Source: Sabellastarte sp. h YS-2021 (taxonomy: Eukaryota; Annelida; Polychaeta; Sabellida; Sabellidae). From it: a stretch of 64,000 bases of DNA. Below, in pieces: positions 1 through 64,000 of the stretch. The position numbers were made by a program, and so were the translations under genes. The stretch covers positions 62,777,603 to 62,841,602 of the forward strand of contig OZ024929.1 of NCBI GenBank assembly GCA_964017235.1, given 5' to 3'. The notes beneath the pieces are model-generated. The model had not been told where the DNA came from and made no database searches. It saw nothing but the letters and a program-made list of their open reading frames with translations. Numbering within the stretch: position 1 is the stretch's first letter; each line of letters begins with the position of its first letter.

Positions 1-1270
1 AAGTTTCAGCCCCGTAGCTAATTATTCACCTACTCAAAATGAGTAAATGCTAATTACCTCTAAAAGTATTGCAGGTACCCAATTTTTATCAAATAACTTA
101 TTCATCTACTTTTGGGAGAGCTTTCACATGGTGAAGTTCCAGACCCGTAGGTAATTACTCACCTACTCAAAATGAGTAAATGCGAATTATCTCTAGAAGT
201 ATTGCAGATAGCCCATTTCTCTCAAATAACTCATTCATCTACTTTTGGGAGAACTTTCAAATGGTGACGTTTCAGACCCGTACATATTTACTCACCTACT
301 CAAAATGAGTAAATGCGAATTATCTCATAAAAGTATTGCAGATAGCCAATTTTTCTCAAATAACTCATTCATCTACTTTTGGGAGAGCTTTCACATGGTG
401 AAGTTTCAGACCCATAGCTAATTACTCACCTACTCAAAATGAGTAAATGCGAATTATCTCTAAAAGTATTGCAGATAGCCAATTTTTCTCAAATAACTTA
501 TTCATCTACTTTTGGGAGAGCTTTCACATGGTGAAGTTCCAGACCCGTAGGTAATTATTCACCTACTCAAAATGAGTAAATGCTAATTATCTCTAGAAGT
601 ATTGCAGATAGCCAATTTCTCTCAAATAACTCATTCATCTACTTTTGGGAGAGCTTTCACATGGTGAAGTTTCAGACCCATAGCTAATTACTCACCTACT
701 CAAAATGAGTAAATGCTAATTATCTCTAAAAGTATTGCGGATACCCAATTTTTATCAAATAACTCATTCATCTACTTGTGGGAGACCTTTCACATGGTGA
801 AGTTTCAGACCCGTAGATAATTACTCACCTACTCAAAATGAGTAAATGCTAATTATCTCTAAAAGTATTGCAGATAGCCAATTTTTCTCAAATAACTCAT
901 TCACCTACTTTTGGAAGAGCTTTCACATGGTGAAGTTTCAGACCCATAGCTAATTACTCACCTACTCAAAATGATTAAATGCGAATTATCTCTAAAAGTA
1001 TTGCAGATAGCCAATTTTTCTCAAATAACTCATTCACCTCTACTTTTGGGAGAGCTTTCACTTGGTGAAGTTTCAGACCCATAGCTAATTATTCACCTAC
1101 TCAAAATAAGTAAATGCTAATTATCTCTAAAAGTATTGCGGATACCCAATTTTTATCAAATAACTCATTCATCTACTTTTGGGAGTAAATGCGAATTATC
1201 TCTTAAAAGTATTGCAGATAGCCAATTTTTATCAAATAACTCATTCACCTACGTTTGGAAGAGCTTTCAC
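1..1270. repeat. 133-bp satellite array (Sat1), runs off the left edge
   Basis: About nine and a half head-to-tail copies are visible. The CACATGGTGA box recurs at 126, 258, 392, 525, 658, 791, 924 and 1059, giving a 133-135 bp period. Each unit holds TTATCTCTAAAAGTATTGC and a CATTCATCTACTTTTGGGAG segment, both shared in diverged form with the arrays at 14.2-16.4 kb and 58-61 kb. Stops are frequent and the array is non-coding. Confidence 0.95.
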
Positions 1271-1770
1271 ACACGAAAATGAAAAATTGTGAATATCTCG
1301 GAAAAGCTATTTCTTCTCCTTTAATGCTCGGCGGGAGATACACACCGCGGCAGTGGTCTTGTTTTCAAAAATTTTTGTCTCACCAAAAATGGTGGCGATT
1401 TTGAATTTTCGAAGCTTTTGCAAAACATAAAAATGCTTATATCTCGAAAACTGTGCTAGATGGAGCGAATTCAACAAAATTTTTGACCTGCTGGATATCT
1501 GCAGAGTACCCATGCAAATTTTCAAAATATTTTTGTCTCGCCAAATATGGCGGCCATTTTGAATTTTTTGCAAAAATTGCAAAACACAAAAATGCTTATA
1601 TCTTGAAAACCGTGCTAGATAGAGCAGACTGTGCTGACTTTGGTTGCCACAACAGTATAAGGCTAGAAATGGAACATTTTCTTAATACTTTAGCACTCAC
1701 CTTTATATCCTTTTCGGGACGCTTTGTTTTTGCTATGCAAAAACATTATCTTTTTTTTTGCGAGTGATCC
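1271..1770. repeat. Right arm of the satellite element plus a ~157-bp two-copy repeat
   Basis: The segment starts with a diverged TATCTC box. At 1329-1340 it carries CGGCGGGAGATA, the same sequence that closes the satellite element at 63,442-63,454, so this looks like the right end of a related element whose left part lies outside the window. It then holds two diverged copies of a ~157-bp unit containing TTTTTGTCTCRCCAAA and TTATATCTYGAAAAC. The short frames here are repeats, not genes. Confidence 0.6.
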
Positions 1771-1789
1771 TCTAGTTTCTGCTTCTTAT

Positions 1790-2385
1790 GGGACTTAACT
1801 CATCCCTCTCTTCCCCTACCTCAGAGCAGGTCTGTAAAAAAGGGAGGGGGGCAACGTCGGTATAGCCTGGGTAACCGGCTGCTGATAACCGATCATGGCC
1901 TTAAGGGTTTCCTAACCTCAAGGTCGACCCAGGCCTGGAGATAAATTTTGTTAGTTTATTTATGAATTCACTTAGGTGCCTAGTAACTTACCCGCCGACC
2001 AAGCGGTAGTTATTCAGCAATTGTCCATTGGATAGGATGTATTAACGTAATAAAATTGCAAATTTAATAAGTAAATTAAATTTTTATAAGTTAATACCCT
2101 ATCCAATGGACACACAAGACCCTCCCACCAACCCCGCTATCAGCTTACTAGGGGTCTAATAGGTTTAGACAACGAAAAAGATGCTATGACATCATGCTGT
2201 CTAGACAGGAAGGAAGTACGATGCGCCACCTGGCGAGTGCACAGTACTGGGACCAGCCGACCGGTGGAGACACAGGACGTCTTTTTCTGACGTTTGGCGG
2301 TCCGGTCTGCGCCGACCGGATTAAAAATTGTCCATTGGATAGGGTATTAACTTATAAAAATTTAATTTACTTATTAAATTTGCAA
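1790..2385 (+). mobile_element. 3' end of a truncated DIRS-type retrotransposon (E8)
   Basis: A DIRS-style internal complementary region lies at about 2016-2105. Its left half is the reverse complement of a missing 5' terminus that would begin TTTTATTACG. Its right half is the reverse complement of the 3' terminus at 2330-2385, sharing the GTCCATTGGATAGGGTATT block. The intervening 2110-2330 corresponds to the 3' inverted terminal repeat with its GACGTTTGGCGG core, as in E1. An A6 then G-rich tract (1836-1851) sits upstream, where E1 has one after its recombinase gene. No coding sequence remains. Confidence 0.85.
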
Positions 2386-2790
2386 TTTTCAAACTCTTTG
2401 TAAACTTTCACTATTTTTGTGCTAGCTTTCACAGTTTTTGTACACTGCCTTTCATCTGCTTTTTCCCACTTTTATCCATTGTGCTGCGTTCTTGTATAGT
2501 GGTATGTTTGCGCAACTTTTAGAAATGTGTGTCTATTACAGTTGTGAAGCAGAGGAAAATTGAAAGTGCTGAAATTTCTCATTTTGAACCAAGCGATGGC
2601 CTGCCTCCTTTGCCTAGAAATAGCGGAGAATTAAAAGGTTTGTACAGCTGCATTATGTCATTATGTCCAGTGGGCATTGTCCACTCACTGGGAGAGTATA
2701 AGCCAGTAAAATATCCCAGGGTTGGAAGTTAACTGAAAAATGTGTAGCACTTTTAAGCACGAGCTCTAGTAAGGCTCGCACTTCTAGAGA
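2386..2790. other. Unassigned sequence
   Basis: This is AT-rich sequence between the E8 3' end and the next repeat arm. The short open frame at 2529-2732 has no recognisable motif. I see no gene, RNA or repeat structure that I can support. Confidence 0.5.
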
Positions 2791-3790
2791 TCACTTTTCA
2801 TGTCATCACTCGGCAGCGTACGTCTACTCGTCCATGTGAACCAGAGACATGCTGTTTCTTTGAAAAGATACCTTAACTATCGAGGATGAAAAATTATTCA
2901 AGGCATGCATATCTATCTGTTTGTCTGTTCCCTAGAGCGATTAGAAGACAGGTACCCCCACCCAAAGTGTGAAAATTTCACACTGTATCAGAATTTTTTC
3001 ATTGACTATTGCAGGGATTTCTCTCTTATCTTGCATATATGTACTAGGCCAAAAGTAGAGTCCCTTGTGTGAGTATCAGGCCTGGATCTGTCTCAGTATT
3101 TTTTGATGAATGTTTAAAATAATTTGTAATGCATTAAAATTCATGAAATCATGTAGTAAATGACTTATAACTTGAAAAGTATGGCATTTAGAGCATTTTG
3201 TTAAATATTTTTTTCACCAATTTTTCTTTCAGCTATAACGTAGTAAAATTTCAGACTTATAGCTCATTACATAATCATGTAATAGCTGTATATAAACTAT
3301 ATATTGCTGATCTGTGCAGAAATGGTCCCCTCTCCCCGATTCATCCACACAAGCTGCATCAGAGAAAAGAATTGCCTGTCTGTGTGTGTGGGTGTGTGTG
3401 CGCATGCGTGCATGCGTGACCCCCAGTTTTCAATCAGCCGCCACCATCGCCGCCACATTATCATCTCCCTTGACTATCTCCCTTGATATTAGGCCTATCC
3501 AAATTATATTTGGCAGTTATCTTCTATAGGTGTGGGAAAATTTTTTGACAGGCATAAATTTGACCTTTGACCTTTATCAAGGTCACATGATCAAAAATAC
3601 AATTTTTTTAAATTCCGTTTCACCAGATTTTTCTCAGAAAGTACTGGGTATGGGTCAACCAAATTTGGTAAGCATATTCCTGACATAAAAATCTAGACGC
3701 CAGTCGATATTGGGATGAATTGGGCCATAATTGACTGATTGACGGGCGATTGATTATCGGTTTATAAAAAATTTGCTGAAATTAAGCCTT
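2790..3790 (+). repeat. Arm sequence of a satellite-carrying element (second copy of 13.68-14.16 kb)
   Basis: The stretch from ATGTCATCACTCGGCAGCG through ATCGAGGATGAAAAATTRTTCAAGGCATG is a diverged copy of the left arm at 13,683-14,160. A GTGTGTG/GCATGC microsatellite occupies about 3380-3417. The following CCGCCACCATCGCCGCCAC...TCTCCCTTGA block (about 3437-3485) matches a similar block at about 26,165-26,200. It ends in GACCTTTGACC sequence leading into the next array. Confidence 0.65.
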
Positions 3791-4700
3791 TAACTCTCTT
3801 ATTATTGGTGCTAGAGGTTTGGGATGTGAAACCAACCTATAGGAAATCATGGGCTGGGAGTCTTTTGGTGTGGTCAGATTTCACCTTGGGCCCCTGCTTC
3901 AAGGTCAAACGAAGATAGTGAAATTTAAAAGTGCTTATAACTTGCTTATTATTGGTCCTGTATAGCCAAAATTAAAAGTGCTTATAACTCTCTGATTATT
4001 GGTGCTAGAGGTTTGGGATGTGAAAACTACTTATAGGGCCACATTTGATGTTGGTCCCCTCCTTCAAGGTCAAACGAAGATAGCCAAACTTTTAAGTGCT
4101 TATAACTCACTAATTATTGATGCTAGAGATTTGAAACCAAATTATAGGAAATCAAGTTCTGGGAATCTTGTGATGTGGTCAGATTTGACCTTGGGCCCCT
4201 CATTCAAGGTCAAACAAGGATAGCCAAACTTAACAGAGCTTATAACTCACTTATTATTGGTCCTAGAGGTTTGGGATGTGAAACCAACTTATAGGAAATC
4301 ATGGGCTGGGAATCTTTTGTTGTGGTCAGATTTGACCTTTTTTCCCCCTCCTTCAAGGTAAAACGAGGATAGCCAACTTAAAAGTGCTTATAACTTACTA
4401 ATTATTGGTCCTAGAGGTTTGGGATGTGAAACCAACTTAATCATGGGCTGGGAGTCTTCTGATGTGGTCAGATTTGACCTTGGGTCCTCCTTCAAGGTCA
4501 AACAAGGATACCCAAACTTAAAAATGCCTCTAACTCACTTATTATTGGTCCTAGAGGTTTTGGATGTAAAAGCAACGTATGGGAAATCATAGGCTGGAAA
4601 TCTTTTGGTGTGGTCAGATTTGACCTTGGGCCCCTCCTTCAAGGTCAAATGAGGATAGACAAGTGTAAAAGTGCTTATAACTCGCTTATTATTGCTCCTC
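3790..4700 (+). repeat. ~147-bp tandem repeat (Sat5), plus orientation
   Basis: Roughly six or seven units are present, one truncated near 3960. The TTATAACTC-CTTATTATTGGTCCTAGAGG box recurs every 146-148 bp. Each unit also carries ATCATGGGCTGGGAATCTT and GACCTTGGGCCCCTCCTTCA. The same family occurs at 16.44-17.25 kb in this orientation, and at 13.37-13.65 and 17.51-17.76 kb reversed. Non-coding. Confidence 0.9.
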
Positions 4701-5330
4701 GTTAGATTTTTGGCATTTCTTTCCAGAATACAAAATATACAGGAGGTTTTCCTTTGACGAGGTATTAGTTCCAGGCGGTATTGTTTCTGGGGGACACTTT
4801 TCTAGGGGGTTTTATTCCTTGTTTTTTTTTCATCACCAACTAGCGGAAAGTTGATAATATATCTTCAGAACCCAATTGTAATGTAATATACTGAAACAAA
4901 ATCTGTTATCAGAAACACTTCAAAATTGTGACAATTAGTGTTGAAGTTTAAAGGCATTAATGGAAAAAAAGTTTCATGAAAATTTGTAGGAAAGGGTTTC
5001 AAACTGTTTATGTTGAAGCCAGTTGTGAACATGTGAAGGAAATTAATCAAAGAAAGTACAACTATAATTTCAGACTACAAATCATAAAATTTGGAAAAAC
5101 TGAATCCCCCTGTTTATTTTGACATACACCAACAAGCAGCACATTCTCTTTTGAAGTATAAAAGAGCATGTAACTACATGGAAATGAGAAGTCACACAGA
5201 GTTCATGGTAGTTATAATTTACTCATACAAGTACATGTATTCTGACTACAACTTAGCCTTGCTGAAGGCTCAAGTTTCTTTGCAGTTAGGGAAAATTTTC
5301 AGTTCAGATAATGATGTTTCAGTTTATATT
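4701..5330. other. Unassigned spacer
   Basis: No gene is visible. At 4740-4812 there are a few AGGNGGTATT-like iterations resembling one arm of the foldback element at 40.1-40.9 kb, too degraded to call as a copy. The frame at 5091-5366 runs into the next element and has no known motif. Confidence 0.4.
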
Positions 5331-6646
5331 ATATCCTTTAGGGCGCATAAGCGTAATTCAGCGTAGCTTTTTTAGGGTATTTGAAATGCAGGGCTGTTTT
5401 TATTAGTAAAGCGCAAAAGCGTAATTTGGGGCTGAAAAAGCTTTCCTTGAAATGCAAGCAGGCGGTTGGGGAAATTCCTCTTAAGTCCGTCGATATTTTC
5501 ATTATTTTGTCATGTTAAAGATTAAGTTTCTGCTTATTTAGTGTATATTTTTAATTAAATCATGTATGTTTTTTGTAAAGCAAAAACTAGATTTTCCTTG
5601 TGCATGAATGAAAATAAGATACAATTTATTGTCTTTGTGCGTTTTGATCCTAAAATCCCCATATATCACCCAGGTATGATTTATGTCCAGTGATCCATTT
5701 TACATGTAGACAAACAAAATTTAGTAAAAATGAATAGTATTTATTGAAACTATATAGTTTTCCCAAAAACTTGGTTCTGGTGAAATGTTATTTGCTTTGC
5801 TGAATTTTAAAAACTTTGCGTCAGAATATGACCATAATTTTGACCGATTTTACACATTTGCAACTTGATTACAAGCAAAAATTGTAACTGCAAGAGTGTA
5901 AAAATGAGTTGATGAGAAGAACATTTTTACACATCTGCAAAAGTATTCTTGAAAATTTATGATGAAAAATATGCTGCATATTTACACATTGTTAGCAATT
6001 AGCATTGTTAGAAATTAAATTTTAAACACTTTTACCTGGCTTCGTTAAAAATTTTCAAAATATTTATTTTATGTTTGGGGTCATGGTGTTGCACTGGTAA
6101 AACACTCACTTCCCACCTCTGAGGTGTGTGGTTCCAACCCCAAAATATGTTGGAAAATTGGTAATAAATAAATAATTTTTTTTTTCTCTGAAGATTAATT
6201 AAATTTTTATTCATGCCCACTAAGATCATGTAAAGATCATGTAAACTGAACACTAGCCTTTCTTCCACATTAGTCATATAAATATTTTTGAACCCTAATG
6301 TTTTGCAATTATATTAATATCATCAGTGTCAAATGAAACAAATTTCCTGCAGCAAGAAACTTTCATAAAGTACTTTACGCTATTATGCCAAAGTGTAAAA
6401 ATGTGTAGATACCCATTCTACTGTTAAAAAGCAAATGTGTAAAAATGAAGTATTTTCTGAAGAAAATAGATGGAAACTACACATTTAAACACGTTGCATT
6501 TGGAGCAACAACATTTTTGGCACCAAATTACGCTTTTGCAGCTGAACAGTAAATGCTACCTTGCATTTGGAAGAGCCTAAATAATAGACGCAAATTTACG
6601 CTTTTGCACTCTGAGGCCAAAATCCAGCCCGCGCACTAAAGGATAT
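5331..6646. mobile_element. Non-coding inverted-repeat (MITE-like) element
   Basis: The ends are inverted copies: ATATCCTTTAGGGCGC at 5331 against GCGCACTAAAGGATAT ending at 6646. Inside each end is an iterated subterminal motif, GCRYAAAAGCGTAATTTGG, at 5343-5435 and, inverted, at 6520-6620. The middle (5840-6490) has at least seven copies of GTGTAAAAATG in both orientations. No transposase frame is present, so it depends on a helper. The target duplication is unclear and the superfamily is not assigned. Confidence 0.75.
6071..6190 (+). repeat. tRNA-derived SINE copy
   Basis: A tRNA-like head starts GGGGTCATGGTGTTGCACTGG (A-box-like) and ends GTGGTTCCAACCCCA (B-box-like). It is followed by a tail ending in AATAAATAAATAA and a run of T, a Pol III terminator. 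It lies within the 5331-6646 element. It is not a functional tRNA because the acceptor stem does not close. Confidence 0.6.
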
Positions 6647-6762
6647 ACTTATACATGTACTGGCTTTTACATGAGCATACAGCTAAGACAGAGCTCTGAT
6701 AAATCTCCGTCTGATAGGCTTATACTCCCATAACATGTATGAGTGCTTTATGAATACCAGAT

Positions 6763-9501
6763 TTTTATTGTATAAAATACCCTTACCTTATCCTCACTAT
6801 TGCTATGCGTTGGCGAGAGCAAACATCCACGACCAACTCGAATATTTTTAAAAGAAGTATTCTTGTTAGTGCACTGCGCATATGTGATCTGCGCATGCGC
6901 CACATCCCCAATTCCTCTATGTACTTCATATTTTATTTGGTCGTCAGAGAGTAAACATCGTCTAGAAACCATTTTGTTTATTTCAAAATCGCTGAAGTAT
7001 TAGATGACGGAATATCTACATTTAGATGGATTTATATGAAGAATTGTTTTGTTTTCTTCATTTCTTCATCTTTTCCCAGCTTTTTATTTTAATATAGTTG
7101 GAATATATGCATGGAACACGGCGGAAGAATTTTCATCAGATATTCAAGTTACAGTTCTGCTTTCTCTTCTGAGGTAAATGTAGTAGATTCTATGCTTGGA
7201 ATGACAAGGAATAACACTTTCTACGATGATACCATGGTGGATTCACGCCTTTGAAGAGTGCTGGGAGATTTCTTCATCTTCAGATCTCTGCATTTTATTT
7301 TAACCAAGTTTAAATTATATGCGGGGAGAGTGCTTCAAAAACTGTTTTTGGTTAAGTTCTGCTACCTCACTGAGCCAAGTACAGCAGAAACAGCTATTAA
7401 TAGTGATCAGGAAGTTGAGAAGAAGGACCCCAGAAAGGCTGAGGCAGTTGTAAAAGGAATGGATTTCATCAGCGACCAACGGTTTCCCGTAGACTGCTAC
7501 GGGTACTGCACCGTGGATGGTAGAAGGAATTCTTTGGAAGAACTTACTGCCATGGATTCAAGTATCACTTGCTACATGTCGGGGTTACAGCATTTTCCCA
7601 TAGAGATGGTCATTCACGAATCTTCACATAGCCATGCATTGTTGCAGATCCATATCTACAAGAGAATGCAGCAGGAAACCATCTTGGTAGTGTTGTTGGT
7701 TTCGGAATAATCAACGTATACAGGGACACAGTAGTGCACCTCCAGTGTCTTGTCATCTCACAGTGGTGCAGAAGGTGAGATGGTGTTTCTCATAAACAGT
7801 CAATCGAAGATGCACAGGGAGTAGTTCAGACAGGAAGCTACAAATTATCTGTTGAATTTTGTGTTAGCATAAATAAAACACGGGTTCTCCAGTAAAAGGC
7901 TTCATAGTTCCTGCATTTTCAAAGATTGTGTGGTAAATAATATGATAGAGTGAATATTTGCTTCCTTTCAGTTACAAGTACGCTTTCTTTTGTCTTGGGG
8001 TGGGGCTGTCCATTCACGATGGACGAAAAGACACGGGACAAAGAATCACCTCAACTCTAGCCAGATTGTTAGGTAATGGCTAGTAATAGAGGAAATATTT
8101 GCTTCTTCTCAGCTTGTCACTATATACGCGTTTGTAGTTACATGGACACGTTTTTCTGTCATCATGTGTACCATTTCAGCATTGCAGTTTAGTTGTCAGT
8201 CCAAGATGGAAGAATGTTTTGTCATACCACTGTCCACGGTTGGTACTTGGACAGATGACCGTTTTCATTCATTCCAGTCGCCACAGCATCTTCATTTGCT
8301 TCACAATTTCATTATGTTTTCTTATTTCATTCAGGCAAGGTTGACATTCAATTCCAGGATTCTCATGGTTTGCATAGGGTTCAGTGTATTGCTAGAATTA
8401 ATCGGTTCTTATGAACAATTGAATATACTTCTTTTAAATGTATTTGGGACTCACATTGGAAGTATCCAAATCTTTAGACATTCAAATTCCTTGTTAGGAG
8501 ACCATGAAAAGGCTTTTGACTTGGATAAAGGTGTTAGTATATGTGTAGTTAGTAAATGTGTGTATAAAAACACAATCTATTGTTATGCAGGTGTATCCAT
8601 AAGGCTACCTAAGGCTTTTTGCAGGTATCCTAGTATGGTGTTTGGACAGCTACATATTTAATTGCATTCTATACATGTTATGGAGTGAAGTCTGTTTTCA
8701 AATGTAACTAAAAAGCAACAGAGTGGCTGGTTTCAGATAAGTCACTGTTGTATTTGTTCTCATTGGTGTGGCGGTTTATGTCCTGTGGCAATTCCATACC
8801 AATTTTGCTGAGGTGTTGCCAGTGTAAGGCTGTTTATACATCATGACATTACTCAAGCACCAAACAGTGTGTTCACAATGGTCCAAAATCATAGAATTTT
8901 ATGATGGAACTTACATTATATCATGGTAAACAGCAAGTTACCTCTGTATGTCCCCAGTTTCACATCTCAATGCAGTGGACATAGTGTTAAATATTTCCTG
9001 GGGAATATTAACATTTGTGTTTGCTTTTTAGCTATCATCCTCAAGTTGCTCCACTAAAAGACATTATGGAATGATAGTGATAGCAGTAATAAATGGCTGG
9101 GAATGGTTAGTGTTGGGTTGTTACAATCATCCACAAAACCTTCTCTGCTCCTTACTCCTTGGGAAATCTCATCAAGCAGGCTTACAGTCTGAAGTTTTTG
9201 CCAGATCCATTAATTTATTTATATTGGTATCTGGACATATTTCAGACTTAACTGTGGAACTCTCTTTTCGATGGCAGACAGAGTTCAAGCATATTTGTGA
9301 AGATAAGTCTTATTTATGAATTTAGGGACACTTATTGGATTGTTCATTGGTGCTCATTAGAGTTCCTATTATGCTGGGTTGTCTGCTCCTTATATTAGTT
9401 TTTTGTCTTAAATCCCCGGGTTCATAATCTTAAGTTCTTAACAAAAAAAAAATTGACTTCTTTCTAAAGCATTTTATTTATCTAGATATTTACAAACTCC
9501 A
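6763..9501 (+). mobile_element. 5' part of a non-autonomous DIRS-like element (E7, same family as E2)
   Basis: It begins TTTTATTGTATAAAATACCC, close to the 5' terminus of E2 (46,095), and is collinear with E2 over most of its length: ITR with GCATGCGC, a GAGGTAAATGTAG segment, then GGAGACCATGAAAAGGC and TTTTTGCAGGTATCCTAGTATGG. E2 has about 1 kb extra near 48.06-49.07 kb that E7 lacks. The open frames 7258-7710 and 8164-8661 are only partly shared with E2 and are broken differently there, so I do not call them genes. No RT or recombinase is visible. The 3' end is missing and E6 begins where it stops. Confidence 0.75.
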
Positions 9502-10750
9502 TTTTATTGCGCTACAATAGCTTACCATGTGGGCCACAGGCATCCGACCAACGTCTAAGAAAAAAAGACATTTATAGTTGGCCGTAGCCTCAGGTTGTCC
9601 TCTCGTGGAACTCTACGAGATCTCTTCCTACTTTCTCATTGGCCGCGTGTTTTGGTATCTTCTGTCACTTACACAGATATTTTCATCTATTTCTCTGCAC
9701 ATACGTATTGTTGGATGTTAATTTTCATACATTTTATTTAATACCGTATATACCATAGATTATTCTGTGAAAGTTACATTTTGACAGGATAAGTATTTTT
9801 CTTATTTTGGTGTTTTTGAGTTTTCCTCGGTACAGGTCTTTGTCATGTAATGTTTTATTGCGTTTCAAGATGTCTTCCCACCAAACGAATAAAGATAAGC
9901 TGAGATCTGTTATGTATCGCCACTTTTGCTTTGCATTTGATTCTCACAATTACTATCCTACCTGTAGGGAATCTGGCAAGGGTGATGACCCCTGTGTCAC
10001 ATTTGAATCCCCCTGTGAAATCTGTGCTTCTTTCACCGAAGAGCAATTAATTAAAATTACACACAGAAAATGCTGTGTCATAAAGCAAAAGAAAGACACT
10101 ACTAGTTCTAAAGATGATGAACTCGATCTCCTAGGGGATGAGGATGTTGAATCCTTTACTGGATCTCAGGCAGACCTTGAGAGTGCTGCAGCCAACTTTT
10201 TTCCTCTCCTTCACGTCCTCAGCCCCTACCCTTCGAGTCACTATCTTTAAAAACGCCAGCAAAATCTGTCCCGCCCACCCCAGGTACTGCGTTACAACAG
10301 AAGATTGAATCAAAATTAGAAAAATCCCTGGGTAACACACTTCACATCCATTTACAGCAGCAAATGGGTCCTTCCAGGCATCTATGTTAGAACTTTTTCA
10401 GTCTCTCCGAGACTAATTCACGTCTTTTCAGAAGACGTCTAAAAACAAGTGGAGGTGGATCAGACCTCGGTTTCAGCTTCTAAGCCTGGACCCTCCAATC
10501 AAGCGGTTAACCTGGACCTACCCCCTCTGAGACCTCGGCCTACCTCACACTCTGTTGAGGAAATGGAAGTGGACTATGGTCCTGCTCTTCCACCACGTCT
10601 CAGTGCTGATCATCATAAAGCATCGGATCAGCATTCAGGCCTATCCGAGGAGTCTTCTAAGAAGGCCTCGGATAGACCTAAAAAGCACTCTCACCCTCAT
10701 AAAAGGCATGACTTTGAACCGAGGTCCGCCTCGGATCAATACACCCCCTG
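9502..10750 (+). mobile_element. 5' fragment of a DIRS element (E6, sister of E3)
   Basis: It starts TTTTATTGCGCTACAATAGC, nearly identical to the E3 5' terminus at 18,706. It continues through the same inverted terminal repeat (CTTACCATGTGGG; CCAACGTCTAAGAAAA) and leader into a gag gene. Similarity to E3 ends near 10,745, where the CCATGG cluster begins. Pol, YR and the 3' end are absent. Confidence 0.85.
9870..10745 (+). pseudogene. gag: DIRS gag, truncated and frameshifted (E6)
   Basis: This would encode the structural protein of a DIRS retrotransposon. The start ATG at 9870 gives MSSHQTNKDK. The N-terminal zinc-ligand-like block FDSHNYYPTC, GDDPC, CEICASF is shared with E3 and E1, although the first CxxC in E3 (CPTC) has lost one Cys here. 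The first frame stops at 10,248-10,250. Homology to E3 continues downstream, partly out of frame (for example 10,449 onward, with VDYGPALPPRL). The C-terminal half is missing. Confidence 0.8.
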
Positions 10751-10756
10751 CCAAAC

Positions 10757-11150
10757 TGTCATACTATAACCATGGTTAACCATTGACGAACCATGGTTGA
10801 CCATGGTCATATAACCATGGTTTTTTTCCCTGGTTGACCATGGACTACCATGGTCAAGCATGGTTAAAATTTAACATTTTTGACAATTCGCACCATTGCC
10901 AACCACTGTTAAAATGACCAGGTTATTAACCATGGTTAACCAAGCCTTACCATGGTGATAAACCATGGTTAAACAACTTTTACTGTGGTGATAAACCATG
11001 GTTGTCCAAGCTTTACCATTGTTATAAACCATGGTTAACCAAGCTTTAGCATTCTGTCTTAAACCAGGTTTAAGAAAGCTTTACCCGGGTTCATGAATAA
11101 TTACTCAGGCTGACCTAGGTTTACCATGGTGACAAACCATGGTTAGCTAA
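10757..11150. repeat. Cluster of CCATGG palindromes
   Basis: At least twelve CCATGG hexamers occur in under 400 bp, most within AACCATGGTT, with many variants such as TTAACCATGGTTAACC and GACCATGGTC. Spacing is irregular, so this is not a simple tandem repeat. No coding frame survives. The flanks show no clear target duplication. Confidence 0.85.
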
Positions 11151-11510
11151 ATCAGCACAAGCCTGATGGTAAATTAAGTTGCTAGTGGTTACATTTTTGG
11201 CTATGTGGATATTCATATTGAAGGTAAGAATATTTCAATATTAGCTTATATCGGAGTGGGAATATATTTCTCTAAGCCGGCAGTTGAATATTATGAGTAT
11301 AACCAAAATGACAGTTTAATGAAAGCAGAAGAAAGCTGCTCTCCCATGTTTTGGTGCATAAACTTGCATCAAAAGATACTAGCATACATGAACTGTGGTT
11401 GAAAGCTAAACCAAATAAGTTACTTTCCGTTCACAATCTATAGATTTTGTGCATATAAATGTATCAAACTTGTGGAAGCCAAACATAATACTTTTAAATG
11501 ACACCAAATA

Positions 11511-11516
11511 TTTATT
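11511..11516 (-). terminator. Poly(A) signal AATAAA of the BEN gene
   Basis: TTTATT on the plus strand reads AATAAA on the minus strand, about 50 bp downstream of the BEN-frame stop codon at 11,568-11,570. Confidence 0.55.
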
Positions 11517-11567
11517 TTCATTTTCACATACATACTGTATAACACTATTTATAAGGCATTTGTCTTT

Positions 11568-11851
11568 TCATTGACATTTTTTCATCATCAGAGTATATTT
11601 TTTTTGTATACTCTGAACTTTTGCCGTGATCTCAACTTTTTTCAGGGCCAGAAACTTTGAGCCAATCACTTGAAGGAAAATGCTGTATAGCCTGTCGTCA
11701 AATTTTGGTTTGGCTGCAGTGGACGAATTTACCCTTTGACCAGTAACCGAATGACTGACAATGTATTCTCTTGAAAAAAGCATTGTTAATATCTGAAGCA
11801 CACAGGCATACAAGTTATCAGTGTGGGCAATAGCTTCACTTAGTTCATTTA
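11568..11851 (-). CDS. Terminal exon, BEN domain
   Basis: The frame runs from NELSEAIAHTDN to the stop at 11,568-11,570. The block LFSREYIVSHSVTG followed by a basic AKPKFDDRLYSIFLQVIGSKF-like helix is the typical BEN-domain pattern (hydrophobic-F-S-R-E ... H-S-v-T-G ... helix). The acceptor chosen is CATACAG at 11,852-11,858. The frame also stays open upstream to 11,885, so if the proposed 62-nt intron is not real, this exon and the previous one are separated by a frameshift and the copy may be a pseudogene. Confidence 0.65.
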
Positions 11852-11913
11852 CTGTATGCCCAGCATATCTGTCTATCATTTGCACTGGTCTTCATGCAGT
11901 TCTTGTGCTTGAC

Positions 11914-12038
11914 TTTGGCTCTCAACTATGGGTACACTGGCACATGGTTGTGGTGTTGTAGCTGCCTCCTTCTGCTGCAGGTCTCTTATTTTCCTCCTCA
12001 GCCTTTTCACTTCATCCTTCCACAGGTTGAACTCTTTC
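11914..12038 (-). CDS. Coiled-coil exon of the BEN gene
   Basis: The acceptor is TTTTTTTATGCAG just above 12,038. The exon starts with the G that completes an Arg codon and reads KEFNLWKDEVKRLRRK, a charged heptad-like coiled coil, then a QQKEAATTPQP linker. Read straight on it meets TGA at 11,876-11,878. A donor at 11,913 (GTCAAG, weak) would leave one nucleotide, in phase with the BEN exon. Confidence 0.6.
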
Positions 12039-13371
12039 CTGCATAAAAAAATGACACATACATGCAATTACAAATTGTCATTTGTCTTTTATTGGAATTG
12101 CTAACTTATCTAAAAGTGATCATCTGTGAATTTAGTAAAAGTAAACTGTTATATCTAGGTAAGCCAAGAAGTTTACAGAACTTTTTTCAATTACAGAAAA
12201 GTAATCAGTGACCTGTAATGAGATAAAAACTGGGGTTGAGGTACTTGCATTCTAACATTATATATTGAAGTTCATACATGTACAGTAGCTTACAAATGAT
12301 GGAGATATTTCATTGACTCTGAGTGGCAATAGCACAAGCATAGCAGTACATAAACCTCACAATTTTGAACAAGATTTGAACAGAGAATATGTGCTACCAT
12401 TTTATCTTTCACACCATTTATAGCTCTTGTATAAAATACTTTAAAATGTTGCCCCCTTAAAATAACCCCATTCCTGTCTGGTGTACATATTTTCACTCAT
12501 TTTTAAGAGATGGATGCTCCTAGTACATAATGTATACTATTTTTCTGTTTTCATAGCCCATTACATCATTGATAAAATCATAACCTCGTTAAAATCTGAG
12601 TGTCTATGACTGGAGGTATTCAGGTACTCTCATTACCAGAGTTTGAATAAGTCACCATTATCCGTTTCTACTTATTTTGGTGCTACAAGAAGGTCTATGA
12701 GGCTTGTAATGCAAACACACCTTGTAACGGGCAAGCTGTCTTCATTGTTGGTCTCCTGCTGCTGTCTGAAATAGAAGTTCCAACTTTTTTGTTATGATTA
12801 TTCAACACACATGCTTACTGTAACTTAAACTTTTTCAAGTTCATGTACAATATTGCATTACACTTTACAATTTATGCTACCTGTATAACTTTTTAAACAG
12901 GTAATGTATTTTAATAATCAACATTTATATCTAGAATATCATAACACAGGAGTTGTTTTTGACAATCCTCATGACTGAAGCTTGGTCTGTTTCTTCCTAA
13001 TCTATAGAAATTTTATCTTGGCCAAGTTATTGGATATAATCTGAAATTACTTTAATAGCATTAAGTTGTATTGCATGTCTAATATTTTAGTAATATTAAA
13101 AAGTGAGAAATTGATGAATCTCTGGTATTTTGGGGCAACATATTTTTAATTTCGATTTTTCTATTAAAGTCAGATTTAATTCACAAGTTTATTATTACAT
13201 TTTTTAAAATGGTAGACTGCGCAGTCACTGTGGAGACGCCCTCAGGCTTTGTGGGTTTAAGACAGCTGATCAATAGTTCAAAACCAAAATAAACTAGAGC
13301 TACGCATTGGAGAACCGATGCAAATTTGTATCCACCGGAAACACAACTTATCAAAGCCAGTGAACCATCAT
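12039..13371. other. Intronic sequence
   Basis: Apart from the exon at 12,721-12,765, this is AT-rich intronic sequence with no recognisable repeat structure. The minus-strand frame at 12,290-12,496 has no motif and no splice signals in phase, and is rejected. The last 150 bp lead into a reversed Sat5 array. Confidence 0.5.
12721..12765 (-). CDS. 45-nt exon of the BEN gene
   Basis: Flanked by CTATTTCAG (acceptor) and GTGTGTTTG (donor). Its phase (1 nt, 14 codons, 2 nt) fits both neighbours. It encodes a polar QQQETNNEDSLPVT linker just before the coiled coil. Confidence 0.65.
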
Positions 13372-13651
13372 TTGACCTTGAAGAAGGGGACCAAGGTCAA
13401 ATCTGTCCACATTAAGAAGAGATTCCCAGCCCATGATTTTCTATAAGTTAGGTTCACATCGCAAACCTCTAGGACCAACAATAAGTGAGTTATAAGCACT
13501 TTTATGTTTGACTGTCCTTGTTTGACCTTGAAGGTGCAGCCCAAGGCCAAATCTGACCACATCAGAAGATTCCCAGCCCATGATTTCCTATAAGTTAGGT
13601 TCACATCGCAAACCTCTAGGACCAACAATAAGTGAGTTATAAGCACTTTTA
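13372..13651 (-). repeat. Sat5 tandem repeat, reversed (about two units)
   Basis: Two units of the 147-bp family on the minus strand. The array is cut at about 13,651 by the element at 13.65-17.5 kb and resumes in the same orientation at about 17,506, showing that the intervening element was inserted into it. Confidence 0.85.
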
Positions 13652-14159
13652 TTATGTCAGCTGACTTGTCAGTCAGCTGACATTATGTCGTCACTCTGCG
13701 GCGTCCGCGTACGCGAACGCGTCCGCGTGAACAACTTCTTCTCCAAAACTACAAGGCCTAGAGACGTGCTGTTTTTTTTAAAAGATACCTTATCTATCGA
13801 GGATGAAAAATTGTTCAAGGCATGCAAATCTGTCTGTTCGTCTGTTTGCTAGAGACATTACAAGGGGGGTACCCCCACCAAAAGTGTGAAAATTTCAACA
13901 CTTAATCACAATTTTCTCAGTGACTATTGCAGGGATTTCTCTCATATCTTGCATATATGTACTAGGCCAGAGGTAGATTCTCTTGTGTGAGTATGAGACC
14001 TGGATCTGTCTTACTTTTTTTTTAATAAATTTTTTTAATAATTTTTAATGCATTAAAATTCATGAAATCATGCACAAAATCATTTATAACTTCAAAAGTG
14101 TTGCATTTAGAGCATTTTGTTAAAATATGTTATTCAGCTACTTTTTTCATAGCTACAAT

Positions 14160-16430
14160 ATGGTGAGTAAGTTGGGTGCCTGTCTCAATAGCTAAGTGAG
14201 TAATAGCTACTTTTGGGCTTTTCAGTAACTTCCATCATGAGTAAAATCACTTGTAACTTAAAAACTATTGCATTTACAGAATTTCGTATAAATATGTTAT
14301 TCAGCTACTTTTGGGTCAGCTATAACATAGTAAAATTTTAGACCTGTAGCTCATGGCATAGCTGAGTAATAGCTACTTTTAGGTTATCACTGTTGAGTAA
14401 ATCGCTTATAACTTCAAAACTATTGCATTTAGAGAATTTCGTATAAATATGTTATTCAGCTACTTTTGGGTCAGCTATAACATAGTAAAATTTCAGACCT
14501 GTAGCTCATGGCATAGCTGAGTAATAGCTACTTTTAGGTTATCACTGTTGAGTAAATCGCTTATAACTTGGAAACTATTGCATTTACAGTATTTTGTTTC
14601 AATATGTTATTCACCTATTTTGGGATCAGCTATAACATAGTGAAGTTTCAGATCTGTGGCTCATTGCATAGCTGAGTAATAGCTACTTTGAAGTTCTCAC
14701 TATTGAGTAAATCACTTGTAACTTAAAACCTATTGCATTTAGAGAATTTCGTATAAATATGTTATTCAGCTACTTTTGGGCCAGCTATAACATAGTAAAA
14801 TTTCAGACCTGTAGCTCATGGCATAGCTGAGTAATAGCTACTTTTAGGTCATCACTATTGAGTAAATCAGTTGTAACTTCAAAACTATTGCATTTACAGT
14901 ATTTTGCTTAAATATGTTGTTCACCTACTTTTGGGTCAGCTATAACATAGTAAAATTTCAGACCTGTAGCTCATTGCATAGCTGAGTAATAACTACTTTG
15001 AGGTTCTCACTATTGAGTAAATCAGTTGTAATTGCAAAACTATTGCATTTAGAGAATTTAATCTAAATATGTTATTCAGCTACTTTTGGGTCAGCTATAA
15101 CATAGTAAAATTTCAGACCTGTAGCTCATGGCATAGCTGAGTAACAGCTACTTTTAGGTCATCACTATTGAGTAAATCAGTTGTTACTTGAAAACTATTG
15201 CATGTACAGTATTTTGCTTAAATATGTTGTTCACCTACTTTTGGGTCAGCTATAACATAGTAAAATTTCAGACCTGTAGCTCATGGCATAGCTGAATAAT
15301 AGCTACTTTGAGGTTATCACTGTTGAGTAAATCGCTTATAACTTGGAAATTATTGCATTTAGAGTATTTTGTTTCAATATGTTATTCACCTATTTTGGGG
15401 TCAGCTATAACATAGTGAAGTTCCAGACCTGTGACTCATTGCATAGCTGAGTAATAGCTACTTTGAAGTTCTCAATGTTGAGTAAATCACTTATAATTTG
15501 AAAACTATTGCATTTAGAGAATTTAGTATAAATATGTTATTCAGCTACTTTTGTGTCAGCTATAACATAATAAAATTTCAGACCTGTAGCTCATGGCATA
15601 GCTGAGTAATAGCTACTTTGAGGTTATCACTGTTGAGTAAATCACTTATAACTTGGAAACTATTGCATTTAGAGTATTTTGTTGCAATATGTTATTCACC
15701 TATTTTGGGGTCAGCTATAACATAGTGAAGTTCCAGACCTGTGGCTCATTGCATAGCTGAGTAATAGCTACTTTGAAGTTCTCACTGTTGAGTAAATCAG
15801 TTGTAATTGGAAAACTATTGCCTTTACAGAAATTTGTGCAAATATGTTATTCAGCTACTTTTGGGTCAGCTATAACATAGTGAAATTACAGACCTGTAGG
15901 TCATGGCACAACTGAGCAATAGCTATTCTCAGGCACTGACTGTTGAGTAAATCGGCTGTAACTTGAAAAATATTGCATTTGGAGTATTTTGTTAAAATAT
16001 ATTGTTCACCTACTTTTGGGTTAGCTTTTGGGTTAGCTATAATATTACAGACCTATAGCTCATGGCATAGCGGAGCAATAGCTATTTTCAGGTTCTCACT
16101 ATTGAGTAAATCAGTTGTAACTTGAAAACTATTGCATTTACAGTATTTTGCTTAAATATGTTGTTCACCTACTTTTAGGTCAGCTATAACAGAGCAAAAA
16201 TTCAGACATGTAGCTCATTGCATAGCTGAGTAATAGTTACTTTGAGGTTCTCACTCTTGAGTAAATCAGTTGTAACTTTAAAACTATTACATTTAGAGTA
16301 TTTTGTTAAATATGTTATTCACAGACGTTTTGGTCAGCTATAACATAGTGAAATTGCAGACCTCTGTGTCATGGCATAGCTGAGCAATAGCTTCTTTCAG
16401 GTTCTCACTGTTGAGTAAATCATTGTATCC
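14160..16430 (+). repeat. 155-bp satellite array (Sat2)
   Basis: About fifteen units. TTATTCAGC/TTGTTCACC boxes fall at 14,297, 14,452, 14,607, 14,762 and 14,917, an exact 155-bp step. Unit variants alternate over part of the array (ATTCAGCTACTTTTG versus GTTCACCTACTTTTG). Each unit contains TTATAACTTGAAAACTATTGC and CAGACCTGTAGCTCAT, related to Sat1 and Sat3. Confidence 0.95.
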
Positions 16431-16439
16431 AACCTGTAG

Positions 16440-17250
16440 GAAATCATGGGCTGGGAATCTGTTAATATGGTCCGATTTGACCTTGGAACCCTCCTTCAAG
16501 GTCAAATGAGGATAGCCAAACATAAAAGTGCTTATAACTCGCTTATTATTGGTCCTAGAGGTTTGGAATGAAAACCAACCTATAGAAAATCATGAGCTGG
16601 GAATTTTTTGCTGTGGTCGGATTTCACCTTGGACCCCTCCTTCAAGGTCAAATGAGGATAGCCAAACTTAAAAGTGCTTATAACTCGCTTATTATTGGTG
16701 CTAGAGGTTTGGAATGGAAAACCAACCTATAGAAAATCATGGGCTGGGAATCTTTTGGTGTGGTCGGATTTCACCTTAGACCCCTCCTTCCAGGTCAAAC
16801 GAAGATAGTCAAACTTAAAGTGCTTATAACTCGCGTATTATTGGTCTTGGAGGTTTGGGATGGTAAACCAACATATAGGAAATCATGGGCTGGGATTCTT
16901 TTGGTGTGGTCAGATTTGACCTGGGACCCCTCCTTCAAGGTCAATTGAGGATAGCCAAACTTACAATTGCTTATAACTCGCTTATTATTGGTCCTACAGG
17001 TTTGGGATGGTAAACAAGCTACAGGAAATCATGGGCTGGGAATTTTTTGTGTGGTCGGATTTGACCTTAGACCCGTCCGTCAAGGTCAAACAAGGATAGC
17101 CAAACTTAAAAAGTGCCTATGACTCACTTATTATTGGTCCGAGAGGTTTGGGATGGTAAACCATCCTAAATTCTTTGGCTGGGAATCTTTTGGTATGGTC
17201 AGATTTGACCTTTGGATCCCTTCTTCATGGTCGAATGAGGATATTGCATT
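16440..17250 (+). repeat. Sat5 block inside the satellite-carrying element
   Basis: Five to six units of the ~147-bp family, plus orientation, with CTTATAACTCGCTTATTATTGG and ATCATGGGCTGGGAATC. They directly follow Sat2 in the same orientation. Confidence 0.9.
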
Positions 17251-17505
17251 TATAGTATTTCTTTAAATATTTTTAACCTACTTTTTACACTTAAACAATT
17301 ACCTTGTTACTTTATTTCATAATACCATTTGCAGGGCACAGCTTTTTTGTCCTTTTCTTCTGTCAGCTTCGGAATATCTTTCGAACAACTGTATTTCTGT
17401 ACAGCCCTTTCCCTGATAATTATGCTTTCCTCTCATTATCACCATCACAAATCAAAAACATTCAGTCAGCTGACACAGTGCCCGTTCACGGGCACTCTCC
17501 TCTTG

Positions 17506-17770
17506 TGTTTGGCTGTCCTTGTTTGACCTTGAAGGTGCAGCCCAAGGCCAAATCTGACCACATCAGAAGATTCCCAGCCCATGATTTCCTATAAGTTGCT
17601 TTCACATTGCAAGCCTCTAGGACCAATAAGAAGCAAGTCATAAGCACTTTTAAGTTTGGCTATCCTTGTTAGATCTTGAAGGAGGGGCCCAAGGTCAAAT
17701 CTGAACACATTAGAAGATTCCCAGCCCATGATTTCCTATAAGTTGGTTTCACATTACGTGGGGTATTTTG
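17506..17770 (-). repeat. Sat5 repeat, reversed (continuation of 13.37-13.65 kb)
   Basis: About one and a half units on the minus strand, continuing the array interrupted at 13,651. Confidence 0.8.
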
Positions 17771-18508
17771 GAACTCTGTGCATGACCTTGAATTAAGAGC
17801 TTCAAGGTCAAATGTCTGAAAGGTTGTTAGAGGCCATGTATATCTGTTATACATATCACCTATGAAGAGATTCAACCTTCTACCTACGAGAACCAGCCAG
17901 TAGAAACAGGTAGATAATTTTCAAAGAAATGCCCAAGGCGGCCATCTTGTTTTCCAGAATGAGGCTAATTTCAGTCCCAGAGAAGCTCAACTGCCAATGA
18001 AGATATCCTGCAAATTTGGTGAACCTAGCTGCTGTTGTTTTCCACTGAGAGCGTAAACGTTGAAAATGTCTCTACACGTGGTGGCAGAGGCGGCGGTGTA
18101 GCGAACACTAAACCAAAGTATCCACCTCCTCCCTTGGGTACAAAAATAGCTGAATATGTCATTTATTCCTGTAATAAATCATGTGCCTCATTTTCCTCCG
18201 GTATTCTACATGAAATGTTTTAATTGAATTGATAATCACACTGATGTCCCAGTATCTCAGTGATCTTAGAAATGCTAATGAGAAAATAAAGACATATGAT
18301 GCCTTGGGTGATAAGTTTTTGACTATTTATGCAGCATAATGCAAATAAACCCTTATTATCATAGGGATTTTGATCAATTTATAATGATTTCTGCAAGGAA
18401 ATTAGAAATACACACAGAGTGCCATGGACTACACCAGAAGTCAATAAAGATAATTTTATTAGCAAGGCCAGTGTAAAGCTGTCAACTATAAAATAAAAAA
18501 TGTGATAC
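17771..18508. other. Unassigned intronic sequence
   Basis: No gene or clear repeat is seen. Short fragments (CAAGGCGGCCATCTTG; CAAATTTGGTGAACCTAG) look like decayed interspersed repeats. Frames such as 18,035-18,223 lack any motif. Confidence 0.45.
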
Positions 18509-18542
18509 CTTGGTTTCTGAAGTACTGGTATATCAGCTGACT
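18509..18542 (-). CDS. 34-nt exon of the BEN gene
   Basis: Flanked by TATTTTTATTTTTCAG (acceptor) and GTATCAC (donor). Reads SADIPVLQKP. Two leading nucleotides complete a Glu codon from 44,535, and two trailing ones join the exon at 12,765. It lies just 164 bp from the E3 5' end. Confidence 0.6.
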
Positions 18543-18705
18543 CTGAAAAATAAAAATATAACAATGTATTAATAACTTTTAAAGTTATTGCATCCTTATT
18601 GTTATGTATAAACTTTTGCATCATATTTTGGAAAAAAAGACAAGACAGATTTTTGATGGAATGTTTTACTTTTACATATAATGGATTTAAATATTAAAAA
18701 GGTCA

Positions 18706-18870
18706 TTTTATTACGCTACAATAGCTTACCATGTGGGACTCAATGCTGTTGTCGGATGGCCACAAGGCGTACGGCCAACGTCTAAGAAAAAAAGACATTA
18801 ATGCTTGGTCGTAGCCTCTAGTTGTCGTCACATGATAACTTCTGACCAATCGCCCTACTTTCACGTTGGC
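18706..18870 (+). repeat. E3 5' inverted terminal repeat
   Basis: Contains AGCTTACCATGTGGGACTC, CCAACGTCTAAGAAAAAAAG and GGTCGTAGCCTCTAGTTGTC. All recur inverted at 44,180-44,320, with a few mismatches. Confidence 0.9.
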
Positions 18871-19091
18871 CACGTTGAACTGGTAGCAGTTTGTAAATAT
18901 ACAGACATTTTCATTTATTTCTCAGCCTTTACGTATTGTTTGAGGTTCCTTTTTGGATATTTCTTTTATTATATAACATAGATCATTCTGTAAAATTTTG
19001 TTTTGACAGGATAAGTATATTTCTTATTTTCGCGTGTTTTGAGTTTTCCTCGGTTCAGGCCCTTTACTGTACGTCTTTTATTGCGTTTAAA

Positions 19092-21014
19092 ATGTCCACC
19101 CATCAAACGAATAAAGACAAACCGAGAGCTCAGAAATGCCGCCATTTTTGTTTTAGTTTCGACCTACACAACTATTGCCCTACCTGTAGGGAGGCTGGCA
19201 AGGGTGATGACCCCTGTGTCACCTTCGAAACTCCCTGTGATATCTGTGCATCTTTTACAGATGACCAGATGAAAAAACAAAAGGCGGAAACTAGTACTAA
19301 AGATAATGAACTTGATCTTTTGGGCGAAGGCGACGAGGATTCCTTCACTGGCTCTAATGCAGACCTCGAGAGTGCTGCTGACAATCTTTTTACCTCACCC
19401 CCCCCCCCCCCCTCCCCCCCCATCTTCAGCCCCTTGCTTTCAGTTCTTTATCTCTTAAAACACCAGCCAAGTCTGTCCCACCCACCCCAGGTACTGCTTT
19501 ACAACAAAAAATTCAAACAAATATTGAAAAATCCCTGGGAAATTCCTTAAATATTCATTTACAGCAACAAATGGGTTCCTTTCAGGCATCCATGTTGGAA
19601 GCTTTTCAGTCGCTCCGAGAGGAGTTGACTGCTAAAAAGCAAACAGAGGTGGATCAGACCTCGTTTCTTGCTTCCAAACCTGGTACATCCAGTAAAACTG
19701 CTGTTAATCTGGACCTACCCCCTCCGAGACCTAGTACTAACATTCAAACCGAGGCTATGGATGTGGACTATGGTCCAGCACTCCCTCCTCGTCTAGTACT
19801 TGACCAGCATGAGTCCTCGGATCAATACGTTGCTCCATCTGAACTACCTCCGAAAGAGGTCTCGTACTCCCACAAAAAGCAAAGCCACTCTCGTAGTAGG
19901 TAGGAAATTGATCCCAGGTCTGCCTCGGATCAACCAAATGAAGAATCCGATGAACCTCGGATCCCTTCTACCAAACCTAAAAAGCACTCTGATAAGAGTA
20001 AACACAAATCAAGGTCCAGATATGTGTCATCTTCTTCAGGGGAGGATCAGTCCCCTGTAGCCAGACACAGGTCTTCTAAGCCCTCTAGGGCTCAGCCCTC
20101 AGGGGCTGTTTCTGATGAAGACCTTCCACAACATGATCCAGACCCCCCTTATTATAGGGAAGTAGCTCTGTCTGACATGCCCTCACAGTACGCTGAAGAG
20201 GTCGACACTTTTAGGCGCATTCTTTCCCTCCCTGACCCCAGGGAGTCTATGCCTAGGTCTTCAACGTCAGTGATGGGTCTGGATGATGAAAAAGGCCATC
20301 AAGAGCTCAGACCTAGAGGTCCTTCCTCTATTCTGCCCCTCAGCTCAGTTATCAAGGACGCCTTTGATAAATTTCAACATGACTTTAAGGCTGCTAATTT
20401 ACCCGAGGGTAAATACGTCAAACCACCTCCTTCCACTTCTAAGTGGTACAGGGTGGGACAGCCCTGTTTTCAGGACAAAATTCAGGAGTTGAATACAGAT
20501 TTCGCCAAAATCTGTATTACTCCTAAACCCTCTGGGGCCCCTATGGGCAAGGTCCCCCTTCCAATTCTCAAGGAGTTGGAGCATCAGGCTAGCAAAATAT
20601 CTCAACCCTCAATTTCACCGCTGCCTTTGCTAAAACTTCTTCTTCTTGCAATGCTTCCCTTGAGAAGTGTCAACATAGCATCAAGTCAACTGTCAAGAAG
20701 ATCAAGTCTCAGATTCAAAAAGGTGCCAATCCTGAGAAAGCAGCAAAGCGCGGATATGAGGAAGTCGCTGAGTACATGAATTTTTGGAATAAGACAGTTC
20801 TTATTCAACACAGGGCCCTCACATGCCTCAGCAAATCCCTAGCCCATATTCTCCAGAGGGAGTTATATTCTATCACTAATACCGGCTTGCTTAGGCGCGA
20901 AACCGAGATGACCCTCTTACAGCCACATTTGCGGGAAACGAGACGCCAAGAACTTAGGAACTCGTCCTTTTGGGACCCGTCCTTGTTCGAGTCTCAACTT
21001 GTGAAGGAAGGGGA
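19092..21014 (+). pseudogene. gag: E3 DIRS gag, two frameshifts
   Basis: Starts MSTHQTNKDK at 19,092. The N-terminal cysteine block is intact (FDLHNYCPTC, GDDPC, CDICASF). The frame is lost at a run of C residues at about 19,395-19,425 and resumes in another frame (MGSFQASMLEAF at 19,571; MDVDYGPALPPRL near 19,757; SSSSGEDQSPVARH near 20,027). It shifts again near 20,605 and then reads through MNFWNKTVLIQHRAL to 21,014. A UAG also interrupts 19,901-19,903. The last frame is in phase with the RT frame once the LINE is discounted. Confidence 0.8.
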
Positions 21015-21020
21015 AGACTC

Positions 21021-22904
21021 TGCAGGCAAATTGCCTGGTGTAATCGACTGGCCAATAAAGACAAGGGTTCATACTATACAAATCTCATAACTGCTAATAG
21101 TCGTGACCCCAAGAAGCTATGGCAGTCATTGAGGAAGGTGTTGCATCGCACCTCCAAGACTGTCCTGCCTGCTCATAGCTCAGACAAAAGCCTCGCGGAC
21201 ATGTTTGCTTCTTTTTTCTCCAATAAAATAAGCAAAATCAGGGACACCATTGCTACTTCTGGCTCTTTCAATGATGCACCGGATTCGGTGCCTCCTGCTT
21301 TCAATGCCTTTATGCCTGTCACTGAAGACGAGGTCTGTAAGTGTATTAGTGAATCCCCCACTAAGTCTTGCTCACTAGACCCTATACCAACATTCCTCCT
21401 TAAGGATTGTCTTGATATCCTCCTCTCTTCCATTACCAAGTTGGTAAATTATTCTCTCATTGAAGGATCCTTCCCAAATTCTTTCAAAAAGGCGGTTGTC
21501 ACCCCCCTCATAAAAAAGGCTTCCCTTCCTAGAGACGACCTTAAGAATTATCGCCCAGTGTCTGGTCTTTGTTTCCTGTCAAAGTTGGTTGAGCGAGTCG
21601 TTGCCAGGCAGCTAACGTCACACATTAATAACAACAAACTGGACAATCCTCATCAGTCAGCATATAAGCCAGGACATTCCACGGAAACTGCTTTATTATC
21701 TATAAAAAACGAGGTTCATCTCTCTCTGGCACGCGGTGAACCCACAGCTCTAGTACTTCTCGACTTATCAGCCGCATTTGACACTATAGACCATAATATT
21801 CTCCTTGGTTACCTTAAATCCTGGTTTGGTCTTGGTGGAACAGCTCTAAGGTGGTTTGCTTCCTACTTAAGAAATCGTTGCCAGGCCATTAAGATAGGCT
21901 CCACACTATCTGAATTAAGCAATCTCATCTGTGGAATCCCACAGGGTTCTGTTCTGGGTCCGTTACTGTTTTCACTCTATACAACACCACTTAGTAAAAT
22001 TATTCGCCTCCGCCCGCATATTAAATTCCATTTTTATGCGGATGACACTCAGTTATACATCCATCTCTCCCACAAGAATGCTTCTTCGGCTCTCGCCAAG
22101 CTAAATGCCTGCCTTCGTGATGTTCAAGAGTGGATGTCTCTCAGTAAATTGAAGCTCAACCCTGAAAAAACTGAGTTTATTGTCTTTGGTTCCAAGGCTC
22201 AACGTCAGAAGATTTCCTCTCACTTTCCTGTTAGCATTCTTGGTAGCCTTCTTCATCCAGTTGATTCTGTCAGAAATCTAGGTGTGTGGTTTGATGCAGA
22301 TTTTTCATTCTCTGAGCATATCAAGCGGACTTGCAAAGCGTGCTTCCTTCAGATGCGTGACCTCCGTAGAATTAGAAAGTATCTCACTTCTGAAGTGGAA
22401 GTCCTTGCTGCAAATGCCTTGGTTAGTAGTCGTCTGGACTATTGTAACTCTCTGTTCAGAGGTTTGTCCGGTTTCAATCAGCACAAATTGCAAAGTATTC
22501 AGAACACCCTTGCTCGTATTGTTACAAATCATAGAAAGTATGCTCATGTTACACCCATTCTACAGAAACTCCACTGGTTGCCTGTTAAGTATCGTATTTT
22601 CAAAACCGCAACACTTGTGTATAAATTTTTGCATAGTGGTTCTCCTTCTTACTTCGAACCGTTCTTGTCTTTTAGTAGTTGTCCCTATAGTACTAGGCAT
22701 AGTCACCCAGATCGTCAATACCTTACAGTTCCTCCTTTCCATTCATCAGTCTTTAAGTCAGCCAAACATTTTGGCCATAGTTTTGCCTTTGATGCTCCTA
22801 AGATCTGGAATGACCTCCCTCAGGATGTTCGCAGTGCAACATCAGTTGCCTCCTTCAGAAAGAAGCTTAAAACTTACCTGTTTGCAAAAGCCTACCCACC
22901 ATAA
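21021..22904 (+). CDS. LINE reverse transcriptase, C-terminal part
   Basis: This open frame continues from E3 sequence upstream, but its LINE portion starts at about 21,021. It encodes the reverse transcriptase used for target-primed integration. The thumb-preceding N-terminal region (KDKGSYYTNLITAN) is followed by RT motif A (LLDLSAAFDTIDHN, about 21,755), motif B (GIPQGSVLGPLLF, about 21,935), the catalytic YADDTQLY (about 22,035), LSKLKLNPEKTEF, and the C-terminal IWNDLPQDVRSA...FRKKLKTYLF tail typical of CR1/L2/Rex-type elements. The RT part is uninterrupted, but the copy lacks its 5' end and cannot be autonomous. Confidence 0.88.
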   Translation, partial: CRQIAWCNRLANKDKGSYYTNLITANSRDPKKLWQSLRKVLHRTSKTVLPAHSSDKSLADMFASFFSNKISKIRDTIATSGSFNDAPDSVPPAFNAFMPVTEDEVCKCISESPTKSCSLDPIPTFLLKDCLDILLSSITKLVNYSLIEGSFPNSFKKAVVTPLIKKASLPRDDLKNYRPVSGLCFLSKLVERVVARQLTSHINNNKLDNPHQSAYKPGHSTETALLSIKNEVHLSLARGEPTALVLLDLSAAFDTIDHNILLGYLKSWFGLGGTALRWFASYLRNRCQAIKIGSTLSELSNLICGIPQGSVLGPLLFSLYTTPLSKIIRLRPHIKFHFYADDTQLYIHLSHKNASSALAKLNACLRDVQEWMSLSKLKLNPEKTEFIVFGSKAQRQKISSHFPVSILGSLLHPVDSVRNLGVWFDADFSFSEHIKRTCKACFLQMRDLRRIRKYLTSEVEVLAANALVSSRLDYCNSLFRGLSGFNQHKLQSIQNTLARIVTNHRKYAHVTPILQKLHWLPVKYRIFKTATLVYKFLHSGSPSYFEPFLSFSSCPYSTRHSHPDRQYLTVPPFHSSVFKSAKHFGHSFAFDAPKIWNDLPQDVRSATSVASFRKKLKTYLFAKAYPP

Positions 22905-23050
22905 CCTCTCCCGTCACATCTGTGTCTCCTTGGTACGACCTGGCTATGTCCCTTGATTAACGCTAACTGCCTTGCTTTATGTTTAGATGCGCCTTAGAGT
23001 CCATCAGTGATGGAGATTAAGCGCTATAAAAGTCCACATTAGATTAGATT
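21021..23050 (+). mobile_element. 5'-truncated CR1/L2-type LINE inserted in E3
   Basis: About 2,030 bp flanked by AGACTC at 21,015-21,020 and 23,051-23,056, a likely 6-bp target duplication. The 3' end has an L2-like GGAGATTAAGCGCTATAAAAG and an ATTAG repeat tail. The endonuclease and gag-like 5' parts are missing. The insertion is 2,036 bp including the duplication, and E3's flanking coding sequence keeps its frame across it. Confidence 0.85.
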
Positions 23051-23056
23051 AGACTC

Positions 23057-24890
23057 CTCCAAAGCCTCACTCAGTCCACCAGTAGGAGGTCGCCTCCGTT
23101 CTTTCAGGAGAGACTGGCAAACAATCAAATGTTCTCCAAACGTGTTAAACATTATCACCAATGGCTACGTACTGCCATTCCTTTCAAAGCCAAATTTGGT
23201 CAGATTCCCTCTGACCCTGTCAGAGTACAAGGCCCAGCAAAAAGACCAAGCCCTGGCCACTTGTATCCAGTCTCTCCTGTCAAAGAACACAATCGAAAGG
23301 GTGGAAAATGTAAAATCTCTCGGGTTTTACAGTCGCCTGTTCCTAGTACCCAAGCCTCACCAAAGGTGGAGGCCAGTCATAGACCTAAGCAGGCTCAACA
23401 CTTTTCTACACGTAGAAAAGTTCAAAATGGAAACTCCATAGTCCATCAGGACCTCCCTGATTCCAGGGGAGTGGGTATCGTCAATAGATCTGTCGGACGC
23501 TTACCTACACATCCCCATCCACCCAAACTCAAGGAAATACAAGTCTCAGGTGTTCCAGTTCACCTCCCTCCCATTCGGACTAGCCACAGCCCCCCAGGTC
23601 TTTACAATGATTGTAAAGGAAGTGAAACTAATGGCCCTCTCCAGAGGACTCAGAATTCACCAATACCTGGACGACTGGCTGATCAGGTCCCAGTCTCAGG
23701 AGGAAGCCCAAGTGAAGACTCAGGCGGTGGTAGACCTAACCCAGTCCTTGGGGTGGATAATAAATCAGGAAATATCAGAACTGAAACCTACTCAGGTGTT
23801 TTCGTTTGTGGGCTACGAATACCATCTAGATTCAGCCCTTGTAAAACCCACTCAAGAGAGATGGCTCAAACTTCAGGATTTGATCCTACGACTCAAGTCA
23901 AAATGTGTTTTGACTGCAAGATGTTTGATGTCGCTAATTGGGTTGCTTGCCTCAACGGAGAAAATGGTCCCGGAGGGACGCCTTCACATGAGGCCCTTTC
24001 AGTTTCATCTCAAGGAGCACTGGAGATATCCTCAGTCGCTGGACAACCTCCTTCCTTGGACAGAATCCATTGCAGCCCACCTAGATTGGTGGCAAAATCC
24101 CTCAAACGTGATGAAAGGTGCAGACCTTCATCCCAAGGTTGGGGCGCTCACTTAGATCAAAATTCTACAAAGGGTCTGTGGTTAGACCGGGAAAAAAGGC
24201 TACACATAAATGTCCTAGAACTGAAGGCGGTCTCCCTGGCCCTTCGAGACTTCAAGGACCAGTGCCAGAACCAAACAGTGCTAGTTGCGACGGACAACTC
24301 AACAGTGGTAGCCTACATCAACAAACAAGGAGGAACTCACTCAGCAGAGATGTGTGCTCTCCTGTGGAAGATCATGACCTGGTACCATCACTACCACATA
24401 ACATTGAAAGCCAGGCACATTCCAGGGTGCCTGAATGTGACGGCCGACCTACTGTCCAGGTCCAACCAAGTGCAGTCAACAGAATGGTCTCTGCATCCGC
24501 AGGTGTTCAAACAGATCTGCCAGAAGTGGTTCACACCTCATGTAGACTTATTTGCCACTCACCTGAACCACAAACTTCCACTGTACGTATCTCCTGTCCC
24601 AGACCCAAAGGCTTGGGACATAGATGCTCTAAACATAAACTGGATGAACCTCACGGCCTATGCTTAACCTCCTACGGCTCTCCTTCACAAGGTGATCCAA
24701 AAGATCAAGCAATGCCATTGCCTGATCATCGTAATAGCCCCAGGCTGGCCAGGGATGCCCTGGTTTTGGGACCTAGTGCAGCTCTCAACAGAGATCCCAC
24801 TACAACTCCCAGTGTCAACGACCCTACTCAAACAGTCCCACAAGTATGTGTTCCACAACAACCCACAACAGCTGAACCTCCACGCCTGGT
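23057..24890 (+). pseudogene. pol: E3 DIRS pol: RT, RNase H, methyltransferase-like
   Basis: RT starts at the VGGRL motif just after the LINE. Conserved blocks are SLGFYSRLFLVPKP, WRPVIDLSRLN, SSIDLSDAYLHIPI and FTSLPFGLATAP, and the catalytic YLDDWLIR (about 23,663) is intact. RNase H keeps GWGAHL, LELKAVSLAL, ATDNSTVVAYIN and DLLSRSN. A Dam-methyltransferase-like domain follows (VDLFATHLNHKLPLYVSPVP; APGWPGMPWFWDL). Defects: TAG at 23,439-23,441, a deletion with a frameshift at about 24,110-24,150 just before the first RNase H catalytic Asp, and TAA at 24,665-24,667. It cannot make a full protein. Confidence 0.85.
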
Positions 24891-26049
24891 GTCTAGGAGC
24901 GGACAACTCCAAGAACAAAGCTTCTCTGTGGAGGTGGCAGAGAGAATTGCTGCTCCTCAGCGGTCATCAACAAGGACCATCTACAAGTCAAAGTGGGCCC
25001 TATTTGAAAAATGGTGCAGAGAAAATTCGGTGGATTTCTCCACTCCATCTGTGAAACAAATCTCAGATTTTTTCATGTACCTGTACCAAGACCTAAACAG
25101 GCGCCCCTCGACCATTGATGGCTACAGGACTGCAATCGTTGACACTTTAGGCCCAACGGCCCACCATATTGCACACAATGCAGACCTTCATAGGTTACTC
25201 TCCAGTTTTCACAGGGATCGTCCAAAAAGTTCCAGAAATCTACCTAAGTGGAACCTTTCTGTTGTTCTCAATGAGCTCACAAAAGCACCCTTTGAACCTA
25301 TGAAAGACACAGACCTCAATCATCTTACCCTCAAAACTGCTTTCTTGCTAGCTTTGGCCTCCGGCAAACGCCGCAGCGAAATTCATGCCTGGGTCGCAAA
25401 CAAAGTATCTAATCTAGGCCAATGGGAAAAGGTCGCCTTGTTCCCTTGTTCTGATTTCATAGCCAAAAACCAACTAGCAAGAGAAGGTTCTCAAAGTGTG
25501 TCTCCGGTGACTATTCCTGCTTTGACTACCATTGTAGATAGACAATTTAAAGAAGACAGGACCCTGTGTCCGGTGCGGGCCCTGAGGTACTATTTGGACC
25601 GAACCAAAGACCTGAGAGGGTCTCGTTCCCTCCTTTTCATCTCCTTCAAGAAAGGACATACCTCAGACATCAGACCCGCTACTCTTTCTTCCTGGTTGAA
25701 ACAAACCATCCTACTTTGTTATAAACAAGCAGACCAACAAGTCTTGGATTTGGTCCAAGTTAAAGCGCATGACATCCGGGCCTTCACGGCCTCTAAGGCC
25801 TTTTACGGTGGGGTATCGGTGGACCAAATCATGCAAGCCTGTCACTGGAAAGCTCACAACACTTTTACAAATTTTTACCTAAAAGACCTTACTTGGTCAG
25901 ACAACGACAACAATATGTATCTGGGACCCGTAGTGGCGGCACAACAAGTCCTAGATCCTTCCCCTCAGACCAGTTGTCCTCGGAAAGAAAAAAGGGGGGG
26001 GGTCACATCCGCTACAACCAAGTTTTCAAGAGTCTCTCCCAGGATCTAG
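24890..26049 (+). CDS. E3 DIRS tyrosine recombinase, intact
   Basis: Integrates the circular DNA intermediate. The recombinase frame overlaps the end of pol in another frame, as usual in DIRS. The domain starts near EQSFSVEVAERIAAPQRSST. Catalytic residues seen: Arg in ASGKRRSEIHAW (about 25,360), His-x-x-Arg in KAHDIRAF (about 25,765), His in ACHWKAHNTF (about 25,838) and the Tyr in NFYLKDL (about 25,875). It ends at TAG 26,047-26,049 without a stop or frameshift, although gag and pol of the same element are dead. The frame is open from 24,118, but the upstream part is a shadow of pol; the true start is unclear and may involve splicing or frameshifting. Confidence 0.82.
25988..26002 (+). promoter_or_regulatory. 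A6G9 purine tract at the end of E3 YR
   Basis: A6 followed by G9, near the YR stop. Equivalent tracts occur in E1 (56,377-56,392), E4 (38,206-38,216) and E8 (1836-1851). The function is unknown. Confidence 0.6.
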
Positions 26050-27875
26050 GTATTCTTTTACCTTCAAGATGTTAAGGGTAAGGTCATTTTTGTTTTTAGT
26101 TATCAAAGTAATTAAGCGGCCCGTCAGGGACGCTTATTTGTTTTCACCGAAGTTCGACTGATCACCGCCGCCGCCGGATTATGGTCTCCCTTGAATAACT
26201 TCTTAGCCTTTCAAATTTTTCTTCCCTTCTTATCTTTCTTTAAAACTATAGGGGCGGGAAAATTTTTTGAGCTACTTTGCGCAGACCTTAAGCTTTACTT
26301 AAGGTAACCTTAAGCATACCTCCAAAACACCTTGTCATCGCGTTTCGGAAAAAACCACACACACCTGTGCTATAAAATTTATCAGGTACATTCTAGACCA
26401 AATTTCCAAGGTCGGAAAGGATTTTCTCATCAATCGGACCATAGATGCCTGAATGGGAGGCGTTTTATTTTCGTAAATTTTTTAAAAATGGGTACTTGGT
26501 CTGTATCTCAAAAACGGTCAGGATTTCGGCGTTTTGTTGGAATAAGTTATTCAGCTACTTTTTGATAATCTTTCACATGCCGAAGTTTTCGCCCTGTATC
26601 TGCAATTTTAAGGTCACCTTAATGTCAAAAAACGGGGTTTTAGCCCTCCAGTTCACTTAGTTTTCACTTTTTTCAACCAAACTTGGCACATATATTAAGA
26701 TTTGCCAAAGGAATATCCTGACTTTATGGTGACCTTAAACTCAAAATGTTAATGGACATTTGGCCTGCTTAAAGTCATCAAATTGGAATAAAATGCTCTG
26801 GGTCCTTTCTTTTTCCATTTTTTTATATCGAAATTATCACTGGTATTAAACTAGATAAAAATAATACTTATGGTCACCTTAAACTCTCAGTATGAATGGA
26901 GTTGTAGCCACCTTAAAGTGAAATAAGGGGGTTTTCAGCCTCCAAGTATCTTATTGGTCGACTGACCTCAGTTAAACTTTGCACACTTATAAAGGATGGC
27001 AAACCAAAGGGTTATCCTGACTTTAATGTGACCTTAAACTGTTAATATAATTTTGGCCCTCCTAAAGTCATAACATTTGAATAAAGCCATCAGCTAAACT
27101 TTGTACACTTATAAAGGATGACAAAAGGGACATTCTCATTTTATGGTCACCTTAAAGTGACAATATGGATGAAGTTATGGTCACCTTGCAGTGAAATTAT
27201 GGAGTTTTTAATCTCCAGCTATCGTATTGTTCAACAGAGCTCGGTTAAATTTGTACACTTTTAAAGATGACATTAGGGACATTCTTATTTTCTTTCCACC
27301 TTGGAGTTCCAATACAAGTACAGTCATGGCCATCTTGACGTGAAAATGAGGATTTTCAGCCCCTAACTGATTTACTGTTCAGTAACATCAGTTTAACTTG
27401 ACATTGATTATACTAAAGTAAGATTTTGTATGACATTTCACTTAAAATTCCTGTACTTAAGAGGCTTTGGCCATCTTAACATGATAAATAAATACTTCTT
27501 GCTCCCTCCTCATTTATTTTAACACTTTTTAAAACCACACCTGGCATATGTATGCTTAAAAATATGTATGCTGTCTGGCAAACCTAATCTCTTAGTGTTT
27601 ATGAAGTTATGACATCTTCAAAGAAAAAAATGAGCTATTTATGATGCACTGATGTGGTTATTAACATATTGCAACTGATCAGTGTTCACATAATATAAAT
27701 TCCCAATTTTAGGCAGATTAAAAAAACCACATTCTTCTGATTCCATTCATTTGGAAATGTGGGGATATAACTTTTCCTTTTTGGAAAAAAAGCTTCAATT
27801 GATTCAACTTTTGTTTTGTAGAAGGAGTTGATGATCTAGCTACTTGTTCACATAGACTATATAAATTGGTCAAAT
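26050..27875. repeat. E3 post-YR sequence with degenerate ~150-170 bp repeats
   Basis: After the E3 3' non-coding start, the ATCACCGCCGCCGCCGGATTATG block (about 26,160) and a TATCTCAAAAACGGTCAGG box (about 26,511) mark another satellite-type element. From 26,580 to about 27,500 a degenerate repeat recurs, with GGTGACCTTAAACT, TTTTCAGCCTCCA and ACTTATAAAGGATG. The part from 27,500 to 27,875 shows nothing recognisable. Confidence 0.6.
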
Positions 27876-28083
27876 GTTAGTGCAATCACCCCTTGGTGAT
27901 TGCGTGTCAGTCGGTTTGTACTAGTCCGTGTAATAAACTCGTCCGTCTGCTTGTGGGCCAATCATTTCTGCTGTTTCTGTTTCAACCAATCAGAAGCTTT
28001 TATTGTTTTAGCTAGTGCAGGGACCTCATTCAGTGTCATTATATATCTAGAGTTTGATGAATGAACATTGGAAAATAAAAGTC
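27876..28083 (+). repeat. E5 repeat A1
   Basis: Starts GTTAGTGCAATCACCCC and ends GGAAAATAAAAGTC. Identical by eye to A2. Confidence 0.95.
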
Positions 28084-28197
28084 TTAATTTCTTCCATTGT
28101 TTTAGCTTTTAGTTATGGCTTTGTGTACATGTTGTCACTGAACCTTTTTCTTTCTGTCGTTTGTGTGGTCACGCTAGTGACGAAATCTCGTGTGGAT

Positions 28198-29727
28198 ATG
28201 CTTGCATGCAAAAAGTGCGGGACTGAACACGAAAAACCTACTGGTAATAAATGTGAACGGTTTAAAATGGATAAAGAAGAAAAGAAAGACAATACTAAGG
28301 AACAATCTGTTAAGAAGACACCAAAGAACAAGCCGTCCACGTCTGGGTCATCACAGGACAAGATGATGGAGCTCATGCTCGCGTCTATGTCATCTGTCAC
28401 GGAAAAGTTAGCCGCGATAGAGGAACGTATCACGGGCTTGACAGAGAAATCTCATGACATGATACAAGAATCTTCCAGTAGCCGCAAATCCCGTTCACGT
28501 GAGAAGTCAAAGAAACGTGAATCTTCAGACGAGAGGCAGAATGTCTTCACTACACACTCCGTCATACAATCTGATACAGGTATAGCTTATTCTAAAGTGT
28601 TCCCGGACACGGCTGTAGCATTAAAACACACAGCCACACCTGCCAGAGTGAAGAAACTTAAGAGTGACGCTGACTTGGGAGTTGCTCCACTCTCGCGAGA
28701 ACTCATTCCAACGACACCTTATTCGTTTGCTAGTTTAGCCACTCCGGCGAGAGTTACATCCACCATCACGCGTCCCATTCCTGCTGTAACAGTTTCTCAA
28801 CACTGGGAGACAACGGGTGACTTACAAAACAAAACAGAGTTTCAAGTACAAGACAAACAGCCTCAACGTGATTTTAATCAGAACATTTTATTACATACCG
28901 ACCAGTACGGGAATCCCGTTCAGGTCCAAGCTATGGTTGAACCTACAGCAGTTCCCGTGCAGCCAGAGCCAGCTTTCTTTGAGAAACCTGCAGAAAGTGT
29001 TAACAACTCGCAGTCTATTGATGCGTTGAGAGCCAACCCCATGATACAGAAGTTAGTGGAGGAGAGAGTGGCAGTCCTCGAGAGTAGAATGAGATCTGAA
29101 CTTCAACAGGGTACGAGTCACAGATGCAAGAGTGGACGTTACAACATTGCAGAAACACCACATAATGCCCCCCATCTAAGATGGCCTAACGAGTCTTGTT
29201 TCACTGGGACACAAAGAAAACGCACTCCGTACGATGACCTCTCACTGGGTCAATTTGTGGTGGGATACATTAACAATGTTCTTGATGTACAGCATGTAGA
29301 GACAATGAAGCACATGCTAACGGAGTTAGGGGAAGTTGTGAAATTAGCAGAAAATCTTTCATGGCCAATCACAAGAGGTGCGTTCGCAGTATCTATGCAC
29401 AAAATAGAGGAAGAGGCTATCACATGGACAGACCGTCGTGTCTTGGCAGACAATAGATTGACATACTCTCAGTCGGCCGTTTTTAGTGGGAGTGTTACTA
29501 TGTCCCCTAGACCACCAAATTCACCTCAGATTGCTGGGGGGACGAAAAAGATCGTTTGCAAATGGTACAATGAGAATTCGTGCCCTCACAACCAAGACCA
29601 TTATGACACTACAGGGACGACTCTGTTTAAGCATGTATGCATGCATTGTTTTAAGAACTTGAAGCGTAATAACGCACACAGAGAATCTGATTGCCTCAAC
29701 AAGAATCGAGTGTTTACTAGTGAATAG
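28198..29727 (+). CDS. gag: E5 Gag-like protein
   Basis: The ATG at 28,198 (MLACKKCGTEHEKPTGNKC) is chosen because it begins a cysteine cluster. The frame extends upstream to 28,057 with a hydrophobic stretch that overlaps repeat A1 and is less likely to be translated. The protein has a charged Lys/Glu-rich N-terminus, an SSRKSRSREKSKKRES basic stretch, and a C-terminal Cys/His domain (CKWYNENSCPHNQDHYDT then HVCMHCF and HRESDC). About 510 residues. It ends at TAG 29,725-29,727, after which the same frame stays open into pol. Confidence 0.75.
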   Translation: MLACKKCGTEHEKPTGNKCERFKMDKEEKKDNTKEQSVKKTPKNKPSTSGSSQDKMMELMLASMSSVTEKLAAIEERITGLTEKSHDMIQESSSSRKSRSREKSKKRESSDERQNVFTTHSVIQSDTGIAYSKVFPDTAVALKHTATPARVKKLKSDADLGVAPLSRELIPTTPYSFASLATPARVTSTITRPIPAVTVSQHWETTGDLQNKTEFQVQDKQPQRDFNQNILLHTDQYGNPVQVQAMVEPTAVPVQPEPAFFEKPAESVNNSQSIDALRANPMIQKLVEERVAVLESRMRSELQQGTSHRCKSGRYNIAETPHNAPHLRWPNESCFTGTQRKRTPYDDLSLGQFVVGYINNVLDVQHVETMKHMLTELGEVVKLAENLSWPITRGAFAVSMHKIEEEAITWTDRRVLADNRLTYSQSAVFSGSVTMSPRPPNSPQIAGGTKKIVCKWYNENSCPHNQDHYDTTGTTLFKHVCMHCFKNLKRNNAHRESDCLNKNRVFTSE

Positions 29728-31758
29728 GGACGCACCGGCCGTACTCTGCATTCTAATGACTATGACTGTAAATTTGGTGATGGGTGTTTTGCTGGGGTCC
29801 ACCCCAATAATATTATTACTTATGAAAAGCGTTCTGCTCTTATTTGTAACGTCTACTCTTGTGTTTTAAAAATTCATGGCCTTGGGCCATACAATAACCT
29901 TTATGATAGAAAAGTTTCACACTTTATTGGTGCACCATTAATATCATGTAATCTCAGTCACATACTTTGTGGTGTGCCCATTATGTCTGATAAATCACAT
30001 GTTGTGCCTATGACGGGCCACCAGGAGAGCTGGTCTCCCGAGTGTAATGAGAATAACATTAAAACTTTGTTTGACGAGAACTTGGGTTTTGTTACTGAAA
30101 ACACCGACTTGTCGGACTTACCTTGTGACCTACCTGTGAACATGAATGATCCTATTGAATATCTCAGGGTCGTTGATCTCGTTCTGGCCTCAGGTCTTCC
30201 CAATTACAAATCTGCTAGGATCCCTCTGCCTTCAGGTTTTAATTGGGACTACATAGAACAGCAAATACAAGATTACCATGATAAAATTGTCTTAGACTAC
30301 ATCAAGTTTGGCTTTCCACTGAGTATAAACCCTGACTGCTCCATTAGATCTAACGCAACTGACAACCACTCTTCAGCTAAGGCATATGGGGACGAGGTCA
30401 CCCAGTTCATACAAGAAGAGTTAAATCACGATGCGTTACTTGGTCCTTTTGAACAAATACCGCATCCAGCCTTTACTTGGTCTCCCTTGATGACACGCCC
30501 TAAGGGCACAGGTCGTCGTATCATCTTGGACCTCTCTTATGGTGATCACTCCCTCAATAAGGCCACAAATAGAGAATGCTTTGATGGTAAACCCTTTACT
30601 TTAAAACTGCCGTCACTGGACCACTTAATATCAGATCTTGAGAAATATGGTCCGGATGCCAGACTATTCAAGCTTGACATTTCTCGCGCTTTTAGGAACG
30701 TGAGAGTTGACCCAGCAGACGCCATACATCTAGGCGTCATGTGGCAGAACAAATATTATATTGATAAGAACCTGGCTTTTGGGGCTGTCCATGGAACAGC
30801 CATTTTCGAAAGAGTTTCTAATCTCATTCGCTTTATCTTGGCCAAGCAGGGTTTCAAAGTACTGAACTATATAGATGACATTTACGCAGTTTGTCATAAA
30901 GATACAGCTCAAGCAGCATATGAGACCTTGATTAGCGTTGTTGGAAATATTGGCCTCCCTATTAACATTTCAAAACTGTTCCCCCCTTCTACAGAATTAT
31001 CTATATTAGGTATTGTGGTTAATGTTAACACCAGAACATTTAGCATACCAAACGAGAAGTTGGAGGAAATCTCGTTACTATGTCACGAGATGTTATTGAG
31101 AGATCAAATGTCTAAGCGTGAGCTACAGTCATTATTGGGGAAGCTGTTGTACGTCTCTAGGTGCGTGCGAGGATCTCGTATCTTTCTAAATCGCATATTA
31201 CAGCTACTGCGGGATCACCATAGTAGGAACCGTATTATCTTAACACGAGAATTCCATTATGACCTGCTGTGGTTTCTCAAGTTTTTACGGTCCTTTAACG
31301 GAGTAGTGGTCTTTAGGCGTGCCAGGGCTTCACAAACAGTTTTTGTAGACGCAACTCTCACGAGAATTGGGGGAATTTGGGGCTCTCGGGCATACACAGC
31401 TGAGATCCTGCCTAACATCTCGTTCGAGACCTCTATTACCCAGCTGGAGATGTACAACATTGTCGTAGCATTGAGACTGTGGGCACGCGATTGGAGTAAT
31501 AAAATAATTTGTATAAGGTGTGATAATGAGAGTGCGGTGTCGGTCTGCAATTCTGGTAAGACACGTGATAGTTTTCTCAATTTATGTCTGTATGAGTTGT
31601 GGTTACTGGTCTGTAAATATAATGTGGATTTACGTGTACAACATATTAAGGGCACAGACAATGTGATTGCGGATGCGTTATCCCGCAACAAGTGTGAAAA
31701 GGTAGGTCCAGTCACTTGGGAAACAGTAACAGACAGTATGTTATACATGTCTTTGTAG
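29728..31758 (+). CDS. pol: E5 Pol: reverse transcriptase and RNase H
   Basis: The first internal ATG is at 29,983, but the frame is open without a stop from the gag TAG. RT motifs: RRIILDLSYG, FKLDISRAFRNV (motif A Asp), VHGTAIFERVSN, and the catalytic NYIDDIYAV (about 30,870). RNase H follows: TVFVDATLTRIGG (Asp), QLEMYNIVVAL (Glu), IRCDNESAVSV (Asp) and VIADALSRN (Asp). All key residues are present and no frame break occurs. The type of RT and its order before a YR match Ngaro elements. It ends at TAG 31,756-31,758 and overlaps the YR frame by 43 nt. Confidence 0.9.
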   Translation, partial: GRTGRTLHSNDYDCKFGDGCFAGVHPNNIITYEKRSALICNVYSCVLKIHGLGPYNNLYDRKVSHFIGAPLISCNLSHILCGVPIMSDKSHVVPMTGHQESWSPECNENNIKTLFDENLGFVTENTDLSDLPCDLPVNMNDPIEYLRVVDLVLASGLPNYKSARIPLPSGFNWDYIEQQIQDYHDKIVLDYIKFGFPLSINPDCSIRSNATDNHSSAKAYGDEVTQFIQEELNHDALLGPFEQIPHPAFTWSPLMTRPKGTGRRIILDLSYGDHSLNKATNRECFDGKPFTLKLPSLDHLISDLEKYGPDARLFKLDISRAFRNVRVDPADAIHLGVMWQNKYYIDKNLAFGAVHGTAIFERVSNLIRFILAKQGFKVLNYIDDIYAVCHKDTAQAAYETLISVVGNIGLPINISKLFPPSTELSILGIVVNVNTRTFSIPNEKLEEISLLCHEMLLRDQMSKRELQSLLGKLLYVSRCVRGSRIFLNRILQLLRDHHSRNRIILTREFHYDLLWFLKFLRSFNGVVVFRRARASQTVFVDATLTRIGGIWGSRAYTAEILPNISFETSITQLEMYNIVVALRLWARDWSNKIICIRCDNESAVSVCNSGKTRDSFLNLCLYELWLLVCKYNVDLRVQHIKGTDNVIADALSRNKCEKVGPVTWETVTDSMLYMSL

Positions 31759-32732
31759 GAGTGCCTGTGCAGTCATACCCCTTGCTGAGGCAGGCACTGG
31801 CCAGAAGAGATCAGGGAATTAGGAAACACACTGCTAATCAGTATGACAGACAATTCAAATTGTTTTTAGCCTTCACCTTGTCAAGAAAAATTACACACAT
31901 GGACTCCATATCTACCTTGTTACTGTTCTTGGAATTTCTGGCATCTAATGCTCTTACATACAGAGTGGTCATGAATTATATGTCAGCCCTAAAATCCATG
32001 TTTGGGAAATATGGTTGGTCCCCCCTGGCTTTTGAATCCCCTTTGGTTAAGAGAATGCTAAAAGGAATCAACTATACAGTCCATAACCAACCTACCCCTA
32101 GAGGCCTCTTTACTCTACAACAAATTCGTGAGATATCACGTCTCTGCGAGATCTATGAGTCCTCTTTGACATATCGAGCTGCCTTCTTACTGGCCTTTTA
32201 TGGCCTTCTCCGCATTTCAAACATTGCCCCTCCATTCGCTAAAGCCTTTGATCCAGCAAAGCATTTGCTCAGACGAGATGTTACTTTCTTGTACCCAGGC
32301 ACTCACATTGCGTTAAAATGGGCTAAGAACTTGCAAGCACCTGAAAGAACACACACAGTCAAGCTCCCACGGGTTCGGGATCCCATGTTGTGCCCTACAC
32401 AGACCTTGCAACATCTCTTAAGCAAACGTGCGTTGAAACCCTCTGATCCGTTGTTCATATTGGATGACTATGCATTGTTATCACAATCTCACCTCAGGAG
32501 GCGTTTAGCTACTCTCGTTCGTAGTCTCGGCCTTCCCATTACGGGATTTGGCTTTCATACATTCAGACGTTCGGGTGCCACCTTGGCTTATGACTCTAAC
32601 ATCTCGCTCACGGCTATCAAAATGCATGGAGTGTGGAATAGTGACGCGGTCTGGTCATACATATCGCATAACACATCACAATCATTACAGGTCCCCCTCG
32701 CTTTCCAAACGTTAGCAAATGCACTACCATAA
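31716..32732 (+). CDS. E5 tyrosine recombinase
   Basis: The integrase of the element. An N-terminal SAM-like segment (HTANQYDRQFKLFLAF) precedes the catalytic domain with Arg in YGLLRISNI, His-x-x-Arg in FHTFRRSGA, and HGVWNSDAVWSYI carrying the His/Trp and the Tyr nucleophile. Intact to the stop at 32,730-32,732, 14 bp before B1. No ATG precedes the N-terminal domain in this frame. The start at 31,716 is TTG, so translation probably depends on a frameshift in the 43-nt overlap with pol, or on non-AUG initiation. Confidence 0.88.
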   Translation: MGNSNRQYVIHVFVGVPVQSYPLLRQALARRDQGIRKHTANQYDRQFKLFLAFTLSRKITHMDSISTLLLFLEFLASNALTYRVVMNYMSALKSMFGKYGWSPLAFESPLVKRMLKGINYTVHNQPTPRGLFTLQQIREISRLCEIYESSLTYRAAFLLAFYGLLRISNIAPPFAKAFDPAKHLLRRDVTFLYPGTHIALKWAKNLQAPERTHTVKLPRVRDPMLCPTQTLQHLLSKRALKPSDPLFILDDYALLSQSHLRRRLATLVRSLGLPITGFGFHTFRRSGATLAYDSNISLTAIKMHGVWNSDAVWSYISHNTSQSLQVPLAFQTLANALP

Positions 32733-32746
32733 ATGCTGGTTGGGCT

Positions 32747-32920
32747 TGGGCTTTTATGTATATGCGTTTTGTACATCTCACTCTACACTCTAGGTCTCGT
32801 TTGAGATCTCGTACACATATACTTGCTAATGTGATAGAAACTAATAAACGTAGTTTGCCCAACTCTCGTTTATCTTTCTTCATTGTTCTTGTCCTATCAG
32901 CACGGCTTGCAATACTGACT
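32747..32920 (+). repeat. E5 repeat B1
   Basis: Starts TGGGCTTTTATGTATATGCG and ends GCAATACTGACT. Identical by eye to B2 at 39,248-39,421. E4 begins at the next base. Confidence 0.95.
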
Positions 32921-32954
32921 TTTTATTTCATAAAAATGTAAATATACTATACCA

Positions 32955-33140
32955 TATGAAAACACTTGGGTAGGCGTGGCTTGGCGTTCGGTGACCGCCA
33001 CGTACACCGTACATAGAATTTAAATATATGAGGGGAGACCCTCTTTAAACCTATATACTTGCTACCTTTGACCCCTGGTGACCTAATTCACTCTGCCATG
33101 CGCAGTAATACAGAAATAGTTCATTCTTTTTGTGGCGGTT
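32955..33140 (+). repeat. E4 5' inverted terminal repeat
   Basis: Spans CATATGAAAACACTTGGG through GTTCATTCTTTTTGTG. Its reverse complement is at about 38,717-38,905 with hardly a mismatch. Confidence 0.9.
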
Positions 33141-33211
33141 GAACTATCAACAGGCGTTTTGCTACCTTTTAAAAGACCTGCATTATTTACGTATTTCTTC
33201 ATAATTCGTAT

Positions 33212-33650
33212 TATCGCTCATCTGGTCACGTGGTGTTAGAATGTCGGATTACCTTTGGAGATATTCATTTCCTTTGTAAATTAATTCTTTTTATGCACTT
33301 CTACAGGCATTTTTATTTTAATTTACGGTATTCCTTCATTCTTTCAACGAAATTCTTCGTTTCTCCACGTATTTTGACCGTATTGACTGTGCATTGTTTT
33401 TCACGTAGTTACCTATTTGGTATTTCGCTCATCGGGTCACGTGGTGTCAGAATGTTGGACTTCCTTTGGAAATAATCATTTCCGCGGTGAATTAATTCAT
33501 TTATGCACCTATACAGGCATTATAATTCACCTTTTACGGTTTTCCTTCATTCTTTTTACGAAATTCTTCGTTTCACCACGTATTTTGACCATATTTTTGA
33601 GCTTTTTACGAATCATTCACCAGGTCATGTGACGATGACGTCACATCCAA
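33212..33650 (+). repeat. E4 leader: 211-bp tandem duplication
   Basis: Two diverged copies start at GCTCAT (33,216 and 33,427), each with GGTCACGTGGTGT, ACAGGCATT, ACGAAATTCTTCGTTT and CCACGTATTTTGACC. A partial third ends in GATGACGTCACATCC (about 33,633). CACGTG and TGACGTCA are E-box-like and CRE-like sites, so the block could be a transcriptional control region; this is inference. Confidence 0.65.
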
Positions 33651-35849
33651 AATGGAGGTCAACCGATCGGTTGTCAGAAAATATTCATTTTCATAGTGAT
33701 TACAGCATTTCCAGGTTTGTTTATACATTCCTTCTACATATTTCTTTGAATATTATTATGTCAAAGCATAATGTGTAATATTTTCAATTGTTAACGCATT
33801 TTTCATAGCGTAACATTACGGTATCTACTGCCTACCATTCACGGTTCTTTACTTGTTCAGGCCCTTTCATTTGACATTTCTGGAATTCGGATCCTGGTTT
33901 CAGTGTTTTGGGGTTCAATTCTGAGCCTAGGGTCTCCATTTTAGCCTTTCTCCACCTTCAATTTTGAAGGTTGGGGGTTTACGGCTTCTGGGGAGGACTT
34001 TGTCTTCCACCTTTTCGAGATCCATTTCACTGTTGCTGGTTTCCTACATTCCAATTTTATGTCAATTGGTCATTTGGTTTCTCAGTCCATTTTTAGTCCT
34101 TTGGCCTCTTTTGTGCCTAGGCTTCAGTCTAATCAGACTGCTTTTTGGACTGGGATTACCTTCTCAAGACCATTCATGTTCAGGGTCCCTTAATTAGAAG
34201 AGTTTATCAGTTGAATCCAACTGATTTTGCTACTTCCTAAACTCTACTCCATTCATTTTCTAAATCTAGAAAATTTTTGTTTGGGGTTTGGTGGAAATCT
34301 TCTGTTACTCAACAGCTTTCTATTGTGTTTTCACCATTTTTTAGATCTGACGATCAATGGGCACATCTCCCTTTTGGGTATGTTGGGGGTTCCTCTGTCT
34401 ACAGTTAACCTTTAGGCAGACTTCAGGAACCCTATTCCAATTTTTTTGTGCCAGTCTGTTGGACTATATGGGTGCTTAGGACTTCATCCTTTAATCTTCT
34501 CCTCAGAAGATTTTCAAGCTTCCTGTCTAACAGAATTAGGGAATAAATTTGACTGCTCTTTTCTTTTGATCAGTCTTATTTTTCTCTAAGTCAACCACTT
34601 TTCCAGGCTTAGAAGTTCCTTCATGAGGCCAGATTCTTACTTTCTGTCACTCATTCATTTTGGGATTTTCTTATTCTAAGTTTTGTAGGTTGGGTAATTA
34701 CCCAATTTTCCTTCTAAAACTTAGTTTTGCCAAGTACAAAATCCTCTTCAGAGGGTTTTTTGGGTTGACTTCTTCAGGTTTCCGGACCTGGGATCTAGCC
34801 TGAAGGGGTTCTTAAGACCTTCTCTTCCCTAGGTAGAGTTCCTCTGCTATTAGGGGAGATCTGAGATGGACCTTAGGGTCCTTATTTCTGTGGGATTTTT
34901 TCCTTCAGTCCTGTTTTGTTGATCACTTATTCAAGTTGATTGACAAGGCAATACTTTCTCAGTGGTCTTTTTCATCCACCATTCTTTGGACATCTGTTTC
35001 AATGGGTCTTCTAGCTACATTTTAGCTGGTTGATCTATGGCCTTTTTTCAGCCATCTTTGCACTTTATTTTGAGAGATTTCTTTATCCATTTCCCTCACT
35101 TGTGCTTAGTCACTTGGTAGGGTTAATTGGTCCTTTTTTGGTCTTATGCTGTTTCTTGTGATGTCTCTCTTGGGAGACCATTTCTTCTCACATATAACGG
35201 TATAAGCAGAAGGTTTTCATGTGGCCCTTACTCAAGGTGCCTCTTTTAAGCTATCTGCATTAGCCTCTTGAGGCACACCAATTAAGACCTTTTTTCCTCC
35301 CATCCAGGGAGTTTTCTCTCTAACTTAGTGCTTTTAGGATGTGGTTCCTTTCCAGGTTCCAACATTCTGATGGTGGAATGCCTTCCAGAGGTAGAGGCTC
35401 AACCTCTATTATGGTGTCCTTCAGGAGATAAGAGTGTTGTTTTACTCAAATTTTCACTCTTACTTCCAGATCCCTCCACTTGCCAGTGGGAGGTCAACTG
35501 ATTCCAGTGGTCTCTCAGATTCCACTTTCCTGATTCTTTCAGCTCTTCTCCACAGAAGAATGCTGTTCTTTGTCATTCAGTCTCACACTGTCTGTTCACA
35601 TGAGCAGTTCAAGTATCTTGAGCTCCTGTTTTCCTGATTTTTCAGGGCATTATCCTTGACAAAGATATACTGGAAACCACAATTAGATTTATATCTTTTC
35701 CTGGTTTTCCAGACTATCAGGATGCAACTTATCAGTTGATCATTTTCTCAATTGGCCAGTGGACCACTTCTCTTCCTCAATTTGCCTCCTTTCTCTCCTT
35801 TGGCTCCTTTGGTTCACTCTTGCTCATAGTTTTGCTTTTGGGCAAGGTG

Positions 35850-37000
35850 TACCACTTTGTGGCAATGCCTTATGGTCTAGCCACTAGCCTTTCAGGATTT
35901 ACTTCCTTAGTCAAGGAAGTAAGGAAAGTTGGCTTTGAGGTTGGGCATCTCAGTGCACATGTGACTACAAATTGGCTCATTAGAGCCAATAGTTGTCAGA
36001 GGCTCTTTTTTCAACTCTATTAGAGTTGACTTTCATCTTGGAGTGGTTCTTAGCAGGAAGTATTTACATCTGTTTCTTTAACAGGTCTCCTTCCTGGGTC
36101 AGGTTCTTAACCTGTTTCTTAATTACCTCTCTAACTGGGCTCCTTATTTCTTTTGGCTTCCACTTGGAAGCTGCTTCTTCAAGGTCCCTACACATGACAC
36201 TTCTTCTGTGTCATCTCAGGACACTTGATTTTCCTTCTCAAAGGTGCTCTGGATTTTCCATTCCTTGATCCTTCTATGAAGGTTCATTCAAGATGGTACT
36301 ATCCTGGGAACTATGTCTTTGCATACCTCCCTTTAATTCCCTAGTTTTTACATCTACTTTCATGGATGTTTCACTGCGGGGTTTGGGAGTTCTTTGTGCT
36401 CTGTGGACCACCTAAGGTCTATTTTTGATGTAGCAGTCCAGTCTGTGCATCAGTTCTAGAGCTCATAGCTGTCCTTTTTGCTCAGACATTTGTTCCTCTT
36501 TTATCCTTTCATCAAAGGATCATCCTTTCAGCCTCAAACAACTCAGATGTCTTGTTCTCAAGACATTTGTTCCTCATTTGTAAGGGATTCTTCAGATAGT
36601 CCAGGTAACACTGTTGTCTGGGCTTTCTTTTTATCAAGACAGCTTCCACTCTTGGGACATGTGTATTTTGGCATCTTTTGCCATTATTTTTACAAGAACA
36701 AGTCTGTTCTTCCACCTCATGTTCCAGGGGCATGAATCTTTGGCAGACCATCTCTGGAGGTCTTTTCTCACCTTTCATATAAGGTGGCCCTTCAATTCTT
36801 GGATCTTCAGATGGTAGTCTCAGACTTCTCATCTTATTTAGATCTCTTTTGCCATGTGATTCAATCACAAGCTGCTCTTACATGTGCCTCCTGTGCTAGA
36901 TCCTTAGGCTCTGGCAACAGATGCCCTGGAGTGTTTTGGTCCGGAGTACTTATTTTACTCCTTCCCTCCTTCAGCTCCTTGTCCTCTATGGCCATGAAGT
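35850..37000 (+). pseudogene. E4 decayed pol (RT, RNase H, MT-like remnants)
   Basis: Fragments align in order with E1/E3: MPYGLATSLSGFTSLVKEV (about 35,860) corresponds to the RT block FGLATAP..VKEV. The following segment retains NWLIRAN where E3 has the catalytic YLDD motif, which is lost. MDVSLRGLGVL (about 36,361) corresponds to the first RNase H Asp block, and VLELIAV (about 36,450) to the Glu block. LDLFCHVIQSQ (about 36,838) corresponds to the MT-like start. No continuous frame exists. Confidence 0.7.
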
Positions 37001-37199
37001 TAATCAACTTTCAGAGCTGTATCATGCTTCTTGTAGCCTTTCCTGGTAATTGCCAGGTTTGGCCTCAAGATCTCCTTTAAGAAAGCCATTGGCTCTTCCT
37101 CTTATTCTTTTATAACAATCTCATCTAGAGTTTTGTTATTTTCCTTTCTTCAAGCTTTCTGGCTGAAGTCTCCTTTAACAAGAATTTTCACAGGAGGGG

Positions 37200-38060
37200 T
37201 CTTGGAGGATTTTTATCCTCCATAACTTTCTATGAAGCAATGTGGAACTGCTTCAAAAAACTTGTGAGAAACATGGCCACTCTGCTATGCTTCAACTGTC
37301 CCATTTATTGCTGTTTGTTCCTTTTAAGGAATTATTTTTCAGACAATAGGGATACAGGTCAGCTCTCTCCAGGTACTACTTGGAGTTGGGTTCTTATAGG
37401 AGCTAGGAAGTCTCATTTAGAGCTTCTTTAAGTCCAGAATTAGGGTAGTCGTCGCCTACCTGTTTGGTACTTAATCCTTGGTTCTGCAGGCTCTTACCAA
37501 GGCTCCTCTTGAACCCTTTTCATTTGCTGAGCCAAGTTTTTCACATTTTAGACAGTCTTTCTTACTCCCTTTCTTTGGGAAGGAGAAGGAGTGATTTTGT
37601 TTCCTTTATTTAAAGGTTTTCTCTCACTCTTTAGGGATGGCCTAAGTCATCCTTAAGTCAGATCTTACTTTCCTGGCTTAAGCCAGTTATCTTCAGAAGG
37701 CTCTTCCTGCTTTGACTTTTTGTCTTTGGTCAGGATGACTTAGAAGACCTCTCCTTTTTTACAGTCAGATTCCTAAGATACTTTCTATCTAGCTATTCTG
37801 ACTTAAAAGGATTTCTTCTTGGTCTTTCTTCTGAAGTCCAAGAGGGTGATATTGCTGCTCAGACAATATCTTTTTGGATAGCACTTTATCCTTTATTCCC
37901 TCAATCTCTGTTCCACAGAGAATGCATCTCTTCATGGTGTCAGGGCTCATCATGTCAGGGCACAGGGGTCTTCCTGGTCCTTTAGGGGTGGAATCCCACT
38001 CCTAGTCAACATGAGATCCTGCACGTGGAAGAGCCATTCCACTTTTACATCCTTCTATTT
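37200..38060 (+). pseudogene. E4 decayed tyrosine recombinase
   Basis: The C-terminal part is the best preserved: a block with HHVRAQG (His-x-x-Arg position), FRGGIPL, then CTWKSHSTFTSFYF at about 37,940-38,060, matching the E1/E3 block around CHWKSHNTF and the Tyr nucleophile. Frame breaks occur before and after it. Confidence 0.7.
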
Positions 38061-38205
38061 TAGGAATGTATTTCCTTCAGAGATGTTGTTCTTAAGAATC
38101 TCTTATGATTTCTTAAGTGGAGTGGACATCCTTTTCCACTCAGCCATTTCTCTCTCTTCTACTTAAATTCCTCAATTTAAGTCCATCTGAAACTTTTAGT
38201 TTCAG

Positions 38206-38216
38206 AAAAAGGGGGG
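38206..38216 (+). promoter_or_regulatory. A5G6 purine tract after E4 YR
   Basis: A5 followed by G6 at the position where E1, E3 and E8 also have A-run/G-run tracts. Confidence 0.5.
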
Positions 38217-38364
38217 TGGCATTTCCCTTTTAGGGAATCTATTCTTCATCTCTATTTTCAGAACCGTGCTTCTTAGTGCCTCTGGGCATGTTCCTATTCT
38301 GAGCACAGGGCATACTTATGCCTTCTCCTTTGAGCTGACCTAATAGGGTGTAGACAGCAGTGCT

Positions 38365-38450
38365 GAAGTTAGTGCAGTGGTTAATGCTACTCACTTAGCT
38401 CACTCGAGTTATTGCTTCAGCACAGAGGTTTTGGGTTCAATTGCATTGCA
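38365..38450 (+). repeat. tRNA-like sequence in E4
   Basis: TTAGTGCAGTGGTTAATGC resembles an A box and GGTTTTGGGTTCAATTGC a B box, spaced as in a tRNA with a long variable arm. A tRNA-derived SINE fragment is more likely than a real tRNA gene. Confidence 0.45.
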
Positions 38451-38548
38451 CTAGGAAGTATCCTTTTGTAGCAATTTAACCTTAGGGTGGTTTTCCTCAG
38501 TCTGTCTTTTTCCCACCATCCTTCCATGTGGGCATTCAACCCAAGTGT

Positions 38549-38660
38549 TTTCATATGGTATAGTATATTTACATTTTTATGAAATAAAATTTCATATTTT
38601 TAAATGTAAAATGCATTTTTATGAATAAAAATGTATATACTTACCATATGAAAACAGCAA
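38549..38660 (+). repeat. E4 internal complementary region
   Basis: The left half is the reverse complement of the E4 5' terminus (from CAAGTGTTTTCATATGG to TGAAATAAAA), and the right half of its 3' terminus (TTTCATATTTTTAAATG to CCATATGAAAAC). The junction is near 38,600. Confidence 0.9.
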
Positions 38661-38699
38661 ATCACCCTCCCGCCTGCCCCGCTTTTAAAGACCTTTTTC

Positions 38700-38953
38700 C
38701 AGCATTTATGTTTATTCACAAAAAGAATGAACTATTTCTGTATTACTGCGCATGGCAGAGTGAATTAGGTCACCAGGGGTCAAAGGTAGCAAGTATATAG
38801 GTTTAAAGAGGGTCTCCCCTCATATATTTAAATTCTATGTACGGTGTACGTGGCGGTCACCGAACGCCAAGCCACGCCTACCCAAGTGTTTTCATATGGT
38901 AAGTATATACATTTTTATTCATAAAAATGCATTTTACATTTAAAAATATGAAA
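38700..38953 (+). repeat. E4 3' inverted terminal repeat and terminus
   Basis: Reverse complement of 32,955-33,140, then the 3' terminal sequence ending at 38,953, immediately before A2. Confidence 0.9.
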
Positions 38954-39161
38954 GTTAGTGCAATCACCCCTTGGTGATTGCGTGTCAGTCGGTTTGTACT
39001 AGTCCGTGTAATAAACTCGTCCGTCTGCTTGTGGGCCAATCATTTCTGCTGTTTCTGTTTCAACCAATCAGAAGCTTTTATTGTTTTAGCTAGTGCAGGG
39101 ACCTCATTCAGTGTCATTATATATCTAGAGTTTGATGAATGAACATTGGAAAATAAAAGTC
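38954..39161 (+). repeat. E5 repeat A2
   Basis: 208 bp, identical by eye to A1 at 27,876-28,083. Confidence 0.95.
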
Positions 39162-39247
39162 CCCGTCCCTCCCTCCCTCATTGTATAATGTGTTTTAACA
39201 ACATTTTAGTTTCATGTGTAATTTTAATGTGAACCATACAGGTGTTA

Positions 39248-39421
39248 TGGGCTTTTATGTATATGCGTTTTGTACATCTCACTCTACACTCTAGGTCTCG
39301 TTTGAGATCTCGTACACATATACTTGCTAATGTGATAGAAACTAATAAACGTAGTTTGCCCAACTCTCGTTTATCTTTCTTCATTGTTCTTGTCCTATCA
39401 GCACGGCTTGCAATACTGACT
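39248..39421 (+). repeat. E5 repeat B2, 3' end of E5
   Basis: 174 bp, identical by eye to B1. An 86-bp spacer (39,162-39,247) separates it from A2. Confidence 0.95.
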
Positions 39422-40132
39422 GTATACACCTGACTTCTTTCACAATATAAGATGCTTGAAAAAAAAAAACACTTTCTCATAAACAGTTTTTCTTGTACAG
39501 CATTTTATGTATCTCCAGCTGAGTGGAAATGAATGACTTGTCCTTTTCTTCTTCCTCCCCAACTCTTTTGTGTGATATCTATCAAAAGGCACATTTATTG
39601 AAAGTCTTTCTATGCAGAAAGAACCCCCCCAACTCCCCTTTAGTGCACACAAAAAGCAAGTTTGTGCATTATTGAAGTGTGGAATGGATCATGACCTCCT
39701 ACTCTTATTCCTAAGCCTAGATTTTTAATTTCAATTGCTAAATCATTCATAAATATTGCAATATATAAACTCATACTTTTCTTTCCCAATAAATCCAGTA
39801 ACATTTTTCTAGCACTATAGCTTGACTTGTTTGTAACTTGATTTTTCTTGTAAGCAATAACTGAAGCAAAATCAGTAACTTTTGAACAAAAAGTCTAACA
39901 CACTTTGGTTCACTGGATTTTATTAGTGGTTTTGTTAAGTTTTTAGTTGAAGCACAACCAGTAATTTTAAACAATAGTTCTTAAGCATCTTAGTCCACTG
40001 CATTCAATTAGTGTTTTATACTTAAGTCTGATACTAATGACACTTTCAACAGAAATGTCTCTGGTCAGTGTACCCTTTCACTTGAGACCTCTTCTCTGAG
40101 AACATTACCAAAGAATGTAGGACATACAGAAT
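39422..40132. other. Unassigned sequence within E3
   Basis: AT-rich. The short frames have no motif. I see nothing to annotate. Confidence 0.4.
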
Positions 40133-40944
40133 CCGCGAAAAAAATGCCTCCTGGACAAAATGCCTCACAGAAAAAAATGCCTCCTGGAAAAAATGCCTCC
40201 TAGAAAGAATGCCTCCTGGATATTTTGTGACTAGGAAAAAATGGCTCCTGAGAAAAAAAAGTTATTTCAACTTGTAAACATGTTACATATGAAACCTATA
40301 ACGTATAATATCAAAAACATGTTAATTTCAGATATGTACAGTCAAAACCAGAACGTACAATATCGTGAAGTACAGATTTCAAATATCTTCTTGAAAGGGT
40401 ATCCCTTCAGCTGTACTCTGGAGCAGTTTAAAAGCAGGATTTATGGCTGTGAGGTTTCTTGATGAAATAGTTGTGGCCTTTATGGCTTACAATATGCATT
40501 CTTATCAAATTACAACATAGGTTATCCCCTCTGTAAGGAGTTGATCGCAGTTAGATGCACTAGGAGGGGCAGAAATGTAATTACAAGAAAAACACGACAC
40601 CTGTCATAATGGAAACCAGGGATGAGCAGCCAGCCAAAAGAGTGAGAAGCACCAGCAAAACCTTACAAGAGAAACTTACATACCTTTGTACAGCTAAGCA
40701 AAATGGGTAAAAGACTGTGAATTTTTGACAGGCATTGGCGACTATAACTCAAGTGGAAAAAATGAAGATGCCTCTGAAGTTGTAATGTGAACCTGTAGTG
40801 TTATAATACTTGAAAGAACTTTCTTTTCTTAGGAGGTATTTTTCCTGGTCACAAAATATTCAGGAGGCATTCATTCTAGGAGGTATATTTCCTAGGAGGC
40901 ATATTTTCTAGGAGGCATTTTTTCCAGGAGGTAATTTTTCCGCG
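40133..40944. mobile_element. Foldback element with iterated terminal motif
   Basis: The ends are inverted: CCGCGAAAAAAATGCCTCC and GGAGGTAATTTTTCCGCG. Each arm is built from four to six imperfect copies of AAAAATGCCTCCTGG, with a TATTTTGTGACYAGGAAAAA block inside each arm. The centre (about 40,260-40,800) is non-coding. This architecture is that of foldback-type non-autonomous DNA elements. Confidence 0.75.
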
Positions 40945-41534
40945 CATCGGAGATACATTGTTTTGAGAAGTAAATTTCACACCTACAATTTCTCTTCTGC
41001 CAAGCTGTGGTTGTTCTTTCATTTGTTAAATACGGTAACATACACAATGCAATAAACTTTACATTTTCTATTCCTTGTGATGCATATCTTCACATCTTTT
41101 ACGGCTTACTTCACACTTTTTCATCAGGGCCGCTTCGTTTTTGTCAGCAAAAACATTTTTCTAGTTTGTATTAAGGACTTATTAAGTTGTCATTAATCTC
41201 ATATTCAGGTGGCAAAAATTTTATGAGAATTCCAACCATTGGGCTGGTATGTCACTTGTGATGGGCCCCTAGGGACCCTTAGACCTCTAAGTGAGCACTG
41301 CTGCACTTCCGTCCTACAATCAAAACATCTTGACAGTTTTAGCACTGTCCTCCATGCTATATAGGTTTTTGGCTCTTTACAGGCCCAGTCTTCGGGATTG
41401 GGGCACTGTAAATGGGACTCAGACTGGTATTTCTAACACTATTCTAATATAATTATTATTCAAAATCTAAGAAAAAATGACATCCCTTCCAGTCTCAGCT
41501 GTAATCCCGCCACCGGGCGGTTGGATTCAGCATT
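40945..41534. other. E3 3' non-coding region
   Basis: Leads up to the E3 ICR. It contains TAGAAAAAATGACATC-like sequence but no gene or repeat that I can define. Confidence 0.4.
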
Positions 41535-42239
41535 GAGTCCCACATGGTAAGCTATTGTAGCGTAATAAAATTGAAAATTTTAATTACTTAAAGTCCACAG
41601 TGCATGAAAAAAAAAGTTTCTTTAAAAATTTGTAAGTGTGTGCCAGAGAGTAAGACAATCCCAGTAAAGAAAACCAGACATCAATCAGAGCATCCCCCAC
41701 TGAGATACAGCCTCTCAAAGTGGCATATAAAATAACATCCCTGAAAACATGTGTGGAGGTGTTGTGATGACACAAAAGGTACAAAGCAGTAAATTTGCCA
41801 TGGTTTTTGTTGTAAATGTATTGGGAAGAAATGGATGTAACTGACTTTATAGCTGATTTAATTGCATTTGGAAGTGACTTTTTTTCTTTTTTTTTTTTTA
41901 AGTTTAACTTTAACTGAACAAGGATAATCTTGTTTGAAAAGTTTTTATAATTTTATATGATAATTAGCATTTATTCTTCAATATGAAAACTCTCAATCAG
42001 ACTCCATCTAAAACTGTCATTGATAGAGTGTGAGGATTCTGTACAGATAGTCAGATAACATTTTAAATATTAACCATAAGTAATGTAATTGTAAGAGCTG
42101 CTTGGGTTACAGTCATACATTTATTAATGTGTACCAGTCTTTGTTAATAAAGTGTTATTTTTTTTTCTTTTGGCTTGGGTTGTAAAACGTTCAATGAAAT
42201 TTTTGAGTATAGTCTTTAACTTGGTTATTTCTTGCATAC

Positions 42240-42852
42240 AATTCGACCAAAGTACATTAAAATGTTGTATAATCAACAAAGTACTGGTACACTACTCTTC
42301 TCTATGACAAACAAGAATTTCATCAAAATTCATTCTTTCCTGTTGGAATAAAATTATGGAATACATTAGATGATTCTTTTAAACACGTAATTACATTATC
42401 TAGTACAGGTGATAGACATTGGAACTTGATACACTCAAAAATGGGAATAAACTGTAGTCCTCTTAAAGAACATCTTGCACATAATTTACATGTTATAGAA
42501 AATTCAACTTGTGACTGTGGCTTTTCAGTACAAAACAGTTTTTATTTTCTTTTAGAATACAGACTCCATACTCAAAATAGGCAGTCAATGTTTATGAGTT
42601 TTACCGACAATAACCACTGATTTTCATTTAATGGAGATTATAACTTGACTTTTGATCAAAAAAGGTAGTTTTTGAAGCAGTACAAGAATTTTTTAAGGAA
42701 TCAGGGTGGTTTTCATAGTTTTATATTAGTCACATGTCCACAACTTCATCATTATCATCTATTCATATGCTTTTGTAACTAGTTCGTCCTGTGAGAAGGC
42801 TTTGTTGATTTTGCCTGATTGCTTCAATAAAATATTGTTTATGAAAAAAAAA
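42240..42852 (+). pseudogene. 3' end of a non-LTR retrotransposon
   Basis: An open stretch from about 42,333 to the stop at 42,618-42,620 reads FFPVGIKLWNTLDDSFKHVI, then ENSTCDCGFSVQNSFYFLLEY. This is the tail of a CR1/RTE/Jockey-type RT protein (WN-L-P segment and C-x-C-G ... F-L-L-E-C zinc-like knuckle, the last Cys replaced by Tyr). A 3' tail with AATAAA (about 42,826) and A9 (about 42,843-42,852) follows. Confidence 0.65.
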
Positions 42853-43145
42853 TTCATACTTTAAAAGTGCTAACTTTCAGGTGCAAATTTACATGAAAAT
42901 TGCAATCTGACCCCTACACAGCTATTAAAAGTAGATATCATGAAAGACACACTGTTGTCAATAAAACGTCAGAATGTGGTTCAGATCTCCAGTGTATTAA
43001 ACTCTACATCCTGAACCAGAGTGCTTAAACATTTGGTCATTTCAGCCTGCTTACTTTTAATAATATTGGCAGCAGTGTAGCCCAATATAAAAGAGCCTAA
43101 TACACCAAGTCTTTTACAGTGTGTTTTGAGGCTGGTTTTACAAAT

Positions 43146-43376
43146 TGCACTAGCAGATCCAGGAGGGTTCAGGGGGTTCGAACCCTCCTCCTTGAAAAAT
43201 AATGTAAAGGGGTTCAACCCAAAGTACAAAATTATTTCTTGAGAGTGGTGTTAAATTTACAGAAAATGCACTATATTTTTACCCCCGGGTGGGGGGGCAA
43301 GCCCTCTGACCCCCTTAGTTATGGTGTGTCTGATGTGAACCGCCACCTTACTTAAAGGCTGGATCCGCCCCTGAAT
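43146..43376. mobile_element. Short inverted-repeat element
   Basis: The left end, GCAGATCCAGGAGGG, and right end, CTGGATCCGCCCCTG, are imperfect inverted copies. The interior has CCCCCGGGTGGGGGGGCAAG. Non-coding; the superfamily is not assigned. Confidence 0.5.
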
Positions 43377-44169
43377 TGTCACTGTCAGTTCTTAATGGTC
43401 AACTAGAACTAGTAATGAATATTGATTTGTTCATAATAACTAATACATTGTAACTATTGAACTTTGGGGCTAACTCTTTCTGTTCTGATAATAAGGAGTT
43501 TGGATAATCAAGGGTGCCTTAAAATTTTATCACATTTTGAGAAAATGTGGACAAGAACTGGGTGAAAAACTTGCTTATCAGTTTATTTAAAAACTGACAC
43601 ACTATCAGAAGCTGCATTGTTACACTAAAAGCTGCACACTTGTTCACTATTTTGAACACAAGTTGCAGTCAAATTGTAGTGTTAATTATTTAAAAAAAAA
43701 CAGCATTATTTGTGTGTGACCACACAATATTCCAAGTTCATTTGATAGAAGAATCTTTGCACTAAGTGTAGGAAAAAAAAATTTTTTTTTTGACTGAAGC
43801 TGAACCTTTCCAAGCCATTTTATAAAACACTAATTTCACTTCATTTTACACTATTTTGTATTGGACACACAGAAATCAGAGTGGGAAATCTCCTTGTGTG
43901 ACGTGGCACAGTTTCAGAGAGGGATCTGTTTTGTTTTTCCAACTGTCAGATTTAACTGGCTTTTAATGTGCTTTCTAGTGGGAGTTTGAAGATGGGACTT
44001 GGCAGGTGTGTTGTTACACACATAATCTGTACAATAATGCAAGAAAAAAATTTCATGCACTGTGGTCTTTAAATGTAGCTTTTATAAGCTACAAGCTTAC
44101 CATGTGGGACTCAGAAGAGTCCCACCCTGCCTCCCCGCTGTTTACAGCTGAGGGGTAGGTTTTAGAAAA

Positions 44170-44361
44170 TTTCAACGAGAAAGTAGGGCGATTGGTCAGA
44201 AGTTATCACGTGACGACAACTAGAGGCTACGACCAAGCATTAATGTCTTTTTTTCTTAGACGTTAGCCGTATGCCTTGTGGCCATCCGAGAACAGCATTG
44301 AGTCCCACATGGTAAGCTTGTAGCTTATAAAAGCTACATTTAAGTAATTAAAATTTTTAAA
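44170..44361 (+). repeat. E3 3' inverted terminal repeat and terminus
   Basis: Complement of 18,722-18,870 (CTTAGACGTTAGCCGTATGCC; CATTGAGTCCCACATGG), then GTAGCTTATAAAAGCTAC and the AT-rich end at about 44,361. Confidence 0.88.
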
Positions 44362-44534
44362 TTTAAGTGTATTTGTTATTTCAAAGATTGAAAGTGAATT
44401 ACTTAAAAAGTTGCAGGTTGAGGGTAAAATTTAGTTTTCAGTTCCATGACCTAAGAGATAAATACTAAGCTACAGAACTACTATGGGTTGTTAGAGATCA
44501 GGAGAGTATCAGTTATCATAAATATCAAAGTTAC

Positions 44535-44599
44535 CAGCTTTTCTTGAACCCACATCAATGTCTTGGCCTTTTTCTTTGACTCCAACATCCGGACAAGGA
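44535..44599 (-). CDS. 65-nt exon of the BEN gene
   Basis: The acceptor is ACATGCAAG (weak pyrimidine tract) and the donor GTAACTTTG. Reads PCPDVGVKEKGQDIDVGSRKA in phase with the next exon (18,542). It sits 174 bp from the E3 3' end. Confidence 0.6.
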
Positions 44600-45049
44600 C
44601 TTGCATGTATATGTTAAAAGTAAGAACCTTTTTAATAAATTTATCACTTGAAATTTAATAGTATAGTGAAAAAATAAGAAATGGTTACACAATCAATGCA
44701 CTGTACATCAACTTTTGTCAGCTTCAACTTTATATAATAACTAAAGGCCTGAAAGACTTCCATGCTGCAGAAAAACCAAAACGTGACAGACATGATGCCT
44801 GTGATAACAACTGAAATACAACTCACATGGCTCAATTACAAATTTTTAAATGAAGAACAAGATATCACTGAGTCTGTGAGTATGGAAACAAGTAATTTTT
44901 TTTATAAAAAGCAATTAAAAATAGAAAAAAATTATTCAGTGTCAATCTTCATTTATTTTAACATGTAGCAGTCAACAATAAAACGCCTTTCTTCAAGAAT
45001 AACTCTGATAACAGAATTTCCTTAACTGGGTCCTTGAGATTAATCTTAC

Positions 45050-45059
45050 CAGACTTCAG
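45050..45059 (-). CDS. Candidate 10-nt microexon of the BEN gene
   Basis: CTGAAGTCTG lies between a strong acceptor (GTATTTGCAG) and a strong donor (GTAAGAT). Its length is exactly what is needed to convert the phase of 45,121 (1 nt left) into that of 44,599 (needs 2 nt). Without it the exons are out of phase unless a weak alternative donor is used. Confidence 0.45.
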
Positions 45060-45120
45060 CTGCAAATACATTCCCGAGTACAAATTCTATAGTTTTAATA
45101 GCAATTTACTCAAAACCCAC

Positions 45121-45207
45121 CTGGATCTGTCGTAGGTGTGTTGATCAGACTGACACTAGTTTCTGTCACTGTGATGGTTCCAATTTCCTTTCTGTTTTCG
45201 GTCACTT
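45121..45207 (-). CDS. 87-nt exon of the BEN gene
   Basis: Acceptor TTCATTGCACAG and donor GTGGGT. Phase 1-1. Reads VTENRKEIGTITVTETSVS, a polar Thr-rich linker. Confidence 0.65.
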
Positions 45208-45477
45208 CTGTGCAATGAAATAGAACAGTAGAATGTTTTATATTAATTATTAATACCAATCCAAAGCAAATTTTAGTGTGAACATGAAATCACGTTGATA
45301 TTAGATAAAATGAGAAGTTGAAGATAAAGTTGCCTAACATTGTACTTTTGATTATTTGAAATAAACTTTGATGAAGGGTGGGATTTCTTAAAATCCCTAG
45401 GTTTATAAATTGTTGCAAGATTTGTCTATTTATATCTGTGATATATTCAATTGACTGGGTGCACAATTATTGGTAAG

Positions 45478-45545
45478 GGGCTTTGGTGGTACAGTAGTGA
45501 GATGCTTGCCTTTCACCTGGGACCTGAGCTTCAATTACTGGGCAA
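45478..45545 (+). repeat. tRNA-Glu/Gly-like fragment
   Basis: GGGGCTTTGGTGGTACAGTAG then CCTTTCACCTGGGACC and GAGCTTCAATTACTGGGC resemble the A box, anticodon arm and B box of tRNA-Glu/Gly. The B box is mutated (GCTTCAATTAC), so this is a SINE head or tRNA pseudogene. Confidence 0.5.
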
Positions 45546-45915
45546 AATAATGTGTGAAACTTTGTAGCTTGGCAACATAACTTACTGGCTTACCCTACCA
45601 ACAAGCCACTCATTGTGATATGAACTATGTATTAAAAGCAATGCTGAATCAAAAAGCACTCAACAAGCAATCTCTGTACCAAAAGAATCATGCTTCAAAT
45701 TATTTTTTTCTCTTCTAGCATTAGTAACATTTTACCAAAATAGTGATATTTATTTTTGCTTTTTAGGATGTTTAAAATATTGAAAATCTAATACAAGTGT
45801 AAAAATGATATTTACAATGATTTATCTTGGACTGATATAATTTATATATCTGTTAAGACTATAAATGTGATATTATTGACATTAACTAAAACAGAATCTT
45901 TCAAACTAAATTTAC

Positions 45916-46041
45916 CTTGAACACTGGACTCTGTCTCAACTACCTCCAAAGCATTCATAATGACATCAACTGTGATATCATGCTTGGTTTTCAAAACCAT
46001 TTCAACCTTTGTAGCAGTCTGCGTCAGCTTGCTTTTATCAT
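45916..46041 (-). CDS. 126-nt exon of the BEN gene
   Basis: Acceptor CATTATTTCAG and donor GTAAATTT. Phase 1-1. Reads DKSKLTQTATKVEMVLKTK and on without a stop. It lies 54 bp from the 5' end of E2. Confidence 0.68.
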
Positions 46042-48091
46042 CTGAAATAATGAATTTAATACAATTGTCCTCGGGAATTTCGTTGTAGCATTGTTTTTAT
46101 TGCGTAAAATACCCTTACCTTATCCTCACTGGTGCTATGTGTTGGCAAGAGCAAACATCCACGACCAACTCGAATATTTTAAAAAGAAATATTCTTGTTA
46201 GTACCCTGCGCATGTGTGGACTGCGCATGCGCCGCGGCCGTAGTTCCTTTATATTTCATATTTAATTTGGTCGTCGGAGAGTAAACATCGACAGGAAACC
46301 ATTTGCCGTTTTGTTTATTTCAAAATGGCGTTCGTTTTAAATGACGGAAGTTCATGTTCAATAGATGGATTCATCTGAAGGATTGCTTTAATTCCTTCTT
46401 TTCTTCATCTCTACCCAGCATTTTATTTTAACATACCAGTTGTTGGAATATATGCAGGGTACACTGCATAGGAATTTTGCCAGTCATTCAAGTAACAGTT
46501 CTGCTTTCTCTTCTGAGGTAAATATAGTAGTTTCTGTGCTTGAGATGGCGAAGAATGACCCTTTCCATGCTGAACCTACAGTAGATTCACGTCTTTGATG
46601 AGTGCTGGGAGATTTCATCTTCAGATCTCTATATTTTATTTTATTTTAAATGTGGAGACAGTGCTTCAAAAACTATTTTGGTTTAGTTCTGCTACCTCAC
46701 TGAGGCAAGTACAGCAGGAACGGCCATTAATAGTGACCAGGAGGTTGAGATTTACGACCCCAGACGGGCTGAGGCAGCTACAGAAGAAATGGATTTCATC
46801 AGTGACCAGCGTGTTTCCGTAACCGTGGATGGCTACGGGAACGGCAGGGCATCCACCACAGAGTAAACATATCCATCACTGGGTGACTGTTGACTTCTGT
46901 CCAAGAATGGCAGTACATCCAAGTTGCAGCAGAAATGGCCACTAACACGGTCCAGTAGCTTGTCAGTGGCCAGAAGGTGAATGGTTCCGTGGCCGGCACC
47001 GTGACGGCAATGTAACCACAGAGGAAACATTTCCATTACTGGATGATGGGTTCTTTAGATAGCCATGGGCGGTAAAATAACTACGATGTGTGTCTGTCAT
47101 CATGTCTTCATGTTGCCGTACACAGTGGTACACAGAAGAGCTTGCTTTGAGATGTCCATTCATCAGTCTTCAGATAGCGGTGCATTGTCTGAGATCCATT
47201 ACCGTGCATGGTGAATGTCTTTGGAAGGAATTTCTACCACGGCTTTAAGTACTAGTTCTGCTTTCTCTTTTGAGTTTTTATAGTAGACGGTGTGCTTGTT
47301 TGATCCCCATGTTACTGTCCTCAAAATCATTTTCTGGGAGATGGTATCACGAATCTTCAGTTGTCGTACATTGTCGAAGATCTTCAGTGAAGGCAGCAGG
47401 GAATCTACCCTGTTGTAGCTGGTGGTAATGCTGTTCCCAGAATGATCAACACTTACAGGGTTCCAGGAGTACGGCTCCAGTTTTGTGTCATCTCATGGTT
47501 GTGCAAAAGATGAAATCGTCTATAAGCCAATCAAAAAGCTTTTCAACCATTACCCACAATGGGTTCGCAGCAAACAATTCAGACAGGAAGTGACCTTTTG
47601 TATGGTGAAGATGGTGTTAAGCTCAGTTTATAGCAAATTTCCCAGTGAGAAAGGCTGTTTATTTCATGGATATATAACAGGTTATGTGACAAATTCTGTG
47701 GGATTGATAAAATTATTTGCTTCCTCTCAGTTACACGGATGCGTTTATTCTGTCTTTACGTGTCCTACTTCAGTATTGCAGTCGACTCGGCAGATCCCGA
47801 TGGACGAAAACGACCTCAACTCTAGCCAGTTTGTGAGGAAAATGGCCAGTAATAGAGGACATATTTGCTTCTCAGTTTATTGGGTTTACCATAGTCGAAG
47901 TCGAGTAGTCTTTCTATGCAATAATGGAAGTAGACGATCTCTGCTTTCACCAACACATCCTGAATGGCAGTTTGCAGTACATTGTCACACCACTGGCCAC
48001 GGTGGGTACTTGCACTGATGATCGTTTCCTGCCTTCCAGTCTTCATAGCAGCTTCATTTGCTTTGGTGGTAGTACAGAGTAATGCGCAGGT

Positions 48092-48145
48092 TTGATCATG
48101 AAGTTAAGCAGCATTGGCCATGGTTAGTGTGTGGATGGGTGACCA
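48092..48145 (+). repeat. 5S rRNA-like sequence (SINE head or pseudogene)
   Basis: GATCATGAAGTTAAGCAGC, then GGCCATGGTTAGTGTGTGG and GATGGGTGACC, correspond to the internal promoter of 5S rRNA (box A, intermediate element, box C) in order and spacing. The outer parts of 5S are missing, so it is a 5S-derived SINE or pseudogene fragment. Confidence 0.7.
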
Positions 48146-50282
48146 TTTCTCCATCTCCTCATGGACAGATTGAATAGATGTAGCCTCCATTTTAAGGTAT
48201 GGTTACAGAAGGTTTGTCATCCTAGAGTAACACACATTCAACAATGGGGTTGACAGTTCTGTGATAATCAAATTGTCCAGTATATCCACATGTTGAAGTA
48301 TTTTCTGGAAAACAATCACAGTGAATTATAGGGGTTTGCTTTCCTCGAATGCTACATAAAGGGCAATAACCCCAGTAAGAATGTGTATAAGCCTGGGGTT
48401 TTCGAAGTGTTTTCTGGTTACAAAGCCAGGGTAATGAGGGCTGGTTAAAGTTTTAAGTTTATTTTACTAGCTTATCACCATGCAATCTTTCAGAGTGGTA
48501 GAAGTGTGCAGTAATACCATTTGTGAAGGGGACTGGTAGTTGTAATAGACTTATCAGATGGTCACTTACATATCCTGTTAAGATATAAAATCTACTGTGG
48601 CAGGTCATATAAGTCCCTTCCCTTCAGTTTGCTACAACTCTTCATTTTCTTCAAGTATATGCAGCTTCTGGCTATTCCAAGTCCATCACAGTATATTATC
48701 TGGGTGTACTTGGAATAGGTGATCATGTTTGGTGGTTAACTTTCAAAAGAATTAACCCCAATGCAGCAGTGCTGGTTTACAGTTCCAATCTATACAAGGG
48801 TGTTGTGTCCCTAATGTAATAAAGGGGGTACCCTATTAAGAAATTGAGAGTCTACAAAATTTTTTGCTAGTCACTCTTATGATCCTATCCTGTAATCTTA
48901 AATAGTCCTAATGGACAGATTACACAGGACAGAACCCATTGGAAGTTTATTTAATCTCTATACATTCGATTTCCTTGTTTGGAGATTTTGAAAAGGCATT
49001 TAACTTGGTGGACTGTCCAAAAGAATATCTTTATATTGTCTTCCTTGCATACACAAGAATGCAATTTCAAATGTTTTCTTCTGTTATTCAGGCAAGGTTA
49101 CAATTCAATTCCAGGATTCTCATGATGGGCATAGGGTTCCGTGTATTGCTATTATTATTCAGTTCTATGAACGATTGAATATGCTTCTTTTAAAGGTATT
49201 TGGAACTCATTGGAAGTATCCAAATCTTTAGACATACAAATTCCTTGTTAGGAGACCATGAAAAGGCTTTTGAATTGGAGAAAAGTGTAGTTGGTAAATG
49301 TGTGTATAAAATCACCATCTTTTGTTATGCAAGTGTATCCGTAAGGCTACCTAATGCTTTTTGCAGGTATCCTAGTATGGTGTTTGGACAGCTACATAAT
49401 TACATGGTATATATGTTATGGAATGAAGCAACAAAGTGACTGGTTTCTGAGATAAGTCACTGTTGTATGTGTTCTCCTTGGTGCGGAGGTTTATGTCCTG
49501 GGGCAATTCCATACCAATTTTCCTGAAATGTTGCCAATGTAAGACTGTTTATCTATCATGACATTACTCAAGCACCAAATAGTGTGTTGACAACGGTCCA
49601 AAATCATAGGATTTTATGATGGAACTTACGTTTATGTCATGATAAACAGCAAGTTACCTCTGTATGTTCCATCTCAATGCAGTTTATATAGTGTTGAATA
49701 TTTCCTGGGGATTATTGACATTTATGATTGCTTTTTAGCTATCATCCTCAAGTTGCTTCACTGAAAGACTTTATGGAATGATAGTGATAGCAGGAGTGAA
49801 TGGCTGGGAGTGGTTAGTGTTGGGTTGTGTTACAATCGTTCCACAAAACCTTCTCTGCTCCTTACTCCTTGGAAAATCTCATCAAGCAAGCTTACAGTCT
49901 GAGAGTTTTCACCAGATCCATTAATTTCTTATTCTTTATGTATGGTATCTGGCCATATTTCAGACTTAGCTTTGGAACTGTCATTTTCAATGGCAGACAG
50001 AGTTCTAGTATATTTGTGAATATAAGTCTTATCTATTACTTTAGGGAGACTTATTGAATTGGGTTTTGGTGCCCAGGGGTTGCTTGCTCCTTATACCTAT
50101 CCTTGAAAAGTCCGTTCAGTCGGATTTTTCCATCAGATTCCACATAATTCTAAGCCTAATTATGTATAATCTTGGCAAGAGGTTTCCATGTTTTTTACTT
50201 GTTTCTCATGTAATTCAGTATTTTACCTACTGAAATACATTTTCTTTTTTATGTTTTTCAATGATTTTGCAATTGAATTCTG

Positions 50283-50336
50283 GTGTTGAGCTTTAGAGTC
50301 TGCCTAGCAGAGATTAAGCTCTATAAAGTACAAATT
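50283..50336 (+). repeat. LINE 3'-end fragment
   Basis: TTAGAGTCTGCCTAGCAGAG then ATTAAGCTCTATAAAGTAC matches the 3' end of the L2-like LINE at 22,990-23,040 (TTAGAGTCCATCAGTGATGG, AGATTAAGCGCTATAAAAG). Confidence 0.55.
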
Positions 50337-50635
50337 ATGATAGTGGAATCATAAGCTTCAGACTGGGATATTTCTTGTTTTGATGTTGAAAACAGATTAT
50401 TTCTCAGTTTTTTAGTTCTCAGCCTTATTTCGAGGTGAAGGAGAAGTTAAGTATTTATGTACAGAGGTTAAGAAATTGGAATCTATTGAAGCTTTCTTAA
50501 CTTGGATGATTTCAGATAAACCATCTCATGGATCATCTTATATGTTTAAGAATCATTAGAATATCTTCTTAGATTCTTCTTAATGTATTAGATACATTAA
50601 GCAGAAAATATTATTTTTATTGCGATAATATATCT

Positions 50636-50825
50636 TACCTAGTGGACCAGTGCATTTGTCCGGCGCGCAGCCGGTGCCGCCAAACGTTAGACAAAAACGT
50701 CCTGAGCTGGGCTCTGACCGGGACCGGTAGTGTACTCCTCATTCACCAGGTGTCGTGACTGCACCCAGCTTCCCTACTGCGCGTGCGCGCGCATGCGTAC
50801 TTCCTCTTTTTGTTTGGCGCCATAG
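50636..50825 (+). repeat. E1 5' inverted terminal repeat
   Basis: From TCTTACCTAGTGGACCAGTG through CATGCGTACTTCCTCTTTTTG. Matched inverted at 56,690-56,870, with mismatches such as GGTGCCGCC versus GGTCCCGCC. Confidence 0.92.
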
Positions 50826-50926
50826 TGTATTAGCGGATAATTTCAGTGGAATAAACTTTGAATTATATTTGTTCTTTGCAAGTGTGTTGGAAGGAGATTT
50901 TTGGATATTTGCGAAATATATTTGTC

Positions 50927-53007
50927 ATGGCATCACCAGGACAGAGGCGTGGTAGTTGTGGCCATGTTATGGCGGCATTCGACCTGCACAAAAAATGTGC
51001 CCGCTGCAGGGACAAAAAGATGGGAGATGACCCTTGTGTAAAAGGTCAACATTATGATTTGTGTGATAGTTTTTCGGACTCTCAGAAGGGTATGTTAGCA
51101 ACTCCACAATACCAGATCCGGAAAGATAAGAAAGCAGGGACATTGGTTTCCCCTAGTAAAGTAACTGTTGTGGGTCCCGTGGAGGATCAGCTTGATTTTG
51201 AGATGCCCCCAGACGCTGCGCATGCGCAGGAACGGATTATTACCGGTCCTTCACCGGCTGCTTTTGGTCAAACTAGTGCAGGAGATTTTCTCTCCCGTCA
51301 GGACCTTGAACTGTTAAACAACCAGTTGGAAGAAAAATTCGCCCGATTTGAGGCTCTCCTCTCCAGAACCAACATTTTCTCAACCCCCAAGATGCCTGTC
51401 TCGACAATTCAAGCTCCCATCTCGAACACGCCTTTTATCAATCCCTCTCCTGACCCCGGAGCCACCGGTCCGGTGAGGCCTCCGGGTCAGGATTTAGAGG
51501 TTTCCCCTGCTGTTAAGAAGCATAAAGGAAAGTCAAAGCAAAAGAAGTCTTTTAAACCGGCCTCTAGTGCTGGTGCTTCGGATCAGATTGCTATGGATCC
51601 TGTTCCTCTTTCCAAGACAGTTGTGCCCGGTCCGGGTTTACAAGCTCTTGAGAAACCGGAGGAAACTGTTTCTTCTTTTACCAGTGTCACTTCTCTAGGA
51701 TCAGCTTCTCAGCCGGTCATCACCGGTCCGCAACATTCCAGTGGTTCTGCTTCATTTGCTCCGGACAGTTTTGTTCAGCCGGATCCGGCTCTGTCAGACG
51801 GGGAACCCATTCCGGACCGGTCAGATAAAGACTCTGGTGAGGAGGGTGAACTTTCAGATTCTGAGGTTGCTGAGAGAAACGAAGAAATGAACTACAGGAA
51901 AACGGTCCGGTCGGTCCGGGCTTTCCTTGGCTGGTCACACATACCAGATTTTGAAGCTGCTGTAGGTGATACGGACAACCGCTCTGACAACCCTTGGAAG
52001 GGTAAACACCCTCGTCGCACAGGAAAAGTGTCAGTAGAACTGCCAGCGGACGACTGGCTTTGCTATAAAATGGAAAAGCTTAATACGCATGCTGCAGAAG
52101 GTTACCCTTCCCGTGCACAGGAAGCAGCGGGTCTGAAACAAGACCAGTTTATCAGAACACCTAAAAGCCAGGCTAAGTGGTATACGCAGTCCCGAATCAA
52201 ACAAGATGGCAACCAAAGACCTGAAGGACTATCTTTGGCTGGTCGGGTTCCGAAGCAAGACTGAATTTGCAATTCTCACGTATTGCCAAGATTTCCTCTT
52301 ATCCATCCTCAGGACCGGCTTCTAGGCCTATCTCTCAGGAAATCCTTAGACGGTGGGAGCAGTGTGCTAGGGAAGGCTCCTTGATCACTAACCACGCCGC
52401 AGGGTTTAACAGGTGCGTGAGTGAGATTCAGGACAAAATGAACCAACATATTTCCTTTCTGAACTGTACCATTGTTAAAGGTAAAGCTCCAAAGGAGGTC
52501 ACGGACGCCATCAAGGACTTGAAAGACTTGTCAGCTTTCCACACTAGCGTCTCTGTGGCCTTAGGTACTGCTTTTCAGCACCTTGCAGACAGCCTGTTTG
52601 TCCAACTAGCTAATTTCATTTTGTTGAGGAGAGATTCTTACCTAGAGTACGTAAAACCAGGCCTGAAACCTGACACTTGGAATAAGCTGCGCAATGCTCC
52701 CCTCTTCACTTACGGGTTGTTCCCGGATGATGTACTGGCAGTGGCGGAGCAAGATATACAAAAGCAGGAGTCAACTAGGAGTGCTTCCGGTCCCGGTTCG
52801 GGCACATTTCAGCACTCAAGAAAACATCAGTTCAGATACCAGCCATACGACAAGAAAGATAGTCGTCAATCTGGCTTTTCATCTACTCAGGCTCAGCAGC
52901 CTTGGCGACAGTTTTCGGGCAGAGGCAGGGGTAAGAGTCGGGGTAGAGGTGGCTCTAGCTCCGCATACTACTCCAAGCCTGCCCGTGGTACTAAGCCATA
53001 TAAATGA
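50927..53007 (+). pseudogene. gag: E1 DIRS gag, one frameshift
   Basis: ATG at 50,927 (MASPGQRRG), chosen because it precedes the conserved FDLHKKCARC ... GDDPC ... LCDSF cysteine block. A long Pro/Ser-rich middle and a basic KKHKGKSKQKKSFK stretch follow. The first frame ends at TGA 52,262-52,264. The continuation (RIAKISSYPSSGPASRP to the Gly/Arg-rich RGRGKSRGRGGSS tail) is in another frame to TGA 53,005-53,007. The Gly/Arg tail is probably nucleic-acid binding. Confidence 0.82.
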
Positions 53008-53269
53008 CAATCAGTGTGTATTGAGTCCCCCAGTTCAGTTAAAGTCAAAGTTCGGGGATCTCAATCTAGTGTCATCAGCAAACAAAGTGACTTTTCAAAA
53101 GACTGTAAATTTGCATGTTGTTCTTCCTGCAGTTTCTGTAAAAGGGCCGTTGCAAAAGAAAAACGTAAGACCCTCTCATTCCAAAGTAGAAATAAAATCT
53201 GTGAACAGTGCTTTGTCTGTAAATCAGTGTCTCTTTGCCCCAAATGTTACAAATGTCACATGTGTTGTC

Positions 53270-55272
53270 AAAAATCCACCTGTGGGGGGCCGTCTGCAAC
53301 TGTTTTGGCAGGTTTGGCTCTCCCTGGGTTCAAATCCGAGGGTAGTCTCCATCCTCAGGGAAGGGTACCAACTCCCCTTCAAGGAAAGACCACCCCTAGC
53401 AAGATTTCCTGTAATAGTCAGTGGTTCATCAGCTCCATTACGAAACAAAAATCTGAGCGAGGCCTTACAATCTCTAGGTCAAAAACAGGCTATAGAAAAG
53501 GTGTCAGTTCAATCATCTCTGGGCTTCTACAACCGGTTATTCCTGGTTCCAAAACCCAACAAAAAATGGAGGCCCATTCTAGATCTAAGTCAACTGAACC
53601 TGTACCTTGCTCCGGCAACGTTCAAGATGGAAACTCCGGAGACCATCAGACTCTCCCTACAACAGGGGGAGTGGGTCACTTCGCTAGATTTCAGCGACGC
53701 TTATTTTCACATTCCCATAAGCCACAGGTCGCGAAAATATCTCAGGTTCCATATCAAAGTTCAGACTTTTCAGTTCACAGCTCTTCCCTTTGGCCTGTCG
53801 ACGGCTCCGTTGGAGTTCACAAAGGTGGTCAAAGAGGTAAAACTTATGGCTCAATCTCGGGGTATTTGAATCCACCAATACGATTGGTTACTGAGAGCCC
53901 CATGCCGGGAAATTTGCCTACGTCATACCCAGACCCTTTTGGACCTTTGCCGCTCTCTGGGTTGGGTGGTCAACATGGACAAGTCAGAACTGGTACCCCA
54001 ACAAACCTTCGACTTCGTAGGTTATCATTTCGACCTATCTCAGGGGTTAGTCAAACCAACTCAGGAAAGGTGGAGGAGTCTATGTCAGAAGCTCAACCTT
54101 CTCCTGGGACTGGAATGTTGCACAGTCAGGCAGTTCTTGTCTTTAATCGGCCTTCTAACAGCAACAGAAAAACAAGTAGTCTCGGGACGGCTACACATGA
54201 GGCCAATTCAATGGCATCTGAAAAAGCATTGGCATGCCCCGGAATCTCTGGAAAAGGTCATCCCAATTCCTTCATCCCTCCATGTACATCTAAGGTGGTG
54301 GTTGGACCCGACCAAGGTGCTCTTAGGTCAACCTTTACACCCTCTACAACACGCCCTTCAGCTGTTTACAGACGCCTCAAACGAAGGTTGGGGCGCTCAC
54401 TTAGGCGACTACATGGCAAAAGGAGTCTGGTTAAAGTCAGAAAACGCCTTGCACATAAATTTGTTGGAACTCAAAGCAGTCCTTCTGGCCTTAAAACGGT
54501 TCGAGCGGTTGTGTTGCAACCAGATAGTTCTTGTTTGTACGGACAACACCACTGTGGTCTCTTACATCAACAAGGAAGGGGGTATGAAATCAGGCTCACT
54601 CTGTGCCCTCCTTTGGAGGCTGATGCTTTGGTGCAATCAAAGGCAGATTGTCCTGAGGGCCAGGCATATTTCGGGTCACCTGAACGTCATAGCCGACAAA
54701 CTGTCCAGACTCAATCAGGTGATCCAAACAGAATGGCCCCTCCTCCCGGAGGTTTTTGCTCAGATATGCCGGCGTTGGCACCGTCCGTCAGTGGACCTGT
54801 TTGCCACCCGGTTCAATCACAAACTTCCCCGGTTTGTATCCCCGGTTCCAGACCGGTCAGCGTGGGAAGTGGATGCCATAAGTCTCCCTTGGGAGGACCT
54901 GGACGCTTATGCGTTCCCCCCGACGGCCCTTCTACATCAGGTGGTAACGAAACTTTTGGACCACGGATTCCGTCGTCTCATCCTGATAGCACCAGGTTGG
55001 CTCAACATGCCTTGGTTTTGGGACCTGGTCAACATGTCAGTTCAAATTCCCCTCCTGCTCCCTCAGGTGTCGAATTTGATAACTCAACCGTTCAATCAGT
55101 GTCCTCACAGGGACCTTCCCAATCTGAACCTCCATGCTTGGCTCCTAGAGCCTCTGCCATCCAGCAAGCCGGGTTCTCGGCAGAAGTGGCAACAAGAATT
55201 GAGGTTCCTCAAAGACGCTCTACCAGAGCCGTTTATGAATCAAAGTGGTCCGTTTTTGTCCGATGGTGTTAG
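53270..55272 (+). pseudogene. pol: E1 DIRS pol: RT, RNase H, MT-like
   Basis: RT begins at PPVGGRLQLF (about 53,280). Blocks: SLGFYNRLFLVPKP, WRPILDLSQLN, TSLDFSDAYFHIPI and FTALPFGLSTAP. At 53,867-53,869 an Arg codon has become TGA. At 53,879-53,884 the catalytic motif reads Y-D-W because two codons (Leu-Asp) are deleted relative to E3. RNase H is complete (LFTDASNEGWG, INLLELKAV, CTDNTTVVSY, ADKLSRLN). The MT-like domain follows (VDLFATRFNHKLPRFVSPVP; APGWLNMPWFWDL). The element cannot reverse transcribe. Confidence 0.88.
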
Positions 55273-56209
55273 AAGAATAAGGTGGACGTCAGAACTCCCT
55301 CTATAAAGCAAATTGCGGATTTTCTCCTTTCCCTTTTTCAGGAGAAACATCTTCAACCTAGTACCATAGAAGGCTATAGGACTGCCATAGCCGACAAAGT
55401 GGGAAATTCCAGAATTAACATCAGCAAGGATGAGAACTTGACCAGGTTGTTGGACAGTTTTCATAGGGATAAACCAAAGGGCAGGCGTGGGGTTCCTACG
55501 TGGAATTTGTCTTTGGTTCTTCACCAACTTACAAAGCCACCTTTCGAACCTCTTAGGAAGGCTTCTCTGAAGCATCTCACTTTTAAGACTGTCTTCCTTC
55601 TAGCCTTGGGCTCTGGGAAACGGAGGAGTGAAATTCATGCTTGGGTTCACAGGAACATTAGGCACCAAGAGGATTGGTCGAATGTTTCCTTATCTCCCTC
55701 CCCTAGTTTCATTTCTAAGAATCACCTGGCTAAGGAGGGTCCCGCTTGTGTTGCCCCTGTTATCATTCCAGCCTTGGCTCCTTCCTTGGACAAGATCCCT
55801 CACAGAGGATAGGAGTTTGTGCCCGGTCCGGGCACTCCGTTATTACTTGGACAAAACCAAAGATCTCCATTCAGGCAAGGATTTGGTTTTTGTTTCCTTT
55901 AGGAAGAGTTTCCAGAAGGATATTGTCCCGGCTACAGTTTCCTCCTGGATCAAACAAACCATTGTCCTATGTTACCAGCTGTCAGACCAACAGGCTGAAC
56001 AATTACATCAGGTTCGGGCTCATGACATTCGCGCGTTCGCGGCGTCCAAAGCTTTTCAGGGTGGTGTTCCCTTAGACCAGATTTTGGCAGCCTGTCACTG
56101 GAAGTCTCATAATACCTTCACCCAGTTTTACCTGAAGGACTTGGCCTGGGCGGACTCGGACATGTACCATTTGGGTCCTGTGGTAGCTGCCCAACAAATT
56201 AGAGACTAA
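55140..56209 (+). pseudogene. E1 DIRS tyrosine recombinase
   Basis: Begins near IQQAGFSAEVATRI. TAG interrupts at 55,270-55,272, and a frameshift occurs at about 55,800. The Arg (GSGKRRSEIHAW), His-x-x-Arg (RAHDIRAF), CHWKSHNTF and Tyr (QFYLKDL) are all still encoded, in two frames. It ends at TAA 56,207-56,209. Confidence 0.88.
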
Positions 56210-56376
56210 ATTGAGGCTTCCATGTATATTATCTTGTATATATGTATACATACATGTACATAGTTTTTCAAAAAAAAAAAAAACGTCCCTGCAGTCTGTC
56301 TTGCGTTGCAAGAGGATGGGGGACCATCTTAGTCTTCTTTTCCCCTTCGTCACTTCCTCGTGGACTCTTCAGCTAC

Positions 56377-56392
56377 AAAAAGGGGGGGGGGG
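56377..56392 (+). promoter_or_regulatory. A5G11 purine tract downstream of E1 YR
   Basis: A5 followed by G11, about 140 bp before the ICR. Matches tracts in E3, E4 and E8. Confidence 0.6.
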
Positions 56393-56531
56393 CAGAGACT
56401 GTGCCTATCCAGGGTAGTTAGAAACCCTTCCCGGGTGATTCCCTCTGGATTTACAGAGTATATATTTAGATCTTAGAGTCTCTGTCTCCCCTTTTTCCAT
56501 AGCTACCCTCCAACCACTGGGTAGTTATTCT

Positions 56532-56628
56532 GCACTGGTCCACTAGGTAAGATATATTATCGCAATAAAATGGAAAATTTAATAGTTAAATTAAATTTTT
56601 ATTAGATAATATCTTACCTAGTGGACCA
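56532..56628 (+). repeat. E1 internal complementary region
   Basis: The left half is complementary to the E1 5' end (GCACTGGTCCACTAGG ... CGCAATAAAA), and the right half to its 3' end (TGGAAAATTTAATAG ... CTAGTGGACCA). The junction at 56,570/56,571 mirrors the circle junction. Confidence 0.95.
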
Positions 56629-56689
56629 AGAGAGTCCCACCCTACCTGCCCCGCAATAACTAAAAGGGTGACATTCTTAGGTAGGCCAC

Positions 56690-56909
56690 AAAAAGAGGAA
56701 GTACGCATGCGCGCGCACGCGCAGTAGGGGAGCTGGGTGCAGTCACGACACCTGGCGAATGAGGAGTACACTACCGGTCCCGGTCAGAGCCCAGCTCAGG
56801 ACGTTTTTGTCTAACGTTTGGCGGGACCGGCTGCGCGCCGGACAAATGCACTGGTCCACTAGGTAAGATATTATCTAATAAAAATTTAATTTAACTATTA
56901 AATTTTCCA
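56690..56909 (+). repeat. E1 3' inverted terminal repeat and terminus
   Basis: Complement of 50,636-50,825, then the AT-rich 3' terminus ending at 56,909. Confidence 0.92.
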
Positions 56910-57538
56910 ATTAGATTAGATATTAGATACATTAAGAAGAAACATACAAAACATACATTCACAAAGGGGCTACTATTGTTGGGTTGTAATTTCGGCCCAA
57001 CATGTTGTGTAATTGTTAAGTAGCTACAGTCATAATGGCTACTTTATCTCCTACTACTTCATTATAGCCCACAACTCCTCAGAAGGATTGGAACTTAGTT
57101 TCTGGCAGATCGTTACTTAGTTACTTTTGTCTAGTTAACTAAGATATTTGATTCACTTAGTCTTGTACTTTTCCTCACAAGAATGTTTGGTATTAGTACT
57201 TGGGTTTTAGGTTTAGGATTAGTTTCTGACAAATTATAACTTACATAGGTTATCTTTTGTTTAGTTAACTAAGATGACTTTGACATCACTTAGTCTTTTA
57301 CTTTTCTCACAGGAAAGTTTTTGTATTCGTACTGTGACTTTGGATGGGAATTGTTTTCTGACAAGTTATAACTTATATAGGTTATACTTTGTTTAGTTAA
57401 CTAAGATGTTTATGTATCATTTAGGCTAGTACTTTATCCTATACAATTATTTTGGATATTGGTACTTTGGCTTATTGGTTTCTGCCTACTCTTGGTGTGT
57501 CAAAAATTTAATCCCACCACCAGTATGGTTGTAATCAA
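56910..57538. other. E2 3' region
   Basis: AT-rich, with several TTAGTTAACTAAGAT blocks and a loosely repeated CTTAGTCTTKTACTTTTC segment about every 120 bp (57,120-57,430). No gene. Confidence 0.5.
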
Positions 57539-57650
57539 GCACTAGTGAGGATAAGGGAAGGGTATTTTACGCAATAAAATGTAAAAATTTTATTGTAATT
57601 TAACTTTTTGTAAGTTAAATACTTACCTTATCCTCACTAGATTCGGATTC
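57539..57650 (+). repeat. E2 internal complementary region
   Basis: GGGTATTTTACGCAATAAAA (complement of the E2 5' end) joined to TGTAAAAATTTTATTG ... ACTTACCTTATCC (complement of its 3' end). Confidence 0.9.
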
Positions 57651-57699
57651 CCGCCCGTCCATCCCCACATATAAATTTTTTATTTGGGTATAGTATAAC

Positions 57700-57898
57700 T
57701 TTACATACTCCCAAATTAAATATGAAATATAAAGGAACTACGGCCGAGTCCACACATGCGCAGGGTACTAACAAGAATATTTCTTTTTAAAATATTCGAG
57801 TTGGTCGTGGATGTTTGCTCTCGCCAACACATAGCACTAGTGAGGATAAGATAAGTATTTAACTTACAAAAAGTTAAATTACAATAAAATTTTTACAA
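57700..57898 (+). repeat. E2 3' inverted terminal repeat and terminus
   Basis: Contains AAAATATTCGAGTTGGTCG and GGATGTTTGCTCTCGCCAAC, the complement of 46,120-46,290. Confidence 0.88.
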
Positions 57899-58099
57899 TT
57901 TGTTATGATAAATTGACTTGGCTGAATATTAAATGACTATTTAATAAATAGTTTATTTATTGAAATGGAGAGTTCTGTGCAAAAAGTCAATTTCATTTTT
58001 TTTTCAGTAAAATGTAATTGGTTTAATTATCTCCCGCCAGGCTTTAGCCCGGGAGGGAGATTATGAAATGATGCCTGTGTGTGCATGTGTGCGTGCGTT

Positions 58100-61000
58100 A
58101 GTGTGTCACGCAGATTTTTCCAAAACTACTACAGCTACAGATTTTTTGTAAATTAATTGTCCCAATGAATTTTCACACCCTTGAAAATTTTTTTGGTTTT
58201 ATGGACTTAGGCCTGAAGATAAGTGAGTAATAGCAATCTTAGCTACTTTGAGTAAAGGACTAATAACTCAAAAACTATTGCACTTACAGGTTTTTCTTCA
58301 AATATGTTGTTCAGCTACTTTGTCCTTAGCTATAAGATGGTACATACTTTGGGGTCCTATTGCATGCCATAAGTGAGTAATAGCTATTTTCTTATTTGTA
58401 GCAAAATAATGACATAACTAAATGTCAAATATCTTCAAAAGTAGTAAAGTTACGGAAATCTTTTCAATATGATATTCGTCTAGTTTTTGGTAAGCTATCA
58501 CATAGTAAAGTTTCAGACCTGTTGCACATTGCATAGCTGACTAATAGCTACTTTGAAATTCTGACTGTTGAGTAAATCCATTGTAACTCCAAAACTATTG
58601 CAGTTAGAGTATTTTCCTAAAATATGTTGTTCAGCTACTTTGTCCTTGACTGTAAGATGGCATATAGTTTGCGGTTCTATTGCATGCCATAACTGAGTAA
58701 TAGCTATTTTCTTATTTGTAGCAAAATAATGACATAACTAAATGTCAAATATCTTCAAAAGTAGTAAAGTTACGGAAATCTTTTCAATATGATATTCATC
58801 TACTTTTTGGTAAGCTATCACATAGTAAAGTTGAAGACCTGTTGCACATTAGATAGCTGAGTAATAGCTACTTTGAAATTCTGACTGTTGAGTAGATCCA
58901 TTGTAACTCAAAAACTACTGCAGTTACAGTATTTTCCTAAAATAATGTGTTCAGCTACTTTTTCCTTAACTATAACATGGCATATCGTTTGGGGTTCCAT
59001 TGCATGTCATAAGTGAGCAATAGCTATTTTCTTATTTGTAGCAAAATTATGATGGAAATAAATGTCAAATACCTTCACAAGTATTGAAGTTAGGCAAATC
59101 TTTTCATTTGTTATTCATCTAGTTTTTGATAAGCTTACTTTCCTGTGTCCTTTATATTTTTGTTGCTTTTGCAGATCTAGGTCAATAGCTAAGTGAGTAT
59201 ATAGCAGAGTAATAGCTACTAAAGTGAGTAAATGTCTTTTATCTCTGAAAGTATTATAGGTAGGCAATTTCTTCTAAATAAGTCATTTACGTACTTTTGC
59301 CTGATCTACCACATAGTGAAGTTTCAGATAATTAGCTCTTTGTATAGCTCAGTCATAGCTACTAAAATGAGTAAATGCCTTTTATCTGTAAAAGTATTAC
59401 AGATCGGCAATTTCTTCTAAATAAGACATTCACCTACTTTTGGGTGGTCCACCACATAGTGAAGTTGCACATCTACAGCTATTTGCATAGCTGAGTCATA
59501 TACCTGCTAAAATGAGTAAATGTCTTTTATCTCTGAAAGTACGACAGGTAGGCAATTTCTTCTAAATAAGTCGTTCATCTACTTTTGGGTGATCTACCAC
59601 GTAATGAAGTTGCAGAACTGTAGCTCTTTGGATAGCTGAGCAATAAATAGCTACTAAAATGAGCAAATGTCTTTTATCTCTAAAAGTATTACAGATAGGC
59701 AATTTCTTCTAAATAAGTCATTCACCTACTTTTGGCTGATCTACCACACAGTGAAGTTTCAGATCTATAGCTCTTTGCATAGCTCAGTCATAGCTACTAA
59801 AATGAGTAAATGTCTATTATCTGTAAAAGTATTGCATACACACAATTTCTTCTAAATAAGTCATTCACCTACTTTTGGGTGATCTAGCACATAGTGAAGT
59901 TGCACAACTGTAGCTCTTTGCATAACTGAGTGATAGCTACTAAAATGAGTCAATACCCTTTATCTTTAAAAGTATTACAGATAGACAATTTCTTCTAAAT
60001 AAGTCATTCACCTACTTTTGGGTGATCTACCACATAGTGAAGTTGCAGATCTATAGCTCTTTGGATAGCTGAGTAATAAATAGCTACTAAAATGAGCAAA
60101 TGTCTTTTATCTCTAAAAGTATTACAGATAGGCAATTTCTTCTAAATAAGTCATTCACCTACTTTTGGCTGATCTACCACACAGTGAAGTTTCAGATCTA
60201 TAGCTCTTTGCATAGCTCAATCATAGCTACTAAAATGAGTAAATGTCTATTATCTGTAAAAGTATTGCATACACGCAATTTCTTCTAAATAAGTCATTCA
60301 CCTACTTTTGGGTGATCTAGCACATAGTGAAGTTGCACAACTGTAGCTCTTTGCATAACTGAGTGATAGCTACTAAAATGAGTCAATACCCTTTATCTTT
60401 AAAAGTATTACAGATAGACAATTTCTTCTAAATAAGTCATTCACCTACTTTTGCATGATCTACCACATAGTAAAGTTGCAGAACTGTAGCTCTTTGGATA
60501 GCTGAGTAATAGCTACTAAAATGAGCAAAAGTCTTTTATCTCTAAAAGTATTACAGATAGTCGATTTCTTCTAAATAAGTCATTCACCTACTTTTACCTG
60601 ATGTACCACACAGTGAAGTTTCAGATAATTAGCTCTTTGTATAGCTCAGTCATAGCTACTAAAATGAGTAAATGTCTTTTATCTCTAAAAGTATTGCATA
60701 CACGCAATTTCTTCTAAATAAGTCATTCACCTACTTTTGGGTGATCTACCTCATTATGAAGTTTCAGATCTATAGCTCTTTGCATAGCTCAGTCATAGCT
60801 ACTAAAAAGAGTAAATGTCTTGTATCTGTAAAAGTATTGAATATATGCAATTTCTTCTAAATAAGTCATTCACCTACTTTTGGGTGATCTACCACATAGT
60901 GAAGTTGCAGAAGTGTAGCTCTTTCCATAGCTGAGTGACAGCTACTAAAATGATTAAATGTCTTTTATCTCTAAAAGTGTTATGAAAAGGCAAATTCTTC

Positions 61001-61150
61001 TGAATAATTAATTCACCTTTTGGGTGGTCTACCACAGAGTGAAGTTGCACATCTATAGCTATTTGCATAGCTGAGTCATATACCTGCTAAAATGAATAAA
61101 TGTCTTTTATCTCCAAAAGTATTGCAGATAGGCTATTTTTTCTAAATCGA
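58100..61150 (+). repeat. ~145-bp satellite array (Sat3) with a higher-order repeat
   Basis: About twenty units. From 59.2 kb, TTTCTTCTAAATAAG recurs every 143-147 bp. A three-unit block of 433 bp (from about 59,640) is repeated nearly identically at about 60,073. Units contain TTTATCTCTAAAAGTATTRC and CACCTACTTTTGGGTGATCTAC. Confidence 0.93.
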
Positions 61151-61490
61151 GGTGACTTGGCTACCGACAATGGCGGTTTCACAGTATATTGCTTTCGGCT
61201 ACCGTCTTGTATTTACGACGACTATCGTACATATCTACTGTCATGGACATATCACTACTTTAATCAATTTTAAATATTTTACATATTAAATGAAACTCAG
61301 AGTAAATTTACTTACATGATTTGTCATAACAAATGTATCCCTTACTTACAATAACTGAATGTTAATTAATGCATGTTTAATAATTAATTAATAATTAATT
61401 ATGTATTATGTACCCTTCCATGTATATCTGTCAGTTTTTACCCCACAGCCCTTAAGGGCTGTTGGGGTATTGTTTTCACCCATGGTGTCC

Positions 61491-61535
61491 GGATGGGCGG
61501 GCGTCCGGGCGGGCGGGCGGGTGGGTGGGTGGCGG
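61491..61535 (+). repeat. G-run tract, predicted quadruplex former
   Basis: At least eight GGG runs separated by one base (C or T), with one longer gap near 61,502. This fits a G-quadruplex pattern and sits directly before the 146-bp array. Confidence 0.7.
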
Positions 61536-61544
61536 GAAAAGAGT

Positions 61545-62280
61545 TTGTCCGGGCTGTATCTCAGAAACCGTAAGGTGTAGGAAGTTGATACTTGGTAGGG
61601 ACATTGGTTAGGGGGTGTAGGTGTGCAACGTCATGGTCTGACCTTGATTTGACCTTTGACCTTGCCGTAGTGACCTTGAGTTTGAAAATCTTGTCCGGGC
61701 TATATCTCGGAAACCAAAAGGTGTAGGAAGTTGATACTTGGTAGGGATATTGGTTAGGGGGTGTAGGTGTGCAACGTCATGGTGTGACCTTGATTTGACC
61801 TTTGACCTTGCCGTAGTGACCTTGACCTATAAAATCTTGTCCGGGCTATATCTCAGAAACCGTAAGGTGTAGGAAGTTGATACTTGGTAGGGATATTGGT
61901 TAGGGGGTGTAGGTGTGCAGCGTCATGGTCTGACCTTGATTTGACCTTTGACCTTGCCGTAGTGACCTTGACCTATAAAACCTTGTCCGGGCTATATCTC
62001 AGAAACCGTAAGGTGTAGGAAGTTGATACTTGGTAGGGATATTGGTTAGGGGGTGTAGGTGTGCAATGTCATGGTCTGACAAGGATTTGACCTTTGACCT
62101 TGCCGTAGTGACCTTGAGTTCGAAAATCTTGTCCGGGCTATATCTCGGAAACCGCAAGGTGTAGGAAGTTGATACTTGGTAGGGACATTGGTTAGGGGGT
62201 GTAGTTGTGCAACGTCATGATCTGACCTTGATTTGACCTTTGACCTTGCTGTAGTGACCTTGACCTATAAAATCTTGTTG
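61545..62280 (+). repeat. 146-bp tandem repeat (Sat4), five copies
   Basis: TTGTCCGGGCT starts at 61,545, 61,691, 61,837, 61,983 and 62,129, exactly 146 bp apart. Units carry TATATCTCAGAAACCGTAAGG, TTGGTTAGGGGGTGTAGG and TTTGACCTTTGACCTTGCC, and are very similar to one another. Confidence 0.95.
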
Positions 62281-63059
62281 CACCTTTGAGTCTGTTTTTT
62301 GATGCAGATTTAGCACTGTTAAAGTCATATTAGAATTTATTAAGAATTTTACTTTCATAACTTCCCATTGTAAGAGATAGAATTTCATCAAGTGAGCCAC
62401 AGATTTTGCTCCAACACCACACATAAGCATTCATTAAATGTATTACCACTTCTGTATGCATGATAATATTCAAACCATCTAAACCATAATTGGGCCATGC
62501 AGGTGTAGATAAAGAGTGTTGAATTTTAGTTTGCTGATTAATGCTGTTATCTTGTTATTGAATTATCTTGTTTTAGTACTTCATCTTTATATGCATTATC
62601 TTTCTTTTAAACATTATTTCTCCATTTAAACATTGTTTGGACCTTTATATAACTGACAGTGCTCTGAAAGTATCCTGAAGTTTGTACTGGTACAGTACTT
62701 CTGTATCTCATGGTGTTGAAAATATTTCCCTAGGCTGTGGGGTACGGGCATCTCTGATGCTATTTTTCAATTCTGTTGTCAAAATGTACCCATGTAGATT
62801 TTATATTGCCGGATGCAGAAATACAAGTTCAGTTATCTTCCTCAGACATTGGCTTTCTGAACTTGTAAAATTAACATGTATGTGTGACTTTATAGTAGGA
62901 TATTTGTCAAATAAACTAATTGGAAAATATTTTGATTGCCTTTCAGCAGTTTTCAGTCTCTCAGATGATTGTCGGTTGATTGTTGGGTGATTACGCGGTA
63001 CATATTCTACCGACATCGGTCACGCAAAGCTTAAGTTTCTGTAACCGTTGGCGGTTACA

Positions 63060-63440
63060 CAGTCACGGCCTTTCTAAATAAGTTGTTCACCTACTATTGG
63101 GTGATCTACCACATAGTTAAGTTGCACAACTGTAGCTCTTTGCATAGCTGAGTAACAGGTACTAAAATGAGTAAATGTTGTTTATCTTTAAAAGTATTGG
63201 ACATAGACAATTTCTTCTAAATATGTCCTTCACCTACTTTGGATTGATCTACTACATAATAAAGTTGCAGAACTGTAGCTCTTTGGATGGCAGAGTAATG
63301 GTTACTAAAATGAGTAAATGCCTTTTGTCTTTAAAAGTATTGCAATCAAACATTAAAGTGCCTCTTGCTTGTTGTCACTTCTACATGTGCCTCCATCTCA
63401 CAAGAAAATTTATATTCCACTATCTTTAGTACATCTAATT
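63060..63440 (+). repeat. Sat3 remainder
   Basis: About two units of Sat3 continuing the interrupted array up to the right end of the element. Confidence 0.85.
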
Positions 63441-63454
63441 ACGGCGGGAGATAA

Positions 63455-63673
63455 ATGCATGCGTCAGAATGCCTGTTTAATGGTCAATTTAAACAGTGTT
63501 GTTCAAACTGCTATAGATAAAGTAAGGATCATCTGTCATAATTAAAATATGGAGCAGTAATATTTCACTTAACTGATAGGTTTCTCATTTAAAATTTAAC
63601 CATGAATCCCTAATAATCAAAATTCTATATTTAATGACATAAACATTTTAGATATACATACTGTTTTACTCAC
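63455..63673. other. Intronic sequence
   Basis: Unique-looking AT-rich sequence immediately downstream (in gene sense) of the first visible exon. Nothing is recognised. Confidence 0.4.
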
Positions 63674-63762
63674 CTGATATTCCCAGTATCACACATGGAT
63701 ATGCCTTCCCTTGGTATCTGGCTTTAACTTTCATGCCTGTTTCATAACTATCAAAGGGGAGT
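63674..63762 (-). CDS. First visible exon of the BEN gene, Tudor-like
   Basis: Acceptor GGTTCCCCTATAG and donor GTGAGTAAAA. Reads FDSYETGMKVKARYQGKAY then PCVILGIS, resembling a Tudor-like small barrel (V-x-A-R-Y-x-G-K-x-Y-P). It ends with one nucleotide that completes Asp with the exon at 46,041. The frame also stays open upstream, so the true exon may be longer or may include the start. Confidence 0.6.
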
Positions 63763-63866
63763 CTATAGGGGAACCAGACCAATTTCCGGACCGCCCTTAC
63801 CACCGCCCTACTTACCGCCCAGCCAATCGCAGAACAGATACTGGTCCGGGTACAACTGAGAACGCC

Positions 63867-64000
63867 CTGGGGCGGTGACCTCTTCTCCTTGATGGGGTGG
63901 GGCGGTGACCTCTTCTCCTTGATTGGCTGGGGCGGTGACCTTGTCTCCTTGATAGGCTGGGGATGTGACTTCTTCTTCTTGATGGGCTGGGGCGGTGACC
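63867..64000 (+). repeat. 30-bp minisatellite, runs off the right edge
   Basis: Four and a half copies of CTGGGGCGGTGACCTCTTCT followed by CCTTGATTGG, with single-base variants. Confidence 0.9.

What the first reader, a model, noticed from the sequence alone, without database searches (positions are those of the whole stretch)
33960..38230. Interior of DIRS element E4 is packed with short perfect hairpins and is strongly pyrimidine-biased
Reading 34.0-38.2 kb by eye, perfect stems with tiny loops recur every few tens of bases. Eight-bp stems: 34,493 (AATCTTCT, loop CCTC), 35,901 (ACTTCCTT, loop AGTC), 35,971 (ATTGGCTC, loop ATTA), 36,011 (TCAACTCT, loop ATT), 36,547 (ATGTCTTG, loop TTCT) and 38,161 (ACTTAAAT, loop TCCTCA). 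Seven-bp stems: 34,206, 36,194, 36,503, 37,204, 37,848 and 38,187. There are many six-bp stems, and palindromes such as TTGGGTAATTACCCAA (34,690, nested in a 9-bp stem) and CTGGCTTAAGCCAG (37,673). A rough expectation for random sequence is about 0.5 eight-bp stems with loops up to 6 in this length; I see six, despite a base skew that should lower the number. Sister coding regions in E1 and E3 do not look like this. One possibility is repeated intrastrand template switching on a single-stranded replication intermediate, turning imperfect palindromes into perfect ones. Another is selection for a folded RNA or ssDNA.
Basis: partly seen in the sequence, partly recalled or inferred. Interest (0 to 1): 0.88.

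Follow-up and report, generated by a model that had tools for sequence, protein, structure and literature searches.

The report
Hairpin-packed interior of a dead retrotransposon
A jumping element whose own protein genes are long dead, yet which was copied many times recently, carries about ten times more tiny perfect hairpins than chance allows, probably left by copying slips long ago; a function for them was looked for and not shown.

Summary
The hairpins are real. Window 33960-38230 holds 23 perfect stems of at least 7 bp (21 non-overlapping) against 2.4 in dinucleotide shuffles; the excess fades with distance between the arms. E4 is a DIRS element (32921-38953) with intact end repeats but decayed coding relics in three frames. 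It is young: 40 places, itself included, match at 99-100%. Older relatives, mostly 12-15% apart, share many of the hairpins, the pyrimidine bias and the lack of CpG, so these predate the subfamilies. Signs of arm copying: abrupt stem ends, a preference for 4-nt loops, one hairpin with one arm unlike coding relatives, one inverted loop. Against ongoing copying: recent gains are about at chance. Selection for structure stays open: stems are lost less than a shift null predicts, but arms are not slower than matched flanks and a bias-free comparison is not significant.

The parts
32921..38953 (+). Element E4, a DIRS-type retrotransposon without coding capacity, 6,033 bp; lies within Ngaro-like E3, itself within DIRS E1
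   Evidence: Ends fixed by perfect complementarity to the internal complementary regions; both ends found in 18 of the 20 copies fetched, not in L016 and L024; nesting read from the repeats
32950..33134 (+). Left inverted terminal repeat, 185 nt, 100% complementary to the right one
   Evidence: I3
38717..38901 (-). Right inverted terminal repeat
   Evidence: I3
38539..38589 (-). Left internal complementary region: exact reverse complement of 32921-32971 (51 nt)
38590..38656 (-). Right internal complementary region: exact reverse complement of 38887-38953 (67 nt)
33135..33959 (+). 5' leader, T-rich, CpG not depleted (o/e 1.20), with an imperfect internal duplication of about 180 nt (about 84% identical)
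33960..38230 (+). Hairpin-rich interior: decayed DIRS coding region, CpG o/e 0.06
35622..36023 (+). Longest + strand open frame of the interior (133 aa), holding a decayed RT segment
   Evidence: RT named from the match to E1/E5, whose relatives carry PF00078; Pfam itself finds no RT here
36740..36976 (+). Relic of the part just behind RNase H
   Evidence: frame-2 match to E1 and E5; in E5 it lies behind the weak RNase H match
37888..38070 (+). Relic of the tyrosine recombinase C-terminus (label recalled from its motif)
   Evidence: frame-1 match to E5 and E1
35899..35922 (+). Longest perfect hairpin (10 bp, loop 4); 3' arm reads K-E-V as in E1 and E5, 5' arm reads T-S-L
36154..36173 (+). Hairpin whose inner pairs differ between lineages (C-G in some, T-A in others, mismatched in others)
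37203..37222 (+). Hairpin (8 bp, loop TTTT); copy L010 has loop AAAAA, read as an inverted loop one base longer
38186..38206 (+). Hairpin (9 bp, loop 3) with an A-T pair in E4 and a G-C pair in relative L059

Best explanation
E4 is a recently amplified non-autonomous DIRS element: its end repeats are intact, its coding interior is long dead, and it is presumably copied by the enzymes of another DIRS (inferred; no partner was identified). Many of its hairpins were present before its subfamilies split. The most likely origin is short templated rewriting: while the lineage was copied through single-stranded intermediates, a growing strand folded back over a loop of about four bases at an imperfect palindrome, copied about 7-10 bases of itself and returned, making one arm the exact complement of the other. 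Without protein constraint many such tracts could stay. Shown: the excess, its dependence on arm distance, abrupt ends, loop preference, sharing among subfamilies, one inverted loop. Inferred: the copying step, its timing and the enzyme.
For: Excess confined to close arms: 0.490 stems >=7 per kb per loop class at loops 0-10, 0.140 at 11-30, 0.046 at 200-300; mirror repeats 0.043. Pairing just beyond stems >=7 is at background (0.235 of 115 positions vs 0.24), so no long imperfect helices; loop 4 in 12 of 35 stems >=6, p 3.6e-5. Hairpin 35899: 3' arm reads K-E-V as in E1 and E5, 5' arm reads S-L, a residue pair in none of the 89 of 120 relatives that matched a search motif fixing K-E (the motif itself demands the 3' arm residues, so it says nothing on their conservation). 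One spacer inversion (L010) stands among five flags in 983 hairpin instances (two places are counted twice there, L001/L009 and L039/L059), a signature of template switching in yeast (PMC8604942, one section). Multi-base changes within groups match nearby reverse complement over >=7 nt in 6 of 73 (X) and 2 of 37 (Y) vs 1.4% and 1.9% in controls. Intact ends, dead interior, near-identical copies.
Against: New stems across eight lineages: >=6, 44 vs 37.3; >=7, 11 vs 13.6; >=8, 10 vs 5.3 (P 0.033). Near-stem mismatches do not change towards pairing. In the multi-base test several X events are at the same place and none reaches 8 nt. Stems last longer than a shift null predicts, which selection would explain as well. 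E5, also a DIRS, and the E1 recombinase frame show no excess, so copying through a DIRS cycle is not sufficient.
Confidence: 0.42

Rival explanations
1. The hairpins are kept by selection: the element's RNA (or single-stranded DNA) must fold into many small hairpins, for packaging by a helper, protection or stability.
For: Folding z about -2 on the + strand of E4 and -1.97 to -2.44 in four close copies; group Y and others -1.1 to -1.9, less (-0.81, -0.33) in L038 and L046. X-Y differences rarer in arms: 15/214 and 7/185 vs 0.14 elsewhere. Stems >=7 lost 48 vs 73.5 in eight lineages, 7 vs 20.5 in X and Y; retention 10 of 14 and 10 of 11 vs 5.6 and 4.5. In stems >=7, 31 of 43 double changes keep pairing against 40% in isolated pairs. 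Single compensated pairs: 36161/36166, 38186 hairpin. Arms below all other columns (p 0.011). E1 hairpins beyond synonymous shuffles.
Against: With stems chosen in other lineages arm divergence is not significantly lower (24/233 vs 324/2368, p 0.16). At columns invariant in the other lineages arms equal their flanks (27/794 vs 120/2989, p 0.25), and fixed against within-group changes give no contrast (p 0.36 and 1.0). Compensated double changes make up about 0.9% of cells in stems >=7 and 1.1% in stems of 6 against 0.7% in isolated pairs, cells not independent. Pairing stops abruptly beyond the stems. Wobble-type changes favour no strand consistently (mixed).
Confidence: 0.28
2. The hairpins were inherited from a hairpin-rich coding DIRS of the E1 sort and are now fading; their cause lies in that ancestor and may differ from either proposal.
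For: E1, still largely open, is hairpin-rich beyond its protein in gag and RT; E1 and E4 both carry a hairpin at the same F-T-x-x-V-K-E-V codons; E4 hairpins are largely ancestral and new ones arise about at chance.
Against: The two hairpins at that site have different arms; E5 has no excess; E1's terminal repeats show no clear similarity to E4's; no close coding relative of E4 was seen, though none was searched for with its ends.
Confidence: 0.22
3. Chance, composition bias or an assembly artefact.
For: Only the moderate excess of close inverted repeats in ordinary stretches of this window.
Against: Three kinds of shuffle, distance and mirror controls; hairpins shared by copies at separate places.
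Confidence: 0.01

Closest known systems
DIRS1-like retrotransposons (tyrosine-recombinase elements)
   Same: Inverted terminal repeats, two adjacent internal complementary regions matching the two ends, about 6 kb, collinear coding relics (lay-out as in passages of PMC3266345)
   Different: No intact coding frame; interior almost free of CpG, pyrimidine-rich and hairpin-packed
Quasi-palindrome / inverted-repeat template-switch mutation (yeast, E. coli)
   Same: Perfect short arms, short spacers, one spacer inversion, like the arm homogenisation and spacer inversion of PMC8604942 (abstract, one section)
   Different: Some twenty hairpins in one replicating element; most predate the observable radiation; no clear excess of new events
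Genome-scale ordered RNA structure with CpG suppression, as in RNA viruses
   Same: Folding z about -2 over kilobases together with CpG o/e near zero
   Different: Concept recalled, seen here only in a search listing; helices here are short and perfect, and no constraint specific to pairing survives the matched tests
E1 of the same window (DIRS with largely open frames)
   Same: Hairpin density near that of E4 in gag
   Different: Frames largely open, with one stop in the RT frame and an inserted RT frame of another kind; hairpins within conserved peptides; CpG o/e 0.46; terminal repeats not clearly similar

Membership tests
DIRS1-like retrotransposon | Inverted terminal repeats | tested here: met
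   185 nt, 100%
DIRS1-like retrotransposon | Two adjacent internal complementary regions matching left and right ends | tested here: met
   51 and 67 nt, perfect, adjacent at 38589/38590
DIRS1-like retrotransposon | RT-RNase H and tyrosine recombinase of DIRS type | tested here: inconclusive
   Only relics in three frames, about 27-43% identical to E1/E5 over the matched stretches; RNase H itself not matched, only the part behind it; Pfam finds no RT in the longest frame
DIRS1-like retrotransposon | Coding capacity (autonomy) | tested here: not met
   Longest frame in the interior 133 aa; hence filed as a non-autonomous relative
DIRS1-like retrotransposon | No target-site duplication; circular intermediate | not tested
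   Empty sites were not compared; the circle needs an experiment
Template-switch (quasi-palindrome) mutation | Perfect arms, short spacer, dependence on arm distance | tested here: met
Template-switch (quasi-palindrome) mutation | Spacer inversions among close copies | tested here: met
   One (L010, one base longer); five flags in 983 hairpin instances, four of them in L016 from a second, inverted partial copy
Template-switch (quasi-palindrome) mutation | New stems or pair-restoring changes above chance | tested here: inconclusive
   Stems >=6 and >=7 at chance, >=8 P 0.033; restoring changes at expectation; multi-base matches raised at >=7 nt, few events
Selected RNA structure | Arms more conserved than flanks without ascertainment bias | tested here: inconclusive
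   (arms vs flanks) not significant; significant but less controlled
Selected RNA structure | Excess of compensatory changes | tested here: inconclusive
   31 of 43 double changes in stems >=7 keep pairing (isolated pairs 40%), but double changes are no more frequent and cells are not independent

The most novel reading that the evidence does not exclude
Some DIRS lineages write perfect snap-back hairpins into their own genomes as they copy through single strands, so strongly that a largely open member (E1) carries them within its protein limits and a non-coding member (E4) becomes hairpin-packed: a retroelement replication cycle with a characteristic mutational handwriting.
Probability: 0.3. 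Interest if true: 0.75.

Novelty: new variant of a known kind. Interest (0 to 1): 0.5.

Why it matters
A family of near-identical and graded older copies of a protein-free element is a natural record of what copying through DIRS intermediates does to a sequence. If the hairpins come from snap-back copying, they measure template switching in a retroelement cycle that is hard to study directly; if they are selected, they show an RNA fold that a dead element needs in order to be copied by others. Either way E4 shows that a DIRS with only its end repeats intact can amplify.

Tried and rejected
Arm conservation first looked strong. It was downgraded when I saw that stems picked in one lineage exclude that lineage's own losses if the ancestor was hairpin-rich; with stems picked in third lineages the effect is not significant. 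A leave-one-lineage-out shift null again gave a strong effect, though L062, L063 and L064 are near neutral there; matching columns by conservation and comparing with flanks removed it. The first synonymous-codon test of E1 used, for part of pol, an overlapping frame that is not the RT frame (8 vs 1.09); it was repeated in the RT frame (6 vs 0.74) and the frame behind it (2 vs 0.26).

Search of viral contigs for the terminal repeat: no exact match. The own-genome search with the E1 gag stretch gave 40 places at 97-100% but no DNA, so E1 could not be compared with relatives' DNA; protein relatives show that its gag hairpin codons are if anything more conserved (0.898 of 33 vs 0.813 of 178 codons, p 0.04). 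No helper of E4 was identified; its ends were not used as a query in its own genome. Host: not named by any tool; 1.786 Gb in 647 contigs would suit a large bivalve genome such as the hard clam (1.86 Gb, 19 chromosomes in passages of PMC8905726), a guess only.

Literature: 5 of 5 rows seen; 10 of 10; 1 of 1; 12 of 71; 12 of 169; 10 of 4,266; 8 of 16. No paper on a hairpin-rich non-autonomous DIRS was among the rows seen; this is no proof of absence. PMC8604942 was seen as outline, abstract and one section; PMC3266345, PMC10294476 and PMC8905726 as passages; the rest as listings.
Full report
What is there. The stretch 33960-38230 holds 35, 23 and 11 perfect stems of at least 6, 7 and 8 bp with loops of 0-10, against shuffle means of 9.9, 2.4 and 0.6; 21 of the 23 do not overlap. 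Trinucleotide and local shuffles give 3.0 and 1.75 stems >=7. The best control is distance: per loop class and kb the density is 0.490 at loops 0-10, 0.140 at 11-30, 0.086 at 31-60, 0.055 at 61-120 and 0.046 at 200-300, with mirror repeats at 0.043. Two ordinary stretches of the window give 0.190 and 0.134 at loops 0-10 and about 0.1 at 200-300. Stems >=6 favour a loop of four (12 of 35), and beyond their ends pairing is at background.

The element. Reverse complements of both ends lie side by side at 38539-38656 (51 and 67 nt, exact), and terminal repeats of 185 nt are identical. This is the lay-out of a DIRS element (PMC3266345, passages), bounds 32921-38953. E4 lies between the repeats of a Ngaro-like element (27873-39426), inside a DIRS (18723-44318), so it is the youngest of the three by nesting. 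Relics of RT, of the part behind RNase H and of the recombinase are collinear but in three frames, about 27-43% identical to E1 and E5 (labels partly recalled). The own-genome search returned 40 places at 99-100% over 1 kb, the window's own included, of 751 candidates. Of 20 copies fetched, 18 have both ends and the interiors are 98.3-99.3% identical. Thus E4 was amplified recently although its coding region had decayed earlier. The window's copy lacks 6 nt present in 20 of 20 copies, 13 nt present in the 19 that reach the place and 112 nt of leader present in all 13 copies that could be anchored exactly.

Relatives. A diverged query found groups: X (93-98% to E4), Y (77-87%) and others, mostly 12-15% apart in alignable parts (range 4-18%). 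10 of 14 X stems >=7 are also stems in Y; the single old copies keep fewer. Pyrimidine bias and CpG scarcity are shared (some rows there include flanking DNA, as in L030 and L046, judged from the coverage). Majority rows have CpG o/e 0.029 (X) and 0.022 (Y), single copies 0.08 and 0.14 on average. In E4 the leader keeps CpG (o/e 1.20), the interior does not.

Were the stems kept by selection? Several tests, told in full. X-Y differences in arms: 0.070 and 0.038 against 0.14, arms below flanks. Retention of stems >=7: 10 of 14 and 10 of 11, expected 5.6 and 4.5 under decay from a hairpin-rich ancestor (P 0.020, 0.003); stems >=6: 13 of 20 and 13 of 24, expected 9.7 and 11.2, not significant. 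Stems chosen in third lineages: 24/233 against 324/2368, p 0.16; other choices p 0.08-0.93. Leave-one-out with a shift null: stems >=7 lost 48 vs 73.5 in eight lineages, 7 vs 20.5 in X and Y, near neutral in L062, L063 and L064. At columns invariant in the other lineages: arms 0.034, flanks 0.040, elsewhere 0.059; arms against flanks p 0.25, against everything else p 0.011; fixed against within-group changes p 0.36 (>=6) and 1.0 (>=7). Within groups, variants are about as frequent in stems as outside. Double changes in stems >=7 keep pairing in 31 of 43 cells (isolated pairs 40%), but double changes are no commoner, so compensated pairs make up about 0.9% of cells against 0.7%. I conclude that stems sit in more conserved stretches, and that a constraint on pairing itself is not shown and not excluded.

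Were they written by template switching? For: distance dependence, abrupt ends, short loops; the longest hairpin, whose 3' arm reads K-E-V as in E1 and E5 while its 5' arm reads S-L, seen in none of the 89 of 120 relatives that matched a motif fixing K-E; the inverted loop in L010, TTTT to AAAAA, one base longer, the one standing case among five flags in 983 instances, the four others lying in an inverted partial copy in L016; multi-base changes matching the local reverse complement over >=7 nt in 6 of 73 (X) and 2 of 37 (Y) against 1.4% and 1.9% in controls, some X events at the same place and none reaching 8 nt in X. Against: gains across eight lineages equal the neutral simulation for stems >=6 and >=7 and exceed it slightly for >=8; single changes do not favour pairing. 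So if copying wrote the hairpins, it did so mainly before the radiation.

The comparison in the window. E1, a DIRS with largely open frames, is hairpin-rich: 5 stems >=7 in gag against 0.60, 6 in the RT frame (one stop inside) against 0.74 and 2 in the frame behind it against 0.26 in 400 synonymous-codon shuffles; its recombinase frame (0 vs 0.97), three E3 frames and four E5 frames show no significant excess. Its gag hairpin codons are if anything more conserved in protein relatives (0.898 vs 0.813, p 0.04). The feature thus follows certain DIRS lineages, coding or not, and not loss of coding alone.

Verdict. The thing is a new variant of a known kind: a non-autonomous DIRS relative with intact ends and a hairpin-packed, CpG-poor relic interior. 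The origin by snap-back copying is the leading explanation at about 0.4; selection for structure (0.28, raised by 0.01 on re-reading) and inheritance from a hairpin-rich coding ancestor remain.

Noticed in passing
19800-26049: E1 gag and RT frames carry perfect hairpins beyond synonymous expectation, e.g. an 11-bp stem at 20492 within the conserved peptide NTDFAKICI.
   Followed up: partly
33960-38230: CpG nearly absent (10 sites, o/e 0.06) while the leader 33135-33959 has 32 sites (o/e 1.20); CpA is raised (1.42), TpG is not (0.92).
   Followed up: partly
33178-33190: The window's E4 copy lacks 112 nt of leader that the 13 copies anchored exactly all carry (gap also seen).
   Followed up: partly
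35397-35401 and 37140: The window's E4 copy lacks 6 and 13 nt that the other covering copies carry.
   Followed up: yes
27873-39426: Ngaro-like element with split direct repeats (27873-28083 = 38951-39161; 32747-32925 = 39248-39426) interrupted by E4.
   Followed up: no
20958-22904: An open frame resembling a non-LTR retrotransposon RT lies inside E1 (identity recalled from its motifs, no family search made).
   Followed up: no
1-1271; 14089-16407; 58248-61147; 61399-62424: Tandem satellite arrays with periods of about 133, 155, 143 or 320, and 146 bp, some sharing a related 68-nt core.
   Followed up: no
L016:6341-7502: A second E4 fragment joined in opposite orientation to a nearly full copy.
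   Followed up: no
L029-L036 against E4 34801-34970: Group Y and L041 lack about 160 nt where L038 has complementary 8-nt stretches that far apart, so that a new hairpin seems to have arisen by deletion.
   Followed up: no
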